Shown here in pieces: positions 1 through 64,000 of a stretch of DNA of 64,000 bases. Origin of the DNA: Pontibacter virosus (GTDB taxonomy: Bacteria; Bacteroidota; Bacteroidia; Cytophagales; Hymenobacteraceae). The stretch is from positions 1-64,000 of the forward strand of contig NZ_QEKI01000009.1 in assembly GCF_003096355.1 (NCBI RefSeq). Reading direction: 5' to 3'. Positions within the stretch are counted from its first letter, which is position 1; each line of letters starts with the position of its first letter. Under the pieces are notes generated by a model. It had not been told where the DNA came from, did not search any database, and saw only the letters and a list, made by a program, of their open reading frames with translations. Position numbers and translations under genes: made by a program.

Positions 1-64
1 GGCCGCCCTGCCGGCTGCCCCTCTCTACTTCGTTTCCCCTATCCGCGTTACCGTGTCGGGAGTG

Positions 65-95
65 CAAAGGTCCACAAATTTTCCGGAACCGCAAG
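65..95 (-). promoter_or_regulatory. Possible leftward Bacteroidota promoter
   Basis: On the minus strand GACCTTTG (65-72) resembles the -7 box TAnnTTTG with two mismatches, and is followed by GCACTC. CTTG at 92-95 lies 19 bases upstream, the right place for a -33 element. A transcript would run off the left edge through a GC-rich leader. The match is imperfect, so this is a weak call. Confidence 0.25.
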
Positions 96-274
96 GAGTA
101 TGTTATAACATTATCTTATGTTTTGAGATGGTTTCGTTTAACTATCTGAGTTGCACCATTAAAATTTTGTAAAGTTTTAAAAAGTTTCTTCTGCTTTCTA
201 CTCAACTCTTTTCACTTTAGCTTATTTGACTACTTTCCTTCTCTTCAAGCTCTTTGTCTCTCTATAAATAATAA

Positions 275-304
275 GAGGTACAGCCATTTTACTGACTGTA
301 CCTC
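275..304 (-). terminator. Hairpin terminator after the SDH-family gene
   Basis: A 9-bp perfect stem (275-283 with 296-304) closes a 12-base loop. On the minus strand it is followed by a T/A-rich tail. It lies about 50 bases past the stop codon of the dehydrogenase-family gene. Confidence 0.55.
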
Positions 305-356
305 CACCTAATCCTACTTTATTTGCTACTATAGTGTAAAGTGGTGCTGTTAGCTC

Positions 357-1577
357 TTATACTACAGCTGTCTCTGCATATTCTTGCAAATACTTATACC
401 TTTCTGTCAGCTCTCCTCTCTTGGCTATCGTTGCCCGTTCCAGCATACCCCCTTCATCATTGTTTAAAAACTGCGGGAACACGTAGTCTATAATATTGCG
501 CCCGAAGTCGCGGGAAGCATTGCGGGGCAGTTCGCATGGCAGGTTGTCGACGGCCATTACAGTAATATTGTCTTTTCTGCTGTAGGCTGGCTCTAGCTTG
601 CCTGTCTCTGGATTGTAGTCGTAGGCGGGTTCAGGTATAGTAGTGGCTCGTTTGGTGGTAGGTATAGATCCATCCACATCGCAGGTGATATCGGCGATGG
701 TGTCGATCTTGAAGTCGGGCTGGCGGGTGTCTTCTTCCGAGAACAGTTTCGGGGCATTCGGATCCCAGTAAGCACAGGCCATCAGGAGGTCGGTTACTTT
801 AGTGAATTTGCGGAAGGTGGACTGATATAGCTCCGGGTGGGCGTAGAAATCAGGAGAGTCCCATACCTCTACATCGGGGCGGTTGTTATAGTCGCCGGAG
901 TGCAGCTGGGCGTATACCGGCTCGTTGAACTGCTTATACAAGTAGTCGAACACGCTCACCTTTTTAATACCCATCTTGTCGAGCACTTCCATGGCGCCTC
1001 CTGCCACACGGCCACCACCGGTCACGGCAATCTTTATTGGTGGGAGCTTCACCTTAAAGTATTCTTCCTGCATGTCTTCCATCTCGTGGCAGAGGTAAGC
1101 GGGCTTCAGGTCGAAGAGCTTCCACTTTTTGCCATAGGTCAGGATACCGTTATAGGCCCCCACTATACCGGCATACCGGCCAAAGGCCACTACACGCTGC
1201 CCTTGCGCATTGGTCAGGAGCTCGTAATCTATTAAGGTGATGTTCTTGTCGAGCACGGCACGCAGGAGTTTAGCGTTATGAGGCTGCTTCTTTATTGTAT
1301 GCGAGAAGAAAAAGTAGGTCTTGTTCGGTATCAACTGGTCGATGGGCACTTCCTTCACGCCCATCAGCACATCGCAATCGTTCAGGTCCTGCTGCAGGGC
1401 TATACCTAGTTCAGCGTATTCTTCGTCGGTAAAACAGCGCACGTCACTCGGTTGCACCACCACCTCTGCTCCTGGAAACGCCTGCATGGCTTCCACGCAT
1501 TTTTTAGGGGTGAGCGGCACGCGCTTGTCAACTGGTATTTTGCCTTCCTTGATGATGCCGATCTTAACTTTTTTCAT
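357..1577 (-). CDS. Saccharopine/alanine dehydrogenase-family NAD(P)-dependent oxidoreductase
   Basis: The 406-residue protein has the two-domain layout of the alanine dehydrogenase/transhydrogenase and lysine-forming saccharopine dehydrogenase superfamily. The N-terminal substrate domain carries RVPLTP near residue 19, GVKEVP at 73-78 and SHTIKKQ at 92-98; the last resembles the lysine-ketoglutarate reductase/saccharopine dehydrogenase branch more than true alanine dehydrogenases. A glycine-rich Rossmann loop GGGRVAGGA lies at 187-195. The expected reaction is an NAD(P)-linked amino-acid oxidoreduction, possibly lysine breakdown through saccharopine, but the substrate is inferred. It is monocistronic, divergent from gcvP across about 250 bases, and ends at a hairpin. 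The start is the ATG at 1577. Confidence 0.75.
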   Translation of the reverse strand: MKKVKIGIIKEGKIPVDKRVPLTPKKCVEAMQAFPGAEVVVQPSDVRCFTDEEYAELGIALQQDLNDCDVLMGVKEVPIDQLIPNKTYFFFSHTIKKQPHNAKLLRAVLDKNITLIDYELLTNAQGQRVVAFGRYAGIVGAYNGILTYGKKWKLFDLKPAYLCHEMEDMQEEYFKVKLPPIKIAVTGGGRVAGGAMEVLDKMGIKKVSVFDYLYKQFNEPVYAQLHSGDYNNRPDVEVWDSPDFYAHPELYQSTFRKFTKVTDLLMACAYWDPNAPKLFSEEDTRQPDFKIDTIADITCDVDGSIPTTKRATTIPEPAYDYNPETGKLEPAYSRKDNITVMAVDNLPCELPRNASRDFGRNIIDYVFPQFLNNDEGGMLERATIAKRGELTERYKYLQEYAETAVV

Positions 1578-1744
1578 AGGTGCGTGTTTGTGAATTGTTC
1601 TGCTGCAAATTGTGTTTGAAAGTCTGGGAAAAGCGGAGGACTACACCTTATATATAGGTGCGCCTTCTATTATAGTGTAAAAGGCCAGTCGCCACACCTC
1701 GAACTATTTAGCTTTCATGCTTCAATATAATAAACAATTACTAT

Positions 1745-1752
1745 TACTTTTG
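1745..1752 (+). promoter_or_regulatory. -7 promoter box upstream of gcvP
   Basis: TACTTTTG matches the Bacteroidota -7 consensus TAnnTTTG exactly, 81 bases before the gcvP start. No convincing -33 TTTG was found at the usual distance. The leader shows no recognisable tandem glycine riboswitch. Confidence 0.45.
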
Positions 1753-1833
1753 TAGAAATTACTGAAAGAGCGCCTTTGGCTTGTCTTCCAGCGCAATAGA
1801 AAATCCCAAATTCCCAATCAATACTTCATCGTT

Positions 1834-4752
1834 ATGATACTTAAAACAAAACCTGCTGATACTTTCAAGGAGCGCCACAACGGCCCTGACAAAGCACAAA
1901 TGCAGGACATGCTTAAAACCATCGGGGTAGACTCGCTGGATCAACTGATTGAGGAGACCGTACCGGCCGCCATTAGACTTAAAAAGCCGCTGAACCTGCC
2001 AAAGGCGCTTTCTGAAACCAACTTCCTGAAGCAATTCGGTGAGATCGCCAGAAAGAACAAGGTATACAAGTCGTATATCGGTTTGGGTTACAACGACACC
2101 ATTATGCCTCCAGTGATACTCCGCAACATCATGGAGAATCCGGGTTGGTATACTGCTTATACCCCTTACCAGGCTGAAATTGCGCAGGGCCGTCTGGAGG
2201 CGCTGATCAACTACCAGACCATGGTAATGGACCTGACCGGTATGGAAATCGCCAACGCATCTTTGCTGGACGAAGGTACTGCCGCCGCCGAGGCCATGGG
2301 TATGTTCTACGCCCAGCGCAAAGGTGCACGCAAGAACGCGAACCGCTTCTTCGTTTCGAACCTGGTGCTGCCGCAGACGCTTGACATTCTCACTTCACGC
2401 GCTATACCTATCGGCATTGAGCTGGTAATCGGTGACCACCGTGAAGTAGATTTCAATGACGAGACTTTGTTTGGTGCCCTGGTGCAGTATCCTGCTGCCG
2501 ACGGTGCCATTTTCGATTATACAGATTTCATTAGCAAAGCGCACGAGCAGGAAATGCTGGTTGCCGTAGCTGCTGACATTCTTTCTTTGACGTTGCTAAC
2601 ACCTCCAGGTGAGATGGGAGCCGACGTAGTGGTAGGTACTACCCAGCGTTTCGGTGTACCGATGGGCTTTGGTGGTCCGCACGCAGCTTACTTTGCTACG
2701 AAAGACGCTTTCAAGCGTGTGATTCCGGGCCGTATCATCGGTATTTCGGTGGACGCCGCTGGTGATAGAGCCTACCGTATGGCTTTGCAGACACGCGAGC
2801 AGCACATCCGTCGCGAGAAAGCGACTTCTAACATCTGTACCGCACAGGTACTACTGGCGGTAATCGCGGGTATGTATACGGTGTACCATGGCCCACGTCG
2901 CCTGAAGTACATCGGTCTGAACACGCACTCTTTAGCGCAACAGCTGGAGCAAGGCCTGAAAGCACTTGGCTTCGAGCAGTTGAACGAGCAATACTTCGAT
3001 ACGCTGAAAATTGCGGTGGAGAGTGCTGACATGAAGAACGCTATCCGCACCGAGGCAGAAGCGGCGGGTATCAACTTCCGTTATTTCGAAGAGAACTTCA
3101 TCGGTATTTCCCTGCACCAGAACACCGAGCTGGAAGATGTGAAAGACATCCTGGCGGTGTTTGCGAAAGTGGCTGGTAAGTCGGCTGATGTACTCGATAT
3201 AGACGAACTGCCGGAAGAGACAGAAATCACCTGGGCAGATAAACTGATCCGCACCAGCGAGTACCTCACCCACGAGGTGTTCAACAAGCACCACTCCGAG
3301 CACGAGATCCTGCGCTACATGAAGCACCTGGAGAACAAAGACATTTCGTTGGTTCACTCCATGATCTCTTTGGGCTCTTGCACCATGAAATTGAACGCCA
3401 CAGCGGAGATGATTCCGGTGACCTGGCCAGAGATCGGGCAGCTGCACCCATTCGCGCCTGCCGACCAGACACAAGGCTATGCCGAGATTTTCAAGAATTT
3501 GGAAGCCTGGCTATGTGAGATCACCCGTTTCGATGCGATGTCGCTGCAGCCAAACTCTGGTGCGCAAGGCGAGTACGCTGGCCTGATGGTGATTCGTGCG
3601 TACCACGAGTCACGCGGCGATTATCACCGCAACGTAGCGCTAATCCCTTCTTCAGCTCACGGCACTAACCCGGCCTCTGCTGTAATGGCGGGCATGAAAG
3701 TGGTGATTGTGAAGTGCGACGAGAAAGGCAACATCGATGTGGCTGACCTGCGTGCGAAAGCCGAGCAATATAAGAATGAGCTGTCTTGCCTGATGGTGAC
3801 TTATCCATCTACACACGGTGTGTACGAGGAGTCAATCATCGAGATTTGCCAGGTAATACACGACAACGGTGGCCGTGTGTACATGGACGGTGCCAACATG
3901 AACGCCCAGGTAGGTTTGACGTCGCCAGCGCACATTGGTGCTGACGTATGCCACCTGAACTTGCACAAGACGTTTTGCATCCCTCACGGTGGCGGTGGTC
4001 CTGGCATGGGCCCGATCGGTGTGGTAAAAGATCTGGCTCCGTTCCTGCCGGGTCATGCGGTAGTTGACCTTGGTCGCAAAGAGGCTATTAACGCCATCTC
4101 GGCTGCTCCTTGGGGTTCTGCTTCTATCCTGCCAATTTCATATGCATATATCGCGATGATGGGAGGCGAAGGTCTGACAGAAGCTACCAAAATGGCCATC
4201 CTGAATGCTAACTATATTAAGGCGCGTCTGGAGAAGCACTACCCGGTGCTGTATGTAGGCGCTAATGGTCGTTGTGCACACGAGATGATTCTCGATTGCC
4301 GCGAGTTTAAGAAGTTCGGCGTAGAAGTAGAGGATATCGCGAAGCGTCTGATGGACTACGGTTTCCATGCGCCTACCGTATCGTTCCCGGTAGCGGGCAC
4401 GTTGATGGTGGAGCCAACCGAATCGGAGGCACAGGAAGAACTGGATAGATTCTGCGACGTGATGATCTCAATCCGTGAGGAGATTCGTGAGATCGAAGCG
4501 GGCAAGGCTGACCAGAAAAACAACGTGCTGAAGAACGCGCCGCATACCCTGAAAGTGGTGATGGTGGAGAACTGGGAGCGTCCTTACTCTCGCGAGAAAG
4601 CGGTATTCCCAATGGCATACCTGCGCGACAACAAGGTATGGCCAACTGTTAGCCGCATCGACAGCGCTTACGGCGACCGTAACCTGGTTTGCTCTTGTGC
4701 TCCGATTGAAGCCTACAACGAGAATGAAAATGAGATGGTAGCGATCGGCTAA
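1834..4752 (+). CDS. gcvP: Glycine dehydrogenase (decarboxylating), P-protein of the glycine cleavage system
   Basis: This cytoplasmic PLP enzyme decarboxylates glycine and passes the aminomethyl group to the lipoylated H-protein. The 972 residues match the usual single-chain P-protein, with both tandem aminotransferase-fold halves fused; the halves are separate subunits in some bacteria. The N-terminal GYxDTxxPxxI region is present ([13 protein letters not shown]). In the second half the PLP-binding lysine is K712 in [21 protein letters not shown], the family signature. The other glycine cleavage genes (gcvT, gcvH) are not in the window, so the system is split. A terminator hairpin follows directly. 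Only one copy of the AGGTATA motif occurs in the whole 2.9-kb gene. Confidence 0.97.
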
Positions 4753-4774
4753 CTTATCCATTCCCTTATACCTG

Positions 4775-4806
4775 AAAAGCCTGGCCACCTCGGTCAGGCT
4801 TTTTTG
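4775..4806 (+). terminator. Rho-independent terminator of gcvP
   Basis: A stem of about 9 bp (AAAAGCCTG with CAGGCTTTT, plus internal GGCC/GGTC pairing) is followed by a T run. It begins about 20 bases after the gcvP stop. Confidence 0.8.
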
Positions 4807-4968
4807 ATTTTGGGCCGTGCAAATCGCCTTCGCCTGTACTTCTTCATGCCTTGATTTAACAACATCATTTTAGCGTGCACCTGGCAACAATCTCCACAGC
4901 TATACCTACTAGTTATCCAGCACCGTATACCTGTTTTAGAAATGTCCTGTACCTAATCCAACAACTCT

Positions 4969-5571
4969 ATGCGAAACGCTATACCTCACTTCAAACACTG
5001 GCTATACCTGATCCCTGCCTTCCTGATCGGTTTGAGCGGCTGCATACCTTCTATAGTAGCTGACAGCACTTACGACCGCAGCGTGGATTTCCAGATATAC
5101 CGCACTTTTGCTTTGCTTGAACCCGAGATGGCCAATACCTCCGCTGACCCCAACCTGTACGAGCCGCTGCTGGACAGGCGGGTGCGCGATGCAATCGCAG
5201 CTGAGTTGGTTAAGAAAGGTATGCTGCTTGACGTCGAAAATCCAGACCTGCTGGTTGCTTATGATGTGTCAGTAGCACAGGATGCCGCTACTGCTTCCCC
5301 TGATTTTGGATACGCTTACTGGTTTGGCTATCGTTTCAATTATAACTCTGCCGATTTTCCGGGATACAGACCAGTCGCACAATATATACCTGGAACCATG
5401 CTGATCGACCTGATATCGGCCAGTACCAACGAGTTAGTGTGGCGCGGCGCGGCAGAAGGCGATATTAATGTGACACAGACAGACGAGAGCAGGATCAGAA
5501 GGTCCATTATCAGTATCCTATCACAATATCCACCTAACAGACCCGCTTCCAGCAGGCCAAGTTCACGATAA
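4969..5571 (+). CDS. DUF4136 domain lipoprotein
   Basis: The 200-residue protein begins with a hydrophobic signal ending in a lipobox-like LSGC, so C25 is the likely lipidated residue. The rest matches the DUF4136 pattern: a YDRSVDFxxYRTFALLEP strand near the mature N-terminus, a V(R)DAIAAEL helix, and a late WRGxAEGDI segment before a short charged helix. The family is common in Bacteroidota envelopes; its function is unknown. It converges on the TonB receptor gene with only one base between the two stop codons and no obvious terminator between them. An upstream ORF on another frame (about 4875) was ignored. Confidence 0.8.
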   Translation: MRNAIPHFKHWLYLIPAFLIGLSGCIPSIVADSTYDRSVDFQIYRTFALLEPEMANTSADPNLYEPLLDRRVRDAIAAELVKKGMLLDVENPDLLVAYDVSVAQDAATASPDFGYAYWFGYRFNYNSADFPGYRPVAQYIPGTMLIDLISASTNELVWRGAAEGDINVTQTDESRIRRSIISILSQYPPNRPASSRPSSR

Positions 5572-5572
5572 C

Positions 5573-7873
5573 TTACAATCGATAAGACAGGCTGAAACCA
5601 CCATAGTAGTTGCGCGGTGAAGCTGGTTGGAAGTAGCGTCCGCCAAAGGCGTTCAGGTCGTTGCCCAGGCTGTACTTCTCATCCGTCAGGTTTTCAGAGC
5701 CGGCAAATACATCCAGCACAAACTGATTCCCCAATTCCCTTCTCAACCCAAGTCGCGCTCCCGCTACCAAATAAGTATCGGCATATACCGTGTTCTCGTC
5801 GGTAAGCGGAATCTCATCCACATAGTTGGCTGTCAGGTATAGGTATAGCCCGAAGCGGGTAGCCAGGTCTAGGCCGGCAGTCAGGGTGTGTGGAGCCACG
5901 CCGGTCAGTTTATTGCCACTCAGGTCGGTGTCGTCTTTCTGGTAATCGCGGAAGCGGAAATGGCTGTAGGTATAGCTGCTCCATACCTTGAGTAAAGTAA
6001 CCGGCTGCGTCGCATCTTCGAGTAAGGTATAGCCTAGGGCCGCTTCGAGTCCGCTTTGCGAAGTGGCCCCCACGTTTCGGAACACAGCTATACCGGACAA
6101 ATCCTGTCGACTTGCAATTGTTTCCCGCAACCTGAAGTGAAAAGCTACCAAATCAAAGCTCAATTTCCTGTTCAAGGTATAGCCGCGTATACCAGCTTCG
6201 TAGTTGATGCCTTTCTCCGCTTCCAGTTCCTGGTTGAGAGCGCCGTCGGAGGTGAGCAACTCTTCTTCAGAAGGCGGCGAGAAACCAGCACTCACACTGC
6301 CGTGCACCGACACCTGATCTGATAAGCGATTAAGTAATGATACCCTGGGGGAGAGCACCGCACTGAAATCTCTGGTGTATTGGTACGCACCACCACTCGG
6401 TGCCTGGTGCAGACGCGTGATCTCATACCTGGTATCGTTCAAACTGAGGGCAGCTGTGGCGATCCAGTTGCCGGGCAACTCGAACTCAGCTTGTGTGAAA
6501 AGCAATCCCGTTTTAGCTAGTACTTCGTCATCGGTACGCAATGAGTCGGTGCGCCCCTGGTTGTTGTCATAAGTGCGAGCCGCTTCGAAGCCCCGCTGGT
6601 ATTCTCCCCCGAAAGTTACTGTTGTAGCTACTGTACCAAGGTTGGTGTTATACACAAATCGGCTCCGGCCTCCATATTCCTGGTTCGTGTTGCGCTCGTA
6701 GTCGGTATTGAACGGATGGTCTCTATACCTAAACAAGCCATACAGGGCCGTCGTGTTTTTCCAGCTGTCGCTAAAGCGGTACTCATGCGATAGGACGATG
6801 TTTATACCTTGCTGGCTCATCGAGGCATTTTGGTTAACACTCCCGAACATCCCGCCGCGTGCCTGTCGCGGATCCTGCTCATACTGCTCACGGGTTAGTC
6901 CGCCGGGCAGCTGATAGAAAAGATCAGAGTAAATCAGGTTGGCCTGGATCGTGCTCTTCTCAGATGGATTGAAAATAGAGGTGAGCATCAGCGTTTCGCG
7001 GTCCATACCCGACTGCTCGCGATAGCCGTCGATTTGCTGGCGGGTGTACTGCAGGTATAGGCTCTGCTTCTCGCTGCCCACACTGGCACTGGCGGTATAG
7101 CGCTGCAAGCCGAATGAGCCAAAGGTCGTTCCCACCTGAAAAGCCTTCTCTCCGGGGGCTGCCCTGCGTGGCTCGAATAGCACCGTGCCGCCAGTACCGG
7201 CTCCGTAAATACTTCCTGCCGGACCTTTCAATATTTCCAAACTGTTGAAGTTAGCCGCATCCAGCAGGTTTAGGTTCGTAATGCCATTCGACTCCGTAAA
7301 CGGCATCTCCCCCAGATATACCTTCACATTCCTTATCCCATAAGGAGACCGTAAACTGCTGCCCCTGATAGAAAGCCGGTAACTGGCCGTAGCTCGCTCC
7401 TCCATGCGCACTCCTGGTACTGTGTTTACAGCCCGTACCAAAGAGCTTTCGTCAAAGCGCTGGATTACTTCCCGGTCAATTACACTTAAAGCGCCAGCCG
7501 TTTCCAGCAAAGGCCGGTTGCTTTCATAACCCGTCACAACCACCTCCGAAAGGTTAGCCGTCAATGGCTGCAGGTATACGCGCACCGCTATACCTGGCTG
7601 GAAGCGCTGCAGTAAAACCGTATCTGGCTTATAGCCAATGTGTGAGATTAATAAGAAAGACGCCTGGTCTGCTACAGACAGCTCAAAGCGTCCAGAAACT
7701 TCAGTCAGCGTTTGCTCACCGCTATTGGCTGTGATGGTCACACCTTCCAGCGCCTGGTGAGTATGGGCGTGCAGTACCTGGCCAGCGACCTGCTGCTGGG
7801 CGTAACCCAGCAAAGGCAGCAGCATAGTGGTAGTCAGAAAAAGGGATTGGAGCAGGAGTAATAATTGATTCAT
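5573..7873 (-). CDS. TonB-dependent receptor with carboxypeptidase-regulatory N-domain
   Basis: The 766-residue outer-membrane protein starts with a signal peptide ending near GYAQQ. A CarboxypepD_reg-like beta-sandwich follows at about residues 30-110 (VAGQVLHAHTHQALEGVTI). A TonB-box-like SEVVVTG lies near 108-114, then a plug domain to about 235 with NVKVYLGEMP and EILKGPAGSIYGAGTGGT, and a beta-barrel ending in an aromatic/basic C-terminus (GGFSLSYRL). The barrel and plug resemble ferric-siderophore or cobalamin receptors rather than SusC transporters, and no SusD partner is adjacent. The ligand cannot be told from sequence. It lies back to back with the sugar dehydrogenase gene, so the two may share a divergent control region. 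Confidence 0.92.
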   Translation of the reverse strand: MNQLLLLLQSLFLTTTMLLPLLGYAQQQVAGQVLHAHTHQALEGVTITANSGEQTLTEVSGRFELSVADQASFLLISHIGYKPDTVLLQRFQPGIAVRVYLQPLTANLSEVVVTGYESNRPLLETAGALSVIDREVIQRFDESSLVRAVNTVPGVRMEERATASYRLSIRGSSLRSPYGIRNVKVYLGEMPFTESNGITNLNLLDAANFNSLEILKGPAGSIYGAGTGGTVLFEPRRAAPGEKAFQVGTTFGSFGLQRYTASASVGSEKQSLYLQYTRQQIDGYREQSGMDRETLMLTSIFNPSEKSTIQANLIYSDLFYQLPGGLTREQYEQDPRQARGGMFGSVNQNASMSQQGINIVLSHEYRFSDSWKNTTALYGLFRYRDHPFNTDYERNTNQEYGGRSRFVYNTNLGTVATTVTFGGEYQRGFEAARTYDNNQGRTDSLRTDDEVLAKTGLLFTQAEFELPGNWIATAALSLNDTRYEITRLHQAPSGGAYQYTRDFSAVLSPRVSLLNRLSDQVSVHGSVSAGFSPPSEEELLTSDGALNQELEAEKGINYEAGIRGYTLNRKLSFDLVAFHFRLRETIASRQDLSGIAVFRNVGATSQSGLEAALGYTLLEDATQPVTLLKVWSSYTYSHFRFRDYQKDDTDLSGNKLTGVAPHTLTAGLDLATRFGLYLYLTANYVDEIPLTDENTVYADTYLVAGARLGLRRELGNQFVLDVFAGSENLTDEKYSLGNDLNAFGGRYFQPASPRNYYGGFSLSYRL

Positions 7874-8026
7874 GTATGCAAGTTAGCTGCTAACAAAACG
7901 GGTTATACCAGGCAAGGGTTAGAATTATGCAGGATTTGCTATGTCTGCCTAATTGTAACAATCACAGCTGGCATTCGGTTAAATCAAAATACAAATCAAC
8001 TCTGTGAACTTAACTGTACCAAAACT

Positions 8027-9244
8027 ATGAAGAAAATACTCACAACTACTGCTTCACTGGCCTTGGCACTGGCGTTCATCAGCTCGCCAGCCTTTGCTCA
8101 GGAAGACGAGAAGCCAGTCAGCGCATCCGTAGAAGGCCACATTTTTAAACCTGCCCGCGTAGAGGCGACCGATGCCCGAGTAAAGCAGCTCAAAGTACCG
8201 GCAGGCTTCCAGATCACCAAATTTGCCGAGAACCTGAACAAGCCCCGCATGATTGCCGTGAGCAACGATGGGGTGGTGTACGTGACCGACCGCGACAAAG
8301 GAACCGTGATGATGCTCCGCGACACGAACAAAGATGGAAAAGCCGAAGAGCAGAAAGTGGTTGCTACGAAAGAGCACATGCACGGCATTGCCATAAAAGA
8401 TAATAAAATCTGGCTGGCTACCGTGAAGGAGCTCTATACAGCCAACATCAACAAAGACGGTTCGTTATCTGAACTCCAACTGCTGCTGGATGATCTGCCC
8501 GATGGTGGTCAGCACCCCAACCGTACCCTGCGCATTGGCCGCGACAACAAGCTCTACATTTCCATCGGCAGCACCTGCAACTCCTGCGACGAGCCCAACA
8601 AGGAGCACGCCACCATTCTGCAAGCTGACCTCGACGGCAAAAACCGCAAGGTATACGCCAAAGGCCTGCGCAACACGCTTGGCTTCGACTGGCACCCACA
8701 GAGTGGCGAAATGTTTGGCATGGATCACGGAATTGACTGGCTGGGCGATGACGAACAGCGCGAAGAGCTCAACAAAATAGAAGAAGGTGCGGACTACGGC
8801 TGGCCCTACATCTATGGGGAAGGCAAGGAAAACCCAGGCGACCAGCCCAAAGATATGAGCTATGAGGAATACAAGAAGAAGACCAAGTATCCGCTGCTCA
8901 CCTACACTGCCCATGCCTCGGGTCTGGATATGATTTTCTACAAAGGCAACCAGTTTCCGAAAGAATATCAGGGCGATGCCTTTGTGGCCTTTCACGGATC
9001 CTGGAACCGATCCAAGCCTGCCGGCTACAAAGTGGCTCGCGTTCGTTTTGAAAACGGCCAGCCAAAGGAGTTTGTAGATTTTGTGACAGGCTTTCTGGTA
9101 GACGACAACAAATCGCAGTTTGGCCGCGTGGTTGGGCTGGCTACCCATACCGATGGCTCACTGCTGATCACCGATGATTCTAATGGCGTCATATACCGTG
9201 TAGCACATAGTGCTGCAGGCAACCAACAGCGCAACAAACGTTAA
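8027..9244 (+). CDS. PQQ-dependent sugar (sorbosone/glucose) dehydrogenase-family protein
   Basis: The 405-residue product starts at the ATG at 8027, which opens a clean signal peptide (MKKILTTTASLALALAFISS then PAFAQ). Upstream in-frame codons back to 7865 would give a Cys-rich extension without family features and were rejected. The mature part is a six-bladed beta-propeller of the GSDH family: a first blade with AENLNKPRMIAVSNDG, LYISIGSTCNSCDEPN, a GLRNTLGFDWHP motif and YGWPYIYGEG. The catalytic histidine region is probably EHMHGIAI. These periplasmic enzymes oxidise aldoses or sorbosone with PQQ, but the true substrate is unknown. Confidence 0.85.
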   Translation: MKKILTTTASLALALAFISSPAFAQEDEKPVSASVEGHIFKPARVEATDARVKQLKVPAGFQITKFAENLNKPRMIAVSNDGVVYVTDRDKGTVMMLRDTNKDGKAEEQKVVATKEHMHGIAIKDNKIWLATVKELYTANINKDGSLSELQLLLDDLPDGGQHPNRTLRIGRDNKLYISIGSTCNSCDEPNKEHATILQADLDGKNRKVYAKGLRNTLGFDWHPQSGEMFGMDHGIDWLGDDEQREELNKIEEGADYGWPYIYGEGKENPGDQPKDMSYEEYKKKTKYPLLTYTAHASGLDMIFYKGNQFPKEYQGDAFVAFHGSWNRSKPAGYKVARVRFENGQPKEFVDFVTGFLVDDNKSQFGRVVGLATHTDGSLLITDDSNGVIYRVAHSAAGNQQRNKR

Positions 9245-9261
9245 ATCTTCCATAAGCTACA

Positions 9262-9298
9262 AAAGAAAAAAGGCTCCGTAGAATCTGCGGAGCCTTTC
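9262..9298 (-). terminator. Terminator shared by convergent genes
   Basis: A perfect 9-bp stem (AAGGCTCCG at 9270-9278 with CGGAGCCTT at 9288-9296) sits between convergent genes. The better T run is on the minus strand, so it mainly ends the OmpA-family transcript, but it can also stop the dehydrogenase transcript. Confidence 0.8.
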
Positions 9299-9342
9299 CA
9301 AACTATGAAAGCTAATGAAATAAAGATCTATTGAAAGAGGTC

Positions 9343-11325
9343 TTACTTGATTCGGAACTCTGTTCTTCTGTTCTGCTGGTGCAGTTCCTCCGGACAAGCA
9401 ACGCCGTCTATACACTTATTTACTAACCTTGTCTTACCGTAGCCTTTGGCAGTTAGTCTGTCTTTGGCTATACCTTTCTCGATCAGGTAGTCCACGGCGG
9501 CCTGGGCTCTTCGCTCTGAGAGCACCTGGTTGTACTTCAGGCTTTCACGGCTATCAGTGTGCGAGCTCAGCTCTATTTTGATCGTTGGGTTCGCCACCAG
9601 TACTTCGGCCAGCTTATCCAATTCTTTGGCAGCATCCGAACGAATATCCCACTTGTCCAGGTCGTAGTAGATGTTCTCCAACACAATAGCCACATCCTTC
9701 TCGTCCCGGTCAAAGACCATCGCTACTTGCACAGTATCAGTGGCGGTTTTCGGTACCTCTACCTGTACGTTCTGGTTTAGGTAGCCTTGCTTGGAACCCT
9801 TCAGAGCGTAGATGTTGCCTTTGCGGCCATCCATAAAGTATTGGCCTTTTGTGTTCGTGGTTGCTACACTGGTATCATTCAGGTTCTGCTGCGATATAAC
9901 GAGCTGTACCTGTGAAAGTGGAAGCTGCACATTTTTCTTCTGCTCGTTCTGCTTGCGCTCCATTGTGGTCACTGCCAGTACTACAGGCTTTTGCAGCACT
10001 TTGAAACTGTAGATATCATCCGTGCCGTTGCTGCTTTCGCGGTTAGAAGATAGCAAGCCGGTTTCTTCGTCTTCGTTGAACATGATGCCATAGTCGTTCT
10101 TCGACGAGTTGATTGGATGGCCCATATTGTTCACCGCCGTCCAGGCAGCGTGTTTGCCCTCGGCTGAGAAGATATCCAAACCGCCCATTCCCATGTGTCC
10201 GTCAGACGAGAAGTACAGCTTGCCATTCTGATCTACATAAGGGAAGCTCTCGCGGCCCGGCGTATTGATCAGGATACCTGCATTTACAGGCTCTCCCCAG
10301 CTGCCATCCGGCTGACGCAAGGTATAGTAGATGTCCGTCTCACCCACACCGCCCGGCATATCCGACACAAAGTACATGATCTTGCCGTCAGGCGACAGGG
10401 CCGGATGCCCTACAGAGTACTCTGCTACATTGTTAAAAGTAAAAGGCTTAATCTCTGTCCAGGTAGTACCGCGTCTTTGAGAAGAGTAGATCTCCAGTCG
10501 GTTTATGTATTCCTGCACCTGCGACTTGTCTACCCAGCTTGTCGGGTCGGCGTTGCCCGCCTTGCGCTTCTGCACCAGTTGGGTACGGGTGAAGTATAGT
10601 GTCTGCCCGTCTTCCGTGGCCGATGCCGTGGCATTGTGATACTGGTCATTGATCATTTCGTGCAGCGCCGTAGGCTTACCCCAGTTGCCATTGCCATCGC
10701 GGCTGGCCATAAAGAGCTGCAGGTATGGGCGACCGGTCCAGCCGTAGGTGCCAGCGGTTTTTCCCTCCTGGTTTACGCCACGGTCCGACGTGAAGATGAT
10801 CGCGTCTTTGCCATAGTTCATCGGGCTGAAGTCAGAAAAACCCTGGGCATTCAGTCCGCTCAGGCGCTGTACTTCGGCCAGTGGCATTTTCTGGTTCATC
10901 CAGTTCATGGCTTTGTCGCAAGAGGCCATCAGGTGCTGGGCACGCTCCTCTACATCCGGCACTTCCTCGGCCCACAGCATGTACTGCTGCTTGGCTTCCT
11001 CGTACTTGCCGTTACTGCGCAGCGCCTCTGCATAATGGTAAATGTTCTGCGGATCGCGGCCTGGCATGGCCACCACCTGCGCGTACCAGCGCTCTGCCTC
11101 TACGGTCTGGCGTGTCAGGCGGTAAGAGTCGGCTATGCGCTCAGCTGTTTTCACATCCGGCTTGCGCTTCTCCGACGCCTTTTTGTACTGCTCTAAAGCC
11201 AGCGCAAATTCAAACTTTTCGTAGTGCTTGTTTGCCTTGCGGAGCTCCTGCTGCGCTTCGGCTACAGGTGCTACGCCCAGTAACAGGGCAGCAGTAAGGT
11301 ATAAGGGTATATGTCTGAAATTCAT
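9343..11325 (-). CDS. PD40/OmpA-family outer-membrane protein (PorE-like), T9SS-associated
   Basis: The 660-residue protein carries a signal peptide (ending AEAQQ), TPR-like helices at about 28-135, and WD40-like PD40 beta-propeller repeats at about 160-440 (FTSDRG, YFVSDMPGG, YFSSDG, LLSSNRES). A carboxypeptidase-like beta-sandwich follows at about 455-545 and a C-terminal OmpA peptidoglycan-binding domain at about 550-660 (LSSHTDSRESLKYNQVLSER). This order is that of PorE and its relatives, which anchor T9SS components to the cell wall. It is the last gene of a three-gene leftward cluster with the PorP/SprF protein and the type B adhesin, a common pairing in Bacteroidota. A role specific to that adhesin is inferred. 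Confidence 0.88.
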   Translation of the reverse strand: MNFRHIPLYLTAALLLGVAPVAEAQQELRKANKHYEKFEFALALEQYKKASEKRKPDVKTAERIADSYRLTRQTVEAERWYAQVVAMPGRDPQNIYHYAEALRSNGKYEEAKQQYMLWAEEVPDVEERAQHLMASCDKAMNWMNQKMPLAEVQRLSGLNAQGFSDFSPMNYGKDAIIFTSDRGVNQEGKTAGTYGWTGRPYLQLFMASRDGNGNWGKPTALHEMINDQYHNATASATEDGQTLYFTRTQLVQKRKAGNADPTSWVDKSQVQEYINRLEIYSSQRRGTTWTEIKPFTFNNVAEYSVGHPALSPDGKIMYFVSDMPGGVGETDIYYTLRQPDGSWGEPVNAGILINTPGRESFPYVDQNGKLYFSSDGHMGMGGLDIFSAEGKHAAWTAVNNMGHPINSSKNDYGIMFNEDEETGLLSSNRESSNGTDDIYSFKVLQKPVVLAVTTMERKQNEQKKNVQLPLSQVQLVISQQNLNDTSVATTNTKGQYFMDGRKGNIYALKGSKQGYLNQNVQVEVPKTATDTVQVAMVFDRDEKDVAIVLENIYYDLDKWDIRSDAAKELDKLAEVLVANPTIKIELSSHTDSRESLKYNQVLSERRAQAAVDYLIEKGIAKDRLTAKGYGKTRLVNKCIDGVACPEELHQQNRRTEFRIK

Positions 11326-11343
11326 ATGCGGTAAGAGCTAATA

Positions 11344-12279
11344 TTAAAAGTATTGAGGCGTCAGCATTTTCGTGTCCTGCTTCTTGAAGAAGTAGTAACC
11401 TACCGAGATCTCGTGCGATTGAAAACCGTTCAGGTCGTTGAGCATGCGGTCGTAGGAGTAACCCAGGCGCAAGGCGTTGGTCACCTGCAGTTCAGCGATC
11501 AGAGCCACGGCAGTACGCTTGTTTACGGGGTCCGCCTCCGGATTTTTGTTGAACAGGTTCATGCTCGTGCGGTAGGAGCTGCCCAGCCACAGACGGTCGC
11601 CCAACAGCACAAAGCCATTCAGGTCCACGTTGGCAGGGGCATGGAAGTCTTCCTTGATCAGCACGCTTGGCTTGAGCTTCACAAAGCTGCTTACGTCAAA
11701 CACATAGCCTGTCGTGAAGTAGTAGTGGCGAACCGGCTCGATCTGAAAAACGTCCTTGAACTGGATCAGGTCGGATGCGGAAAGGCCAGCGTAGAAGCGT
11801 GATGTATTGTAATAAACACCCAGCTTCACATCAGGTCTGTAAAACACGTCTCTGCCCGCAGGTATACTTGGATCATCCGGAACACCTAGCTCCGCACCAT
11901 CCATCACACTCTGCACCACACCGGCTGCTATACCTAAGCTCAGCGTTCCGCGTGCGCTCACCGATACACGGGCCGCCGCGTTGGCATAAGCCGAGGTAGT
12001 AGAATAGGCACCAATCTTGTCGCGGGTGAAGTTCGGGCCCAGGCCCAGGCGCTCGTGGCTGGTCAGGCCGTCTACGCTCAGCGCCTGCGTCGTAGGCGCC
12101 CCGTCTATACCTGTCCACTGCGAACGGTGAAATGCGTTGATATTAAGTACACCTTTGGTCCCGGTATAGGCCGGGTTAATGGCCATACTATTGAAGATGT
12201 ACTGCGAGTACTGCGGGTTTTGCTGGGCATTAGCTGCAAAGGTCAAGAACAGCGCCAGCAGGGTATAAAGTATTCTCAT
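11344..12279 (-). CDS. PorP/SprF family type IX secretion system membrane protein
   Basis: The 311-residue protein starts at the ATG at 12279, which directly opens the signal peptide MRILYTLLALFLTFAANAQ; nine upstream codons were dropped. The mature start QNPQYSQYIFNSMAINPAYTGTKG is the hallmark of PorP/SprF proteins, with a SQWTGIDGAPTTQ segment after it and a C-terminal beta-barrel ending GYYFFKKQ. SprF of Flavobacterium johnsoniae is needed to move the type B adhesin SprB to the surface, and such genes usually sit beside type B substrates, as here: the adhesin gene ends 31 bases upstream of this start. It is probably cotranscribed with both neighbours. Confidence 0.93.
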   Translation of the reverse strand: MRILYTLLALFLTFAANAQQNPQYSQYIFNSMAINPAYTGTKGVLNINAFHRSQWTGIDGAPTTQALSVDGLTSHERLGLGPNFTRDKIGAYSTTSAYANAAARVSVSARGTLSLGIAAGVVQSVMDGAELGVPDDPSIPAGRDVFYRPDVKLGVYYNTSRFYAGLSASDLIQFKDVFQIEPVRHYYFTTGYVFDVSSFVKLKPSVLIKEDFHAPANVDLNGFVLLGDRLWLGSSYRTSMNLFNKNPEADPVNKRTAVALIAELQVTNALRLGYSYDRMLNDLNGFQSHEISVGYYFFKKQDTKMLTPQYF

Positions 12280-12310
12280 GGTAATAAAATTTTCAAATGA
12301 ATGCACTCGC

Positions 12311-15300
12311 TTATCGGAAGATGGTCACATAGCCGCTGTAGTCCTGGTACTTACCATCGCATAGCTTCACCCTTACCTTGTAGAAGTAAGTACCTTGTTC
12401 CAGCCCCTTGGCAGCCCAATCGTTCTTGTAGTTCTTCTGCTTAAATACCTCAGATCCCCAGCGGTTGAACATCACCATTTCGTTGTCCGGGAACTTGTCC
12501 AGGTTCTTCACCAGCCAGGTATCGTTCTTGCCGTCACCGTTCGGGCTAAAGGCTTTCGGGAATTCCAGTTGTCCGTCGGCCATTCTGGCGTCCATATCGA
12601 TGCTGTATTCGGCTGAGCCTGCGCAGCTGCCGTTGTATGCAATCACGCTCACGCGGCCTGTTGCCGTTGGGCTGCTGGCTTTTACTTTGATGGTGGCCGT
12701 GCCCTGACCAGACTCGATGGTGAAGCCTTCTGTTACCGTCCAGGTATAAGATGTCGCTCCTTCTACCGGATCGGCGGTATAGATCAGTCCCTCGCAGACG
12801 CTGCTGTTATCCGTGATGCGGGTAACAGGGGCAGGAGGCATGGTGATGTCGATGTTCAGGCTAGCCCAGTCGCTGATGCCGCAACCATTAATGGCCCTCA
12901 CACGCACGGTACCGCCCGTTTCGGCAGCAGCCACCGTAATGCTCGTGCCGTTGCTGGCGCCTTCGATCGTCAGGCCACCGGTCGTTTCCCACTCGTAAGC
13001 GGTCGCGCCAGGTATAGCTTCGATGCTGAAGGAGTTGCCTGTGCTATTGAGGCACACGTTCATGTTGCTGTTGATTGTTCCAGGTGTCGCCGGCTTCAGC
13101 GACGGTGAAACGGCCAGTTTGGCTACAGCACCTGCACCACAGTTTTTCACCGTGTTGGTGGCGTATACCTCTATGTCGCCGCTCGTCTCACCTACTGTTA
13201 CGTTGATACTAGTACCAGTCAGTTTGTCGGCGCTCCAGCCCTGCGGTACTGCCCAGGTATAGGTCATGCCTGCCTCCGGTGATGCGATGCTGAACGTGAG
13301 TGTTGCTCCGATACAGCCTGTAGTTGCCGTACTCGCAATAGAAGGTGCTACTGGTTTCAGGGTCACTTTCACAGGCACACTGAGGGCTGCGCTTGTGTTA
13401 CAGTCATTACCAGCTTTCACCGTGATCGGGCCTCCTTCTTTACCAACTTTTACTTTTACTACTCTGCCATTCTCCGTTTCGCTTACTATAGACCAGTCCG
13501 CTGTCGGGAAGGCCCAGGTATAGCTCGTAGCACCGGCTACTACTGGTGTGCTGAAGGTTGTCTCTTCGCCTTCGCACAGGTCCAGGTTGCCCGTGATGGA
13601 CAGCGGTATTGCCGGTGATGGCGTAACCATCAGCACTTTCTCTATGGTGCTGCTGAAGCCACAGGCATTCGTCACCGTTAGGTATACCTTGCCGCCTAGC
13701 AGGCTCTGGTTCTTAGGACGAACACTCACGCTCGTGCCCGCATCGTTTGTGCCTTCTACAAACTCGAGGTTGCTGTCCAGTGTCCACTTATAAGTAAGAC
13801 CTTCTACAGCTGCCGCACGCAGGGCTATACCTGTAGTGCTGTTGAAGCATATGCTGGCGTCTCCTGTAATCGCTACTTTTTCTGGCTCGCCGATTACATT
13901 GACAGTAGTTTCAGCAGTCTTACTAACATCCTTACACTGCGTTTTCACGGTTACTTTTATTACCTGAGCGTTTAGCGTGGTGCCTGCGGTAACGGTTATG
14001 GTGCTGCCGTCTTCAGATTTGCTCACCGTTTTCCAGCCTGCTGGCAGTAACCAGGTGTAGGTGCCACCGATCACATCCGACGTTGCTTTGAAAGTGAGTT
14101 CACCTCCACGGCATACTGAAGTTGGCGCCTCCACAAATGACAGTTCGATGTTCGGGTTACACTTCACATCCGGAATCACCACAACATCTTCATTATTGTC
14201 AGGGTCAGAGTCATCCGGATCACCCGGGTTGTTAGGGTCTCCCGGATTATTTGGGTCATTCGGATCGCCTGGGTTATTCGGATCTTCTGGGTTATTCGGA
14301 TCTTCTGGGTTGTTGGGATCAGTAGGGTTAGAAGGGTCTTTGCTGATGATGCGTGCAATGTTGCGAACCTGGCCTGCCTTTACTAACTGAGCGTTAATAA
14401 TAAGCTCAGCCGTTGCTTTTGCCTCCAGCGAAGGAATCTTGAATGCCCCAGTCACTGGGTCATACGAAGTGCCACTGCTTACACTGAAGTCCACCAACCG
14501 AAGGCTCTCCGGCAGTTTTTCGCCTACTACGATATTTTTTTCTGATGCTGCGCCATGGTTCGTTACCACGATGCGGTATTGCACCATATCACCGACCATG
14601 TACTCTGCCTTGGCGTTTACCAATTCTTTCGTTACGCCCAGGTCAGGCAGCAGGATCACTACTTCCTCTTCGTTGTTGTCCGGATCCTTGTCATTATCCG
14701 GCGTGCGGTCGATGATGGTGGCCACGTTGCGGATGGCACCCGTGCGAACGATCTTTGCATACACAAGCAGTGTGGCAGAAGTGTTTCCTGCCAGTGTAGG
14801 GATATTGAATATACCTGTCGAGGCGTCGTAAGTCGTTCCGCTGGTAGCAGTATGCTTTACATACTCAAGTTCCTGTGGCAACTGCTCTCTTACATTTATA
14901 TTCGTCTGAGGCATTGAGGCGTTGTTTGACACCTTAATCTCAAAGGCCACCACATCGTTTAGCTTATACTCGCTCTTTGGATCAATAAGCTTCTTGGTTA
15001 CACCCAGGTCAGGCAGGATGATCTCCACCTCTTCCTCGTTGTCATCCGGATCTTTGTCATTGGGGCGGTCGATGATCGTGGCTACGTTGCGGATGTTGCC
15101 CGTGCCAACAATCTCGGCATATACGATCAGTGTAGCAGACGCATTGCCTGCCAGTGTCGGGATGTTATAAATGCCTGTCTCAGGGTTATATTTGGTGCCG
15201 GGAGTTTCCTCATGTCGCACATATTTCAACCCGCTCGCCAGTTGCTCACTGACATTAATATTCGTTTCTGTTTTCGATGACTTGTTGTCGACCTTGATCT

Positions 15301-16423
15301 CGTAGGCAATTACATCGCCTAAGCTATAGCTTGATTTCGGGTCAATGATGCTTTTTGTCAGGCTTAGATTTGGGAGAATTATTTCTACCTCATCTTCATC
15401 ATCATCCGGTTCAGGGTCTGGGTTATCGCCAATAATGATCACTTCATTTCGGATATTTCCCGTACCCGTTACTTCAAACACGATTTTGATTGACTCCTGT
15501 GTGTTAGGCTCCATGTCCCCTATGACCCATTGATGGGTACTAGCGTCATAGTAAGTCTGCCCTGTGGCGGATTCTGCCCGCACAAACTTAAGACCTGTAG
15601 GAATTCTCTCGCTCACCGCTACATTTTTAGCAACGCCTGGCCCTCTGTTTACAGCCTTAATGGTGTAGGTTACATAAGCTCCTACCGACACGTCGGTAGC
15701 GTCTGTTTCTTTTGTTACTGAGAGGTCAGCTTCTACCACGTTCTGCAAAGCCAGAATGTTGGTATTGAAGTACACAGTCTCCTGCAAAGAAATGGCTCTG
15801 CCAATCAAGGTTACATTATCGCCTAAGGTGACACTCTTCTTAGCGATGATGTTTCCTTGAAAAAAGCCTGGTGCGCCGATGTTCACATCGCCCTCTACAA
15901 CCCAGTAAACATTCTCCGGTGAGGCCCCCATAGCAGATAACTGCACTGAGCCTGCATTTGAATTGAAATTGCCGTCAATGATAAAAACGAACATCGAGTT
16001 GAAATCTCCACCCCCTGAAAGCTGAAGTATGCCGCTTAGCGTGGCGTCACCCGGAATTTTATAGACGCCTGGGCCTAGGGTGCTGCCACCGCCTAAAGTG
16101 GAGTTGCGAACCTGTGTTACAGGCAAGTCGCGCAACGCCTGGTAGGCTAATTTGGCATCACGCATTCCTTCCTCTGCCACTTCATTGGCTATTTCCTTCC
16201 TACCTGTCAGCAGATTAAGATATTGGTCTTCGCCGATTGATTTACCCGGGCTTGTGCCCAAATAACCATAGACGGTTGTGACACCGGGACCATTGGCTTG
16301 GATTTTAGTGTCTGCCAAGGCCGAGAACTTAGTGGCGCGGCCAAGGGTGATTTCTGTTTGCGCAAAAGTAAGGGTGGTGGCGGCGAACAGAAAAAGGGTG
16401 AGAAGCAGTAAAATTCTACTCAT
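12311..16423 (-). CDS. T9SS type B surface adhesin with ice-binding-like, DUF11 and PKD-like domains
   Basis: This 1370-residue secreted protein has a signal peptide (1-22) and a DUF3494 ice-binding-like beta-solenoid at about 25-230 (TKFSALADTKI, GPGVYKI, GAPGFFQGNIIAKKSVTLGD). Four DUF11 repeats follow at about 232-700, three of them opening with LSLTK, LGVTKK or LGVTKE. An Asp/Pro/Asn linker precedes about six PKD/Ig-like domains with the recurring Y-T-W motif. A gliding-motility-type C-terminal domain (FSPNGDGKNDTW near 1290, NRWG, GTYFYKV) directs type B export. The layout suggests a long cell-surface adhesin. Ice binding itself is unproven: DUF3494 also occurs in non-ice proteins. Codon use matches the neighbouring genes. 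Confidence 0.9.
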   Translation of the reverse strand: MSRILLLLTLFLFAATTLTFAQTEITLGRATKFSALADTKIQANGPGVTTVYGYLGTSPGKSIGEDQYLNLLTGRKEIANEVAEEGMRDAKLAYQALRDLPVTQVRNSTLGGGSTLGPGVYKIPGDATLSGILQLSGGGDFNSMFVFIIDGNFNSNAGSVQLSAMGASPENVYWVVEGDVNIGAPGFFQGNIIAKKSVTLGDNVTLIGRAISLQETVYFNTNILALQNVVEADLSVTKETDATDVSVGAYVTYTIKAVNRGPGVAKNVAVSERIPTGLKFVRAESATGQTYYDASTHQWVIGDMEPNTQESIKIVFEVTGTGNIRNEVIIIGDNPDPEPDDDEDEVEIILPNLSLTKSIIDPKSSYSLGDVIAYEIKVDNKSSKTETNINVSEQLASGLKYVRHEETPGTKYNPETGIYNIPTLAGNASATLIVYAEIVGTGNIRNVATIIDRPNDKDPDDNEEEVEIILPDLGVTKKLIDPKSEYKLNDVVAFEIKVSNNASMPQTNINVREQLPQELEYVKHTATSGTTYDASTGIFNIPTLAGNTSATLLVYAKIVRTGAIRNVATIIDRTPDNDKDPDNNEEEVVILLPDLGVTKELVNAKAEYMVGDMVQYRIVVTNHGAASEKNIVVGEKLPESLRLVDFSVSSGTSYDPVTGAFKIPSLEAKATAELIINAQLVKAGQVRNIARIISKDPSNPTDPNNPEDPNNPEDPNNPGDPNDPNNPGDPNNPGDPDDSDPDNNEDVVVIPDVKCNPNIELSFVEAPTSVCRGGELTFKATSDVIGGTYTWLLPAGWKTVSKSEDGSTITVTAGTTLNAQVIKVTVKTQCKDVSKTAETTVNVIGEPEKVAITGDASICFNSTTGIALRAAAVEGLTYKWTLDSNLEFVEGTNDAGTSVSVRPKNQSLLGGKVYLTVTNACGFSSTIEKVLMVTPSPAIPLSITGNLDLCEGEETTFSTPVVAGATSYTWAFPTADWSIVSETENGRVVKVKVGKEGGPITVKAGNDCNTSAALSVPVKVTLKPVAPSIASTATTGCIGATLTFSIASPEAGMTYTWAVPQGWSADKLTGTSINVTVGETSGDIEVYATNTVKNCGAGAVAKLAVSPSLKPATPGTINSNMNVCLNSTGNSFSIEAIPGATAYEWETTGGLTIEGASNGTSITVAAAETGGTVRVRAINGCGISDWASLNIDITMPPAPVTRITDNSSVCEGLIYTADPVEGATSYTWTVTEGFTIESGQGTATIKVKASSPTATGRVSVIAYNGSCAGSAEYSIDMDARMADGQLEFPKAFSPNGDGKNDTWLVKNLDKFPDNEMVMFNRWGSEVFKQKNYKNDWAAKGLEQGTYFYKVRVKLCDGKYQDYSGYVTIFR
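14176..14340 (-). repeat. In-frame tandem repeat coding an Asp/Asn/Pro linker
   Basis: Inside the adhesin gene, short repeats of a DPNNP(G/E) unit, 15-18 bases each, encode an acidic proline-rich linker between the last DUF11 domain and the first PKD-like domain. Unit number is likely to vary by slippage. The residues could bind calcium, which is inference. Confidence 0.8.
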
Positions 16424-16918
16424 AAGGGTTATGAAAAAAAGCGTAATAAATCAGGCATAAATATAAATGTATTTCCATAAACTTTTACTATATCCTGATA
16501 CTTATATATTCCAGATAAGTTTAGTACAATATAAAAAATACAATATATAGGCAGGAATAAAATGTTATAACAGCAATTGCGTAATACTATTCCAATATAA
16601 ATAAGACAAAGTTTTTTTTCAGAAAAGCAGAATTACAGTACAAATATCTTGAAAGGGACATATATGGTTTTGTTACTACTTGAATATTTGGATATACTAA
16701 TTTAGTGCCCTTTGGTTGCGTAAATACTTATTTTGTACACCTTTTGTTATATCGGCGGGCAAAGGAACTGAAAAAATCTTAATTAAAATAGGGAAATTTA
16801 GGCAAGGGAAACAGTGCAATAAAAAAGTGCCCTATTGATTTTTGTATACCAATAGGGCACTTCAAGTATTAAAGAAAAATTTTCTAAAAATTCTTTAAAA
16901 GTTTATATAAGATTCTCT
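16424..16918. other. AT-rich gene-free region between the adhesin and lipA
   Basis: About 495 bases, strongly AT-rich, with T runs near 16610 and no plausible coding frame. It should hold the promoter of the leftward adhesin cluster, but no clean TAnnTTTG box was found. Its right end carries the lipA terminator at 16825-16862. Confidence 0.6.
16825..16862 (-). terminator. Strong terminator of lipA
   Basis: A perfect 13-bp stem (AAGTGCCCTATTG at 16825-16837, matched at 16850-16862) encloses a 12-base loop. On the minus strand the stem runs straight into a T6 tract, about 57 bases past the lipA stop. Confidence 0.85.
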
Positions 16919-17830
16919 CTACACATTCACATGTCGCTCAGCGTGGTACGATGACCGCACCAACGGGCCAGACTCGACATATTTGATTCCTCGTTTCAGG
17001 CCTTCCTCCCGGTAATGCTCAAAAAGGTCAGGGTGAATAAACTCGGCTACCTCGATGTGAAGCTTGGTTGGCTGCAGGTATTGCCCCAGCGTTAGGATGT
17101 CACAGCCATTGGCAGCCAGGTCATCCATCGCCTGGTATACCTGCTCGCGTGTTTCGCCTAAGCCCAGCATAATGCCTGTCTTGGTACGCTTGCCATACTC
17201 TTTGGTGCGGCGGATCTGTTCTATGCTGCGCTCGTACTTAGCCTGCGGACGTACGCGGCGGTACAGCTCTTTCACTGTCTCCACGTTATGCGACACCACT
17301 TCCTGGCCTGGCGAGATCATGGTGATCAGCGCGTCCCAGCTGGCTTTCACATCAGGTATAAGGGTTTCAATCGTGGTGGCAGGAGAAAGTTCTTTTACCA
17401 TGCGCACGGTTTCGTGCCAAATGGCGGCACCGCGGTCTTTTAATTCGTCGCGGTTAACAGAGGTTATCACGGCGTGCTTCACGCCCATCAGCTGAATGGC
17501 TTCAGCTACGCGGCGCGGCTCGTCTACATCATACTCATTAGGGCGGCCCGTGGCCACGGCACAGAAAGAGCAGCTGCGCGTACACACATTGCCCAGAATC
17601 ATGAAAGTAGCTGTGCCGGCTCCCCAGCACTCGCCCATGTTCGGGCAGTTACCGCTCTCACAGATGGTATGCAGCTTATACTCGTCTACGATGTTTCTTA
17701 CCTTCGCATACTCTTTCCCTACCGGCAGCTTTACACGCAGCCAGTTTGGCTTGCGGGGCTGACCCAAAGCATTGAGCCCCTCGGGCTTAGCGTTGGGTTG
17801 TATTACCGGAAGTGTCATCATTTCATCCAT
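16919..17830 (-). CDS. lipA: Lipoyl synthase
   Basis: A radical-SAM enzyme that inserts two sulfurs into protein-bound octanoyl groups to make lipoyl cofactors. The 303 residues show both iron-sulfur motifs: C57-x4-C62-x5-C68 ([12 protein letters not shown]) for the auxiliary cluster and C83-x3-C87-x2-C90 (CTRSCSFC) for the SAM cluster. The RSSYHAE motif near the C-terminus carries the conserved serine. Lipoyl groups serve the glycine cleavage H-protein and 2-oxoacid dehydrogenase E2 subunits; gcvP and an E1 fusion lie in the same window. The -7 promoter box sits only a few bases before the ATG at 17830, so the real start may be the ATG at 17821 or 17818, or the mRNA may be nearly leaderless. 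Confidence 0.96.
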
Positions 17831-17834
17831 GCTG

Positions 17835-17842
17835 CAAAGATA
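17835..17842 (-). promoter_or_regulatory. -7 promoter box of lipA
   Basis: On the minus strand TATCTTTG followed by CA matches the TAnnTTTG consensus exactly. A TTTG at 17866-17869 lies 23 bases upstream, slightly long for a -33 element. The closeness of the box to the first ATG implies a very short leader. Confidence 0.55.
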
Positions 17843-17955
17843 GGTATAATGCGTTAAGACTTCAGCAAATGCACCAGTAAATTAAGGCAGCACGGCCTAT
17901 GTCCGGGGGACTTTCCTTTCAACAAACGATTGCATGGAAATGTTCTTGGCGCCTG

Positions 17956-18684
17956 TTATTTGCGACGGCCGTAGTAGATGTTCAGGTACACGGAGGTAAA
18001 GGTGCTGTAGTTTTCGGTCTGCGGAATCATAATCATGTCTTTGAAGAACTTCTCTACCATAAAACCCACCTCTACCCCTGTGATGCTCTCGCGGTAGCGG
18101 CCGTACTCAAAGCTCATGCCTACCTTGGCGTGCACGCCCAAGTTGATGTTGGTCTCCCCCAAACCGGTCAGCACGTTGGCATTCCCTAGCGTGTTTTCAA
18201 AACTGAGGTGCTTGTTCGGGTCATAGGCCTCGGTACGTATGTCACTGCCCAGGCCACCCCCATAGTCGTAGCGGATGTAGTAAGGTATAAGCAGGCCCAG
18301 TGAGGGACCAACCGCTCCTAGGGCGTTTACTTGAACCCCGCTTTCGGCGGCCTTGCGGAACAGCACGTGCTCCAAACCGTAATGCGGGCGCACCGAGAAG
18401 AAGTGATTCTGCTTGCCTGCAATGAAATGGTCGCCGGAGCCCGGGTTATACAGCCTATTCTCTTTCGGATGCTTGATCTCCACGATCTCGAGTCCGCCGA
18501 AACGATAGAGCCGCTCTTTCATGAACCAGGAGCTGCGTGCAAACACACCGCCCAGCAAACCGCCGTTCGAGTTCAGGTTAATGCCGTAGCTAAGTTCGTT
18601 GCTAAAGTCGTCGTCAGACTGGGCGGTTGCCGGCATTACCAGCAGCAGCGTCATAGCAATTGTGAGTACCAGGTTTTTTGCCAC
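17956..18684 (-). CDS. Secreted protein of unknown function, predicted outer-membrane beta-barrel
   Basis: The 242-residue protein starts with a clear signal peptide (MAKNLVLTIAMTLLLVMPAT then AQS). The mature part alternates aromatic and polar residues and is rich in Gly, as in small outer-membrane barrels; it ends in an amphipathic strand (TSVYLNIYYGRRK). Segments such as SYGINLNSNGGLLGGVFARSS and KAGMSFEYGRY look like strand-turn-strand units. I do not recognise a named family, though similar proteins are widespread in Bacteroidota. It lies between lipA and ytxJ on the same strand but is separated from lipA by about 125 bases holding the lipA promoter. Confidence 0.7.
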   Translation of the reverse strand: MAKNLVLTIAMTLLLVMPATAQSDDDFSNELSYGINLNSNGGLLGGVFARSSWFMKERLYRFGGLEIVEIKHPKENRLYNPGSGDHFIAGKQNHFFSVRPHYGLEHVLFRKAAESGVQVNALGAVGPSLGLLIPYYIRYDYGGGLGSDIRTEAYDPNKHLSFENTLGNANVLTGLGETNINLGVHAKVGMSFEYGRYRESITGVEVGFMVEKFFKDMIMIPQTENYSTFTSVYLNIYYGRRK

Positions 18685-18849
18685 CTTTATACAGTTTGGG
18701 TTAGGTATGTTCTATCAAAAAGCCAGATCCAAAAGCAGGCAGGTATCAGGCATTCGAAGCCATACAGCCCGGCAAAAGACCCAGGCAGATAGGGCTGCTA
18801 ATAAGGAGTACTACGGATTATTGGCGTAGCCCGTCTACGCAGCTGCGCA

Positions 18850-19191
18850 TCAGACCGCCAGGCTCTTTTTCATAGAATCGATGCTGATGCCCAAATGCGA
18901 AGCATCATACGTGCACATACCGTCCTGAATCAGCAACAACTGGGGCGACTGGTGCTGTACCTGAAACACTTCCGCAATCTCGTTCGAAACCGGGCGGTAG
19001 CGCAAAAGGTCGAGGTAATAGGGCTTAATGTGGTCCACACTGGCACCGTCCCACTGGCGCTCCAGCCTGCTTTTAGCAGTGGAACTGATGGAACAGGCCG
19101 TGCTGTGTTTAAATATCACCACCGGGGTGTGCTTCGACTCTTCAAGTATGGTATCTAGCTGCTCTGCGCTTGTAAGCGGATGCCAATTCAT
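18850..19191 (-). CDS. ytxJ: YtxJ-type monothiol bacilliredoxin
   Basis: The start is taken as the ATG at 19191 (MNWHPLTSAEQLD), giving 113 residues, the usual size; the longer reading adds 32 basic residues and overlaps the next gene. The thioredoxin-like fold has a single active-site cysteine in the motif FKHSTACSISSTAK (C33), followed by the conserved DLLRYRPVSNEIAEVFQVQHQSPQ-type region. YtxJ proteins are linked to bacillithiol, removing it from protein thiols. The presence of ytxJ suggests that this organism makes bacillithiol; the biosynthesis genes are not in the window. Confidence 0.88.
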   Translation of the reverse strand: MNWHPLTSAEQLDTILEESKHTPVVIFKHSTACSISSTAKSRLERQWDGASVDHIKPYYLDLLRYRPVSNEIAEVFQVQHQSPQLLLIQDGMCTYDASHLGISIDSMKKSLAV

Positions 19192-19207
19192 TGCTATCTG
19201 ATTAGGT

Positions 19208-19564
19208 TTACTTCTCCTTCTTCCGGAAAAGCCTGAATTTCTTTTTCTCACGGTCAGCCGGGCCCTGCTGCACAGCATCGTTGGCACTCTGGTGCTTAGA
19301 CTTAAACAAACCCAACACCGGACGCTGCCGCACTTTGCCGGACTCCCCCTTCTTTAAGGTATAGGCCTCCATGTTCAGGTGGGTCTCCTTGTAAGTCGTT
19401 GCCTCTACCTGGTTCGCATCTCGCAGTGCCTTACGCATCAGGCGCCCGTGCTTATCTGTCATGGTATAGGTAATCTGAGCAAACGCAGGACTAACTGCCA
19501 AAAGCAGTACACCTGTTATTACCACCAAACGTTTCGTTTGTTTATCAAATCCCAGCTTCTTCAT
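19208..19564 (-). CDS. Small basic secreted protein of unknown function
   Basis: A 118-residue product with a signal peptide ending SPAFAQ. The mature part is strongly basic, with a C-terminal tail of clustered Lys/Arg (REKKKFRLFRKKEK). It includes MTDKHGRLMRKALRDANQVEA. No named family is recognised. It lies 16 bases upstream of ytxJ and 53 bases downstream of a small lipoprotein gene on the same strand, which suggests one operon. Confidence 0.6.
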   Translation of the reverse strand: MKKLGFDKQTKRLVVITGVLLLAVSPAFAQITYTMTDKHGRLMRKALRDANQVEATTYKETHLNMEAYTLKKGESGKVRQRPVLGLFKSKHQSANDAVQQGPADREKKKFRLFRKKEK

Positions 19565-19617
19565 AACAGCTTTCCGTCTACAGTTGTTATACTGAATTCG
19601 GGAATAGGGGTTGCTCC

Positions 19618-19824
19618 CTAAAAAATTCCCATTCGCTTCTTCTTCACACGTCCGTTCTTGTCCATTTTTACCCGCACTGCCTCAAGCCCGGAAGAATTCT
19701 TGCCTGACACCTTAGATGTTTTTCCAGGTTTTGGACAAGGTATTCCCTTGCGCTGGCAGCCCGTTCCGAATAGCAGTGCTATGCACAGCAGGCCTAGTAC
19801 CCAATATCTACTTTTCTGCATCAC
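19618..19824 (-). CDS. Small lipoprotein of unknown function
   Basis: A 68-residue product with a hydrophobic signal and lipobox FGTGC (C23 predicted lipidated), then a short, very basic mature peptide ending DKNGRVKKKRMGIF. This tail echoes the DKHGR and KKK runs of the next downstream protein, so the two may act together or derive from a common source. No family is recognised. It follows the E1 fusion gene and reads in the same direction. Confidence 0.6.
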   Translation of the reverse strand: MMQKSRYWVLGLLCIALLFGTGCQRKGIPCPKPGKTSKVSGKNSSGLEAVRVKMDKNGRVKKKRMGIF

Positions 19825-19856
19825 ACTGCAATATAAGTTTATCTAAGCTAATTTCC

Positions 19857-21836
19857 TTAAAACGCCATGATGCTCTCTACCTTCTCGCGCAGGCGCTGCT
19901 TCGGCAGGAACTCCTGCTCCAGCGGTGGCGCAAACGGCACGGCTGTATCCAGACTGGCAACCCGTGTTACCGGTCCGTCCAAAAGCTCGAAGCAATGCTC
20001 GCCGATCCAGGCCGCTATCTCGCCGCCTATGCCGCCGGTCATAGTGTCTTCGTGCAATACAATAACGCGGCCGGTGCGGGCCACGGTATGGCGCACGGCT
20101 TCTTTGTCCCAGGGCAGCAGCGAGCGCAGGTCGAGTATGTCGAAGCTGATGTCCGTCATCTCCTGTTGCAATTGCTTAGCCCAGTGCACACCCATGCCGT
20201 AGGTGATGATCGAAATGTCAGAGCCCTCAGCTACCAGCCTGGCTTTGCCGATCTCGACGGTATAGTAATCGTCCGGAATCTCCTGCGAGATGGAACGGTA
20301 GAGCAGCTTGTGCTCAAAGTACATCACCGGGTTCGGGTCTTCGATGGCCGCGTTCAGCAAACCTTTGGCGTCATATGGCGAAGACGGATACACGATCTTC
20401 AGACCCGGTGTATGGAAGAACCAGGCCTCGTTGCTCTGCGAGTGAAAAGGACCCGCTGCCGTACCGGCGCCTGTTGGCATCCGCACCACCACATCGGCAT
20501 TCTGGCCCCAGCGGTAATGGCTTTTGGCCAGGTTGTTCACGATCTGGCTGAAGCCGGCACTCACAAAATCTGCAAACTGCATCTCGACCATGCTCTTCTT
20601 GCCCTTCACCGACATACCCAAGCCTATACCTAGTATGGCCGATTCACAAAGCGGGGTGTTGCGCACGCGGTCTTTGCCGAACTGGTCGACGAAGCCTTCT
20701 GTTATTTTGAACACACCACCGTACTCGGCAATGTCCTGTCCCATTAGCACCAGTTCCGGGTAGCGCTCCATGCTCTGACGCAGGCCGTCTGAAATGGCGT
20801 CTACATAGCGCCGCTCGGTTTTAGCATCCGAAGCAGGTTTGATTACCTCTTGCTCGAAAGGACGGTACATGTCCTCCAGTTCCTCTTCGCGGTTGGCTTC
20901 CGGCATCGGTGTCGCAAAGGCAGTCTGCAGACCTTCCTCGATCTCAGCTTTGATCTCTTCGCGTATACCCTCGATGGCTTTTGGCGTCAGGATCACTTCG
21001 TCGAGCAGGTACTTTTCAAAGTTTTCCACCGGATCCTTCTTCGACCACTTCTCGAACAGTTCCTGCGGCACATACTTGGTGCCGCTGGCCTCTTCGTGCC
21101 CGCGCATGCGGAAGGTAATCGCCTCGATCAGCATCGGACGCGGGTTCTTGCGCATGCTGTAGGCAGCTTGTCGCACGGTGTCGTATACCTCTACAATGTT
21201 ATTGCCGTCGATCTGCAGGGCGTCTATACCATAGGCCGGACCTTTGTCAGTAAAATGCTTGAACTTAAACTGTTCGTTGCTTGGCGTGGAAAGTCCGTAG
21301 CCGTTGTTCTCGATCATGAAGATCACCGGCAGATTCCAGACAGCCGCCACGTTGAGGGCCTCGTGGAAATCGCCCTCAGAGGCACCACCGTCACCGCTAA
21401 ACACCAGCGCCACTTTCTCTTTGTTATCCAGCAAGTCAGCCAGAGCTATACCGTCGGCTACTGCCAACTGTGGACCTAGGTGTGAGATCATGCCCACGAT
21501 GTGGTGCTCATTGGAGCCAAAGTGGAAAGAGCGGTCACGGCCCTTCGTAAAACCGGTCTTCTTGCCCTGAAACTGCGCGAAGAGTCTATCCAACGGTACT
21601 TCACGGCTGGTGAACACGCCCAGGTTGCGGTGCAGCGGCAGAATGTACTCGTCTGACTCCAGCGCCATGGCCGAGCCTACGGAAATAGCCTCCTGGCCTA
21701 TACCTGAAAACCACTTGCTCACTTTGCCCTGGCGCAGCAGCACGAGCATGCGCTCCTCGATCATGCGGGGTTTCAGGATACCTTTATAGAGTGCGATCAG
21801 TTCGTCGTCAGAATATTCTTTGCGGTTATAATTCAT
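19857..21836 (-). CDS. 2-oxoacid (branched-chain type) dehydrogenase E1, fused alpha and beta subunits
   Basis: The 659-residue protein joins two subunits usually encoded separately. The alpha half (about 1-320) has the thiamine-diphosphate motif GDGGASEGDFHEALNVA ending at ENNGYG, with SRDRSFHFGS-like substrate-side residues (KGRDRSFHFGS). The beta half (about 335-659) has MGQDIAEYGGVFKITEGF, the ADFVSAGFSQIVNN region, the GAGTAAGPFHSQ loop and PYDAKGLL. Such alpha-beta fusions in Bacteroidota are annotated as branched-chain or general 2-oxoacid dehydrogenases; the substrate is inferred. The E2 and E3 partners are not in the window. lipA, which supplies the E2 cofactor, lies 2 kb downstream. 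Confidence 0.9.
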   Translation of the reverse strand: MNYNRKEYSDDELIALYKGILKPRMIEERMLVLLRQGKVSKWFSGIGQEAISVGSAMALESDEYILPLHRNLGVFTSREVPLDRLFAQFQGKKTGFTKGRDRSFHFGSNEHHIVGMISHLGPQLAVADGIALADLLDNKEKVALVFSGDGGASEGDFHEALNVAAVWNLPVIFMIENNGYGLSTPSNEQFKFKHFTDKGPAYGIDALQIDGNNIVEVYDTVRQAAYSMRKNPRPMLIEAITFRMRGHEEASGTKYVPQELFEKWSKKDPVENFEKYLLDEVILTPKAIEGIREEIKAEIEEGLQTAFATPMPEANREEELEDMYRPFEQEVIKPASDAKTERRYVDAISDGLRQSMERYPELVLMGQDIAEYGGVFKITEGFVDQFGKDRVRNTPLCESAILGIGLGMSVKGKKSMVEMQFADFVSAGFSQIVNNLAKSHYRWGQNADVVVRMPTGAGTAAGPFHSQSNEAWFFHTPGLKIVYPSSPYDAKGLLNAAIEDPNPVMYFEHKLLYRSISQEIPDDYYTVEIGKARLVAEGSDISIITYGMGVHWAKQLQQEMTDISFDILDLRSLLPWDKEAVRHTVARTGRVIVLHEDTMTGGIGGEIAAWIGEHCFELLDGPVTRVASLDTAVPFAPPLEQEFLPKQRLREKVESIMAF

Positions 21837-22133
21837 CTTATTGAGAAGAAAATTCGTTGTGGTATGGCAGCATAACGTTTGCTTTGGCTGCCCATTATGG
21901 TGCTAATTTATAAATTTGTTCGGTACTTCGTGCCTTCCCGGCCCCAGCATACGCAACAAGCGGCAACCGAAAGCCCGTAAAGAAAGCAAAAGCTACAGAA
22001 AACCTGTCAGGCCTGCAAATGTTTGCCGGTTTTGATTGAACAGCGCACAAGGTATACCTGTTGAAAAAGAAATGACAGGAAAGAAATCAGGCAAAGGTAA
22101 CACAGGTTGCCGCCCTTTAAAGAGAAGAAGATT

Positions 22134-23399
22134 ATGATACATTTCGAGGAATTTACGCTGGATAACGGCCTGCGTGTGATCGTGCACGAAGACCATACCT
22201 CTCCCATGGCCGTGTTGAACGTGCTTTATGACGTGGGCTCCCGTGACGAGGTAGAGCAGCACACCGGCTTTGCGCACTTGTTTGAGCACCTGATGTTCAG
22301 CGGTTCCAAAAACATACCGGTATACGACGAGCCCCTACAGCGCGTGGGCGGCGAAAACAACGCCTTCACCAGTCCCGACATCACCAACTATTACCTGTCG
22401 CTGCCGGCCCAGAACATAGAGACCGGTTTCTGGCTCGAGTCGGACCGCATGCTAGATCTGGCTTTCAGCGATCACGGCTTGGAAGTGCAGCGCAAGGTAG
22501 TCGTAGAGGAATTCAAGCAGAACTACCTGAACCAGCCTTACGGCGACGTGTGGCTGAAGCTTCGCCCGCTGGCCTATGAACAGCATCCTTATAAGTGGGC
22601 GACCATTGGAAAAGAGATCGCGCACATCGAAGACGCTACCATGGACATCGTGAAAGCGTTCCACAGGAAACATTACTCCCCGAGCAATGCCATACTGGTG
22701 GTGGCCGGCAACGTGACGTTTGACAAGGCGAAGGAGCTGACCGAAAAATGGTTCGGCCCTATACCTGCCGGCGAGAAGTATGAGCGCGCTATACCTCATG
22801 AGCCGAAGCAGCAGGCTCCGCGTGTGCTCGAAACCAGCGCTGATGTACCGCTAAGCGCCATCTACAAGGCCTACCACATGCCGCACCGCAACCACGAAGA
22901 CTACTATGCCGTCGACCTGATTAGCGACATACTGGGCCGTGGCAAATCCTCGCGCCTGTACGAGCAGTTGGTGAAAGAGCAGAAACTGTTCAACTCCGTC
23001 TCTGCCTCCGTGACGGGTTCCATCGAGCCGGGCTTGCTCATCATCCAGGGCAAACTCAACGAGGGCGTGGACCTGCAGGAAGCCAACGCCGCCATCGAGG
23101 CGATCAATAAAGAACTGATGGAGCAGCTAGTGGACGAAGAAGAGCTGAACAAAGTAAAGAACCAAGCTGAAACCTCGCTGGTGTTCTCTGAGATCGAACT
23201 CCTGAACCGCGCCATGAACCTGGCATACGGCAAGCTGCTCGGCGACGCGAACTTCGTGAACACCGAGGGCGAAAAGATACAGGCCGTCACCCCGCAGGAC
23301 ATCCTGCGCTGCGCCAAGCAGGTGCTCGACCCGAACAACTGCTCCACCTTACTTTATAAAGCCGAAAAGAAAGAGCAACCGGCAGAGCAAGAAGCTTAG
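22134..23399 (+). CDS. M16 family zinc peptidase
   Basis: The start is the ATG at 22134 after a purine-rich AAGAGAAGAAG, giving 421 residues; nine upstream codons were dropped. The inverted zinc motif HxxEH is intact (H48-L-F-E51-H52 in GFAHLFEHLMFSGS) and a third ligand is likely near E125 (VVVEEFKQNY). An intact motif marks this as an active single-unit protease of the processing-peptidase class; M16 proteins often come as pairs of one active and one inactive subunit, but no partner is adjacent. There is no signal peptide, so it is probably cytoplasmic. It is divergent from the E1 fusion across about 300 bases and ends at a strong terminator. Confidence 0.93.
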   Translation: MIHFEEFTLDNGLRVIVHEDHTSPMAVLNVLYDVGSRDEVEQHTGFAHLFEHLMFSGSKNIPVYDEPLQRVGGENNAFTSPDITNYYLSLPAQNIETGFWLESDRMLDLAFSDHGLEVQRKVVVEEFKQNYLNQPYGDVWLKLRPLAYEQHPYKWATIGKEIAHIEDATMDIVKAFHRKHYSPSNAILVVAGNVTFDKAKELTEKWFGPIPAGEKYERAIPHEPKQQAPRVLETSADVPLSAIYKAYHMPHRNHEDYYAVDLISDILGRGKSSRLYEQLVKEQKLFNSVSASVTGSIEPGLLIIQGKLNEGVDLQEANAAIEAINKELMEQLVDEEELNKVKNQAETSLVFSEIELLNRAMNLAYGKLLGDANFVNTEGEKIQAVTPQDILRCAKQVLDPNNCSTLLYKAEKKEQPAEQEA

Positions 23400-23428
23400 G
23401 CAAGGTATAGCCCCGGTTTGAGATATTT

Positions 23429-23467
23429 AAAAAAGCGACTACCGGTCATCTGGTAGTCGCTTTTTTA
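23429..23467 (+). terminator. Rho-independent terminator of the M16 peptidase gene
   Basis: A 9-bp perfect stem (GCGACTACC with GGTAGTCGC) is flanked by A and T runs that extend the pairing to 15 bp. It starts about 30 bases after the stop. Confidence 0.88.
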
Positions 23468-23567
23468 TTCCCGTAAATTTGCAAAAAACACTATCCCTTC
23501 AGATTTCCTTCAAAATCGCCCTGTACTTTAGGTATAAGTAATTATTTTAAACATAAAACTTAATACC

Positions 23568-24020
23568 ATGAGAGCAACCGCTTTTGCATTTCTATTGATG
23601 ACCGGGACCTTGTTATCTTGCGATAGCAACGATGATGACATGAAGGTAGATGACGTGCCCGCCACTGTACGAGAGGCTCTGTTAAGCAGCTTTCCGAACG
23701 CCACAAGTATAGACTGGGAGAAAAAGGGAGAGGACTTTGAAGCCGATTTTGATATAGATAGAGTGGATTACAACGCTATGATCAATGCATCGGGCACTAT
23801 GATAAAACATAAATACGATATACCTGAAACCGAGCTTCCAGAAGCAATCCGAACCACTATCAGTCAGAATTACGCTGAGCATAAGATAGACGACCCGGAG
23901 GTGCTGGTACAGAACGGCGACACCCTGTATCAGGTAGAACTTGACCATACCACCAGCGCGGACGAGAAACTTGTCTTCTCCAGCGATGGCCAGCAAATAG
24001 ACCAGGCTTACTGGGACTAA
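23568..24020 (+). CDS. PepSY-like lipoprotein, copy 1
   Basis: A 150-residue product with a lipobox-like LLSC (C18). The mature part has two PepSY-like beta-lactamase-inhibitor-type halves: VPATVREALLSSFPNATSIDWEKKG at about 29-53 and LPEAIRTTISQNYAEHKI at about 97-114, ending in DGQQIDQAYWD. Such domains occur in periplasmic proteins of Bacteroidota; their role is unknown. A paralogue follows on the same strand, but a terminator lies between the two. Confidence 0.75.
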   Translation: MRATAFAFLLMTGTLLSCDSNDDDMKVDDVPATVREALLSSFPNATSIDWEKKGEDFEADFDIDRVDYNAMINASGTMIKHKYDIPETELPEAIRTTISQNYAEHKIDDPEVLVQNGDTLYQVELDHTTSADEKLVFSSDGQQIDQAYWD

Positions 24021-24040
24021 TTACTTGCAGATTGCATTTA

Positions 24041-24074
24041 AAAGGCTGGAGCACATTGCTTCAGCTTTTTTTTC
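24041..24074 (+). terminator. Terminator between the two PepSY-like genes
   Basis: An 8-bp stem with one G-T pair (24045-24052 with 24058-24065) is followed by eight Ts. It lies about 25 bases after the stop, so the two paralogues are probably transcribed separately. Confidence 0.8.
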
Positions 24075-24231
24075 TAATCAGCTGCTGCCTGTCCGTTTAT
24101 TTTTTCCTCACTAATTGCAGCGCATATCCTTTCCATTAGAATTATAATTTGTTAACTTTTCTACAAATTATCTTCAGATTTACTTTGTAACCTTAGGCCT
24201 TCATCACTTACTTGTCCTTTATAGCCTACTT

Positions 24232-24675
24232 ATGAAGCAGCAACTGATCGTCACCATTATTCTCTCTGCAGGACTTCTGACTTCCTGTGATGATGACGTA
24301 ATGCCGGAGAAAGTGCCGCTGGAAGTGCGTCAAAACTTGCTTGCCACATTCCCGCTTGCCTTCGATATTGAATGGGAGAAAAGCGGTAAGGACTTCGAGG
24401 CTGACTTTACGGTGCATGCTGCTGAACATAGCGCCCTTTTCCAGCATTCAGGAGAACTGACACAATACAAGCGGGCTATACCTTTAGCAGAGCTGCCCGA
24501 AGTTGTTGCTAATTCTATCGCCAAAATCCACCCAAATTATAGGATTGAGGGAGTTGAGATGTGCGTAAAAAGCAATACCATTTATTATCAGGTCGTACTT
24601 AAAAGCAGAACGGCAGAGCTTGAAGTTGTTTTCGCTGCAGATGGCCAGCAACTACAACAACCGCATTGGGACTGA
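24232..24675 (+). CDS. PepSY-like lipoprotein, copy 2
   Basis: A 147-residue paralogue of the preceding gene, with signal and lipobox LTSC (C19). It shares the VPLEVRQNLLATFPLAFDIEWEKSGKDFEADF block, a LPEVVANSIAKIHPNYRI helix and the ending ADGQQLQQPHWD. The two copies differ clearly at the residue level, so the duplication is not recent. Function unknown. Confidence 0.75.
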   Translation: MKQQLIVTIILSAGLLTSCDDDVMPEKVPLEVRQNLLATFPLAFDIEWEKSGKDFEADFTVHAAEHSALFQHSGELTQYKRAIPLAELPEVVANSIAKIHPNYRIEGVEMCVKSNTIYYQVVLKSRTAELEVVFAADGQQLQQPHWD

Positions 24676-24739
24676 TACACATCATACTTTCTGAGCAAAA
24701 GGCATACTACTAATACATTGCAACTTTTCAGGCACAACA

Positions 24740-24770
24740 TTTGTATATACAAACAACGTGTTTAACTTTG
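24740..24770 (+). promoter_or_regulatory. marR promoter overlapped by a palindromic operator
   Basis: TTTGTATATACAAA (24740-24753) is a perfect 14-bp palindrome. Its left TTTG also serves as the -33 element: a consensus -7 box TAACTTTG lies at 24763-24770, with a 19-base spacing. A MarR dimer bound here would block RNA polymerase, so autorepression is the simplest reading. A near copy lies before the next gene. Confidence 0.7.
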
Positions 24771-24786
24771 CACCTACAATCAGCCT

Positions 24787-25236
24787 ATGCGAATAGAAGA
24801 CGAAATACAGCAGAAAGACTTCAAAGACGATCATCGTCGGATGGTGGTGAATCTGTTGTTTACAAACAATTGGCTGAATCAGCAGTTTATACCTTTCTTT
24901 AAGCAGTTTGGACTCACGCTGCAGCAGCATAATGTGCTCAGCATTGTGCGTGGGCAGCAACCGAAGCCCGTTTGCTTTGGAGAAGTGCAGGAACGCATGG
25001 TCGATCGCAACTCCAATGTAACCCGCCTTGTGGACAAGCTGATCGAGAAAGGCTATGTGACACGCGACATCTGCCAGGCCAACCGCCGCATGATCGAGTT
25101 AAGACTGACTCCAAAGGGAACGGATCTGCTAAATCAGATAGACGAGCAAATGCCCAGCTTCTTTCAGCGCTTCCATAACCTGACGCAGGAGGAGGCCGTT
25201 TTAGTGAGCAAACTACTCGACAAGCTCAGAGGCTGA
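24787..25236 (+). CDS. MarR family transcriptional regulator
   Basis: The 149-residue protein has the MarR winged-helix layout: N-terminal dimerisation helix, recognition helix region QERMVDRNSNVTRLVDKLIEKGYV and wing RMIELRLTPKGTDLL. No cysteine pattern typical of an OhrR sensor is clear, though one Cys (KPVCFGEV) and another in the wing region (CQANRR) could sense electrophiles. The gene is preceded by a palindromic site and followed, 59 bases on, by an aldo-keto reductase gene with a similar site, then an Old Yellow Enzyme. It probably represses itself and the reductase, perhaps in response to reactive carbonyls. Confidence 0.88.
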   Translation: MRIEDEIQQKDFKDDHRRMVVNLLFTNNWLNQQFIPFFKQFGLTLQQHNVLSIVRGQQPKPVCFGEVQERMVDRNSNVTRLVDKLIEKGYVTRDICQANRRMIELRLTPKGTDLLNQIDEQMPSFFQRFHNLTQEEAVLVSKLLDKLRG

Positions 25237-25255
25237 GCTATTTTTTTATACTAAT

Positions 25256-25271
25256 ATTTGTATACACAAAT
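25256..25271 (+). promoter_or_regulatory. Second MarR-type operator, before the aldo-keto reductase gene
   Basis: ATTTGTATACACAAAT is a 16-bp palindrome with one mismatched pair, closely similar to the site before marR. It lies 24 bases before the reductase ATG. No clean -7 box is seen at the usual distance, so repression by blocking elongation or an unusual promoter is possible. Confidence 0.6.
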
Positions 25272-25295
25272 AATGTACGAACTGAAATTATACCT

Positions 25296-26114
25296 ATGAA
25301 GAACATCACCATAAAAAATGCTATTATACCTGCTCTTGGGCTAGGCACTTTTCAATTACAAAATGAACTGGCCCGCAAAATTACAGCCGCTGCCATCTCA
25401 GAAGGCTACCGCCACATCGACACGGCCCAGATTTACCAGAACGAGGCAGGCGTTGGAGCAGCCATCAAAGACGCAGGTATAGACCGCAACGAGATTTTCC
25501 TGACCACGAAAGTTTTTCGGGAAAGTCTAGCTAAGAAGGATTTCATGCCTTCTGTTGAAGAAAGCCTGCGCAAGCTCAAAACCGACTACGTGGACCTCTT
25601 GCTGATCCATTGGCCAAACCGCAACGTGCCCGTGGCTGAGTACATGGACCAGCTAATGGAAGCCCAGCAAAAAGGCTACACCAAACACATCGGTGTGAGC
25701 AACCACCCTATCGCCCTCCTCGACGAGGTGCTGGCTACCGGCGCCGACATCATCACCAATCAAGTGGAGTACCATCCGCTAATCAACCAAACGAAGCTCT
25801 ATACCTATCTGCGCGAGCATGGCATTTCGCTGACGGCCTACAGCCCGATCGCGCAAGGCAAAGTGATCGGCAACCCTGTCTTGAAAGAGATAGGCGAAAA
25901 GTACGGCAAGAGCGAGGTGCAGGTATCGCTGCGCTGGCTCGTGCAGCAGGACGGCGTGATGGCTATACCCAGAACTTCCAAAGTGGAGCGCCTGAAAGAC
26001 AACCTGAACATTTTCGACTTTGAGCTGTCAGCAGATGACGTCGCCCAGATCGACCAACTGAAAAAGGACAACCAACGGGTGGTCAATCCGCCCTTCGCTC
26101 CGGACTGGGACTAG
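25296..26114 (+). CDS. Aldo-keto reductase
   Basis: An NADPH-dependent TIM-barrel reductase of 272 residues. The catalytic tetrad is complete: D42 and Y47 (HIDTAQIYQNE), K72 (LTTKVF) and H105 (LLIHWPN). The NADPH pocket motif is present late in the chain (IPRTSKVERLKDN). It resembles 2,5-diketo-gluconate reductase/YvgN-type enzymes that detoxify aldehydes and methylglyoxal; the substrate is not known here. Control by the adjacent MarR protein is likely given the shared palindrome. A purine-rich 3' stretch follows the stop codon. Confidence 0.92.
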   Translation: MKNITIKNAIIPALGLGTFQLQNELARKITAAAISEGYRHIDTAQIYQNEAGVGAAIKDAGIDRNEIFLTTKVFRESLAKKDFMPSVEESLRKLKTDYVDLLLIHWPNRNVPVAEYMDQLMEAQQKGYTKHIGVSNHPIALLDEVLATGADIITNQVEYHPLINQTKLYTYLREHGISLTAYSPIAQGKVIGNPVLKEIGEKYGKSEVQVSLRWLVQQDGVMAIPRTSKVERLKDNLNIFDFELSADDVAQIDQLKKDNQRVVNPPFAPDWD

Positions 26115-26152
26115 GAAGTTAGAAATTTTGGAAGGTAGAAAGTTAAAAATTA
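26112..26152 (+). repeat. Purine-rich element directly after the AKR stop codon
   Basis: From the TAG stop onward the sense strand runs through AGTTAGAAATTTTGG and GGTAGAAAGTTAAAAAT. It closely resembles the stretch following the NHL gene at 43141-43167 and, less closely, that after the serine dehydratase gene at 36712-36758. Function unknown. Confidence 0.5.
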
Positions 26153-26186
26153 TAGCCCTTGCTCGCCAGAGGCGAGCAAGGGCTAT
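26152..26186. repeat. 16-bp perfect hairpin, REP-like
   Basis: ATAGCCCTTGCTCGCC and its exact complement are separated only by AGA. There is no T run on the plus strand. The GCCAGAGGC core recurs in the hairpin at 31983-31997, suggesting a dispersed REP-type element, though a terminator role for the AKR gene is possible. Confidence 0.6.
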
Positions 26187-26237
26187 CTGGCGGACTCTGA
26201 CTGCTAGTGTTTGTGCTCTGGTATCGTACCGAATGCT

Positions 26238-26318
26238 ATTTCGGATTTCTCAATCCGAAATCTAACTGTTGCGGATTTGTAACCCGCGTTTTACATGGCA
26301 CGGGGATTAGGGAATCCC
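26238..26318. repeat. Three successive GGATT/AATCC hairpins
   Basis: The arms are ATTTCGGATT/AATCCGAAAT (26238-26247 with 26252-26261), an imperfect GCGGATT...CCCGC (26271-26287) and GGGATT/AATCCC (26303-26308 with 26313-26318). All three share a GGATT arm. This looks like a compact mobile or REP-type repeat cluster between the AKR and Old Yellow Enzyme genes; no transposase is nearby. Confidence 0.5.
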
Positions 26319-26369
26319 TGACTTACCCAAATCATGAACCCAACAATTTAACAATCAACAATTAATCAT

Positions 26370-27470
26370 ATGTCACAACCATTATTAAAACCGATAAAAC
26401 TACAGGATCTAGAACTTAACAACCGTGTGATCATGGCGCCGATGACGCGTAGCCGTGCTGCCAATGAAGGTAACGTGGCCAACGACCTGATGGCAACTTA
26501 TTATAGCCAACGGACCAGCGCGGGACTGATCATCTCGGAAGGTACTCAGATCTCGGAGCAGGCTGTGGGCTACATCAACACACCCGGCATTTACAGCAAA
26601 GAGCAGGTAGCAGGCTGGAAAAAAGTAACTGACGCCGTGCATGCCAAGGGTGGCAAGATCTTCGCGCAGCTGTGGCACGTAGGCCGCATGTCACACCCGG
26701 ATTTCCATAATGGCGAATTGCCTGTGGCACCCTCTGCCATTAATCCGAATGCGCAGGCTTACACGCCTCAGGGCTTCAAGAACACAGAAACACCTCGTGC
26801 GCTGACTATACCTGAGATCAAGCAGATCGTGCAGGACTACAAAGCGGCAGCCAAAAACGCAATAGACGCCGGTTTTGACGGCGTGGAGGTTCACTCCTCC
26901 AACGGCTACCTGCTGCACCAGTTCTTCAACGGTACTTCCAACACCCGCACCGATGAGTATGGTGGCTCCAAAGAAAACAGAGCCCGCATTCTGTTTGAAG
27001 TGATCGAGGCGATTCAGGAGGTGATGCCGCTAGAGCGCGTGGGTGTGCGGCTGAACCCGAGTCTACATGGCATTTTCGGAATGACGCTGGACGAGGAGAC
27101 CATCCCGACGTTCGACTACATCATCGAAAAGCTGAATAACTATAAGCTCTCATACCTGCACCTGTCGGAGCCTTTTAATGACGTAAGCGCTATACCTTAC
27201 GCAGAGCAAAACATTGCCAAGCGCTACCGTCCGATCTACAAAGGCAACCTAATTATCAATGCAGGCTTTACGCAAGAGAAAGGCAACGCCGTTATTGAGG
27301 CGGGTGAGGCTGACATGGTGGCTTTTGGAGTGCCGTTTATCGCCAACCCAGACCTTCCGGAGCGTTTCCGTCAAAATGAAAAACTGCAGGAAGCCGACAA
27401 AAACACATTTTACTCTCCTGGTGCCGAAGGCTACATCGATTACCCTTCCCTTGCGGAAGCAAAGGCCTAA
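26370..27470 (+). CDS. Old Yellow Enzyme family alkene reductase
   Basis: A 366-residue FMN-dependent TIM barrel. The N-terminus has LKPIKLQDLELNNRVIMAPMTR, the family signature. The substrate-activating pair is H174/N177 with Y179 (VEVHSSNGYLLHQFF), and the C-terminal phosphate-binding region is ADMVAFGVPFIANPDLPER. Such enzymes reduce activated C=C bonds of electrophiles such as enones, maleimides or nitro compounds with NAD(P)H. With the MarR and aldo-keto reductase genes upstream it fits a detoxification set. It is separated from the AKR gene by a repeat-rich 255-base gap, so it probably has its own promoter. Confidence 0.94.
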   Translation: MSQPLLKPIKLQDLELNNRVIMAPMTRSRAANEGNVANDLMATYYSQRTSAGLIISEGTQISEQAVGYINTPGIYSKEQVAGWKKVTDAVHAKGGKIFAQLWHVGRMSHPDFHNGELPVAPSAINPNAQAYTPQGFKNTETPRALTIPEIKQIVQDYKAAAKNAIDAGFDGVEVHSSNGYLLHQFFNGTSNTRTDEYGGSKENRARILFEVIEAIQEVMPLERVGVRLNPSLHGIFGMTLDEETIPTFDYIIEKLNNYKLSYLHLSEPFNDVSAIPYAEQNIAKRYRPIYKGNLIINAGFTQEKGNAVIEAGEADMVAFGVPFIANPDLPERFRQNEKLQEADKNTFYSPGAEGYIDYPSLAEAKA

Positions 27471-27499
27471 GCCAAAGGCGCTTTTTCATATATAGTTTG

Positions 27500-27543
27500 G
27501 CAAGCGCCAGCTACCCTAACCGGTGGCTGGCGCTTGCTTTTTA
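27500..27543 (+). terminator. Terminator of the Old Yellow Enzyme gene
   Basis: A 12-bp stem (GCAAGCGCCAGC at 27500-27511 with GCTGGCGCTTGC at 27526-27537), extended inwards by TACC/GGT pairing, is followed by five Ts. Confidence 0.88.
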
Positions 27544-27675
27544 AACCTTTCTCTCTGCTTTCAGTCTATACCCTTGAAAAATGCGCCTGCCCATTCATGA
27601 CAAAAGCGTAAAAGAAACTATATTTACTTTTTATACCTGCCGTACAAGGCAGGCGCTACACCTTCAACACGCACT

Positions 27676-28161
27676 ATGAAATTTAAAATACGAACGGGCT
27701 TCGGCTACGATGTGCACCAACTGCAGGAAGGGCTGGATTTCTGGCTCGGTGGCATCAAGATTCCGCACACGCACGGCGCACTAGGCCATTCCGACGCCGA
27801 TGTGCTGACACACGTCATCTGCGACGCCCTGCTGGGTGCCGCCAACATGCGCGACATCGGTTTCCACTTCTCCGACAAAGATCCACAGTATAAGGGCATT
27901 GATAGCAAGATCCTGCTCAAAGAAGTCATGCACCTGCTTTCCCGCGAAGGCTACGAGATCGGTAACATTGACTCGACCATCTGCCTGCAGGAGCCGAAAG
28001 TGAATCCGCATATACCGGATATGAAAGCTTGTCTGGCCAAAGTGATGGGTATACCGGAGCAAGACATTTCTATCAAGGCCACCACCACTGAGCACCTGGG
28101 CTTTGTGGGTAAAAAAGAAGGTGTGGCGGCTTTTGCAACTGTACTCATCTATAAGCAATAA
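27676..28161 (+). CDS. ispF: 2-C-methyl-D-erythritol 2,4-cyclodiphosphate synthase
   Basis: Catalyses the fifth step of the non-mevalonate isoprenoid pathway, forming the cyclic diphosphate with loss of CMP. The 161 residues match the family length. The divalent-metal ligands D12, H14 and H46 are present (GYDVHQL, ADVLTH). Other signatures are GHSDADV, the IGFHFSD loop, and the C-terminal IKATTTEHLGFVGKKEGVAAFATV. It is monocistronic or cotranscribed with the M28 peptidase 34 bases downstream. The rest of the pathway lies elsewhere. Confidence 0.97.
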   Translation: MKFKIRTGFGYDVHQLQEGLDFWLGGIKIPHTHGALGHSDADVLTHVICDALLGAANMRDIGFHFSDKDPQYKGIDSKILLKEVMHLLSREGYEIGNIDSTICLQEPKVNPHIPDMKACLAKVMGIPEQDISIKATTTEHLGFVGKKEGVAAFATVLIYKQ

Positions 28162-28195
28162 CAATCACTAACCCTTTTCTTCACCTTACAAAGAC

Positions 28196-29848
28196 ATGAA
28201 GTATAACAAGTTTTATGTGTATGCGCTGGCTGCCTTCCTGACCACAGGTTGCGCTACGACGCCTACTACCACAACCAGCACCACCGCTGAGGCACCTGTT
28301 GCAGACGCCGACAGACTCCGCGAAGCTGCTCCTAAGTATGCGGCCACTATCACCGCCGCTGATTTGTCCAAGCACCTCAACATCATCGCCTCAGACGAGT
28401 ACGAAGGGCGCGATACAGGCTCTAAAGGTCTGCAAATGGCGGCTGAGTACATCTCCCGCGAGTTTAAAGAAGATGGCCTTGTTGGTCCAGTGAAAACCAA
28501 CGCCAACCCATACTATCAGCCGGTTAATCTGGAGCGCAGCCAATGGGGCGAAGGCTACCTGATGGTGGGCAAGCAAAAGTTCATGATGGGCCAGGACTTC
28601 TTCGTGCTGGGCGCTTCGCCATACCAGACGGAGCAGACTGCTGAAGTGGTGTTCGCGGGCTACGGCATCGATGCTGACAATTACTCTGATTACGCCAACT
28701 TGGACGTGACAGGCAAAATGGTTGTGGTGCTGGGTGGTGAGCCGAAAAGCGCCGACGGCAAGTTCCTGGTGAGCGGTACTGAAAAGGCTTCTGACTGGGG
28801 CAATGACTTCCGTACCAAGCGCAACGCCGCCACCAAGCGCGGTGCCAAGAGTGTGCTGGTAGTAACTGGTACTAACGCCGGTGAGTTTACGACCATGACA
28901 CAGCGCTACCGCAATTTCCTGACGCGTCCGTCAATCGGTCTGAAGGGCAACGGCACACAGGGAGGAGCTACAGCTGCCATGATGGTATCGCCACAGGTAG
29001 GTGCGGCCTTGCTGGGTACGACTCCTGAGAAAATGCTGGCCTACGCCAATGAAGTAGCTAAAGCGGGCAAACCAACTGCGGGTACGTTCACTGCCGTGAA
29101 AGACGTAAAAGTGAAGACCGAGCGTAACAGCACAGCGCTTCCATCTGATAACGTGTTGGGCTACATCGAGGGCACTGACAAGAAAGATGAAGTGATCGTG
29201 GTTACGGCTCATTACGACCACGTAGGTATAGAAGATGGCGAAATCTTCAACGGCGCTAACGACGATGGTTCTGGTACAGTAGCTGTTGTAGAACTGGCTG
29301 AGGCTTTTGCGCAGGCGAAGAAAGATGGCATGGGTCCACGTCGCAGCATTCTGTTTATGCTCGTTACGGCCGAGGAAAAAGGCCTGTTGGGTTCTGAGTA
29401 CTACGCCAACAACCCGATTTTCCCGCTTGAGAACACAGTAGCCAACATCAACATCGACATGATCGGCCGCATGGATTTCGACGCTGAAAAGACCAACGAC
29501 CAGAATTACATTTACGTGATCGGTGCCGACAAGCTTTCTTCTGAACTGCACCAGATCAATGAAGAGATGAACGAGAAGCACGTAGGCCTGCGCCTCGACT
29601 ACAAGTTCAACGACGAGAACGACCCGAACCGCTTCTACTACCGCTCTGACCACTATAACTTCGCCAAAAACGGTATTCCGATCGTGTTCTACTTCAACGG
29701 TGTGCACGCTGACTACCACAAAGCAACTGACACGGTAGACAAGATTCTTTTCGAGAAAGCTGAGAAAGCTGCTCGTCTGGCGTTCCACGTGACCTGGGAG
29801 CTGGCCAACCGCGACAACCGCATTGTAGTGGACAGCAATAAAAAGTAA
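28196..29848 (+). CDS. M28 family zinc aminopeptidase lipoprotein
   Basis: The 550-residue protein has a signal ending in lipobox TTGC (C19), then a Thr-rich stretch. A protease-associated (PA) domain insert lies at about 140-300 (EVVFAGYGIDADNYSDY). The M28 catalytic domain follows at about 320-540. Metal ligands and the catalytic Glu lie in VTAHYDHVG, NGANDDGSG, TAEEKGLLGSEYY and NIDMIGRMD, with the last His in HADYHKATDT. It should cut N-terminal residues from peptides at the cell envelope. A strong terminator follows. Confidence 0.93.
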   Translation: MKYNKFYVYALAAFLTTGCATTPTTTTSTTAEAPVADADRLREAAPKYAATITAADLSKHLNIIASDEYEGRDTGSKGLQMAAEYISREFKEDGLVGPVKTNANPYYQPVNLERSQWGEGYLMVGKQKFMMGQDFFVLGASPYQTEQTAEVVFAGYGIDADNYSDYANLDVTGKMVVVLGGEPKSADGKFLVSGTEKASDWGNDFRTKRNAATKRGAKSVLVVTGTNAGEFTTMTQRYRNFLTRPSIGLKGNGTQGGATAAMMVSPQVGAALLGTTPEKMLAYANEVAKAGKPTAGTFTAVKDVKVKTERNSTALPSDNVLGYIEGTDKKDEVIVVTAHYDHVGIEDGEIFNGANDDGSGTVAVVELAEAFAQAKKDGMGPRRSILFMLVTAEEKGLLGSEYYANNPIFPLENTVANINIDMIGRMDFDAEKTNDQNYIYVIGADKLSSELHQINEEMNEKHVGLRLDYKFNDENDPNRFYYRSDHYNFAKNGIPIVFYFNGVHADYHKATDTVDKILFEKAEKAARLAFHVTWELANRDNRIVVDSNKK

Positions 29849-29911
29849 CACACTAAACCCGCACGAGCGGCCGTTTATCATAAAAACAATCCGCTTTTAT
29901 TAGCTTTGAGG

Positions 29912-29945
29912 AAAACACCCTAACTTTAAGGGTGTTTTTCTTTTA
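29912..29945 (+). terminator. Terminator of the M28 peptidase gene
   Basis: A perfect 10-bp stem (AAAACACCCT at 29912-29921 with AGGGTGTTTT at 29929-29938) with a 7-base loop continues into a T-rich tail. Confidence 0.88.
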
Positions 29946-29997
29946 ATAGCACTTCCTGAAATCAGCCATTTTCAGGAAAGACCATAGGGTTTAACTT

Positions 29998-31374
29998 ATG
30001 AGTAGACTAAAACAGTTTCTGCAGGACGCCGAAACAAAATCATTTGATCTGGGCCACCGCTCCACCATTAAGTTCAACATCGGCAAGTACAATGCCGCTG
30101 TGCAGCGTGGCCTTACCCAATACAGTGATCACGAGCTCGCCCGCGAAAGGGCTTCTTTTATAAAAACGAACGCCATCAACAACCTGGACAAGTACCTGAT
30201 GGAGTTTGAGTCAAACTTTACGGCCCGTGGCGGCAAAGTGATCTGGGCCCGCAACGCCGAAGAGGCGCTCAAGGAGATCGGCCAGATCATGAAACGCAAG
30301 CGTGCCCGTTCGGTAGTGAAGTCGAAATCGATGACGACGGAGGAGATTCATTTGAATAACTTCCTAGAGAAGAACGGCATTGAGACCGTAGAGACGGACT
30401 TGGGCGAGTACATTGTGCAGTTGGCTGAGCAGCGGCCTTACCACATCGTCACGCCTGCCATGCACATGTCCAAGAAAGACATTGCCGACCTCTTTGTAAA
30501 GAAGCTAAATATCGCCCCAACCGACAGCGCCGAAGAACTAGTAGCTACCGCCCGCCGCTTGCTTCGCGCCAAGTATACCGAGGCCGAAGTAGGTATAACC
30601 GGGGGTAACTTCCTCCTGGCTGATATTGGCGGTGTAGCCGTAACGGAGAACGAAGGCAACGGCCGCTTGTCCACCGCTTTCCCGAAGACGCACATTGCGA
30701 TTGTAGGTATAGAGAAGGTATTGCCCTCCGTGATGGACCTGGACCTATTCTGGCCATTGCTGAGCACTAGCGGCACTGGCCAGCAAGTGACGATTTATAA
30801 TACCATCTTCACAGGCCCACGCCAGCCAAACGAGAAGGACGGCCCGGAAGAGATGTATGTCGTGCTGCTCGACAACGGTCGCACAGAACTGCTTGCCCTG
30901 CCTGAAAAGCGGGAAGCACTGAACTGCATCCGCTGCGGCGCCTGCCTTAATGTGTGCCCAGTATACAAGAACATCGGCGGCCATACCTACGAGAGTACCT
31001 ACAGCGGCCCGATCGGTTCGGTGATCACGCCGCACTACAACGGCATGGCCGAGAACAAGCACCTGAGCTTTGCCAGTTCGCTTTGTGGCGCCTGCACCTC
31101 GGTTTGCCCGGTGAAGATTAACATCCACAACCTGCTGCTGCTCAACCGCCGCCAGAGTGTGGAGCAAGGCTTTACTGAAAAGAGCGAGCGTACCACCTTT
31201 AAGCTTTGGCTAAAAGCCATGAAAAGCCGCAAGCTGTTGAATATGGCACCGGCCGGGGTAAAGAATTTTGTGCTGAAGCAAGTGCTGAAAGATACATGGA
31301 GCAAGCGGAGAGAGCCATTACAAGTAGCACCTAAGTCGTTTAACCAGCTTTGGAAGGAGCGGGAGGGGAAGTAA
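29998..31374 (+). CDS. lutB: LutB/LldF family L-lactate oxidation iron-sulfur protein
   Basis: The 458-residue protein has the LUD domain (about 60-300) and two ferredoxin-type cysteine clusters: C310-x2-C313-x2-C316-x3-C320 (CIRCGACLNVCP) and C363-x2-C366-x3-C370 (CGACTSVCP). LutB works with LutA and LutC to oxidise L-lactate to pyruvate at the membrane. Neither partner gene is adjacent: the next 770 bases are gene-free and the upstream gene is a peptidase. The partners are presumably elsewhere in the genome. A short leader separates it from the terminator of the M28 gene. Confidence 0.92.
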   Translation: MSRLKQFLQDAETKSFDLGHRSTIKFNIGKYNAAVQRGLTQYSDHELARERASFIKTNAINNLDKYLMEFESNFTARGGKVIWARNAEEALKEIGQIMKRKRARSVVKSKSMTTEEIHLNNFLEKNGIETVETDLGEYIVQLAEQRPYHIVTPAMHMSKKDIADLFVKKLNIAPTDSAEELVATARRLLRAKYTEAEVGITGGNFLLADIGGVAVTENEGNGRLSTAFPKTHIAIVGIEKVLPSVMDLDLFWPLLSTSGTGQQVTIYNTIFTGPRQPNEKDGPEEMYVVLLDNGRTELLALPEKREALNCIRCGACLNVCPVYKNIGGHTYESTYSGPIGSVITPHYNGMAENKHLSFASSLCGACTSVCPVKINIHNLLLLNRRQSVEQGFTEKSERTTFKLWLKAMKSRKLLNMAPAGVKNFVLKQVLKDTWSKRREPLQVAPKSFNQLWKEREGK

Positions 31375-31436
31375 TCTGAATCAGGATTTTCAGGATGCTC
31401 GTATAAGATTGTCATCCTCCTGCCCCCTTCTCTGCC

Positions 31437-31845
31437 GAGGGCCCCTACCCCCAAGGGGGACTATGGGCTACTGCTTCTCCATCTGTCATCCTGAAAGGAT
31501 CTTGGTGGAAAGGAGGTTAAGCCTTGCTATAATACACCCCTACCCCTCTCTTATAGAGGGCCCCTACCCCAGAGGGGAATTTCAGCCGCTACCAATTGGG
31601 AGGTATAAGTTTCGTAGCTGTAGCAGTTCCTTTGAAGTACCGGGTCCAACCACCCCTAACCCCTCCTTATCCAAGGCGGGGAATCTGTAACTGCCGCCCG
31701 CAAGGTATAAGCATTGTAGCAAAGAGTGTTGGTAGGTATAGCAAGACTAACTTGCCCCTTGAGCTACGAAGCAGATCGCTGTAGCCAGGTGCACTTTGCG
31801 GCGCTCCACTGTTTGAGCGGTCAGCGAGTGGGGGTAGGGGCCCTC
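31437..31845. repeat. Dispersed GAGGGCCCCTACCCC repeat, three copies
   Basis: Direct copies at 31437-31452 and 31556-31570 and an exact inverted copy at 31830-31845 (16 bases identical to the first, reverse complemented). Related CACCCCTA(A)CCCCTC stretches lie at about 31535 and 31650. These suggest fragments of one repeated intergenic element. Confidence 0.65.
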
Positions 31846-31870
31846 GATTTGGAGCGTCTTGATTTTTTTG

Positions 31871-31900
31871 CTTACTTTTTTCATCAAGGAAAAAAGTAAG
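31871..31900. repeat. 12-bp perfect hairpin with T/A-rich arms
   Basis: CTTACTTTTTTC at 31871-31882 pairs with GAAAAAAGTAAG at 31889-31900 around an ATCAAG loop. It is not directly next to a stop codon. It may be part of a decayed repeat or a terminator-like relic. Confidence 0.55.
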
Positions 31901-31982
31901 GCCCGCCCGGCCAGGGCAAGCTATAAAAAAATAAAGGATACTATACCTGTAACAGCAGTCCCTAGAAGCCATACCTAGCAAC

Positions 31983-32026
31983 GGGGCCAGAGGCCCCATC
32001 ATAGTAGACACGAGCGTAGACGCTCG
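31983..32026. repeat. Two short REP-like hairpins
   Basis: GGGGCC-AGA-GGCCCC at 31983-31997 shares the GCCAGAGGC core with 26152-26186. CGAGCGT-AG-ACGCTCG at 32011-32026 is preceded by GACA and followed by CGCTA; the hairpin at 43111-43127 has the same flank pattern (AACA before, CGCTA after). Confidence 0.5.
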
Positions 32027-32051
32027 CGCTATGGATTTGCCATATAAACGC

Positions 32052-32084
32052 AAAAGGCCTGCAAAATCAAATTGCAGGCCTTTT
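32052..32084 (-). terminator. Bidirectional terminator of the asparagine synthetase-like gene
   Basis: A perfect 13-bp stem (32052-32064 with 32072-32084) encloses a 7-base loop, with A and T runs within the arms. It lies about 60 bases past the stop of the leftward gene and would also stop rightward transcripts. Confidence 0.85.
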
Positions 32085-32144
32085 ATGTTCCATTGTGTGC
32101 CTGGTCTCCCAGGCAATTATTACCTTCGTCCATACCTTATACCT

Positions 32145-33098
32145 TTAAAAAATAGCAGGAGTGCATGGTTTACGAGAGAAGACTGTAGCTTCATTCACAT
32201 CTTTCAGGCGGCAGATGAAACGCGTCAGACGCTCCACACCGAAACCTGCACCAGCTGTCTTAGGCAGCAAGCCTGCTTTGGCAACTTCCAGATAATGCCT
32301 GAACGTCTCCTTGCTGGTCCCCACTTCCTCCATCCGCTTCAGTATCTGCTTGTACTCATGCTCGCGCTCGGCTCCAGACAAACCCTCACCAAAGCCCTCC
32401 GGCCAGATCACATCGTAGTTCAGGTAAGTGCCGCGGCGGCTTGGGTCTTCTTTGTCGTAGAACTCGCGTTTGTGGTTGATCAGCCAGAACGGCTCTGTCG
32501 ACTCCTCCGATTTAATCGCTTCGTAGTCCGGGCCAAGGGCGGCTTCCAGCTTTTCGGTGCGGTATACCGGCCATTTTTCGTACTGTGGCAGCAACTCACC
32601 ACGCAGTTCCGTCAGAAGTTCCGGAATATCTCTGTTCAGACTAGCGAAGATGTAGTTGACCAGTTCCTCCATAAATTCCATCACAAAAAAACGGTCTTTG
32701 CCACGGAACTCGAAGTCTACCTGCGTGAACTCAAATAAGTGACGGCCTGTGTCGGCACGGTCGGAGAACTCCAGGCGCACGTTGGGCGATACGATGTACA
32801 GACTGTCCAGTTCGGGGTTTACCAAAGCAAGCTGCTTATGGAAAATCATGGACTTAGTAAGGCTCCAGCGCTGGTCAGCATATCCGATGCTGGCATCTAC
32901 AACGCCGTGGTTGAGCGGATCGGTGATAGGCGAAAGCATCAGCGGCATCAGCTGCGTCAGGCCTTTTTTGAACATAAAGTCGTGCGTGGCACGGATGATA
33001 CCCTGCTGTACCTTAAGCACTTTGGGCAGGGAAGGGCGGCTCAGGTGCTTCATAGTAGCTTCCAGCACCGTCGGTTCTGTGAGTGTTTGCAATTCCAT
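32145..33098 (-). CDS. Asparagine synthetase A related to asparaginyl-tRNA synthetase (AS-AR type)
   Basis: The 317-residue protein is a class II Asp/Asn/Lys-type aminoacyl-tRNA synthetase catalytic core with no N-terminal OB-fold for tRNA binding. Motif 2 is visible as GRHLFEFTQVDFEF, and motif 3 as GAGFGVERLTRFICRLKDV. Archaeal proteins of this build (for example from Pyrococcus abyssi) make asparagine from aspartate and ammonia with ATP. The divergent neighbour is an AsnC/Lrp regulator, and AsnC controls asparagine synthetase A in Escherichia coli, which supports the call. A role as a tRNA-synthetase paralogue with another substrate is not excluded. The start is the ATG at 33098, behind a consensus -7 box. 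Confidence 0.8.
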   Translation of the reverse strand: MELQTLTEPTVLEATMKHLSRPSLPKVLKVQQGIIRATHDFMFKKGLTQLMPLMLSPITDPLNHGVVDASIGYADQRWSLTKSMIFHKQLALVNPELDSLYIVSPNVRLEFSDRADTGRHLFEFTQVDFEFRGKDRFFVMEFMEELVNYIFASLNRDIPELLTELRGELLPQYEKWPVYRTEKLEAALGPDYEAIKSEESTEPFWLINHKREFYDKEDPSRRGTYLNYDVIWPEGFGEGLSGAEREHEYKQILKRMEEVGTSKETFRHYLEVAKAGLLPKTAGAGFGVERLTRFICRLKDVNEATVFSRKPCTPAIF

Positions 33099-33130
33099 TC
33101 TATCTTATATTTTAACAAATTGATGTATTA

Positions 33131-33138
33131 CAAACTTA
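33131..33138 (-). promoter_or_regulatory. -7 box of the asparagine synthetase-like gene
   Basis: TAAGTTTG on the minus strand matches TAnnTTTG exactly, 33 bases before the ATG. No clear -33 box was seen. Confidence 0.45.
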
Positions 33139-33151
33139 ATTATCAGCAATA

Positions 33152-33205
33152 TATATTGAAAATTATTTAACATTTAATTATTTTTGTTGAAATACAATCA
33201 ATATA
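33152..33205. promoter_or_regulatory. Possible AsnC/Lrp operator in the divergent control region
   Basis: TATATTGA (33152-33159) and its exact complement TCAATATA (33198-33205) flank a 38-base AT-rich stretch, with TTGAAATACAA nearby. Lrp-family proteins bind multiple AT-rich inverted half-sites, so this is a fair candidate for joint control of both divergent genes. Confidence 0.35.
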
Positions 33206-33253
33206 AGACACCTATTGTTGCTTAATTTTTAAAACACAGGATACAAATCGGGA

Positions 33254-33718
33254 ATGGATTCACAAATTGATAAACTTGACCGCCAGATTCTGCACCTACT
33301 GATGCAGAATGTGAACCGCGCCTACACGGATATTGCCAAAGAGTTAGGCGTTTCGGGCGGCACAATACACGTGCGCCTCAAGAAAATGACGGAGATGGGC
33401 ATTGTGCAGGGCGCACAGTTGCTGATAAACCCTGCGGCCATAGGCTACGATATCTGTGCCTTTATCGGGGTGTTTCTGGAGAAGGGTTCTGCTTACAAAG
33501 AGGTAGTAGAGAAGATGCGCCTTATACCGGAGATTGTCGAGCTGCACTATACTACTGGCGAATACAGTATGTTCGTCAAGATCATCTGCCGCGACACGCA
33601 ACACCTGCGTGAAGTGCTCAACGAAAAAATGCAAGGTATAGCGGGGGTGCACCGCACCGAAACGTTTATCTCGCTGGAGGAAAGTATTACGCGGCAGATT
33701 TCGGTGGGGGTAGAGTAG
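33254..33718 (+). CDS. AsnC/Lrp family transcriptional regulator
   Basis: A 154-residue protein with the family layout: N-terminal winged HTH (LDRQILHLLMQNVNRAYTDIAKELGVSGGTIHVRLKKMTEMGI, residues about 7-50) and a C-terminal RAM ligand-binding domain (about 65-145), with EYSMFVKIICRDTQHLREVL. The HTH SGGTIHVRLKKM segment resembles E. coli AsnC. It is divergent from an asparagine synthetase-like gene across 155 AT-rich bases. Asparagine is the likely effector, by analogy with E. coli AsnC; this is inferred. A terminator follows. Confidence 0.92.
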   Translation: MDSQIDKLDRQILHLLMQNVNRAYTDIAKELGVSGGTIHVRLKKMTEMGIVQGAQLLINPAAIGYDICAFIGVFLEKGSAYKEVVEKMRLIPEIVELHYTTGEYSMFVKIICRDTQHLREVLNEKMQGIAGVHRTETFISLEESITRQISVGVE

Positions 33719-33725
33719 GTATAGC

Positions 33726-33757
33726 AAAGCCGCTTCGAACTGATCTGAAGCGGCTTT
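33726..33757 (+). terminator. Terminator of the AsnC/Lrp gene
   Basis: An 11-bp perfect stem (AAAGCCGCTTC with GAAGCGGCTTT) with a 10-base loop lies 7 bases after the stop; the T run is short. Confidence 0.75.
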
Positions 33758-33805
33758 ATGTTTATCTGGGCTTTATGTTTTGCTACACTTGTATTCAGCT
33801 ATACC

Positions 33806-35062
33806 TTATCTCAACTTCTTTAATGCTTCTCTCAACCTGCCTAACGAATCTTTGATACTTTCCAGCGAAGCACCGCCCACCGACAGGCGGAACCAGCCTA
33901 GCGATGGATCGGAACCGAAAGCAGAGAAGGGAACAACAGCTAGTTTGGCTTCTTCGAGCATGTAGAAGCTGATGTCTTTACTGGTTTGCAGCACCTGGCC
34001 TGATGGTGTGGTTTTGCCGGCCAGGTCGAGTTTGGCGGAAAGGTAAATGGCACCCATCGGCTCGATGGCATCTACGTTATACCCTTCGTTTTTCAGGTCT
34101 TTGAAAGCGTGGTAGAGCATGTCCAGGCTCTCGCGCACATTGTGCTTGAACTCGTCCAGGAATACATCCACGGCATCGGTCTGATGCAGGAAGCGGGCAG
34201 TCGCCATTTGCTCGGCTTTCGGTGCCCAGGCGCCTACGTGCCCCAGTATCGCCTTCATTTTGTCGATCACCACCGTCGGACCGAAAGCGTAGCCAACCCG
34301 CACACCGGTCGCGGCGAAGCATTTGGAGGTGCCGTCGATGTAAATAGTATAGTCACGCAGTTCGGGGCGCAGGTTCACCGGGTCATAGTGCTGGTGATCA
34401 CCGAAGGTCAGCATCCAGTAAATCTGGTCATAAAGAATATAAAGCGGCTTCTCGCCTGCACCGCGGCTTTTGTTCTCGGCTATTACCAGATCGCAAATAT
34501 CCTCGAGGTCTTTTTTGGAGAACATCGTGCCCGTCGGGTTGAGCGGCGAGCAAAGCGCCAGTAGGGTCGCGCCCTTCAGGCTGGAGGCTACATCGGCAGC
34601 AGTCGGCATGAAGTTGTTGTCCGGATTGGTCTCCACCATCACAGGCGTTGCGCTGGAGAGGTGGCAGTAGTGGTTGTTGTTCCACGACGGCGTCGGGAAT
34701 ACCACTTTGTCACCTGGGTCTACAAGGGCCAGGTAGGTGGCATAGATAAGCGGACGAGAACCGCCAGCTACCAGAATATCATTTTCGGAGTAGGTCAGGC
34801 CAAGCCGGTCGCGGGTGAAGTCAGCTACTGCTTTGCGGAGCACGGCTACTCCATTGGCAGGTGGGTAATTGGTATGCCCTTCGGCGTAAGCCTCGGCAAT
34901 GCCAGCCCGCAGTTCGCCAGGTATAGGAAAGATCTTTGGATCGAAGTCGCCGATGGTAAGGTTGCAGATTTGCTCGCCTTTGGCAATCATAGCGTTTACT
35001 TCACCGGCGAGTTTGATGATCTCGGAGCCGATGAGGTTCTGGGCCATTTTTGAAACGTTCAT
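33806..35062 (-). CDS. Class I/II pyridoxal-phosphate aminotransferase
   Basis: The start is taken as the ATG at 35062 (MNVSKMAQNLIGSEI), giving 418 residues; 23 upstream codons lack family features. Fold type I PLP residues are visible: N175 in SPLNPTG, D212-x-x-Y in YDQIY, the Schiff-base lysine K247 in DGTSKCFAATG, and R255 in GVRVGY. It is close to aspartate/aromatic-type aminotransferases found in Bacteroidota; the amino donor and acceptor are unknown. It is convergent with the asnC-like gene. Confidence 0.92.
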   Translation of the reverse strand: MNVSKMAQNLIGSEIIKLAGEVNAMIAKGEQICNLTIGDFDPKIFPIPGELRAGIAEAYAEGHTNYPPANGVAVLRKAVADFTRDRLGLTYSENDILVAGGSRPLIYATYLALVDPGDKVVFPTPSWNNNHYCHLSSATPVMVETNPDNNFMPTAADVASSLKGATLLALCSPLNPTGTMFSKKDLEDICDLVIAENKSRGAGEKPLYILYDQIYWMLTFGDHQHYDPVNLRPELRDYTIYIDGTSKCFAATGVRVGYAFGPTVVIDKMKAILGHVGAWAPKAEQMATARFLHQTDAVDVFLDEFKHNVRESLDMLYHAFKDLKNEGYNVDAIEPMGAIYLSAKLDLAGKTTPSGQVLQTSKDISFYMLEEAKLAVVPFSAFGSDPSLGWFRLSVGGASLESIKDSLGRLREALKKLR

Positions 35063-35135
35063 GCGCCTGTAATTTAGTACGCAACAAGATACTAAGTATG
35101 TGGCATTTTTACCTAGCCTATACCTAAACAAGGCA

Positions 35136-35172
35136 CAAAAAACGCCTGCAAGATTTCTACAACTCGCAGGCG
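35136..35172 (-). terminator. Terminator of the DUF4407 gene
   Basis: A 7-bp stem (CGCCTGC at 35143-35149 with GCAGGCG at 35166-35172) with a 16-base loop; on the minus strand it is followed by six Ts. It lies about 70 bases past the stop. Confidence 0.65.
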
Positions 35173-35241
35173 CTTCCGAATACAGGAATTATATTTTAAA
35201 TGAAGGACTTAGATTCAGAGCGTGAATTCTTCTGAATTTAA

Positions 35242-36417
35242 TTACCACTTGTAATAACTACTCTCCTCACCGTCATTCAGGATGTCGGCGGCGGTATTAG
35301 GACTGCGGCTGATATCGGCTAGTTTGCGCTCGCGCCATACAGCGGCTGATTCGCGTACTACGTCGAGGTGTGCATCAGACTTCAGGCGCTCTTCTTCACG
35401 CTTGGCTTCGATCTCGAACTCTTGTCGGGCTGCAAACTTGGCTTCTGCCACGGCATGGCGGGTATCGTACTGTTTCTGGCGCTCCTGCACCCGATGCATT
35501 TCCTGCGTCGTGCGCTCGTGCTCCAGCCCTTTCAGGATATCATCATAGGGGCCTTTGCTGGTAATCAGCTTGGTGAAGATCGGGGCCGTTTCGAGGCACA
35601 CGAACAGCAGCGTAATAAAGAACACCGGTAGCCACGGCAACTGATTCAGGGCGTCGATTCTGGCCATCAGGCCATCGTAGTTCGAAAAGCTTTCCTGCCC
35701 TTCTGCCACAGTGCTGTCGTACTGCTTCATGAGGTCGGCAATGCGCTGCTCTTTCACCAGAATCCTGTCAGCGGCACTGGCTTGCAGCAGCTTGAGTTCT
35801 TCGTCTACCTTGTCGTACTGGCGCTTTTTCTCTTCGTAGATAGGGCCTCGGCCTATTTTGCCGGTGCCGCCTGTTCCGTCTGCTTCAGCTGCTACCTGTT
35901 CGTAGAGTTTGTTGCGCTCCTGTGTTTTAGCTTCTATTTCCGCCCGTATACCTGCAATCTCGGATTTCACAGAGTCCACCTCGGCAAACTGCTTGTTCAC
36001 CAATGATTTGTGCTGAATAGCGAGCTCAGCCTGCTTTTCTTTCAGGACGGCCTGTATCTCTTTATCGAATATCTTCAGCTCCAACGGCTTAGAAATAACT
36101 ACGGCCAGTACTAATGCCAGCAAAATACGTGGCGTCACCATCAGCAGCTCTTTCCAAAACTTGCCTTCTTTGCGGATGGTGGAAACGATAAAGCGGTCGA
36201 GATTGAAGATGACGGCTCCCCACAGCAAACCAAAGCCCACGGCCATGGGCACAGAATCAAACACTGTGTGGAGGGCATAGCCGCCCGATAAACTGGCCAG
36301 CACACCTGTAAATAGAACGGTCGCGCCGACACCGGCATACTTTATATGCTCCGACTTAGAGCACTTTTCAAGAATAGTGTCGTCGGCACCGGCGCACCAC
36401 CAAAAAAATTTCTTCAT
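35242..36417 (-). CDS. DUF4407 domain membrane protein
   Basis: The 391-residue protein begins MKKFFWWCAGADDTILEKC, the start pattern of DUF4407 proteins. Two or three hydrophobic segments occur at about 30-70 and 95-115, and another at about 255-275 (LPWLPVFFITLLFVCLETAPIF). Between them, at about 120-230, is a long charged coiled-coil; a second charged helical region (many E, R, K, Q) follows the last membrane segment. Such proteins are common in Bacteroidota and of unknown function. It stands alone, with a weak TGCCTTTG promoter-like box shortly upstream. Confidence 0.88.
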   Translation of the reverse strand: MKKFFWWCAGADDTILEKCSKSEHIKYAGVGATVLFTGVLASLSGGYALHTVFDSVPMAVGFGLLWGAVIFNLDRFIVSTIRKEGKFWKELLMVTPRILLALVLAVVISKPLELKIFDKEIQAVLKEKQAELAIQHKSLVNKQFAEVDSVKSEIAGIRAEIEAKTQERNKLYEQVAAEADGTGGTGKIGRGPIYEEKKRQYDKVDEELKLLQASAADRILVKEQRIADLMKQYDSTVAEGQESFSNYDGLMARIDALNQLPWLPVFFITLLFVCLETAPIFTKLITSKGPYDDILKGLEHERTTQEMHRVQERQKQYDTRHAVAEAKFAARQEFEIEAKREEERLKSDAHLDVVRESAAVWRERKLADISRSPNTAADILNDGEESSYYKW

Positions 36418-36645
36418 GTATATTCCCTGTACAGGTTAAAACTGATGCAAAGGCAGCATGCAATAACAACGCCTAACTTACTGACTTTAATACTTTTACT
36501 CTTTAAAATGTGACGAACTGCCTGTAAAATGTGATGAACACCGTCACTTAGGCGGCGATAGCACCTGTTTCAGTTCAGCTGCTTCATCCAACCTATCAGA
36601 CCACATTTGAACTGCTGCGAAACCACAACAGCCGCCCAAACGAAA

Positions 36646-36676
36646 AAAGGCAGCGACCTCAACAGCCACTGCCTTT
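36646..36676 (-). terminator. Terminator of the serine dehydratase gene
   Basis: An 8-bp stem (AAAGGCAG at 36646-36653 with CTGCCTTT at 36669-36676) is followed by a T run on the minus strand. Confidence 0.7.
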
Positions 36677-36711
36677 CTTATACCTAATTATTAGCTGGGA
36701 CATTCCCCTTG

Positions 36712-36758
36712 CTAACTTCTTACTTTTTAACTCCTAAACTCCCAAATTCCTAAACTCC
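36712..36758 (-). repeat. Purine-rich element directly after the serine dehydratase stop codon
   Basis: Starting from the TAA stop, the minus strand runs through repeats of GGAGTTTAGGAATTTGGGAG and AAGTAAGAAGTTAG. It is similar in wording and position to 26112-26152 and 43141-43167. Confidence 0.5.
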
Positions 36759-37667
36759 TTAGCTATTCTCGTCTTCGTCAGGAAGGATTTCCACGTCCTG
36801 CACCAGCACGAATTTTTCTATCTCACGGGCTCGGGGTGTGTTGGCCAGTCCGCCGAGGGCAGTTTCTTTGTACTTGCGCTCCATGCTCTCGCCTACTTCG
36901 CCGAGGGCCGCCACGCACTGGTCAACCGGAATAACGGCATTCACACCGGCAATGGCCAGCTGCGAAGAAGAATAGGCGATAGCGGCCGCGCTGGCGTTGC
37001 GCACAATGCACGGCACCTCTACCAGTCCCGCCACCGGATCGCATACCAGCCCGAGCATACACTGGATTGTAATGGCTACTGCCGTGAACACCTGCTCCAC
37101 GTTGCCGCCAAGGCAGTACACAATGGCACCTGCCGCCATGGCTGCCGCGCTGCCCGTCTCAGCCTGACAACCGCCCACGGCTCCGGCCAGCGAAGCATTC
37201 TGCTCGATGATCAGGGCTATACCTGCTGCTACCAGCAGACCTTCATGGATTTTGCGGTCATCGAGTCCGTGCAGTTCCTGCAGCGTAGTAAGCGTACCAG
37301 GCAGTATACCGGAGGCACCGGCTGTTGGAGCGGCCACTACGCGGCCCATGCAGGAGTTCACCTCCTTGGCTCCCAGCGCACGCGACACCAGCATCTGAAA
37401 CTCTGGCGAAAGCACCGTTACCGGCGACTTGGCCACTTTCTTGGCGCTGTTGTTCACCATACCTGATCGGGAGGTCATGTCTTCGGTCAGGCCGGTATAC
37501 ACCGCATCCTTCATCACCTCGTAGGCTTTGGCGATATTCTCCCAGATAAACTCCTCTGTGCGGCCCTTCTGCTCTATTTCGTAGTCCAGCACCGGCTGGT
37601 ATAGTGGTTCGCCGGTATTAGCGCAATGCTCTTCCCAGCTCTTAAAATCGTTGAATAGTAATGACAT
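36759..37667 (-). CDS. sdaAA: L-serine ammonia-lyase, iron-sulfur dependent, alpha subunit
   Basis: This [4Fe-4S] enzyme subunit deaminates L-serine to pyruvate. The 302 residues fit the separate alpha subunit of the two-subunit enzyme. Signatures include CMGRVVAAPTAGASGILPG with a likely cluster cysteine, GGCQAETGSAAAMAAGA, CDPVAGLVEVPCIVRNA, and a late CVAALGEVGESMERKYKETALGGLANTP. No beta-subunit gene lies next to it. Glycine (gcvP) and serine use are linked metabolically. A short acidic C-terminal tail (DEDENS) is unusual but not disruptive. Confidence 0.93.
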   Translation of the reverse strand: MSLLFNDFKSWEEHCANTGEPLYQPVLDYEIEQKGRTEEFIWENIAKAYEVMKDAVYTGLTEDMTSRSGMVNNSAKKVAKSPVTVLSPEFQMLVSRALGAKEVNSCMGRVVAAPTAGASGILPGTLTTLQELHGLDDRKIHEGLLVAAGIALIIEQNASLAGAVGGCQAETGSAAAMAAGAIVYCLGGNVEQVFTAVAITIQCMLGLVCDPVAGLVEVPCIVRNASAAAIAYSSSQLAIAGVNAVIPVDQCVAALGEVGESMERKYKETALGGLANTPRAREIEKFVLVQDVEILPDEDENS

Positions 37668-37869
37668 ATTGTATGGCTTATACCTGCCCTGCCGCCTTAG
37701 GCCAGGGCGTGTTAAAGATAATCTAAATTTCAGGAATCAGCTAGACTCCCGCTCCATTTGATAACACGGCTTCCGGGGCTAAACGTTCTGTTCCGGCTAG
37801 CGCTGCTGTTTACCCTAACCTATACCTGACACGTCCGTTTTCTGAGTAGACGAGCTATACCTATACCTG

Positions 37870-38157
37870 ATGGAAAACAAAGACATAAAGCGTGTGGCCA
37901 TGCGCATACATGGCCGGGTGCAAGGCGTATTTTTCAGAGCCAGCACCCAAGGCAAAGCACTCGAACTAGGCCTATACGGCTTCGTGCGAAACGAACCTGA
38001 CGGCACTGTATACTTAGAGGCCGAAGGAAAATCCGAAGCGCTGAAAGAACTGGAGAAATGGGCCCATAAAGGACCAGACCGTGCGCGGGTCGAGAAAGTG
38101 GAGGTAGAGGAGAAGGAGGGGCTGAAAGGGTTTGAGCGGTTTGAGCAGAGGAGGTAA
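37870..38157 (+). CDS. acyP: Acylphosphatase
   Basis: A 95-residue alpha/beta protein that hydrolyses acyl phosphates. The phosphate-binding loop GRVQGVFFR with catalytic R23 and the catalytic N41 (GFVRNEPDGTVYLEAEG) are intact, and the length is typical. The ATG sits directly after two overlapping AGGTATA-family motifs (TATACCTATACCT). Next downstream is the AT-rich HEPN-like gene. Confidence 0.95.
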   Translation: MENKDIKRVAMRIHGRVQGVFFRASTQGKALELGLYGFVRNEPDGTVYLEAEGKSEALKELEKWAHKGPDRARVEKVEVEEKEGLKGFERFEQRR

Positions 38158-38234
38158 AGGATAAAATTTATGTAAATCACCATTTTTCATCATTTCAATT
38201 AGGTATATTTAAAAGTCTTAATATTTTTATACCT

Positions 38235-39587
38235 ATGGAAACTGATCAGAAAGAAGATACAACGGTAAATATCAAACCGTCATTTGGTAACGAAATAGAT
38301 ATTTATATAAAACACCTGGATTCTCTTGTTGAGATTGTTCCATTGATAATGGAATTGGTTTCAATTAAACTAGTTCAAGAGTCACGCCATATCGATCAGT
38401 TCTTAAAAGAGCAAAAGTTTAATGAGGAAGAAAATAGTGTTGAAGGGGAAGAAACTAACATATTAATTCCTGAAGAGGAGCTTAATAAGTTCATTAGCTT
38501 AACTGAGAAATTAGAAGCATCAGAGATAGCCTATAAATTCCTTCCCATAAATTTTATTGTATCCTTCATAAGTCAATATGATGCCTATTTAGGTGGATTA
38601 ATAAGAACAATATTTTTAGTAAAACCTGAACTTTTAAACTCCTCTGAAAAGAATCTTACCTTTTCAGAGTTATTAAACTTTGATTCAATAGAAGACGCTA
38701 GAGAATTTGTTATTGAAAAGGAAGTAGAATCAGTATTAAGAGAGAGTCACCTTAAACAGTTCAAGTGGTTAGAAGGGAAACTTTCTATGAAACTTAGGGA
38801 GGGTCTTCCCAGCTTTAAAGATTTCATGGAGATAACAGAGAGAAGAAATCTTTTTGTTCACTGTAATGGTGTTGTATCAAGACAATATATACAGTCATGT
38901 AAGGAAAACGGAATTGAGAATGTTGATAATATTAATGTAGGTGATAAATTAGCCGCTGACCCGAGTTATTTTGTGAAATGTTACCAAATTTTATACGAAA
39001 TTGGAGTCAAACTTGGTCATGTCTTATGGAGGAAGCTGCAACCGAATGATATCGAAAATGCAGATAAACATCTTATTGATATAAGTTATCAGTTATTACT
39101 AAAGGGGCATTATAAGTTATCTCTTAATCTGTTAAATTTTGCTACCGATGTGCTTAAAAAGCATCATGACCAAGAAACAACATGTATTTATCAAATTAAC
39201 AAATCACTAGCATTTTACTTATCTGGCAAAAAGGCTGAAGCTATAAAAGTAATAGATAAACATGATTGGTCAGCTACTAGTGATAAATATAAGTTAGCCA
39301 CAGTAGTATTAAAAGAGGATTATGAGCGTGCTGGAAATCTAATGCTAAATATAGGTCCTTCTAATGACCACATTACAAAATCTTCATACAGGGAATGGCC
39401 TTTATTTAAAGAGTTTAGGAAAACTGAAATTTTTAAAGATAAATTTCACAATATTTTTGGTGAAGAATTTGCCTATGTTGAACCTAAGCCTAAGAAGCTT
39501 ACCGATGTACTTGAAGAGATAAAAGAGTTAAAAAAGCAACTTGAAGAAAGCAAAGAAAATATAGAGGATATAGAGCCTATTGGCTAG
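38235..39587 (+). CDS. AT-rich orphan protein with a HEPN-like Rx4H motif
   Basis: The 450-residue protein matches no family I can name. Residues about 1-170 are helical and acidic, with SQYDAYLGGLIRTIF. At 198-212 ITERRNLFVHCNGVV contains R204-N205-LFV-H209, the R(N)x-type H motif of HEPN domains, many of which are RNases in defence or stress systems. A TPR-like helical region follows at about 275-330 (NADKHLIDISYQLLLKGHYKLSLNLLNFA). A charged coiled coil ends it (about 415-445). There is no signal peptide. GC is about one third in sampled lines, far below the neighbours, and the coding sequence has no AGGTATA motif. Both point to recent acquisition. No toxin partner or second component is adjacent, so the defence role is inference. 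Confidence 0.6.
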   Translation: METDQKEDTTVNIKPSFGNEIDIYIKHLDSLVEIVPLIMELVSIKLVQESRHIDQFLKEQKFNEEENSVEGEETNILIPEEELNKFISLTEKLEASEIAYKFLPINFIVSFISQYDAYLGGLIRTIFLVKPELLNSSEKNLTFSELLNFDSIEDAREFVIEKEVESVLRESHLKQFKWLEGKLSMKLREGLPSFKDFMEITERRNLFVHCNGVVSRQYIQSCKENGIENVDNINVGDKLAADPSYFVKCYQILYEIGVKLGHVLWRKLQPNDIENADKHLIDISYQLLLKGHYKLSLNLLNFATDVLKKHHDQETTCIYQINKSLAFYLSGKKAEAIKVIDKHDWSATSDKYKLATVVLKEDYERAGNLMLNIGPSNDHITKSSYREWPLFKEFRKTEIFKDKFHNIFGEEFAYVEPKPKKLTDVLEEIKELKKQLEESKENIEDIEPIG

Positions 39588-39631
39588 CAGGTTAAGGGAA
39601 ATATAGAATCTTTGAATTGCAGCTAGCTCTC

Positions 39632-40183
39632 ATGCTCCTCTCACTCCTCAATCAAATCCCCTACCTCTCCCCCGAAGACATAGCTGCTTTCCTGCCGCTG
39701 TGGAAGAAGAAGGTGCAGCTGAACCGGTATGATTTCCTGATACGGCAGGGGCAGGTGGAGCAGGGGCTATACCTGGTAACGAGCGGGGCGCTGCGCATTT
39801 ACTACCCGCTACCTGACGAAGAGATCTGTGTGGGCTTCGGTTATCCGCATACCTTGCTGGTGTCATTTCCGTCTTTTGTCGATGGCAAACCTTCCGACTA
39901 CTACATACAGGCCCTCAGGAAAAGTGAACTGCTAGGTATAAGCAAAGCCGATTTTATACGTCTGATGGAAGAGCGGCCGAATATCAAACACTTTTGGTAC
40001 GAGCAACTCGAAAAGGCGCTGGTTGGTAAGATAGAGCGGGAAGTGGATTTGCTGTTGTCCGAACCGGAGCAACGACTGCAGCGCGTCATGCAGCGGAGCC
40101 CGCACCTGTTCCAGCACATTCCCAAAAAGTACATTGCCTCATACCTGCGCATGTCGCCCGAAACGCTGAGCCGGATCAAATAG
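39632..40183 (+). CDS. Crp/Fnr family transcriptional regulator
   Basis: The ATG at 39632 (MLLSLLNQIPYLSPED) is preferred to a TTG five codons upstream, giving 183 residues. A cyclic-nucleotide-binding-like beta-roll occupies about 20-110 (DFLIRQGQVEQGLYLVTSGALRIYYP), then a dimer helix, then a DNA-binding end with the recognition helix YLRMSPETLSRIK. The chain stops right after that helix, a common short form in Bacteroidota. The cAMP-binding residues are not obviously conserved. The target is unknown; it follows the HEPN-like gene by 44 bases and is normal in composition. Confidence 0.85.
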   Translation: MLLSLLNQIPYLSPEDIAAFLPLWKKKVQLNRYDFLIRQGQVEQGLYLVTSGALRIYYPLPDEEICVGFGYPHTLLVSFPSFVDGKPSDYYIQALRKSELLGISKADFIRLMEERPNIKHFWYEQLEKALVGKIEREVDLLLSEPEQRLQRVMQRSPHLFQHIPKKYIASYLRMSPETLSRIK

Positions 40184-40260
40184 CCGCTTCGTAAATCTTG
40201 ATGCCCGTCAAGGATTGGAGATAGGCCATGCTATACCTTTGATGCGTACACTATAAAACG

Positions 40261-40827
40261 ATGAACGCTATGAATACCTTAAACCAAATCTCCCGCACCG
40301 TCGAAAACCAGAAGCACACCGCTATATCCGCTTTTGTGCCGCTGGAGCTCTCTCTTCTCAACTACAAACCTGCTCCGGATAGCTGGAGCATATTGGAGTG
40401 CCTGGAGCACTTGAACAGGTATAGCCGTTACTACAACTCGGTTCTGGCAAAGGCCATCGCGGCTAATTCCGGTGGCGAACTTGAGCAAACGATCAGGTAT
40501 AGCTGGCTGGGCAAAAAGTCGCTGGACATGGTGCGACCGGGAAATGGCAAAAAGAGCAAAACCGTGAAGCACATGAACCCCAATAATAGCCAGTTGGGCC
40601 GGCAGGCACTAGAGGAGTTTCTGGATCATCAGACCGAACTGCTGCAACTCCTCGACAAAGCCAAAGGTGCCAACCTGAACAAAAAGGCTATACCTGTGGA
40701 GTTCTTCAAGCTGCTGAAGCTGTACATCGGGGAAACGCTGGAGTTTGTGGCACTGCACCAGGAGCGGCATCTGCAGCAGGCCCTAAATGTAAAAAAGCAG
40801 CTACCCGTTAACCAGGCAGTTGCTTAA
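40261..40827 (+). CDS. DinB family protein
   Basis: A 188-residue four-helix-bundle protein. The metal-binding histidines of the DinB/YfiT fold are placed as in the family: H in ECLEHLNRYSRYY, and the pair in LHQERHLQQA. The N-terminal KPAPDSWSILECLEHL is a strong signature. Members include putative thiol-dependent metalloenzymes, some using bacillithiol in Bacillus; with YtxJ present such a role is possible but unproven. It is convergent with the duplicated secreted-protein pair. Confidence 0.88.
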   Translation: MNAMNTLNQISRTVENQKHTAISAFVPLELSLLNYKPAPDSWSILECLEHLNRYSRYYNSVLAKAIAANSGGELEQTIRYSWLGKKSLDMVRPGNGKKSKTVKHMNPNNSQLGRQALEEFLDHQTELLQLLDKAKGANLNKKAIPVEFFKLLKLYIGETLEFVALHQERHLQQALNVKKQLPVNQAVA

Positions 40828-40854
40828 AATATTGTCAACAAGCTTTATGAAGGC

Positions 40855-41535
40855 TTACAGCGAGTTATAGTAAGCCACCAGTTTGGCCATGTCGCTGTCG
40901 TCGCGCAGGTTCAGCGCATTGGACTTGATATAGGTCTCCAGGTAGTCTTTCTTATCCGGTATGGCAGCCAGCAGGGAGCTCTTCGATTTCTTCACTTTCA
41001 CCGCCTTGTCGCCCACGGCAATGTAGTAGTCATCGCTTTCCTGCACCTCTCTGTCGATGGTGGCCGAGCTGTAGTGCTTGCGGTCGAAAATCTTTTTGGA
41101 GGTACGCTTCAGGAGCACGACTTGTCCGTCGGCCAGCACTTCCATAAAAGCCTTGGCAGGCACCCCGTCGCCGCTATACCCTGAGCGGAAGGTGCGTTCC
41201 ACCGGCTGGTTGTTTTCAATGTACCCGATCTTAAACTCCTGCACCGGCTCCAGCAGCTCCTTCACGTCTCCGTTCTTGGTCTTGAAGATGATGGCGTCCT
41301 TCACCTGGTCATACATCAGATCGATGCCTTGGTATACCGTGCCGTTTTTAAGCGTCAGCGAGCCTTTCGCCCAGTCTTTGTACACGTATGGCGAGCCTAT
41401 CATCGTGATGGTGTTGTACTCATGCACCGGACGGGCCTCCATGTCGTTGGTATGCGTGAACTGCGCGCTCGCCTGCAGGCTAAAGCAGCAACCGACCAGC
41501 ATCATTAAACCGAATCGTAAGACGAGAGCTTTCAT
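40855..41535 (-). CDS. Secreted protein of unknown function, copy A of a tandem pair
   Basis: A 226-residue protein with a signal peptide ending LQASAQ. The core includes GSPYVYKDWAKGSLTLKNG, LMYDQVKDAIIFKT and LKRTSKK, and it ends DMAKLVAYYNSL. It shares this layout and ending with the next upstream gene (copy B). No named domain is recognised. Expected location is the periplasm or outside. The AGGTATA motif is rare in it. Confidence 0.75.
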   Translation of the reverse strand: MKALVLRFGLMMLVGCCFSLQASAQFTHTNDMEARPVHEYNTITMIGSPYVYKDWAKGSLTLKNGTVYQGIDLMYDQVKDAIIFKTKNGDVKELLEPVQEFKIGYIENNQPVERTFRSGYSGDGVPAKAFMEVLADGQVVLLKRTSKKIFDRKHYSSATIDREVQESDDYYIAVGDKAVKVKKSKSSLLAAIPDKKDYLETYIKSNALNLRDDSDMAKLVAYYNSL

Positions 41536-41564
41536 AGGGCGTTTGTTTTAAGTTAAAAATAAGA

Positions 41565-42221
41565 TCACAGGCTGTTATAGTAGGCTATCAGTTTGGCCAT
41601 GTCCTGTTCCTGCCTCAGGTCCAGGCGATTTGATTTCACGTAAGCTTCCAGCTCAGCGCTTTTGTCAGGTAAAGCAGCCAGTAGTGATTTTTTGTCTTTC
41701 TTTACCTTGGTAAGACTCAGGTTAGAGGCTGTAACGTAGTAAGACTCATTTGAGCGGATCGTCTTTACTTTGGTCGCTGCGTTGTAGGCGGCTTCCTCGA
41801 TCACCTTTTTGCTCGTGCGCTTCAGCAGTTCGGTTTTGCCCTCTACCAGCACTTCGTAGTAAGACTCAGGCGAGGCGCCGTCCGTGGCAGGATAGCCTAT
41901 GCGGAATGTCTTTTTATCCATAGTAAACTCTACTACCGGCTCTACAAAGAGCATCTCTTTTCCGGCCTGGTCCAAAAACATCAGTTCGTCCGCTACCTGA
42001 TCGTATTTCAGCTTCACGCCATCAAACGCCTTGCCGCTTTTCAGCTTCACAGAGCCTTCAACCCAATCTTCGAAGAGGTAGGGCGTGCCTTTGATATCGG
42101 TGTAGCGCTTCTCAAAAACCGGACGACCCATAAAGTCAGACATAAGCCCCTGTGCTGATGCTGCCGCAGTGCTTATAAAGAATGCCAAAAAGGTAAGCTT
42201 TAAAGTTGTTCTCAGGTTCAT
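41565..42221 (-). CDS. Secreted protein of unknown function, copy B of a tandem pair
   Basis: The start is the ATG at 42221 (MNLRTTLKLTFLAFFISTAAAS then AQ), giving 218 residues; 11 upstream codons were dropped. It aligns along its length with the following gene: TPYLFEDWVEGSVKLKSG, LKYDQVADELMFLD, LLKRTSKK, and the ending DMAKLIAYYNSL. Thirty bases separate the copies, which suggests cotranscription. No named family is recognised. Confidence 0.75.
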   Translation of the reverse strand: MNLRTTLKLTFLAFFISTAAASAQGLMSDFMGRPVFEKRYTDIKGTPYLFEDWVEGSVKLKSGKAFDGVKLKYDQVADELMFLDQAGKEMLFVEPVVEFTMDKKTFRIGYPATDGASPESYYEVLVEGKTELLKRTSKKVIEEAAYNAATKVKTIRSNESYYVTASNLSLTKVKKDKKSLLAALPDKSAELEAYVKSNRLDLRQEQDMAKLIAYYNSL

Positions 42222-42408
42222 GGACACACGCGTTTTATGGGTGAATATAATCATTTTTTATCAATTATGTAATATTGCACCCCTTGTCGGGCAATATCTC
42301 TTATGGGCTGATTTTTTAGACAGTAAGCGTAAAATACGGCCGATTTTAACTTTCTTGCGCCCGATTTTGTTCTAACCCGGCCCCCGGTTTGAAAAGGGCT
42401 GACTGACC

Positions 42409-43041
42409 ATGCGTGAAAAAGTAGTTAGCTATAGTTTTTTCTTTCTTGGATTGCTTTTGTTCGGCTTTGCCAATGCTATTGCCGTGAAGGTGAAATACCT
42501 GGGTCTGCACCCCTGGGAGGTGCTGAATGTGGCCCTTTTTCAACACCTGGGCTTTACGATAGGTACCTGGAGCGTGATGGTGGGACTGTTTTTTGTGGCT
42601 ATCTCTTGGTTTATTAACCGTAAATATATCAACATAGGCACTTTTCTCAATGCCATGCTTGTCGGACCATTCATGGACATGTTCCTTTGGCTCGACATCC
42701 TGCCTTCGGCAACCAACACCTCGCTCGACTACCTGAACCTGGCCGCTTCGGTCATTATTGCAGGTATTGCTGGTGGACTCTATGTAGCAGGCGGTGTGGG
42801 CGCTGGTCCGCGCGACGGTTTTATGTTGGCTTTGTCAGAGCGGTTGAACGCGTCTGTGAGTCGCACCCGCATTGTGGTGGAGTGCGTGATCCTGGGTATA
42901 GGCTATTTGCTAGGCGGCCCGATCTTCATCGCCACTTTCTTCTATACCTTCATCATGAGCCCGATCTTCCAGGTCACGCTCCGCTTCTTCCAGCGAATGC
43001 GGAATAACCTGATCGAGGCTGAAGTTAGGGTAAAGGTATAG
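42409..43041 (+). CDS. YczE/YitT-like integral membrane protein
   Basis: The 210-residue protein has five or six membrane helices. It carries the YczE-type segments HPWEVLNVALFQH, GVGAGPRDGFMLALSERL and a conserved arginine-rich turn (VSRTRIVVECVIL). YczE of Bacillus subtilis affects surfactin production; the biochemical role is unknown. The gene is divergent from copy B of the tandem secreted pair. Confidence 0.8.
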   Translation: MREKVVSYSFFFLGLLLFGFANAIAVKVKYLGLHPWEVLNVALFQHLGFTIGTWSVMVGLFFVAISWFINRKYINIGTFLNAMLVGPFMDMFLWLDILPSATNTSLDYLNLAASVIIAGIAGGLYVAGGVGAGPRDGFMLALSERLNASVSRTRIVVECVILGIGYLLGGPIFIATFFYTFIMSPIFQVTLRFFQRMRNNLIEAEVRVKV

Positions 43042-43110
43042 CCTAATGTATTGTCTGTGCAAGACTCGGACAGCTTCTACCTGTCCCTGCAAATGCTCCA
43101 ATAGGAAACA

Positions 43111-43127
43111 ACGTTACAGTGTAACGT
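43111..43127. repeat. Short REP-like hairpin
   Basis: ACGTTAC-AGT-GTAACGT, preceded by AACA and followed by CGCTA, the same flank pattern as the hairpin at 32011-32026. It lies between convergent genes. Confidence 0.45.
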
Positions 43128-43140
43128 CGCTACAAGCACT

Positions 43141-43167
43141 AATTTTCTAACTCCCAAACTTTCTAAC
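43141..43167 (-). repeat. Purine-rich element directly after the NHL-gene stop codon
   Basis: From the TAA stop the minus strand reads GTTAGAAAGTTTGGGAG then TTAGAAAATTAG. It aligns well with the element after the AKR stop at 26112-26152. Confidence 0.5.
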
Positions 43168-44583
43168 TTAGACCACTTTCACTTCTTCTTTCTCTCCCGT
43201 GTGCAGATCGATCTGGAAGAGCTGGTGGCTGTTGGTGCTGGTGACCCAGAGGCGGCCGTTCAGGTATAGCAGGTCGTTGGGTTCGTGCAGGCCAGCCGTG
43301 AGGGTGCGCACGCGGTGGCGCTCCATGTCGAGCACTTTGATCTTGCCGTTGTAGGTGTCGGCGATGTATACGTCACTGTCGATCACCTCCAGCCCGACGC
43401 AGTGCTGCAGCAGGGCATCGTCTACATGGCCATCCACGTCCCCAAAATCAAAAAGTCCGCGGCCGAGGGGGGTGAGCACCATGCCTGTTTTGAGGTTGAC
43501 GGTACGAATGGCGCTGGCTTCGGCGTCGGCTACGTAGAGCACCTCGCCCCGGAGGGAAAGTCCGCTGGGCTGATTGAAGGCAGCTTCGTCCAACAGGCCG
43601 TCAGTGAGGGCTTCGCGACCGCTTCCGGCAAAACGGTATACCTGCTCGGTTTCCAGGTCCATGCGCAGAATCTGGTGGTTGCCGGCATTGGCGATGAACA
43701 TGCTTTTGCCGTGTATGAGCAGGTCCCAGGGACTGTTGGGGTTCACGGGTTCGCTGCGCTTGTCGTCGTGGAAGTAGTACTCCAGTTCGCCGGTGCCGGC
43801 GGCTGTACTGACCATCCGGTGCTGCAGGTCTACTTTGCGGATGGCGTTATTTTTTGTGTCGGCCACATAGAGTACATCACCGTGCAAGGCCAATCCGTGC
43901 GGCTCGTTGAAGGTAGTATCGGCATAGCCGCCATTGTCGAATCCACGCTCCCCACTTCCGATTACCTCCAGCACCTGCCCCTGTTGGTTCAGCTTCAGGA
44001 TGCGGTTGTGCCCGCTGTCGGACAGGTATAAATTGCCTTCTGAGTCGCTGATCAGCTTGGAGGGGAAGGACAGGACATTAGTCTCGGATAGCTCCTCCGG
44101 CTGCACAGGTATAGGCGTTTGGTTGAGCTCGTCTATAAATTCCTCTTTCATTCGCTGGATGTAAGGTCGCACCGTGTCGTATACGCCTTCTCCGGCATGC
44201 TGCCCTACTACTTTCCCATTCGGATCTATCAGCACTGTCGTTGGCCAGGCCTTTATACCATACTGGTTCCAGATGGCGTAGTCGGCATCATTTACTACCG
44301 GATGTTCTATCCCAAATTTCTGAATAGCCTGCCGGATGGTTTCGGTCTGCTTCTCTGCGTCGAACTTAGCAGAGTGTATACCGAGTACCACCAGCACATC
44401 GGCAAATTCTTCCTCGAGCCGGTTCAGGTCCGGCACGATGTGCTGACAGTTGATGCAGCCTAGTGTCCAGAAGTCCAGCAACACGATCTTGCCTCTAAAG
44501 TCTTTGATAGACCAGCTCCGGTCGGTGTTGAGCCAGCCGTGCGGGGTGTTGATCTCTGGTGCGTTGACGCGTCCGGTGAGCAT
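43168..44583 (-). CDS. Thioredoxin-NHL repeat protein (NHLRC2-like)
   Basis: The 471-residue protein has an N-terminal thioredoxin-like domain (about 1-155) with the active-site-like CxxC motif CINC (LGCINCQHIVPDLNRLEEEF), then a beta-propeller of about six NHL repeats (about 170-465; SDSGHNRILKLNQQG, VADTKNNAIRKV, IANAGNHQILRMD, VADAEASAIRTV, IADTYNGKIKVLD). This architecture matches NHLRC2, an animal protein with bacterial homologues. No signal peptide is seen, so it is likely cytoplasmic. The partner and substrate are unknown. Confidence 0.88.
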   Translation of the reverse strand: MLTGRVNAPEINTPHGWLNTDRSWSIKDFRGKIVLLDFWTLGCINCQHIVPDLNRLEEEFADVLVVLGIHSAKFDAEKQTETIRQAIQKFGIEHPVVNDADYAIWNQYGIKAWPTTVLIDPNGKVVGQHAGEGVYDTVRPYIQRMKEEFIDELNQTPIPVQPEELSETNVLSFPSKLISDSEGNLYLSDSGHNRILKLNQQGQVLEVIGSGERGFDNGGYADTTFNEPHGLALHGDVLYVADTKNNAIRKVDLQHRMVSTAAGTGELEYYFHDDKRSEPVNPNSPWDLLIHGKSMFIANAGNHQILRMDLETEQVYRFAGSGREALTDGLLDEAAFNQPSGLSLRGEVLYVADAEASAIRTVNLKTGMVLTPLGRGLFDFGDVDGHVDDALLQHCVGLEVIDSDVYIADTYNGKIKVLDMERHRVRTLTAGLHEPNDLLYLNGRLWVTSTNSHQLFQIDLHTGEKEEVKVV

Positions 44584-44783
44584 TTTCGATTTCGTTTAGT
44601 ATGGATTATCTCGTACAGGTATAGATCGGGAAAGGTTGTTTGTATAACGCGGGCAGGGAGCTTTTGGGTATGTGCGCTGTAGCCGCCCTGCTATACCTGC
44701 GCGTGGCCTTTGCCTGCAGCCAAAACAGCGCTTATGCCAAGAAGTTATTTTATCGTAAATTTGTGTAAAACTGCTGCGGCGCT

Positions 44784-45278
44784 ATGGAGGAAACCTACCT
44801 TTCAGACTTCGGAACCATCCTGCTCTTCCTGATCGGGGGAGCCATCTTCGTGGTGATCGGTCTGTTTGCCGCCCGGCTTATCCGCCCCAGCCGACCCAAC
44901 CCCGAGAAGCTAACCACCTACGAGTCGGGCGAAGAGCCGATCGGCAACTCATGGGTGCAGTTCAACCCGCGGTTTTATGTGGTGGCACTTATCTTCATCA
45001 TTTTTGATGTGGAGCTCGCCTTCCTGTTTCCGTGGGCCACGGTGTTCGGCCGCCGCGACCTGATCGAAGCGACTGACGGCGTATGGGGTTGGTTTGCCCT
45101 GATCGAGATGTTCATCTTTATCGGTGTGCTGGCGCTGGGCCTGGCCTATGCCTGGGTAAAAGGCCACCTCGACTGGATCAGACCCAAGCCCGTGGTGCCG
45201 CAAAGCCGCTCCCGTATACCTAAGGAGGTATACCAGCGCGTAAACGAACAGCGAAGAACACTTAACAACAAGCAGTAA
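44784..45278 (+). CDS. nuoA: NADH-quinone oxidoreductase subunit A
   Basis: A small membrane subunit of complex I. The 164 residues hold three transmembrane helices (about 8-30, 68-90, 100-125). Family signatures include [16 protein letters not shown] and the acidic [12 protein letters not shown] in the second helix, at the junction of the quinone site and the membrane arm. The cytoplasmic C-terminal tail is longer than in E. coli. nuoB, nuoC and nuoD follow, the last after an interruption. Confidence 0.95.
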
Positions 45279-45369
45279 ATAGTTGTCAGTGATTCTTAAT
45301 GTGTGATAGGGCTTAATTCACCACGCATTGATCATTATTCACTAGTCATTAACCATTAATTATTACCCA

Positions 45370-45894
45370 TTGAACATTCCACAGGACAAGACGGGAGAAG
45401 GCGGTGTGATCATCACCAAACTGGACGATCTGCTCAATTGGGCGCGACTGACCTCGCTGTTCCCGATGGGTTTCGGTCTGGCCTGCTGCGCCATCGAGAT
45501 GATGGGGGCTTACGCTTCCGGCTACGACCTCGACCGCTTCGGCATTATACCCCGTGCCTCGCCTCGTCAGTCGGATGTAATGATCGTGGCCGGTACCGTG
45601 ACCTTTAAGATGGCCGACCGTGTGCGCCGTCTCTACGAACAGATGCCGGAACCGCGCTACGTGATCTCGATGGGCAGCTGCTCCAACTGCGGCGGCCCTT
45701 ACTGGGAGCACGGCTACCATGTGGTGAAGGGCGTGGACCGCATTATACCGGTAGACGTGTACGTGCCCGGCTGTCCGCCAAGACCGGAGGCACTGATCGG
45801 TGGCTTCCTGCGTCTGCAGGAGATCATCCGCCAGGAGACCATCCGCGACCCAAGAGCCGTGCAACAAATCATGGCAAGAAGAATGACGAATTAA
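45370..45894 (+). CDS. nuoB: NADH-quinone oxidoreductase subunit B
   Basis: Carries the N2 [4Fe-4S] cluster next to the quinone site of complex I. The four cysteine ligands are visible: the CC pair in [11 protein letters not shown], then GSCSNCGG and [10 protein letters not shown]. The 174 residues are near normal. An in-frame stop lies only a few codons upstream and no ATG is available, so the start is the TTG at 45370. Confidence 0.95.
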
Positions 45895-45896
45895 GA

Positions 45897-46010
45897 ATGA
45901 ATAATGAGGAGGCAGAAAAGACTAATGAAGAGGTGAAAATGAATAGTGAAGAATCAGGAATGAGTCATAATCCATCAAAGCCGGATGATCAGCAAAACCC
46001 AGTCGCTTAA
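45897..46010 (+). CDS. Possible 37-residue acidic micro-ORF between nuoB and nuoC
   Basis: An ATG two bases after the nuoB stop opens a 37-codon frame (begins MNNEEAEKTNEEVK, ends QQNPVA). It is very rich in Asn, Glu and Lys with no hydrophobic core, and the DNA is low-complexity with repeated AATGAA/AATGAG words. It may be translationally coupled to nuoB, but could equally be a non-coding remnant. No family is recognised. Confidence 0.25.
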   Translation: MNNEEAEKTNEEVKMNSEESGMSHNPSKPDDQQNPVA

Positions 46011-46090
46011 AACAATTGGTCATTAAAAATTCATTCGTCATTAATCATTATTAATCACTCATCCACTCCATCACTCAATCAAAAATTAAC

Positions 46091-46693
46091 ATGACCTTCG
46101 GAGAGCTAAGAGATTTGATAGCAACGCAGTTTGGTGCTCAGGTGATTGCCGCCGAGCACACCGACAACCTACAGCCCTACCTGGTGCTTCAGACAGAGCG
46201 CCTGGCGGAGGTGTGCCTCGAGCTGCATGACAACGAAGCGACTTATTTCGACTTTCTCTCCAGCGTGACAGGTATAGACAATGGTCGCGAAACCGGCACC
46301 ATGGAAGTGGTGTATAACCTCTACTCTATCCCTTACGACCACCACCTGATGCTCAAAGTGATCGTATCGCGCAACAATACACCCAAGACTCCTATACCTG
46401 TCGTGCCGACCGTGAGCCATATCTGGCGCACCGCTGACTGGCAGGAGCGCGAGATCTTCGACCTGGTGGGCATCCTCTTCAAAGACCACCCCGACATGCG
46501 CCGCATCCTCTGCGCCGCCGACTGGGAAGGTCACCCGCTCCGCAAAGACTACCAACTACAGGACTATTACCACGGCATCAAGGTACCCTACGACCAGCAC
46601 AACGAAAACAGCGGTTTCCGGGGTGAGCCTATCAAGCTAATCTCACAGGAAGATCCGTTTACGGATAAACGAGAGAAGCCAGAGGTATCGTAA
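46091..46693 (+). CDS. nuoC: NADH-quinone oxidoreductase subunit C
   Basis: The 30-kDa hydrophilic subunit of complex I. The 200 residues include SSVTGIDNGRETGTMEVVYNLYS and the signature HIWRTADWQEREIFDLVGILFKDHPDMRRIL, ending with HPLRKDYQL. It is separate from nuoD, unlike the fused nuoCD of E. coli. nuoD lies 2.4 kb away beyond three genes on the opposite strand. Confidence 0.94.
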   Translation: MTFGELRDLIATQFGAQVIAAEHTDNLQPYLVLQTERLAEVCLELHDNEATYFDFLSSVTGIDNGRETGTMEVVYNLYSIPYDHHLMLKVIVSRNNTPKTPIPVVPTVSHIWRTADWQEREIFDLVGILFKDHPDMRRILCAADWEGHPLRKDYQLQDYYHGIKVPYDQHNENSGFRGEPIKLISQEDPFTDKREKPEVS

Positions 46694-46698
46694 GAGAT

Positions 46699-47151
46699 TT
46701 AGTGAAGCTCCTTCTCAAAGCACACACTATTCTCCACACCAGCATACTGTCCATAATTCGGGATTAGCTGATAGCCGTTCTTTTTATAGAGCCCGATGGC
46801 TTCGGGCTGCTTCAACCCGGTTTCCAGGATACATTTTTCAAAAGAGAGTTCGCATGCCCATGCTTCTAGTTCAGCCAGTACCTGGCTGGCTATACCTTGG
46901 CCTCTTCCGGCTGGCTGCACATACATGCGCTTCACTTCCACTGTGCCCGGCTCGTATTCTTTGATCGCACCACAGCCGAGCGCTTTTCCGTTCTCGTACG
47001 CCAGCACCACATGCTTTATCTTGTCGATCTTATTGTACTGCGCATAAAAGGCATGCTCTTCTCCGTCCCGAATAGCAAGATCTGCATCGAGCAGTTTTAC
47101 TAAGGCCACAAAGTCAGGGTCGTCCGAATCGGTTCTTTTCAGGTATAGCAT
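46699..47151 (-). CDS. GNAT family N-acetyltransferase
   Basis: A 150-residue acetyl-CoA-dependent acyltransferase. The acetyl-CoA loop is GRGQGIASQVL after the strand VKRMYVQPA, with the late motif LKQPEAIGLYKKNGYQ. It is convergent with nuoC, five bases from its stop. It contains two AGGTATA-family motifs and normal composition, so it seems older here than the next two genes. The substrate is unknown. Confidence 0.88.
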   Translation of the reverse strand: MLYLKRTDSDDPDFVALVKLLDADLAIRDGEEHAFYAQYNKIDKIKHVVLAYENGKALGCGAIKEYEPGTVEVKRMYVQPAGRGQGIASQVLAELEAWACELSFEKCILETGLKQPEAIGLYKKNGYQLIPNYGQYAGVENSVCFEKELH

Positions 47152-47192
47152 GAGTTGGTGGGTGTTTACTTCAGGCCATGAAAGGCTGCGCT

Positions 47193-47876
47193 TTACTTCA
47201 ATTCAAATTTGTGTAATGTCTGCACATGCTCCTTCCGTTGGTACCAGTCATTGTACACCAACACGAGCGCATTGACTTTGAAGGTGCCAAAACAGTGGTT
47301 TCTGTACGCTCCTACTAAGCTTAGAAATTCATCCTTATTCCTGAGCTTTTCCCTTAGTCTGACTATCGTCGCGTGGGCTGTTTGTATGGCGTATCTTTTG
47401 TCAATGGACTGTTCCAAGCCTGAGTTTTGGAAGTTATCCCTCAAGTTATCCCGAAGCTGGCTGAGCGTATTGTCTTCTAAAAAACCTTGCACCATCAAGC
47501 AAGATGGAGACGCCGTCAGTCCTCTGAATTCAATCTTAAATGGCCCCACGCCGTTGATGCTTTCCTTAATCGTTTCTATGTAATCCTCAATCCGGATCTG
47601 GCTGAGCTTAAATCCATCATAGCATGAAATGATCGACATTACTGTCACATGTAGATCCGAATCCCGGTAAAAATACTGGTGTGGCTCAAGCAGCTTCAGT
47701 TTCGAAAGCAACTTTTGGATCTCTGCTTTTACCGCATCATCTGGCCGTAACAAAAGGGTTATCCCAAATCTGTTGTCACTTGCAGAATCAATTAACTCGT
47801 CTACTTGATAAGCATCTGATTTAATCCTGCGGATAGAATCCTCATAAAGTTGATCATAGTGTTCTTGTAGATGCAT
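47193..47876 (-). CDS. 2H phosphoesterase / 2'-5' RNA ligase superfamily protein
   Basis: The 227-residue protein has the two H-x-T/S-phi motifs that define 2H phosphoesterases: LHVTVMS (near residue 76) and AHATIVR (near 169). These form the active site of cyclic phosphodiesterases and 2'-5' RNA ligases. The substrate is unknown. Composition is more AT-rich than the nuo genes and the AGGTATA motif is absent. It is part of the block splitting nuoC from nuoD. Confidence 0.75.
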   Translation of the reverse strand: MHLQEHYDQLYEDSIRRIKSDAYQVDELIDSASDNRFGITLLLRPDDAVKAEIQKLLSKLKLLEPHQYFYRDSDLHVTVMSIISCYDGFKLSQIRIEDYIETIKESINGVGPFKIEFRGLTASPSCLMVQGFLEDNTLSQLRDNLRDNFQNSGLEQSIDKRYAIQTAHATIVRLREKLRNKDEFLSLVGAYRNHCFGTFKVNALVLVYNDWYQRKEHVQTLHKFELK

Positions 47877-47977
47877 GCAGCTAATCTTTGTAGTAACTAG
47901 GTTGAGCTATGAAGTTGAACGTGTTGGGCTATACGGCTGTGTAGCTGCCGTATAAGTTTTGTTGTGCTTTGCTGTTT

Positions 47978-48943
47978 CTACTTCTTAAGCCTGTAGCCAA
48001 AGTTTACCCCTGCTCCCAAGCTAAACTCTGTAAATGAGTCAAAGCTATAAAATCTGGCGAAGGTATTTATTTTGTTGAATTGCCTGCTAAGCTCCCCTTG
48101 GTACTCTACCTTATCCCTGTATATAGCTGCTTTGCCAGTTACAGAAAGTCTTAAAAGTTCACCTATTGATGTTCCCAAACCAACTAAAGGCCCTGATGAG
48201 GATTGGCTGCCATCCATATCATTTTTATTAAAGTTGAGCCTGCCGTACCCAGCAATTAACCTTAGTTCGCCTATATTCAGGAATGGTCTGCTAAAGTTAA
48301 AGCTTGCCTCCCAAGAGTTTGCATCCGAGCTAAAACCCTGTTTCAGTTCAACTCTTCTATGATGCCACTTTGCGTCTAAGTCAAAGTTACAGGTTACTAA
48401 TATGTGTTTCAGCTCAATTTGAGCATTGCTAACCTTATTTTTATCAAAGTTTGACTGAATCTCTACTCCTCCTTTCAGAGTCAAATCCCGATAAAATGCT
48501 GGGAGGGATAAATCTATTCCTGCACCAAAAGGATTATTTATAATTCCAGTCATCAAATGAATGCCCACCAATTGATGGTCGAAGAAGTCTTTAAAACAAC
48601 TAGATTTTAGTTCTACCTGAATACTGTCTCGTCCTTTTAAGCGTACTTCCTGTTGAATATACCCAATGAAAGAGACTATTAAAATCGCATTTGGGTCGCC
48701 GACTTCAAGAGAGAATCTTCCATCTGATGCGGTTGCTGTACCGTTCTCTCTTCCCTTTTCTTGAATACTTGCACCTGGCAATGGCAGTTTGTCAAGTTTG
48801 GAAATGACAGTTCCATGCACAACTGATTGGCTTAAGACCTCACCAATGGTGAATAGTAATATCAGCATTAGGAGAATGGTCTTTTGCACTCTTCTATTCT
48901 TTCTTAAAGTATAGCCTAACTCATGTATAAACAGAATAAACAT
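47978..48943 (-). CDS. Outer-membrane protein with carboxypeptidase-regulatory N-domain
   Basis: The 321-residue protein has a hydrophobic N-terminus, then a CarboxypepD_reg-like domain at about 40-115 (VVHGTVISKLDKLPLPGASIQEKG, DGRFSLEVG, FIGYIQQEVRL). The remainder, at about 135-320, looks like a small beta-barrel ending GAGVNFGYRLKK. The start at 48943 gives an extended N-terminus; an internal Met at about residue 26 could be the real start. It is AT-rich (near 38% GC in sampled lines) and has no AGGTATA motif in its coding sequence. Confidence 0.7.
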   Translation of the reverse strand: MFILFIHELGYTLRKNRRVQKTILLMLILLFTIGEVLSQSVVHGTVISKLDKLPLPGASIQEKGRENGTATASDGRFSLEVGDPNAILIVSFIGYIQQEVRLKGRDSIQVELKSSCFKDFFDHQLVGIHLMTGIINNPFGAGIDLSLPAFYRDLTLKGGVEIQSNFDKNKVSNAQIELKHILVTCNFDLDAKWHHRRVELKQGFSSDANSWEASFNFSRPFLNIGELRLIAGYGRLNFNKNDMDGSQSSSGPLVGLGTSIGELLRLSVTGKAAIYRDKVEYQGELSRQFNKINTFARFYSFDSFTEFSLGAGVNFGYRLKK

Positions 48944-49124
48944 CCCGTTATTTATCGTTTTTGGCAGATAACTGTAACTGGATTACCGAATATACTATAT
49001 AGCGACCTAACTATACCTGCTTTTCTCCTAAAATCTGCCCTCAAAACAAAACCCCTCCATAATTCCCCCATTTTTCCGAACTTTGCTCAACTCATAACTT
49101 TTAACTCTCAACTAAATCTCCCCC

Positions 49125-50330
49125 TTGTCTACCACGCACAAAGAATACCTGCTGCAGTCGGAGCCGAACAAGTTCAGCCTGGAACACCTGCGGGCGGGCG
49201 AGATGATCGTGAACATGGGGCCCCAGCACCCGAGTACGCACGGTGTACTGCGCCTGGAGGTGGTGACAGACGGGGAGATCGTGCAGGAGGTGGCGCCACA
49301 CATCGGGTACCTGCACCGCTGTTTCGAGAAGCATGCCGAGAGCATGGCCTACAACCAGACCATCCCCTACGTGGACCGCATGGACTACCTGGCCGCCATG
49401 AACTCGGAGCACGTGTGGTGCATGGGCGTGGAGAAGTTATTAGGTATAACAGACCAGATTCCCAAGCGGGTAGAGTACATCCGGGTGCTGGTAACGGAGC
49501 TCAACCGACTGGCCTCGCACTTCCTGGCCATTGGCACTTATGCCATCGACATCGGGGCTTTCACCCCTTTCCTGTGGCTGCTGCGCGATAGGGAGCACAT
49601 CCAGCGCCTGCTCGAGTGGACTTCCGGCGCCCGCATGCTGTATAACTATATCTGGGTGGGTGGATTGTACTACGACCTGCCCATCGGCTTTGAGGAGCGC
49701 TGCCGGGAATTCATTCACTACCTAAAGCCTAAGCTCGACGAGCTCGACACCATCCTGCTCACCAACAAGATCTTCATCGACCGCACCGCCAACGTGGGGG
49801 TACTGCCGCTAGATGTGGCTATCAACTACGGCTGCTCCGGCCCGATGCTTCGTGGCTCCGGCCTGCGCCACGACCTGCGCCGCGTCGATGGATATAGTGT
49901 GTACCCTGAACTGGAGTTTGACGTGCCCATCGGCGAAGGCATCATGGGCACCACCGGCGACTGCTGGGACCGTAACTATGTGCGGGCGCTCGAGTGCCGG
50001 GAGTCTGTCAAGATCATCAGCCAGTGCCTCGACAGGCTGCTGGGTGAGCACAAGCGCACCCCCGATTTCGATCCGCAGGCGGCCTGCCCCAAGAAGCTGC
50101 GCATGACCGGCACGCAGGAGCTCTACTTCCGGGGCGAAACACCTCGTGGCGAGCTGGGTTACTTCTTCCGCACCACCGACCGCAGCGACGTGCCTTTCCG
50201 CTGCCACGGCCGCGCCCCAAGTTTTGTGAACCTGTCCGTACTGCCCGAAATCAGCCGTGGCTGCATGGTGGCCGACCTTATTGCCATTGTGGGCTCTGTG
50301 GATATTGTGCTGGGTGAGGTGGACAGGTAA
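49125..50330 (+). CDS. nuoD: NADH-quinone oxidoreductase subunit D
   Basis: The 49-kDa subunit of complex I, forming the quinone pocket with NuoB. The 401 residues include [18 protein letters not shown] with the quinone-site His, ERVEYIRVL-like segment [34 protein letters not shown] and the C-terminal [12 protein letters not shown]. The frame opens at a TTG, without an upstream ATG. It is strongly GC-rich relative to the upstream block. No nuoE-nuoN genes follow; the next gene is a PAP2 phosphatase. Confidence 0.95.
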
Positions 50331-50469
50331 AGCACCTGCGACTTCTGACTGGTGCCTATACTATGGAATACATTGTAGCTTCCTCTTAAAACTCATGGCA
50401 ATTGTAATCGTTAAAAATGACTGAAGTGCCTTTTGTTGCACTTTGAGAGTCAGACGAATTTCCTGTAGC

Positions 50470-51327
50470 ATGCATATAAGATTGAACCAGCTGTTAACGA
50501 TACATTTTCTGTGGCTTAGCATACTATTCGGGCCTGCCACAGCCATGGCGCAGGTACAGAAGCACCCGAAACAGAAGGCGGACACACTCCGGACTGTGGG
50601 TGCTGATTTCTTCGCACTTCCCGCCGACACGATACTTCCCGGCCAGAAAAGGCCTTTTACAGAATCGCAGCGACTAGAGGGCGACAACAAACGCTATCTC
50701 AAGCGGGCGGTTATACCTGCTGCTGTGCTTATTGGTGCCGGAATCTATACGATAGGAGGACGCGGTATTTTGAGCAGCGACGATGTCTTTAACTACAGAC
50801 ACAAAGTCTTCCCTAAGTTTGCTACCAATGCCGATGACTTTGCCATGCTGGCACCGCTGGTGGGGTTGTATGGATTCAACATCATATCGTCGCAGAACAG
50901 GCACGAACTCGGGCGTCAGACGGTACTGCTCCTTTCCTCCGGCGCACTTGCATCGGCTATCGTTTGGCCTACCAAGAAACTGACAGACAGAGATCGTCCG
51001 AATGGCAAACCTTATGCCTTCCCATCAGGCCACACGGCCTATGCGTTCACCATTGCCACTTTCATGGACAAGGAGTTCCGGCACAAGAGCCCCTGGGTGA
51101 GCGTAGTGAGTTATGGTATAGCCGGCGGCACTGGTGTGCTGCGTGTGCTGAACGATGCGCACTGGCTTTCTGATGTGCTAGCTGGCGCTGGCGTAGGTAT
51201 AATATCCGTGAACACTGTTTACTGGGTACAGGCTAAACTCACCCAGGGAGGTGGTTTGAACACGGCCATGTACCCTATTGTATTGCCTAACGGGCAGATG
51301 GGTATGGCAATGTCTCTTACCTTTTAA
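50470..51327 (+). CDS. PAP2 superfamily phosphatase
   Basis: The start is the ATG at 50470, which opens a signal-like segment (MHIRLNQLLTIHFLWLSILF), giving 285 residues; a TTG nine codons upstream was rejected. The three phosphatase motifs are intact: KKLTDRDRPNG, PSGHTAYAF and RVLNDAHWLSDVLAGAGVG. Several membrane helices lie around them. Likely substrates are lipid phosphates such as undecaprenyl diphosphate or lipid A phosphates, acting at the periplasmic face; the real substrate is unknown. Confidence 0.9.
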   Translation: MHIRLNQLLTIHFLWLSILFGPATAMAQVQKHPKQKADTLRTVGADFFALPADTILPGQKRPFTESQRLEGDNKRYLKRAVIPAAVLIGAGIYTIGGRGILSSDDVFNYRHKVFPKFATNADDFAMLAPLVGLYGFNIISSQNRHELGRQTVLLLSSGALASAIVWPTKKLTDRDRPNGKPYAFPSGHTAYAFTIATFMDKEFRHKSPWVSVVSYGIAGGTGVLRVLNDAHWLSDVLAGAGVGIISVNTVYWVQAKLTQGGGLNTAMYPIVLPNGQMGMAMSLTF

Positions 51328-51408
51328 TACCCAATAATTTCACGCAAGGTATAGCCTGGCGCTTTCAGCTCTGTGAGGCGGCGCCGATTCTTTTTATATC
51401 TTTACCAC

Positions 51409-53823
51409 ATGCCTATACACCGCCTGCTTTTATGCTTATACCTATACCTGCAGGTGAGCCTTGCCACGGCACAGGTATACCAGGTGCAGGGCACAGTGCG
51501 TGACGCCACCACACGTGAAAAACTCCCCTTCGTGAGCATCGTGGTAAACGACGGTGAAACAGGCACGACTTCCAACCTGGAGGGGCGCTACCAGCTCCGG
51601 CATAACCGCCCGATCACCAGTCTGCGTTTCAGCTACGTGGGCTATACCCCGCAAACCATTCCCGTTGATTCAGTTTCACAACTCGATATTACCCTGCGCC
51701 CTTCGGCGGCCCAACTACAGGAAGTCGTGATTCGCTCCGGGATCAACCCGGCGCACCGCATCATCCGGCTGGCCAACCAGAACCGCGACCGCCACCGCCT
51801 CGACAATATTCAGGCCTATACCTACCGTACCTACAACAAATTCATCCTGACGGCCAACGCCCCCGATGACCTCAACCTGAGCGACACCCTGCGCCTTTCT
51901 GAGGAAGACTCATCGACCTTGCGTATGCACAACCTGCTGGCCAAGCAGCACCTTTTCCTGATGGAGAGCATCACTGATTATGCACAGTTGGGCAATAACC
52001 TCTCAAAAGAAACCATCCTGGCGACCCGCGTGTCAGGACTTCGGCAACCCAGCTTTGGGGTAGTGGCCGCTGAGGCACGGGTTTTTTCGGTGTATGACGA
52101 CATGCCGGTGTTCTTTGGCAAGCGCTACCTGAGTCCACTGAGCAATGGCAGCATCAGGCGCTATGACTTCGTGCTCCAGGAAACGGCGGTGGTGGGAGCC
52201 GACACCGTTTTTATTATCTCCTATGCGCCGCAGCCTGGCAAGAATTTCAACGGTCTGAAAGGGCTGCTCTACATCAACAGCGACGGTTGGGCGGTGCAGA
52301 ACGTGGTAGCCGAGTCGCACGCCGATGACAAGCGCGGCCTGAAGCTGCAGCAGCAGTTCGTGAAAGTCGACAACCGGCAGTGGTTCCCTTCGGAGCTGGA
52401 TGTGGAGATAACCGTACAGCAGATCTACATGAGGGGGCACCAGCCTTACGGACACATCCGTACCTACATCACCAACGTCAACCTGAACCCACCGCTCCGA
52501 CGAAGCGATTTTGGAGTGATCGCACTGGAGCAGCGCCCGGATGCCTGGCGACAACCGGAGCAACTCTGGCAGCAGTATCGCCCTGATTCCCTGTCGCTCA
52601 AAGAGCAGACTACCTACCAGCGCCTCGACAGTGTGGGACAGGCCCAAAAGCTCGACCGCACCATCCGCACCATGGAGTACCTCATGGCGAAGCAGCTGCC
52701 CATCGGCCCCATCAGCCTGGACCTCAACCGGCTGTTCAAGGTGAGTCGTTTTGAAGGGATGCGTTTAGGTATAGGCGCTCATACCAACAACCTGCTTTCG
52801 GAACGGTTTACTGTTGGTGGCTATTGGGGCTACGGCCTCCGCGACAAGGAACATAAATACGGTGCTGATGCTACCGTTAAACTGCACAAACCGTCTGAAC
52901 TCACGCTTTCGGCAGCTTATGCTGAAGATGTAGCAGAGCCGGGCGGCCGTCGCCTGCCTTTCCAGGAGCGTGCCTTGCTCCGTGACCTGCGCCCCGCCCT
53001 CTTGCCCAACCTGGACTATACCACCCAGCGAAGCGCCGGCCTGAGTGGACGCATGCTGCGCTACGTGCAGTGGCAAGCAGGTATACGGCAGGAACAGCGC
53101 CGCCCTACGCTGCCGCTCTTCACGTATGAGCCAGGTATAGGCATGCCCGCATATAACCTGGCTGAAGCGACAGCGGGCTTGCGCTTTGCCTATGGCGAGC
53201 AATACATGCAACTGTTTAACCGCATGCTGCCCATGCCAAGCCGCTATCCGGTGCTCTGGTTCCAGTACACAAAGGGCATCGATGTCCTGGAAAGTGACGG
53301 CTATACCTACAACAAATTCGACCTGCGTGCTGAAGGAACGTTCCGGCAGCGCAGCCTTGGCGAAACCAGCTTTGTGCTGGCAAGTGGTTGGGTACAGGGC
53401 GAGGCTCCTTTCGTCAGCCTCTACAATGGTTATGGCAGTTATAGTTCGAATTACAAAGTGTATGCCGGCGAAGGCTTTGAAACAATGCGGCCCTATGAGT
53501 TCTTCTCGGATCGATACGCAGCTTTGTTCCTCCGCCAGGACCTGGGCAAGCGCCTGCTCAACACCAAACTCTTCAAGCCCGACCTGGTGCTGGTGCAGAA
53601 CATGGGCATCGGCGATCTACGGCAGTCTATACCTGAGCTGCAGCCCTTGGAGTATGCCAACATGCGCAAAGGATTCTTTGAATCCGGATTGATGCTCAAC
53701 AACGTCATCAGCTCTGCCTTCTCGGGTGTCGGGGTGGGCGCCTTTTACCGCTATGGCCCCTATGCACTGCCACGGGCTAAAGATAACCTCAAGTTCAAGC
53801 TGACGGCGACCCTGGCTTTTTGA
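51409..53823 (+). CDS. DUF5686 outer-membrane protein with carboxypeptidase-regulatory N-domain
   Basis: The ATG at 51409 (MPIHRLLLCLYLYLQVSLAT then AQ) gives a signal peptide and 804 residues; a GTG twelve codons upstream was rejected. A CarboxypepD_reg-like beta-sandwich lies at about 20-105 (GTVRDATTREKLPFVSI, FSYVGYTPQTIPV). The rest matches DUF5686, with a periplasmic region followed by a beta-barrel ending KLTATLAF. Such proteins are widespread in Bacteroidota, of unknown function; some may act in outer-membrane assembly or transport. AGGTATA motifs are frequent, in keeping with native genes. Confidence 0.88.
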   Translation: MPIHRLLLCLYLYLQVSLATAQVYQVQGTVRDATTREKLPFVSIVVNDGETGTTSNLEGRYQLRHNRPITSLRFSYVGYTPQTIPVDSVSQLDITLRPSAAQLQEVVIRSGINPAHRIIRLANQNRDRHRLDNIQAYTYRTYNKFILTANAPDDLNLSDTLRLSEEDSSTLRMHNLLAKQHLFLMESITDYAQLGNNLSKETILATRVSGLRQPSFGVVAAEARVFSVYDDMPVFFGKRYLSPLSNGSIRRYDFVLQETAVVGADTVFIISYAPQPGKNFNGLKGLLYINSDGWAVQNVVAESHADDKRGLKLQQQFVKVDNRQWFPSELDVEITVQQIYMRGHQPYGHIRTYITNVNLNPPLRRSDFGVIALEQRPDAWRQPEQLWQQYRPDSLSLKEQTTYQRLDSVGQAQKLDRTIRTMEYLMAKQLPIGPISLDLNRLFKVSRFEGMRLGIGAHTNNLLSERFTVGGYWGYGLRDKEHKYGADATVKLHKPSELTLSAAYAEDVAEPGGRRLPFQERALLRDLRPALLPNLDYTTQRSAGLSGRMLRYVQWQAGIRQEQRRPTLPLFTYEPGIGMPAYNLAEATAGLRFAYGEQYMQLFNRMLPMPSRYPVLWFQYTKGIDVLESDGYTYNKFDLRAEGTFRQRSLGETSFVLASGWVQGEAPFVSLYNGYGSYSSNYKVYAGEGFETMRPYEFFSDRYAALFLRQDLGKRLLNTKLFKPDLVLVQNMGIGDLRQSIPELQPLEYANMRKGFFESGLMLNNVISSAFSGVGVGAFYRYGPYALPRAKDNLKFKLTATLAF

Positions 53824-53971
53824 TTGTAAAATATTCTTAGACGAAGACATTTACCTGGATCTATACCTGAAGGCCTCAACCACCATACCTCTCCTAAAGG
53901 TTGAGTCATCAGGTATGCGCCTATCAAAATGCGTACAACTATCTCCGGCTTAAGAAGTATAAAAACAACGT

Positions 53972-55483
53972 ATGAAAATCCTATCCGCTCAACAAACCCG
54001 GGAAGCTGATGCGCAAACCATCAGGGAGGAAGGCATTGCTTCAGAAGAATTGATGGAGCGGGCGGCAAGGGCCTTTACCGGTTGGTTTGAAAACAAGTTC
54101 ACGCCTGAGCAACCTGTCTGTATCTTCTGCGGTCCCGGCAACAACGGCGGGGATGGCCTGGTAGTAGCCCGGTTGCTGCACCAGCGCCTCTTCGATGTGC
54201 AGCTATATATAGTGAATGACGCCCAAGAGACCTCTCCGGATTTTCAGATCAACCTGAAGCGCCTGCCACACGAGGTGCCTCCACACCATATCACGAGCAA
54301 AAACGGCCTGCCTGCTATACCTGAAAAAGCCTGCGTGATCGACGCCTTGTTCGGCACCGGCCTCTCCAGACCCGTCACCGGGCTCTATGCCGAGGTGATC
54401 GATTGGCTAAACGAGCACAGTAACTGCACTGTCGCCATCGATATACCCTCGGGTTTGTACACCGACAAGCAAACGCCCGCCGAAGGAGCCATTGTGCAGG
54501 CGGATCATACGGTGAGTTTTGAACTGCCCAAACTTGCTTTTTTTCTGCCGCAGCATGAGCAGTACGTGGGCGAATGGCACACTGTCTCCATCGGTTTGAG
54601 CCAGGCATACCTTTCGGAGGTGAAGTCGAACTTTCACTACGTGACCCAAAAAGAAATTCAGCAACTGATAAAGCCGCGCACCAAATTCTCACACAAGGGC
54701 ACCTACGGGCACGCGTTGCTGCTTTGCGGAGGCTACGGTAAAATCGGGGCAGCAGTGCTTGCGGCCAGGGCTTGTTTGTGCAGCGGCGTAGGCCTGCTCA
54801 CGGTGCAGGCGCCTGCCATCGGCTACGATGTGCTGCAAACGGCTGTGCCGGAGGCCATGCTTCTACCTGACAACAACCGCAGGCATTTATCCTCTCTACC
54901 AAAGTCCATGGAGAAATTTAACGCCATCGGTATAGGCCCGGGCATTGGCACCGAGCGAATGACCAAGACGATGCTTGGCCAGCTATTGGCCACTACGGAT
55001 CTCCCTCTCGTCATCGACGCGGACGCCATCAACCTGATCGCCAGCAGCGACAAGCTCAAGGCACAGCTCCCGAAAGGGAAGGTCATCTTCTCACCGCACC
55101 CCAAAGAGTTTGAACGGCTCGTCTGCAAAAGCAATAATGAATACGAACGGCTGGAGGAATTGCGGGAGTTCTGCCGGGTATACCAGTGTCACATGGTGCT
55201 CAAAGGAAGTCACTCGGCCATCGCCACGCCCGAAGGAGACATTTTTTTTAACACGACCGGGAATGCAGGTATGGCTACGGGCGGAACCGGTGATGTACTG
55301 ACCGGCATCCTGACGGCTTTGGTAGCCCAGGGCTATACCTTGAAAGAGGCTTGCCTATTGGGCGTATACCTGCACGGACTTGCCGGCGATCTGGCCAAGG
55401 GAACGGTGGGAGAAATTGCACTGATCGCCTCGGATGTAATAGAGCATTTGCCGAAGGCTTTTCTGCACCTGCGTCGTTCTTAA
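53972..55483 (+). CDS. nnr: Bifunctional NAD(P)HX epimerase/dehydratase
   Basis: Repairs hydrated NAD(P)H. The N-terminal epimerase half (about 1-215) shows READAQTIREEGIASEELMERAA and GPGNNGGDGLVVARLL. The C-terminal ADP-dependent dehydratase half (about 225-500) shows KGTYGHALLLCGGYGKIGAAVLAARAC, GIGPGIGTE, DADAIN, and GTGDVLTGILTAL. The 503 residues are normal for the fusion. The last 4 bases overlap the end of the convergent UbiA-like gene. Confidence 0.95.
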   Translation: MKILSAQQTREADAQTIREEGIASEELMERAARAFTGWFENKFTPEQPVCIFCGPGNNGGDGLVVARLLHQRLFDVQLYIVNDAQETSPDFQINLKRLPHEVPPHHITSKNGLPAIPEKACVIDALFGTGLSRPVTGLYAEVIDWLNEHSNCTVAIDIPSGLYTDKQTPAEGAIVQADHTVSFELPKLAFFLPQHEQYVGEWHTVSIGLSQAYLSEVKSNFHYVTQKEIQQLIKPRTKFSHKGTYGHALLLCGGYGKIGAAVLAARACLCSGVGLLTVQAPAIGYDVLQTAVPEAMLLPDNNRRHLSSLPKSMEKFNAIGIGPGIGTERMTKTMLGQLLATTDLPLVIDADAINLIASSDKLKAQLPKGKVIFSPHPKEFERLVCKSNNEYERLEELREFCRVYQCHMVLKGSHSAIATPEGDIFFNTTGNAGMATGGTGDVLTGILTALVAQGYTLKEACLLGVYLHGLAGDLAKGTVGEIALIASDVIEHLPKAFLHLRRS

Positions 55484-56376
55484 CTAACAGCCAGGTATAC
55501 GAAAGCAAAATGCACCAGCATGGCGCCATCCGCGAGCAGTGCATAATAGATGCGAGGCTTCTCTTCCGAAGCGTTCCACACGATCAGACCAGCCACTAAG
55601 GCAGCGCTCAGCAAGCCGATCAGAACCTCGCCCTCTTCCGTCAGCAGCACCAGCAACAAGTATAGCACCAGCAGCCCCAGCGACAGGAAACGGGTATAGT
55701 TTTCGCCTAGCAGCCCGGGGAAGGTAAGGGTGCGGGTGTGGCGGTCGTAGGTATAGTCGCGGATGTCGAATAGCAGGGCCAGCGCCAGAATAAACAGAAA
55801 GCGCCGCAGCCAGATCAGCATCACAGGGCTATCTAACGCAACCGAAGCATCGATCAGCGGAAACAACACCGTTACGGCAGACCAGACCAGGGCAATCAGA
55901 AACACCTTCAGCAAGGGCACACTCCGGAAAGGCTTAAGACGATTGCGCGCCAGCGGCACGGTATAGCCTACGGAAATCAGCGCCAGGGTCAGCACAAACC
56001 ACAGGTTGATTCGAAGTTCAAATAGAAAGTACAGTACAACAGCCCCCGCCAGGCTAAGCAAAGCCAACACGGCCAGCTCCTTTTGATGACGAATACTCCA
56101 GGACTGTCCACCTTTTTTAGCTCGCCAGCCTCGCCACATGCGCTGCAAACTGCTGGTGTTGTAGGTGAACAGTGTTGCCAGAAACACAAAGCACGCCATT
56201 GGCAGCGACACCTTGTTCCCTGTTAGCAAGTAGGTTTCTACCGTTAACCCAAATGCGCACAGTGAAATGAACACACTGCTGTAGAGCAGGGCCTCTATAC
56301 CTGTTCGAAGCCAATCTGCCAGTGGTTGCTGGCGCCTTATCTCGCTGTGTTCTTTTTCTAGCATCCTTCTCTGCAA
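55480..56376 (-). CDS. UbiA-like membrane protein, possibly degenerate prenyltransferase
   Basis: The 298-residue protein has seven or eight predicted helices in the UbiA arrangement. A second acidic motif is visible (LLFDIRDYTYDRHTRTLTFP). The first UbiA motif (NDxxDxxxD) is replaced by YNTSSLQRMWRGW with no aspartates, although its position between helices fits. Prenyl transfer needs both motifs in studied members, so it may be inactive or use another substrate. Another Met (MLEKEH) four codons in is a possible start. It converges on nnr with a 4-base overlap. Confidence 0.65.
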   Translation of the reverse strand: MQRRMLEKEHSEIRRQQPLADWLRTGIEALLYSSVFISLCAFGLTVETYLLTGNKVSLPMACFVFLATLFTYNTSSLQRMWRGWRAKKGGQSWSIRHQKELAVLALLSLAGAVVLYFLFELRINLWFVLTLALISVGYTVPLARNRLKPFRSVPLLKVFLIALVWSAVTVLFPLIDASVALDSPVMLIWLRRFLFILALALLFDIRDYTYDRHTRTLTFPGLLGENYTRFLSLGLLVLYLLLVLLTEEGEVLIGLLSAALVAGLIVWNASEEKPRIYYALLADGAMLVHFAFVYLAVS

Positions 56377-56421
56377 GTTCGCAATTCAGGTACGGCTTTC
56401 AAACCCCGTCCGGCTGTAAAT

Positions 56422-56460
56422 AAAAAAGCCTGACACAGGTTTTACCCCACATCAGGCTTT
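56422..56460 (-). terminator. Terminator of the pyrophosphatase gene
   Basis: A 9-bp perfect stem (AAAGCCTGA at 56425-56433 with TCAGGCTTT at 56452-56460) with an 18-base loop, followed on the minus strand by a T-rich tail. Confidence 0.75.
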
Positions 56461-56477
56461 ACAGGAAAAGTAAAGTT

Positions 56478-57050
56478 TTAGATGGTGCTTTTTGGCTCAA
56501 CTTCGCCAAAGGTAGCGTCATATAGTCTGATGCTTTCCTTGATGATCTCGTAAGCCGGCTCACGGCCCAGGAACTGCTCTACGATTACTTCTTTGTGTTC
56601 CAGTTTCTTGTAGTCTTCAAAGAAGCGGCGCATCTCCAGCAAAGTATGCGGAGGCAATTCAGAGATATCGTTGATGTGACGCACCGACATGTCGTTGTTC
56701 GCCACGGCGATGATCTTATCGTCTTCTTCGTTGTTGTCGATCATGCGCATCACCCCGATTACTTTCGCATCGATCAGGCACATAGGCACTACATCCAGCG
56801 AACAGATTACCAGGATATCAAGCGGATCTTTATCGTCGCAGTAAGTTTTAGGTATAAAGCCATAGTTGGCAGGGTAGTTCACCGAAGAGAAAAGTACACG
56901 GTCCAGTTTCAGCATGCCGCTTTCTTTGTCCAACTCGTACTTTGCTTTCGAACCCTTTGGAATTTCAATGATAGCAGTAACGACTGCCGGGGCCTCCTCA
57001 CCGTAGCTCACGCTATGCCACGGGTTATTCTTTTCTAAATTCTCCATCAT
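56478..57050 (-). CDS. ppa: Inorganic pyrophosphatase, soluble type I
   Basis: Hydrolyses pyrophosphate to phosphate. The start at 57050 ([19 protein letters not shown]) gives 190 residues; ten upstream codons were dropped. The catalytic acidic motif is [14 protein letters not shown] and a second acidic loop is [15 protein letters not shown]. Codons contain a [15 protein letters not shown] segment typical of the family. It is followed by a terminator and preceded, 48 bases away, by the pafA-like phosphatase gene on the same strand, so a phosphate-yielding pair may be cotranscribed. Confidence 0.95.
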
Positions 57051-57098
57051 ATAATCTTTCTTAAAAGCCGTCGTAACCAATTGTCCCGACAGGTATTG

Positions 57099-58802
57099 TT
57101 ACTTCATTAATTCTTGCAAGGGGCGCCCCACACTTCCATTTGGCTCCTGTATGTATAGCCAGGAGGCAATGGTAGGGGCAATATCTGCTATAGCGGTTTC
57201 AACGGAGCTTTCGCCCGGCTTCACTTTCCAGCCATACCATACCAGTGGCACGTGCGTATCGTAGTTGCTGTGCGAGCCATGCGTGGTTCCTTTCTGTGGA
57301 CCGCTGCCGTAACCTTCAAACCAGCCTGGCTGCAGCACTACAATCACATCGCCGGAGCGCTGGGCATTGTAGCCGCTTTCGATGCGCGCCATCAGACCTC
57401 CGGACGCACCCACCTGTACCGCCTCAGCCGGAATGGCTCTTGCCACTCCTTCAAAACGCGTTACATAGTTGGCCACCGCTTCCTGCACATCTGCTCTCTT
57501 CAGCTTTTTGCCTTCAATCGTTTTATGGTCCAGGTATACCTGCTGGTTCGTGTAGCGTTCTACCCAACGGCCTTTGCCGAAAGTCTTGTTCAGGTGCTGC
57601 TCCAGCGAGTCGCGCATCATGCCGGAGTTGGCTGTGCCTGCCGGTATTTTAAGCGACTCCATATAAGCAGGCACATGCGCCGCGCCGTGGTCCGCTGTCA
57701 GGAAGATCAAGATGTTGTCCTTGCCGATTTCCTTCTCCAGCAGGTTGATTAGTTCTTCAATTTCACGGTCGAGTCGCAGGTATACATCCTGCACTTCAAT
57801 GGAGTTTGGTCCGAACGAGTGCCCGGTATAGTCGGGTGTGGAGTAGCTCAGTGCCAGGAAATCGGTGTGATTCCCTTTGCCCAGGTTTTCTCCGCGTAGG
57901 GCTGCTTTGGCAAATTCCGTGGTGAGTGTATTGCCGGCAGGTATAGAGCGAATCAACTCGAAATCTTTGCCGCGGATGGCAGGGATGTTGTGAGGGAACA
58001 CCGGTCTTTCTTCGCCTGGCAGGGCACGCTCCCACGGCATGTCGTCTGCTGTACTTTCGGTATACTGCTCAATCGGCAGGAGTGTATTCCATACCTCTCC
58101 CAACAGTTTGTCCGGATGCTTTTGATTGTTGAACTCCTGTACCCAGTTAGGGAGGGCATTGGCGTAAAATGTGCTCGTGATCCAGTTTCCGGAAGGAGAA
58201 TCAAACCAATAGGCGCCATTGGCGGTATGGCCGGCTGGCAGAATAGACCCTCTGTCTTTCAGGGCTATACCTACCACCTTCGAGTGCATGTTGTTGGAAA
58301 GGCGCAGCTCGTCTGTGATGGTAGTCGTTAGCAGGTTACGCGGCGACATCAGGCCGGCATCGGATGTGCTGCCTACCGTTTTCACTGTCTTATCCTCCAC
58401 ACAGTAAATAGACTTGCCCGTTGTGCGGTCGTACCAGGAGTTTCCGATGATACCGTTTAAGGCTGGGACGCTACCCGTATAAACGGAAGCATGGCCTGGT
58501 CCGGTATACGTAGGCACATAACTGTATTGGTTATTCTTGAAATTGAAGCCCTGTTTTACCAGTCTTTTAAATCCGCCTTCGCTGTACTTGTCCCAGTAAC
58601 GGTATAGAAAGTCATAACGCATCTGGTCTACCACGATGCCCACTACGAGCTTCGGCCGACTTTCTATGCCTATCACAGGTTGGTTCACCTGCTGCTCCTT
58701 TTCTACGCTTGGGGCGTTAGATGTTGTACAAGCCTGCACAGTAACCAAAAGCACTGCTGCAATCAAAGTTTGAATGCCAGATCTAAAACCGCTTAGCTTC
58801 AT
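57099..58802 (-). CDS. pafA: Alkaline phosphatase, PafA family
   Basis: The ATG at 58802 (MKLSGFRSGIQTLIAAVLLV) gives 567 residues with a signal containing a lipobox-like VQAC; twenty upstream codons were rejected. The nucleophile threonine lies in YVPTYTGPGHASVYTG. Metal ligands are visible in VVDQMRYDF, LSYSTPDYTGHSFGP, LTADHGAAHVP and THGSHSNYDTHVPLVWYG. PafA is the calcium-independent phosphatase of Bacteroidota that releases phosphate from organic monoesters at the cell envelope. It lies next to ppa. The closing segment LYIQEPNGSVGRPLQELMK is family-typical. Confidence 0.9.
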   Translation of the reverse strand: MKLSGFRSGIQTLIAAVLLVTVQACTTSNAPSVEKEQQVNQPVIGIESRPKLVVGIVVDQMRYDFLYRYWDKYSEGGFKRLVKQGFNFKNNQYSYVPTYTGPGHASVYTGSVPALNGIIGNSWYDRTTGKSIYCVEDKTVKTVGSTSDAGLMSPRNLLTTTITDELRLSNNMHSKVVGIALKDRGSILPAGHTANGAYWFDSPSGNWITSTFYANALPNWVQEFNNQKHPDKLLGEVWNTLLPIEQYTESTADDMPWERALPGEERPVFPHNIPAIRGKDFELIRSIPAGNTLTTEFAKAALRGENLGKGNHTDFLALSYSTPDYTGHSFGPNSIEVQDVYLRLDREIEELINLLEKEIGKDNILIFLTADHGAAHVPAYMESLKIPAGTANSGMMRDSLEQHLNKTFGKGRWVERYTNQQVYLDHKTIEGKKLKRADVQEAVANYVTRFEGVARAIPAEAVQVGASGGLMARIESGYNAQRSGDVIVVLQPGWFEGYGSGPQKGTTHGSHSNYDTHVPLVWYGWKVKPGESSVETAIADIAPTIASWLYIQEPNGSVGRPLQELMK

Positions 58803-58912
58803 GTGTTTGTTGTTGAGTTTCTCAAATATAGGCAGCACATCCCAACTAATTGGCCTGGCCATTGTCCTGTACTCGATGTTTTAACAAAAATATAACACAG
58901 CGTATTATATCC

Positions 58913-58948
58913 CCAAAAAAAGAACGCCCACCTGGTGTGATGGGCGTT
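58913..58948 (-). terminator. Terminator of the atp gene cluster (after atpG)
   Basis: An 8-bp stem (AACGCCCA at 58923-58930 with TGGGCGTT at 58941-58948) is followed by a T7 run on the minus strand, about 25 bases past the atpG stop. Confidence 0.82.
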
Positions 58949-58971
58949 GCTTTTCTATTTGGTATTTACTT

Positions 58972-59859
58972 CTATTTTGCAGCAAGCGCCTCTGCACCCC
59001 CCACGATCTCGAGAATCTCCTTCGTAATGGCCGCTTGACGCGTCCTGTTGTAAGTAAGCTTCAGTTCTTTCAGCAGCTCGCCGGCGTTTTCTGTCGCCTT
59101 GTCCATGGCAGTCATTCGGGCACCGTGCTCGGAGGCATTCGACTCCAGCACCGCTTTGTATACCTGTATTTTAAGCGACTTAGGTATAAGCTCCTCGATG
59201 ATCTGCTCTTTTGATGGCTCAAAGGTATAGTCAGACACCATGTTGTTGGCCGTTTCTTCAACTGGCTTATCTTCAATTGGCAGGAACTGCTCGGTACGCA
59301 CAATCTGCGTTGCCACGTTCTTGAACTCGTTGTAGATGATGTCCACCTGATCGAACTCACGGGCTACGAAACCATCCATGGCACGCTCCGCTGCAACGCG
59401 AACAGTGTCAAAAGAAAGGTTTCCGAAAGTGCCGGTGTAGTCACCAATCACTTTGTAACCACGCTTGCTCAAAGCCTCAGCACCTTTACGGCCAATTGTC
59501 AGGAAGGTAAGGTTACCGGCCTCATACTGGCTGCGGTACTTGCCCTGTGCCAATACATTGGCTGTTTTGATAATGTTTGAGTTAAAAGCACCCGCCAGAC
59601 CACGGTCAGAAGTTACCACGATCACAAGCACTCTGTTCGCTTCGCGCTTTTCAGAGTAAACGTTCGACACAGAGCCCTCTGTCAGTTGAGACAGGTTGGC
59701 CAGGATGCCACTCAGACGCTGCGCATAAGGGCGCATACGCAGAATATTGTCCTGAGCACGTCTCAGCTTGGCAGCCGCCACCATTTTCATGGCTTTGGTG
59801 ATCTGCTGTGTTGACGATACAGATGTAATGCGGCCTCTAACCTCTTTTAAACTTGCCAT
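58972..59859 (-). CDS. atpG: ATP synthase F1 gamma subunit
   Basis: The rotary shaft of F1. The 295 residues begin MASLKEVRGRITSVSSTQQITKAMKMVAAAKLRRAQ, the family signature, and end with the conserved TRQAAITKEILEIVGGAEAL. It is the last gene of the leftward cluster, ending at a terminator, with no atpD or atpC beyond. A hairpin lies between it and atpA. Confidence 0.97.
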   Translation of the reverse strand: MASLKEVRGRITSVSSTQQITKAMKMVAAAKLRRAQDNILRMRPYAQRLSGILANLSQLTEGSVSNVYSEKREANRVLVIVVTSDRGLAGAFNSNIIKTANVLAQGKYRSQYEAGNLTFLTIGRKGAEALSKRGYKVIGDYTGTFGNLSFDTVRVAAERAMDGFVAREFDQVDIIYNEFKNVATQIVRTEQFLPIEDKPVEETANNMVSDYTFEPSKEQIIEELIPKSLKIQVYKAVLESNASEHGARMTAMDKATENAGELLKELKLTYNRTRQAAITKEILEIVGGAEALAAK

Positions 59860-59880
59860 ATTATGTATGATATGAGCATA

Positions 59881-59917
59881 AAGTTAGAGACCGCTTCTAA
59901 CCGGCAGTCTCTAACTT
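59881..59917 (-). promoter_or_regulatory. Intercistronic hairpin between atpA and atpG
   Basis: An 11-bp perfect stem (AAGTTAGAGAC at 59881-59891 with GTCTCTAACTT at 59907-59917) with a 15-base loop. No T run follows, so it is more likely an mRNA processing or stabilising element than a terminator. Confidence 0.5.
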
Positions 59918-59928
59918 ATAACCAACTA

Positions 59929-61509
59929 TTACTTTTTGTAACGGGCAGAAAGCTCTCTGGCCACCTGCTTGATAACACCTGTTGTCTCGTCGTCCAGCTT
60001 TCCAGCCAGCAGCGCGTTTAGGGTGTCCTGGTGCTGGGCACGCATCGTGCGCAGGAAGTCTTTCTCGAATGTTCTAACTTCTGATACAGGCACGTTGTCC
60101 AACAGACCGTTTGTAGCGCAGTAGATAATGGCTACCTGCTCAGCAACTGATACTGGAGAGAACTGTGGCTGCTTCAGGATCTCGAGGTTACGACGACCAC
60201 GCTCAATTGTTAGCTTGGTAGCGGCATCCAGGTCAGAACCGAATTTCGCAAACGCTTCCAGTTCACGGAACTGCGCCTGATCCAGCTTCAGGGTACCAGA
60301 TACTTTCTTCATCGCCTTGATCTGAGCGTTACCACCCACACGCGATACAGAGATACCTACGTTAATCGCAGGACGGATACCTGAGTTGAAAAGGTTGGTC
60401 TCCAGGAATATCTGACCATCCGTAATCGAGATTACGTTTGTCGGAATATAGGCAGAAACGTCACCAGCCTGCGTCTCGATAATTGGAAGGGCAGTCAATG
60501 AACCACCACCTTTCACGAGGTGCCTGATAGACTCTGGCAAGTCGTTCATGTTGCGAGCGATCTCGTCAGAAGCGTTTACCTTAGCGGCACGCTCCAGAAG
60601 ACGGGAGTGCAGGTAGAATACGTCACCAGGATAAGCTTCACGCCCTGGAGGACGACGCAGCAGCAGGGACACTTCGCGGTAAGCCACGGCCTGCTTGGAA
60701 AGGTCGTCATAAACAACCAGTGCAGGACGGCCGGTATCGCGGAAGAACTCACCGATAGCAGCACCTGTAAATGGAGCAAAGAACTGCATTGGAGCTGGAT
60801 CAGAAGCAGAAGCCGAAACTACTACTGTATAATCCATCGCGCCACCTTCAGTCAGTGACTTCACTACCTGGGCTACTGTAGATGCTTTCTGACCTACGGC
60901 AACGTATATACAGAACACTGGTTGTCCTTTTTCGAAGAACTCACGCTGGTTCAGGATGGTGTCTATCGCAACGGCAGACTTACCTGTCTGGCGGTCACCG
61001 ATGATCAGCTCACGCTGCCCACGGCCGATCGGAATCATGGAGTCAATCGCCTTGATACCCGTCTGCATTGGCTCGTTTACCGGCTGACGGAACACCACGC
61101 CTGGTGCTTTACGCTCCAGTGGCATGTCGTACAGGTCGCCTGCAACAGGTCCTCTACCATCGATTGGCTGACCCAGTGTGTTTACCACACGGCCGATAAT
61201 GCCATCACCTACTTTTACAGAGGCAATACGGTTCGTTCTTCTTACAGTGGCGCCCTCTTTGATTTCGCTGTAGTCGCCAAGCATTACGGCACCTACGTTG
61301 TCTTCTTCCAGGTTCAGAACAAGCGCCTGAAGTCCGTTCTCAAACTCTAATAGCTCACCAGACTGTGCTTTGGAAAGGCCATAGATACGAGCGACACCGT
61401 CACCCACTTGCAGTACTGTACCTACTTCTTCCAATTCTGCCTCAGAACGGAAGCCAGATAGCTGCTCTCTTAGTATGGCTGATACTTCGTCAGGTCTTAC
61501 TTCTGCCAT
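59929..61509 (-). CDS. atpA: ATP synthase F1 alpha subunit
   Basis: The regulatory nucleotide-binding subunit. The 526 residues include the P-loop [13 protein letters not shown], the [19 protein letters not shown] segment, and [24 protein letters not shown]. It is separated from atpH by two bases. AGGTATA motifs are absent from this 1.6-kb gene, as expected for a highly conserved sequence with little tolerance. Confidence 0.98.
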
Positions 61510-61511
61510 GA

Positions 61512-62069
61512 TTATAATTTATTGATATAGGGGTTGTCTTTAAATTTATTTCTCAGCTTGTTCAGGTTATACTTCACAGAGCTGTCAATCTGCTGATCGC
61601 CCACACGGAGCACGAAGCCACCGATCAGGGTTGTATCAATCTTTTCTTCTAATTCTACGCGCTGACCAGTCTGGGCTACCAGGCGCTGGCCAAGTTCGTT
61701 GCGAAGCTCTTCTGTAAGCGGCACGGCAGTAGTCACGCTGGCTGTTGTGATGCCTTTGTATACATTATACTGCTTCGTAAACTCAGGAGCAATAAACACA
61801 AGCACCGACTCACGGCCTTTTTGAGCCACGATCTTGAAGAAAGCCAGGGTAAGGTCGTTTACTTTGCCTTTGAACACCGCATTGATCACAGCCAGTTTCT
61901 TATCTGACTTCACAACTGGGTTACGCATCAGGAGCTTCAGTTCTCTGTTCTGGTCAAGTACTTTGGCGAACATATCCATGTCCTCCTTCACTTGCTCCAG
62001 CACACCTTTTTCCTGTGCCAGCTCAATCAGTGACTTTGCGTATCTCGAAGCAATTCTAATTTCTGACAT
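61512..62069 (-). CDS. atpH: ATP synthase F1 delta subunit
   Basis: Part of the peripheral stalk that links F1 to Fo. The 185 residues show the OSCP/delta layout: N-terminal helical domain starting with [17 protein letters not shown], and C-terminal [41 protein letters not shown]. It is adjacent to atpA with a two-base gap. Confidence 0.96.
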
Positions 62070-62123
62070 ATTGCTTTATTATGGCCATCCTGCAGTATAA
62101 GCGGTCTGGCTATGTTGATACGA

Positions 62124-62618
62124 TTAGTTAAGCGTTACTTCTTTGATGTAATCCTTGGCAAGCTCCTGCTGTGCCTGTGGGTTGCTCAGTTCTTTACGCA
62201 GGATACGCTCAGCGATGTCCACTGAAAGTACAGCAGCCATGTTCTTCACTTCCGTGATAGCAGCACGCTTCTCGTTTTCGATGGACTCACGTGCCTGTGC
62301 GATCATACGCGAACCTTCTTCGTTTGCCTTCTGCTTCGCCGTTTCGATCAGCGCGTTGCCAGCATCAGAAGCTTCCTTCAGGATCTTGTCACGCTCCATA
62401 CGGGCTTCAGCCAGCAGTTTTTCGTTCTCAGCCTTCAGACCCTGCATCTCAAGCTTTGCTTTCTCAGCAGCGCTCAGTGCATTTTCGATAGAAGTTTCAC
62501 GCTCATGCAGGGCGTTCATGATTGGCTTCCAGGCGAACTTGGAAAGCAGGAACAGCACGATGATGAAAGTCACCAACTGCCAGAAAATTAAACCTATACC
62601 TGGGGTTACTAATTCCAT
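62124..62618 (-). CDS. atpF: ATP synthase Fo b subunit
   Basis: The peripheral stalk subunit. The 164 residues have one N-terminal membrane helix (GLIFWQLVTFIIVLFLLSKFAW) followed by a long charged coiled coil, as in the family. It is separated from atpE by 130 bases that hold a bulged 13-bp hairpin. Confidence 0.96.
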   Translation of the reverse strand: MELVTPGIGLIFWQLVTFIIVLFLLSKFAWKPIMNALHERETSIENALSAAEKAKLEMQGLKAENEKLLAEARMERDKILKEASDAGNALIETAKQKANEEGSRMIAQARESIENEKRAAITEVKNMAAVLSVDIAERILRKELSNPQAQQELAKDYIKEVTLN

Positions 62619-62701
62619 TGTGTATGAATTTGAATAATTAGGTTTTAATCAGTTCACCGGCTCTCAACCGGCATTGCTTTTAACTATTTAACTATTTTGA
62701 G

Positions 62702-62733
62702 CTCTCGGTCCGGACCATGCGTCCGGACGAGAG
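62702..62733 (-). promoter_or_regulatory. Intercistronic hairpin downstream of atpE
   Basis: A stable stem of 13 pairs with one bulged G (CTCTCG then GTCCGGAC, matched by GTCCGGACGAGAG) and a 5-base CATGC loop. There is no T run. It lies between atpE and atpF, where many organisms need extra c-subunit product, so 3' stabilisation or partial termination is likely. Confidence 0.55.
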
Positions 62734-62750
62734 ACCAAATACAAAGGATA

Positions 62751-63032
<282 letters not shown>

Positions 63033-63051
63033 TTAAAAAATAAAAAACAGA

Positions 63052-64000
63052 TTAATGTGCACCATCTCCATGACCGTGATCACCTACGTGGTCGTGCTCC
63101 TCTACTGCGCCACCGAAGTACATCGCTGAAAGCAGTGTAAAGATATAAGCCTGTAGCAGGGCCACGAACAACTCCAGGAAGAACATGAAGATAGCGAAGG
63201 CCACGCTCAGTGGCGCTACAAAGATACTCTCGAAGATGAAGATAAGGCTGAACAGCGACAGGATGATGATGTGACCTGCCGTGATGTTGGCAAAAAGACG
63301 AACCATCAACGAGAACGGCTTAGTCAGGATACCAATTAATTCCACCGGAATCATGATTGGAGCCAGCCAGGTAGGAACACCCGGTGTAGCAAATATATGC
63401 GACCAGTAGCTCTTATTACCGCTGAACACGGTGATCAACAACGTCATGGTAGCCAACACAAGCGTTACCGCGATATTACCTGTCAGGTTAGCACCACCCG
63501 GCATCAAACCAAGCAGGTTGTTAAACCAGATAAAGAAGAAAATGGTCAGCAGGTACGGCATGTAGCGCTCGTATTTCGGACCGATGTTCGCCTTGGCAAT
63601 TTCGTCACGAATGAAGATGATGATCGGCTCAAAGAAAGACTGTATACCTTTAGGAGCTCTGCCTTTACCCTTGGCGTAGCTACCAGCAATCGTGAAGAAC
63701 ACAACTAACAGCAGGGCCACACTAATAAAAAGAGAGGCAACGTTCTTTGTGATAGAGAAGTCTAAAAGAGAAGACTGGTCAGCCGCTGGCTGGCCCGAAG
63801 CATCAGCGCGGTAGATGTGACCATGGTCGAGCACGTAGCCGTTGTAAGGCACTAACTCATGGTTCTCGTTGTAGAAGTTACTTGATGAGAATACCTGTGG
63901 CTGACCGTTATCAATCAGGATAACAGGCAGGTATAGCACAACACCATCAGCAAAATGCCAGGTATAATCATCGGCGATGTGATGCGTGATCATGTCGCCC
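63052..64000 (-). CDS. atpB: ATP synthase Fo a subunit (5' end cut by the window edge)
   Basis: The stator channel of Fo. The reading frame is open to the right edge, and the sequence upstream of MITHHIADDY reads GD in frame, so the N-terminus lies beyond the window. Visible features are five or six membrane helices and the family signatures IMIPVELIGILTKPFSLMVRLFANITAGHIII with the essential arginine, and a C-terminal helix FVALLQAYIFTLLSAMYFGGAV. A His/Asp-rich tail (EEHDHVGDHGHGDGAH) ends it; such tails occur in Bacteroidota. Confidence 0.94.
   Translation of the reverse strand, partial: GDMITHHIADDYTWHFADGVVLYLPVILIDNGQPQVFSSSNFYNENHELVPYNGYVLDHGHIYRADASGQPAADQSSLLDFSITKNVASLFISVALLLVVFFTIAGSYAKGKGRAPKGIQSFFEPIIIFIRDEIAKANIGPKYERYMPYLLTIFFFIWFNNLLGLMPGGANLTGNIAVTLVLATMTLLITVFSGNKSYWSHIFATPGVPTWLAPIMIPVELIGILTKPFSLMVRLFANITAGHIIILSLFSLIFIFESIFVAPLSVAFAIFMFFLELFVALLQAYIFTLLSAMYFGGAVEEHDHVGDHGHGDGAH

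Follow-up and report, generated by a model that had tools for sequence, protein, structure and literature searches.

The window that we analysed, a 64,000-nucleotide stretch of contig C9 in the 4.88-Mb genome of Pontibacter virosus (G000), carries the respiratory genes nuoA to nuoD on the plus strand, and nuoC and nuoD are separated by three genes on the minus strand. The features of the locus are as follows.

44784–45278, plus strand: nuoA.
45370–45894, plus strand: nuoB.
46091–46693, plus strand: nuoC (PF00329, E 4.1e-40).
46699–47151, minus strand: GNAT acetyltransferase (PF00583, E 9.8e-16), an older resident of the gap common to seven genomes.
47193–47876, minus strand: 2H phosphoesterase of the AKAP7/LigT type (PF10469, E 5.1e-8), found at the same place in G005.
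47914–47967, minus strand: attC of the cassette, 54-nt short type (R3 covariance model, E 9.7e-11).
47920–48919, minus strand: putative integron gene cassette of 1,000 bp, from TTAGGC to the last G of attC, placed by its junction sequences.
47978–48889, minus strand: CarboxypepD_reg open reading frame in the cassette (PF13715, E 1.3e-13), with homologues in G014, G031 and G035.
48910–49009, minus strand: putative R1 dock element of about 100 bp, with a promoter-like AT box, a hairpin and an attI-like right arm that runs to G^TTAGGC.
49071–49085, plus strand: block TTTTTCCGAACTTTG, upstream of nuoD and kept in most congeners in the alignments.
49125–50330, plus strand: nuoD, with a TTG start (PF00346, E 6.4e-83).

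The gene coordinates and domain profile matches confirm the original prediction that three minus-strand genes separate nuoC from nuoD. The phosphoesterase also matches TIGR02258 (E 9.8e-9), under the cut-off of that family. As had been claimed, the two genes nearest nuoD are AT-rich, with a GC content of 0.427 in the phosphoesterase and 0.401 in the cassette compared with 0.605 in nuoD; the values for nuoC and GNAT are 0.547 and 0.494. The listed ATG start of the third gene, at 48943, lies outside the cassette, and an in-frame GTG at 48889 is the likelier start.

The heptamer AGGTATA occurs 139 times in the window, where 4.9 copies are expected (~29 times over-represented). Two copies lie in the GNAT gene and none between 47148 and 49011, where about four would be expected (Poisson P(0) 0.017). 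The motif-free stretch noticed earlier over the last two genes is thus confirmed, but the window has four longer ones (2403–4767, 14810–17136, 40689–42943 and 59223–62595), so the absence beside nuoD is weak evidence by itself, and we rejected it as proof of recent arrival. Outside the gap, in the 40 loci compared, AGGTATA is found at 1.5–3.6 per kb in G000, G003, G005, G009, G010, G011, G015, G016 and G017 and at 0–0.9 per kb in the remaining congeners; it seems to be a dispersed motif that spread within one group of the genus.

How is the same place arranged in relatives? Within the genus, 33 genomes (our own and 32 of 36 congeners) have nuoC and nuoD on the same contig and strand, with a gap of 157 bp in G025 and of 1.4 to 7.6 kb (at most 7,604 bp) in the other 32. 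The two genes are on different contigs in G005, G007 and G018, and ~16 kb apart and inverted in G034. With gaps of 157–7,604 bp and varied cargo, chiefly on the minus strand, the synteny comparison did not return one layout for all close relatives. The idea of added DNA between nuoC and nuoD is borne out. The premise that the two genes normally adjoin is only partly true of the order. Outside the genus, where 17 of 22 genomes gave matches, the best nuoC and nuoD adjoin in G042, G045, G050 and G051, but 11 others have them separated or on two contigs, and a split is therefore not rare in the order.

GNAT follows nuoC in 7 of the 37 nuoC loci (our own and six more; in G010, the C-terminal part alone matched, and in G011, another open reading frame precedes it). 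The phosphoesterase follows nuoC in two, our own and G005 (76.5% identity), and the G005 contig stops just past the phosphoesterase, where the gene is preceded by an attC-like stretch (judged by eye) that differs from ours. Among the 37 nuoC loci, the third gene occupies this place in our own genome only, the G005 contig ending where it does. GNAT and the phosphoesterase are older residents of the same gap, as had been proposed for GNAT, which is common to seven genomes of the genus. On the other hand, a joint arrival of the phosphoesterase and the third gene as one insert is not supported, and the gap is better read as layers. Insertion in two or three steps by unrelated mobile elements would account for the composition gradient and for the layered sharing of GNAT and the phosphoesterase, but it is very improbable given a third gene bounded by R1, GTT and attC, with close homologues in the genus in an integron context.

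Could the third gene be an integron gene cassette? The R3 model, a covariance model of short attC sites built from nine rows (one from the C8 array of G000, none from the window), finds the 47914–47967 site on the minus strand with the E value given above; its second-best match in the window has an E of 1.1. The site lies 3′ of the third-gene reading frame, on the coding strand, as expected of an integron cassette, and G^TT is found at both cassette boundaries, in GTTAGGC (48920–48914) and in GTTCAAC (47920–47914), so that cleavage of the attC would fall between G47920 and T47919. By its sequence, the third gene is an integron gene cassette, and its excision as a circle is predicted.

The relatives of its product point the same way. 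Among the matches listed, there are three near-full-length homologues in the genus (41% identity): that of G031 lies in an array beside an attC, that of G014 at an R1 copy, and that of G035 ~1.3 kb from R1. A short attC lies directly 3′ of each of the three genes. The next listed matches cover the CarboxypepD_reg domain only, apart from one outside the genus, in G056, with 27% identity and an internal stop. The hydrophobic start of the cassette protein suggests that it is exported; the AlphaFold model (mean pLDDT 35) was left unused.

Furthermore, we observed that docks and arrays have cassettes in common. At its nuoD dock, G009 has a cassette that matches, with 89.4% identity over 489 bp, a cassette sitting between two attC sites in the G000 C8 array. 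The counterpart of the second nuoD cassette of G011 is an array cassette of G030 behind the recombinase gene (93.2% identity over 710 bp). Both matches begin at GTT, and the sequences before it are unlike. The G009–C8 match ends at the last G of the attC (the next base in G009 is A, not T), and the G011–G030 match fades inside the attC. The boundary rule at GTT and at the attC end is seen on cassettes common to docks and arrays.

The element next to the cassette, R1, recurs ~100–200 bp upstream of nuoD in many congeners. The cargo is on the downstream strand of R1 and begins next to the element with GTTRG. Its covariance model has 13 rows, 11 of which come from 10 nuoD loci, the window copy among them, so the presence of R1 at nuoD loci is not an independent result. 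In our own genome, the model finds three copies, with the window copy, itself a training row, at 97.3 bits. At E ≤ 0.001, copies are present in 36 of the 37 genus genomes (all but G032), and 22 genomes from other families in the order gave none. The exact 22-base core pattern of R1 occurs at 55 loci in a collection of 84,980 species, confined to Pontibacter, Adhaeribacter, Rufibacter and Botryobacter, which we take to be members of the Hymenobacteraceae. The second copy of our genome lies behind ridA, where the element is kept in seven species and the reading frame after it differs. An Rfam search of five loci gave no match at the gathering score, and none on R1, and RNAalifold found no consensus base pair in an 18-row R1 alignment; single R1 sequences fold into hairpins of varying strength, and a hand-made structure is kept partly.

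R1 and attC go together. We scored 36 nuoD loci of the genus for R1 (E ≤ 1e-3; the shortened copy of G016 was counted, and G033, at E 0.03, was counted as absent) and for attC (E ≤ 0.01). R1 is present at 18 of the 36, and an attC, always on the strand of R1, was found at 14 of these 18 loci versus none of the 18 lacking R1. The nuoD loci of G014, G015, G016 and G017 have R1 but no attC at this threshold. When the four loci that had supplied training rows are removed (G003, G011 and G019 for R2, the long-attC covariance model of 13 rows, and G030 for R3), the counts become 10 of 14 versus 0 of 18; because the species are related, these are not independent events. The ridA docks carry an attC on the strand of R1 in seven of seven cases (R2 in six, R3 in G017), although five of them gave training rows, with G005 and G009 giving none. 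Across the 55 R1-pattern loci, of which a few supplied training rows and some overlap, an attC lies on the cassette strand no more than 3 kb 3′ of R1 in 33 cases and is lacking there in 22; strand and side are as expected in 63 of 66 attC–R1 pairs. A simple heuristic for attC lacked specificity (57 matches versus 39 in shuffles), which leaves the covariance models as the basis of the claim. For the short type, a regular expression picked up one sequence, and a geometric scan gave 12 distinct ones, not all of them attC-like, versus 3 matches in shuffled loci.

These counts bear on an alternative in which the cassettes entered a genomic site of the attG type and R1 is just a conserved promoter or repeat that happens to be there. 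The cited passages of PMC12901181 and PMC12444791 document the insertion of cassettes at genomic attG sites, and R1 is only partly attI-like. However, the R1 pattern stands at 55 places in four genera with attC downstream at 33 of them, several species use the same sites at nuoD and ridA, R1 and attI have a right-arm pattern in common, and two R1 copies contain attI-like sequence. We regard this alternative as unlikely.

A different explanation, also improbable, is an integrase-free hotspot: homologous recombination in nuoD, nuoC or the Band_7 gene would pass cargo from one species to another, and the attC sites would just be carried along. It draws on the 32 of 33 measured gaps that hold cargo, including those of the 18 loci lacking R1 except G025, and on the recurrence of a Band_7-type gene in 22 loci and of its 62-aa partner in 18 (one representative of each was domain-scanned). 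It also draws on partial nuoD copies inside the nuoC–nuoD gap, namely an N-terminal piece (aa 2–106) in G012 (L042 7839–8153) and a shorter one (aa 2–32) behind a second R1 copy in G036 (L064 8233–8325). These pieces may be recombination traces that carried cargo together with the 5′ end of nuoD, and so ordinary homologous recombination acts here too. Nevertheless, a hotspot of this kind leaves unexplained both the association of R1 with attC and the cassette boundaries held in common with distant arrays.

Our own genome has such arrays. R2 finds 58 attC sites in it at E ≤ 0.05, in groups on C6, C8, C27, C28, C30 and C31 and singly elsewhere. At E ≤ 0.001, all 37 genus genomes have 7–57 attC sites each, and among 21 others, only G045 has any; when R2 was run on four genomes of other genera with strong recombinase matches, attC matches were again found in G045 only. 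On C8, a recombinase match at 161324–162136 (plus strand) is followed by ten R2 attC sites on the same strand at 163449–177297, so that the array begins just 3′ of a tyrosine recombinase gene of ~490 aa. An attC array beside such a gene is the arrangement of a chromosomal integron, with the tyrosine recombinase in the place of the integrase.

The recombinase has the tyrosine recombinase catalytic domain (PF00589, E 1.9e-40) and an N-terminal extension of ~200 aa. The additional domain specific to IntI, around patch III, was not found; nothing in the G010 protein aligns with residues 208–250 of 2A3V, a solved structure listed as IntI4. The whole G000 C8 protein scores 193.6 against TIGR02249, for which the cut-off is 265, and no genome match passes this cut-off, the genome scores being those of pieces split near positions 180 and 241. 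A TIGR02249 match alone was rejected as evidence of an integrase, as 4 of 14 control genomes match too; since these matches are unspecific, we relied on attC arrays beside recombinase genes. In the cited passages of PMC9668308 and PMC9024848, the additional domain is treated as defining for IntI and as necessary. We therefore did not file the recombinase as IntI, although its gene is positioned as for IntI, and, as it lacks a domain regarded as necessary for IntI activity, another enzyme may do the work.

The attI-like sites lie 137–145 bp 3′ of eight recombinase genes. The attI of G027 and the R1 of G030 have 16 bases in common before the junction, CGTTTATACTATAGTT, and other attI-like right arms have TATACnnTAGTT in common with R1; the attI right arms of G010, G016 and G029 differ more from it. 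The R1 copies of G004 and G026 contain attI-like sequence. At nuoD or ridA, R1 adjoins no recombinase gene, and its likeness to the attI right arm is partial. With its attI-like right arm, R1 looks like an integrase-less satellite dock with a promoter-like box. Taken together, we consider it highly probable that a chromosomal integron has a satellite docking site just upstream of nuoD, our confidence being slightly reduced by the partial likeness of R1 to attI. Such docks are not everywhere, as half of the nuoD loci have no R1 and hold other genes.

In the satellite-dock reading, the recombinase would excise cassettes as folded single strands and would join their attC to attI or to R1 docks; movement of cassettes between arrays and R1 docks by the recombinase is the most likely route suggested by the sequences. 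Promoters of the Bacteroidetes have the −7 consensus TAnnTTTG, and the minus-strand box of R1, TATATTCG, is one base off it. This AT box would drive the docked cassette in the direction away from nuoD, with the minus-strand transcript starting just downstream of ATATAGTATATTCG. In our genome, the dock holds a single cassette, that with the CarboxypepD_reg reading frame. nuoD would be transcribed from its own promoter, for which the block TTTTTCCGAACTTTG at 49071–49085 is a candidate.

Could this be a separate lineage of integrons? It is plausible, and we would defend or doubt it with equal readiness, that Pontibacter and its relatives have a lineage in which a recombinase without the IntI-specific domain acts on attC, promoter-bearing attachment sites are spread over the chromosome (at nuoD, ridA and elsewhere), and cassettes are expressed singly, one per dock, instead of competing for one array promoter. 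Like sedentary chromosomal integrons with IntI (2A3V), the system has attC hairpins whose boxes resemble RYYYAAC and GTTRRRY, as a rule one reading frame per cassette, large arrays, and an attI-like site beside a tyrosine recombinase gene. Unlike in those integrons, the C8 recombinase gene runs in the same direction as its array, and, unlike their IntI, the recombinase is without the ~40 residues at 2A3V 208–250, has the long N-terminal extension and remains under the TIGR02249 cut-off.

Insertions at attG sites were reportedly described by Loot in 2024. As in these insertions and in CALINs, attC cassettes are found here away from an integrase gene; unlike them, the dock has a conserved element of ~100 bp, a promoter-like box and an attI-like arm, and one dock takes different cassettes from species to species. 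Integrons, CALINs and attG insertions are already known, the last from the cited passages of PMC12444791 and PMC12901181. Delta-attI sites, as presented in a passage of PMC12901181 (Sci Rep 2026), are likewise attI-derived sequences away from an integrase gene; they are parts of cassettes in mobile clinical integrons, whereas R1 is found in the chromosomes of several genera, as a dock 5′ of cassettes. The Bacteroidota are among the phyla with integrons in passages of PMC8618304 and PMC9668308, and the IntegronFinder 2.0 paper names one complete integron in the Bacteroidetes itself, in Salinibacter ruber M1. The top-ranked matches in the open-licence literature contained no Pontibacter integrons, no such recombinase with attC arrays and no fixed promoter-bearing docks.

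As integrons are recognised by the special domain of their integrase, surveys that require this domain could miss the Pontibacter system. If the recombinase acts on attC without the IntI domain, a requirement found in textbooks no longer holds, and it becomes possible to test whether integrons arose from Xer-like enzymes. Expression of cassettes from fixed docks, each with its own promoter, would be new, and such docks would account in part for the split respiratory operon that nearly every species in the genus has.

A few further observations concern single loci. In G045, a member of another family, five attC-like matches, two of them weak, lie in one stretch (L267–L271, G045:C1:2249124–2259912) and share the strand of an IntI-like match 15–25 kb away; the system may extend beyond the family. 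Serine resolvase genes, one of them a PF00239 match, lie ~150–180 bp from R1 copies and divergent from the cassette, at L122 (~17.3–17.9 kb), L124 (~3.0–3.6 kb) and L125 (~5.5–6.0 kb) in G007:C48, G007:C51 and G026:C23, respectively. They may be part of mobile carriers; a resolvase-run system was set aside, as just 2 of the 55 loci have a near homologue of the G007 resolvase less than 700 bp from R1. The third R1 copy of our own genome (G000:C17:87870–87969, L111) has a 16-bp perfect hairpin arm, lies ~1.6 kb from a transposase-like gene (by eye) and is followed by an open reading frame. Finally, the genome has two further NuoC/NuoD-like sets (G000:C19:33147–34880 and G000:C3:163458–164993), with NuoD at ~40% identity, one of which is a single 586-aa open frame spanning C and D.
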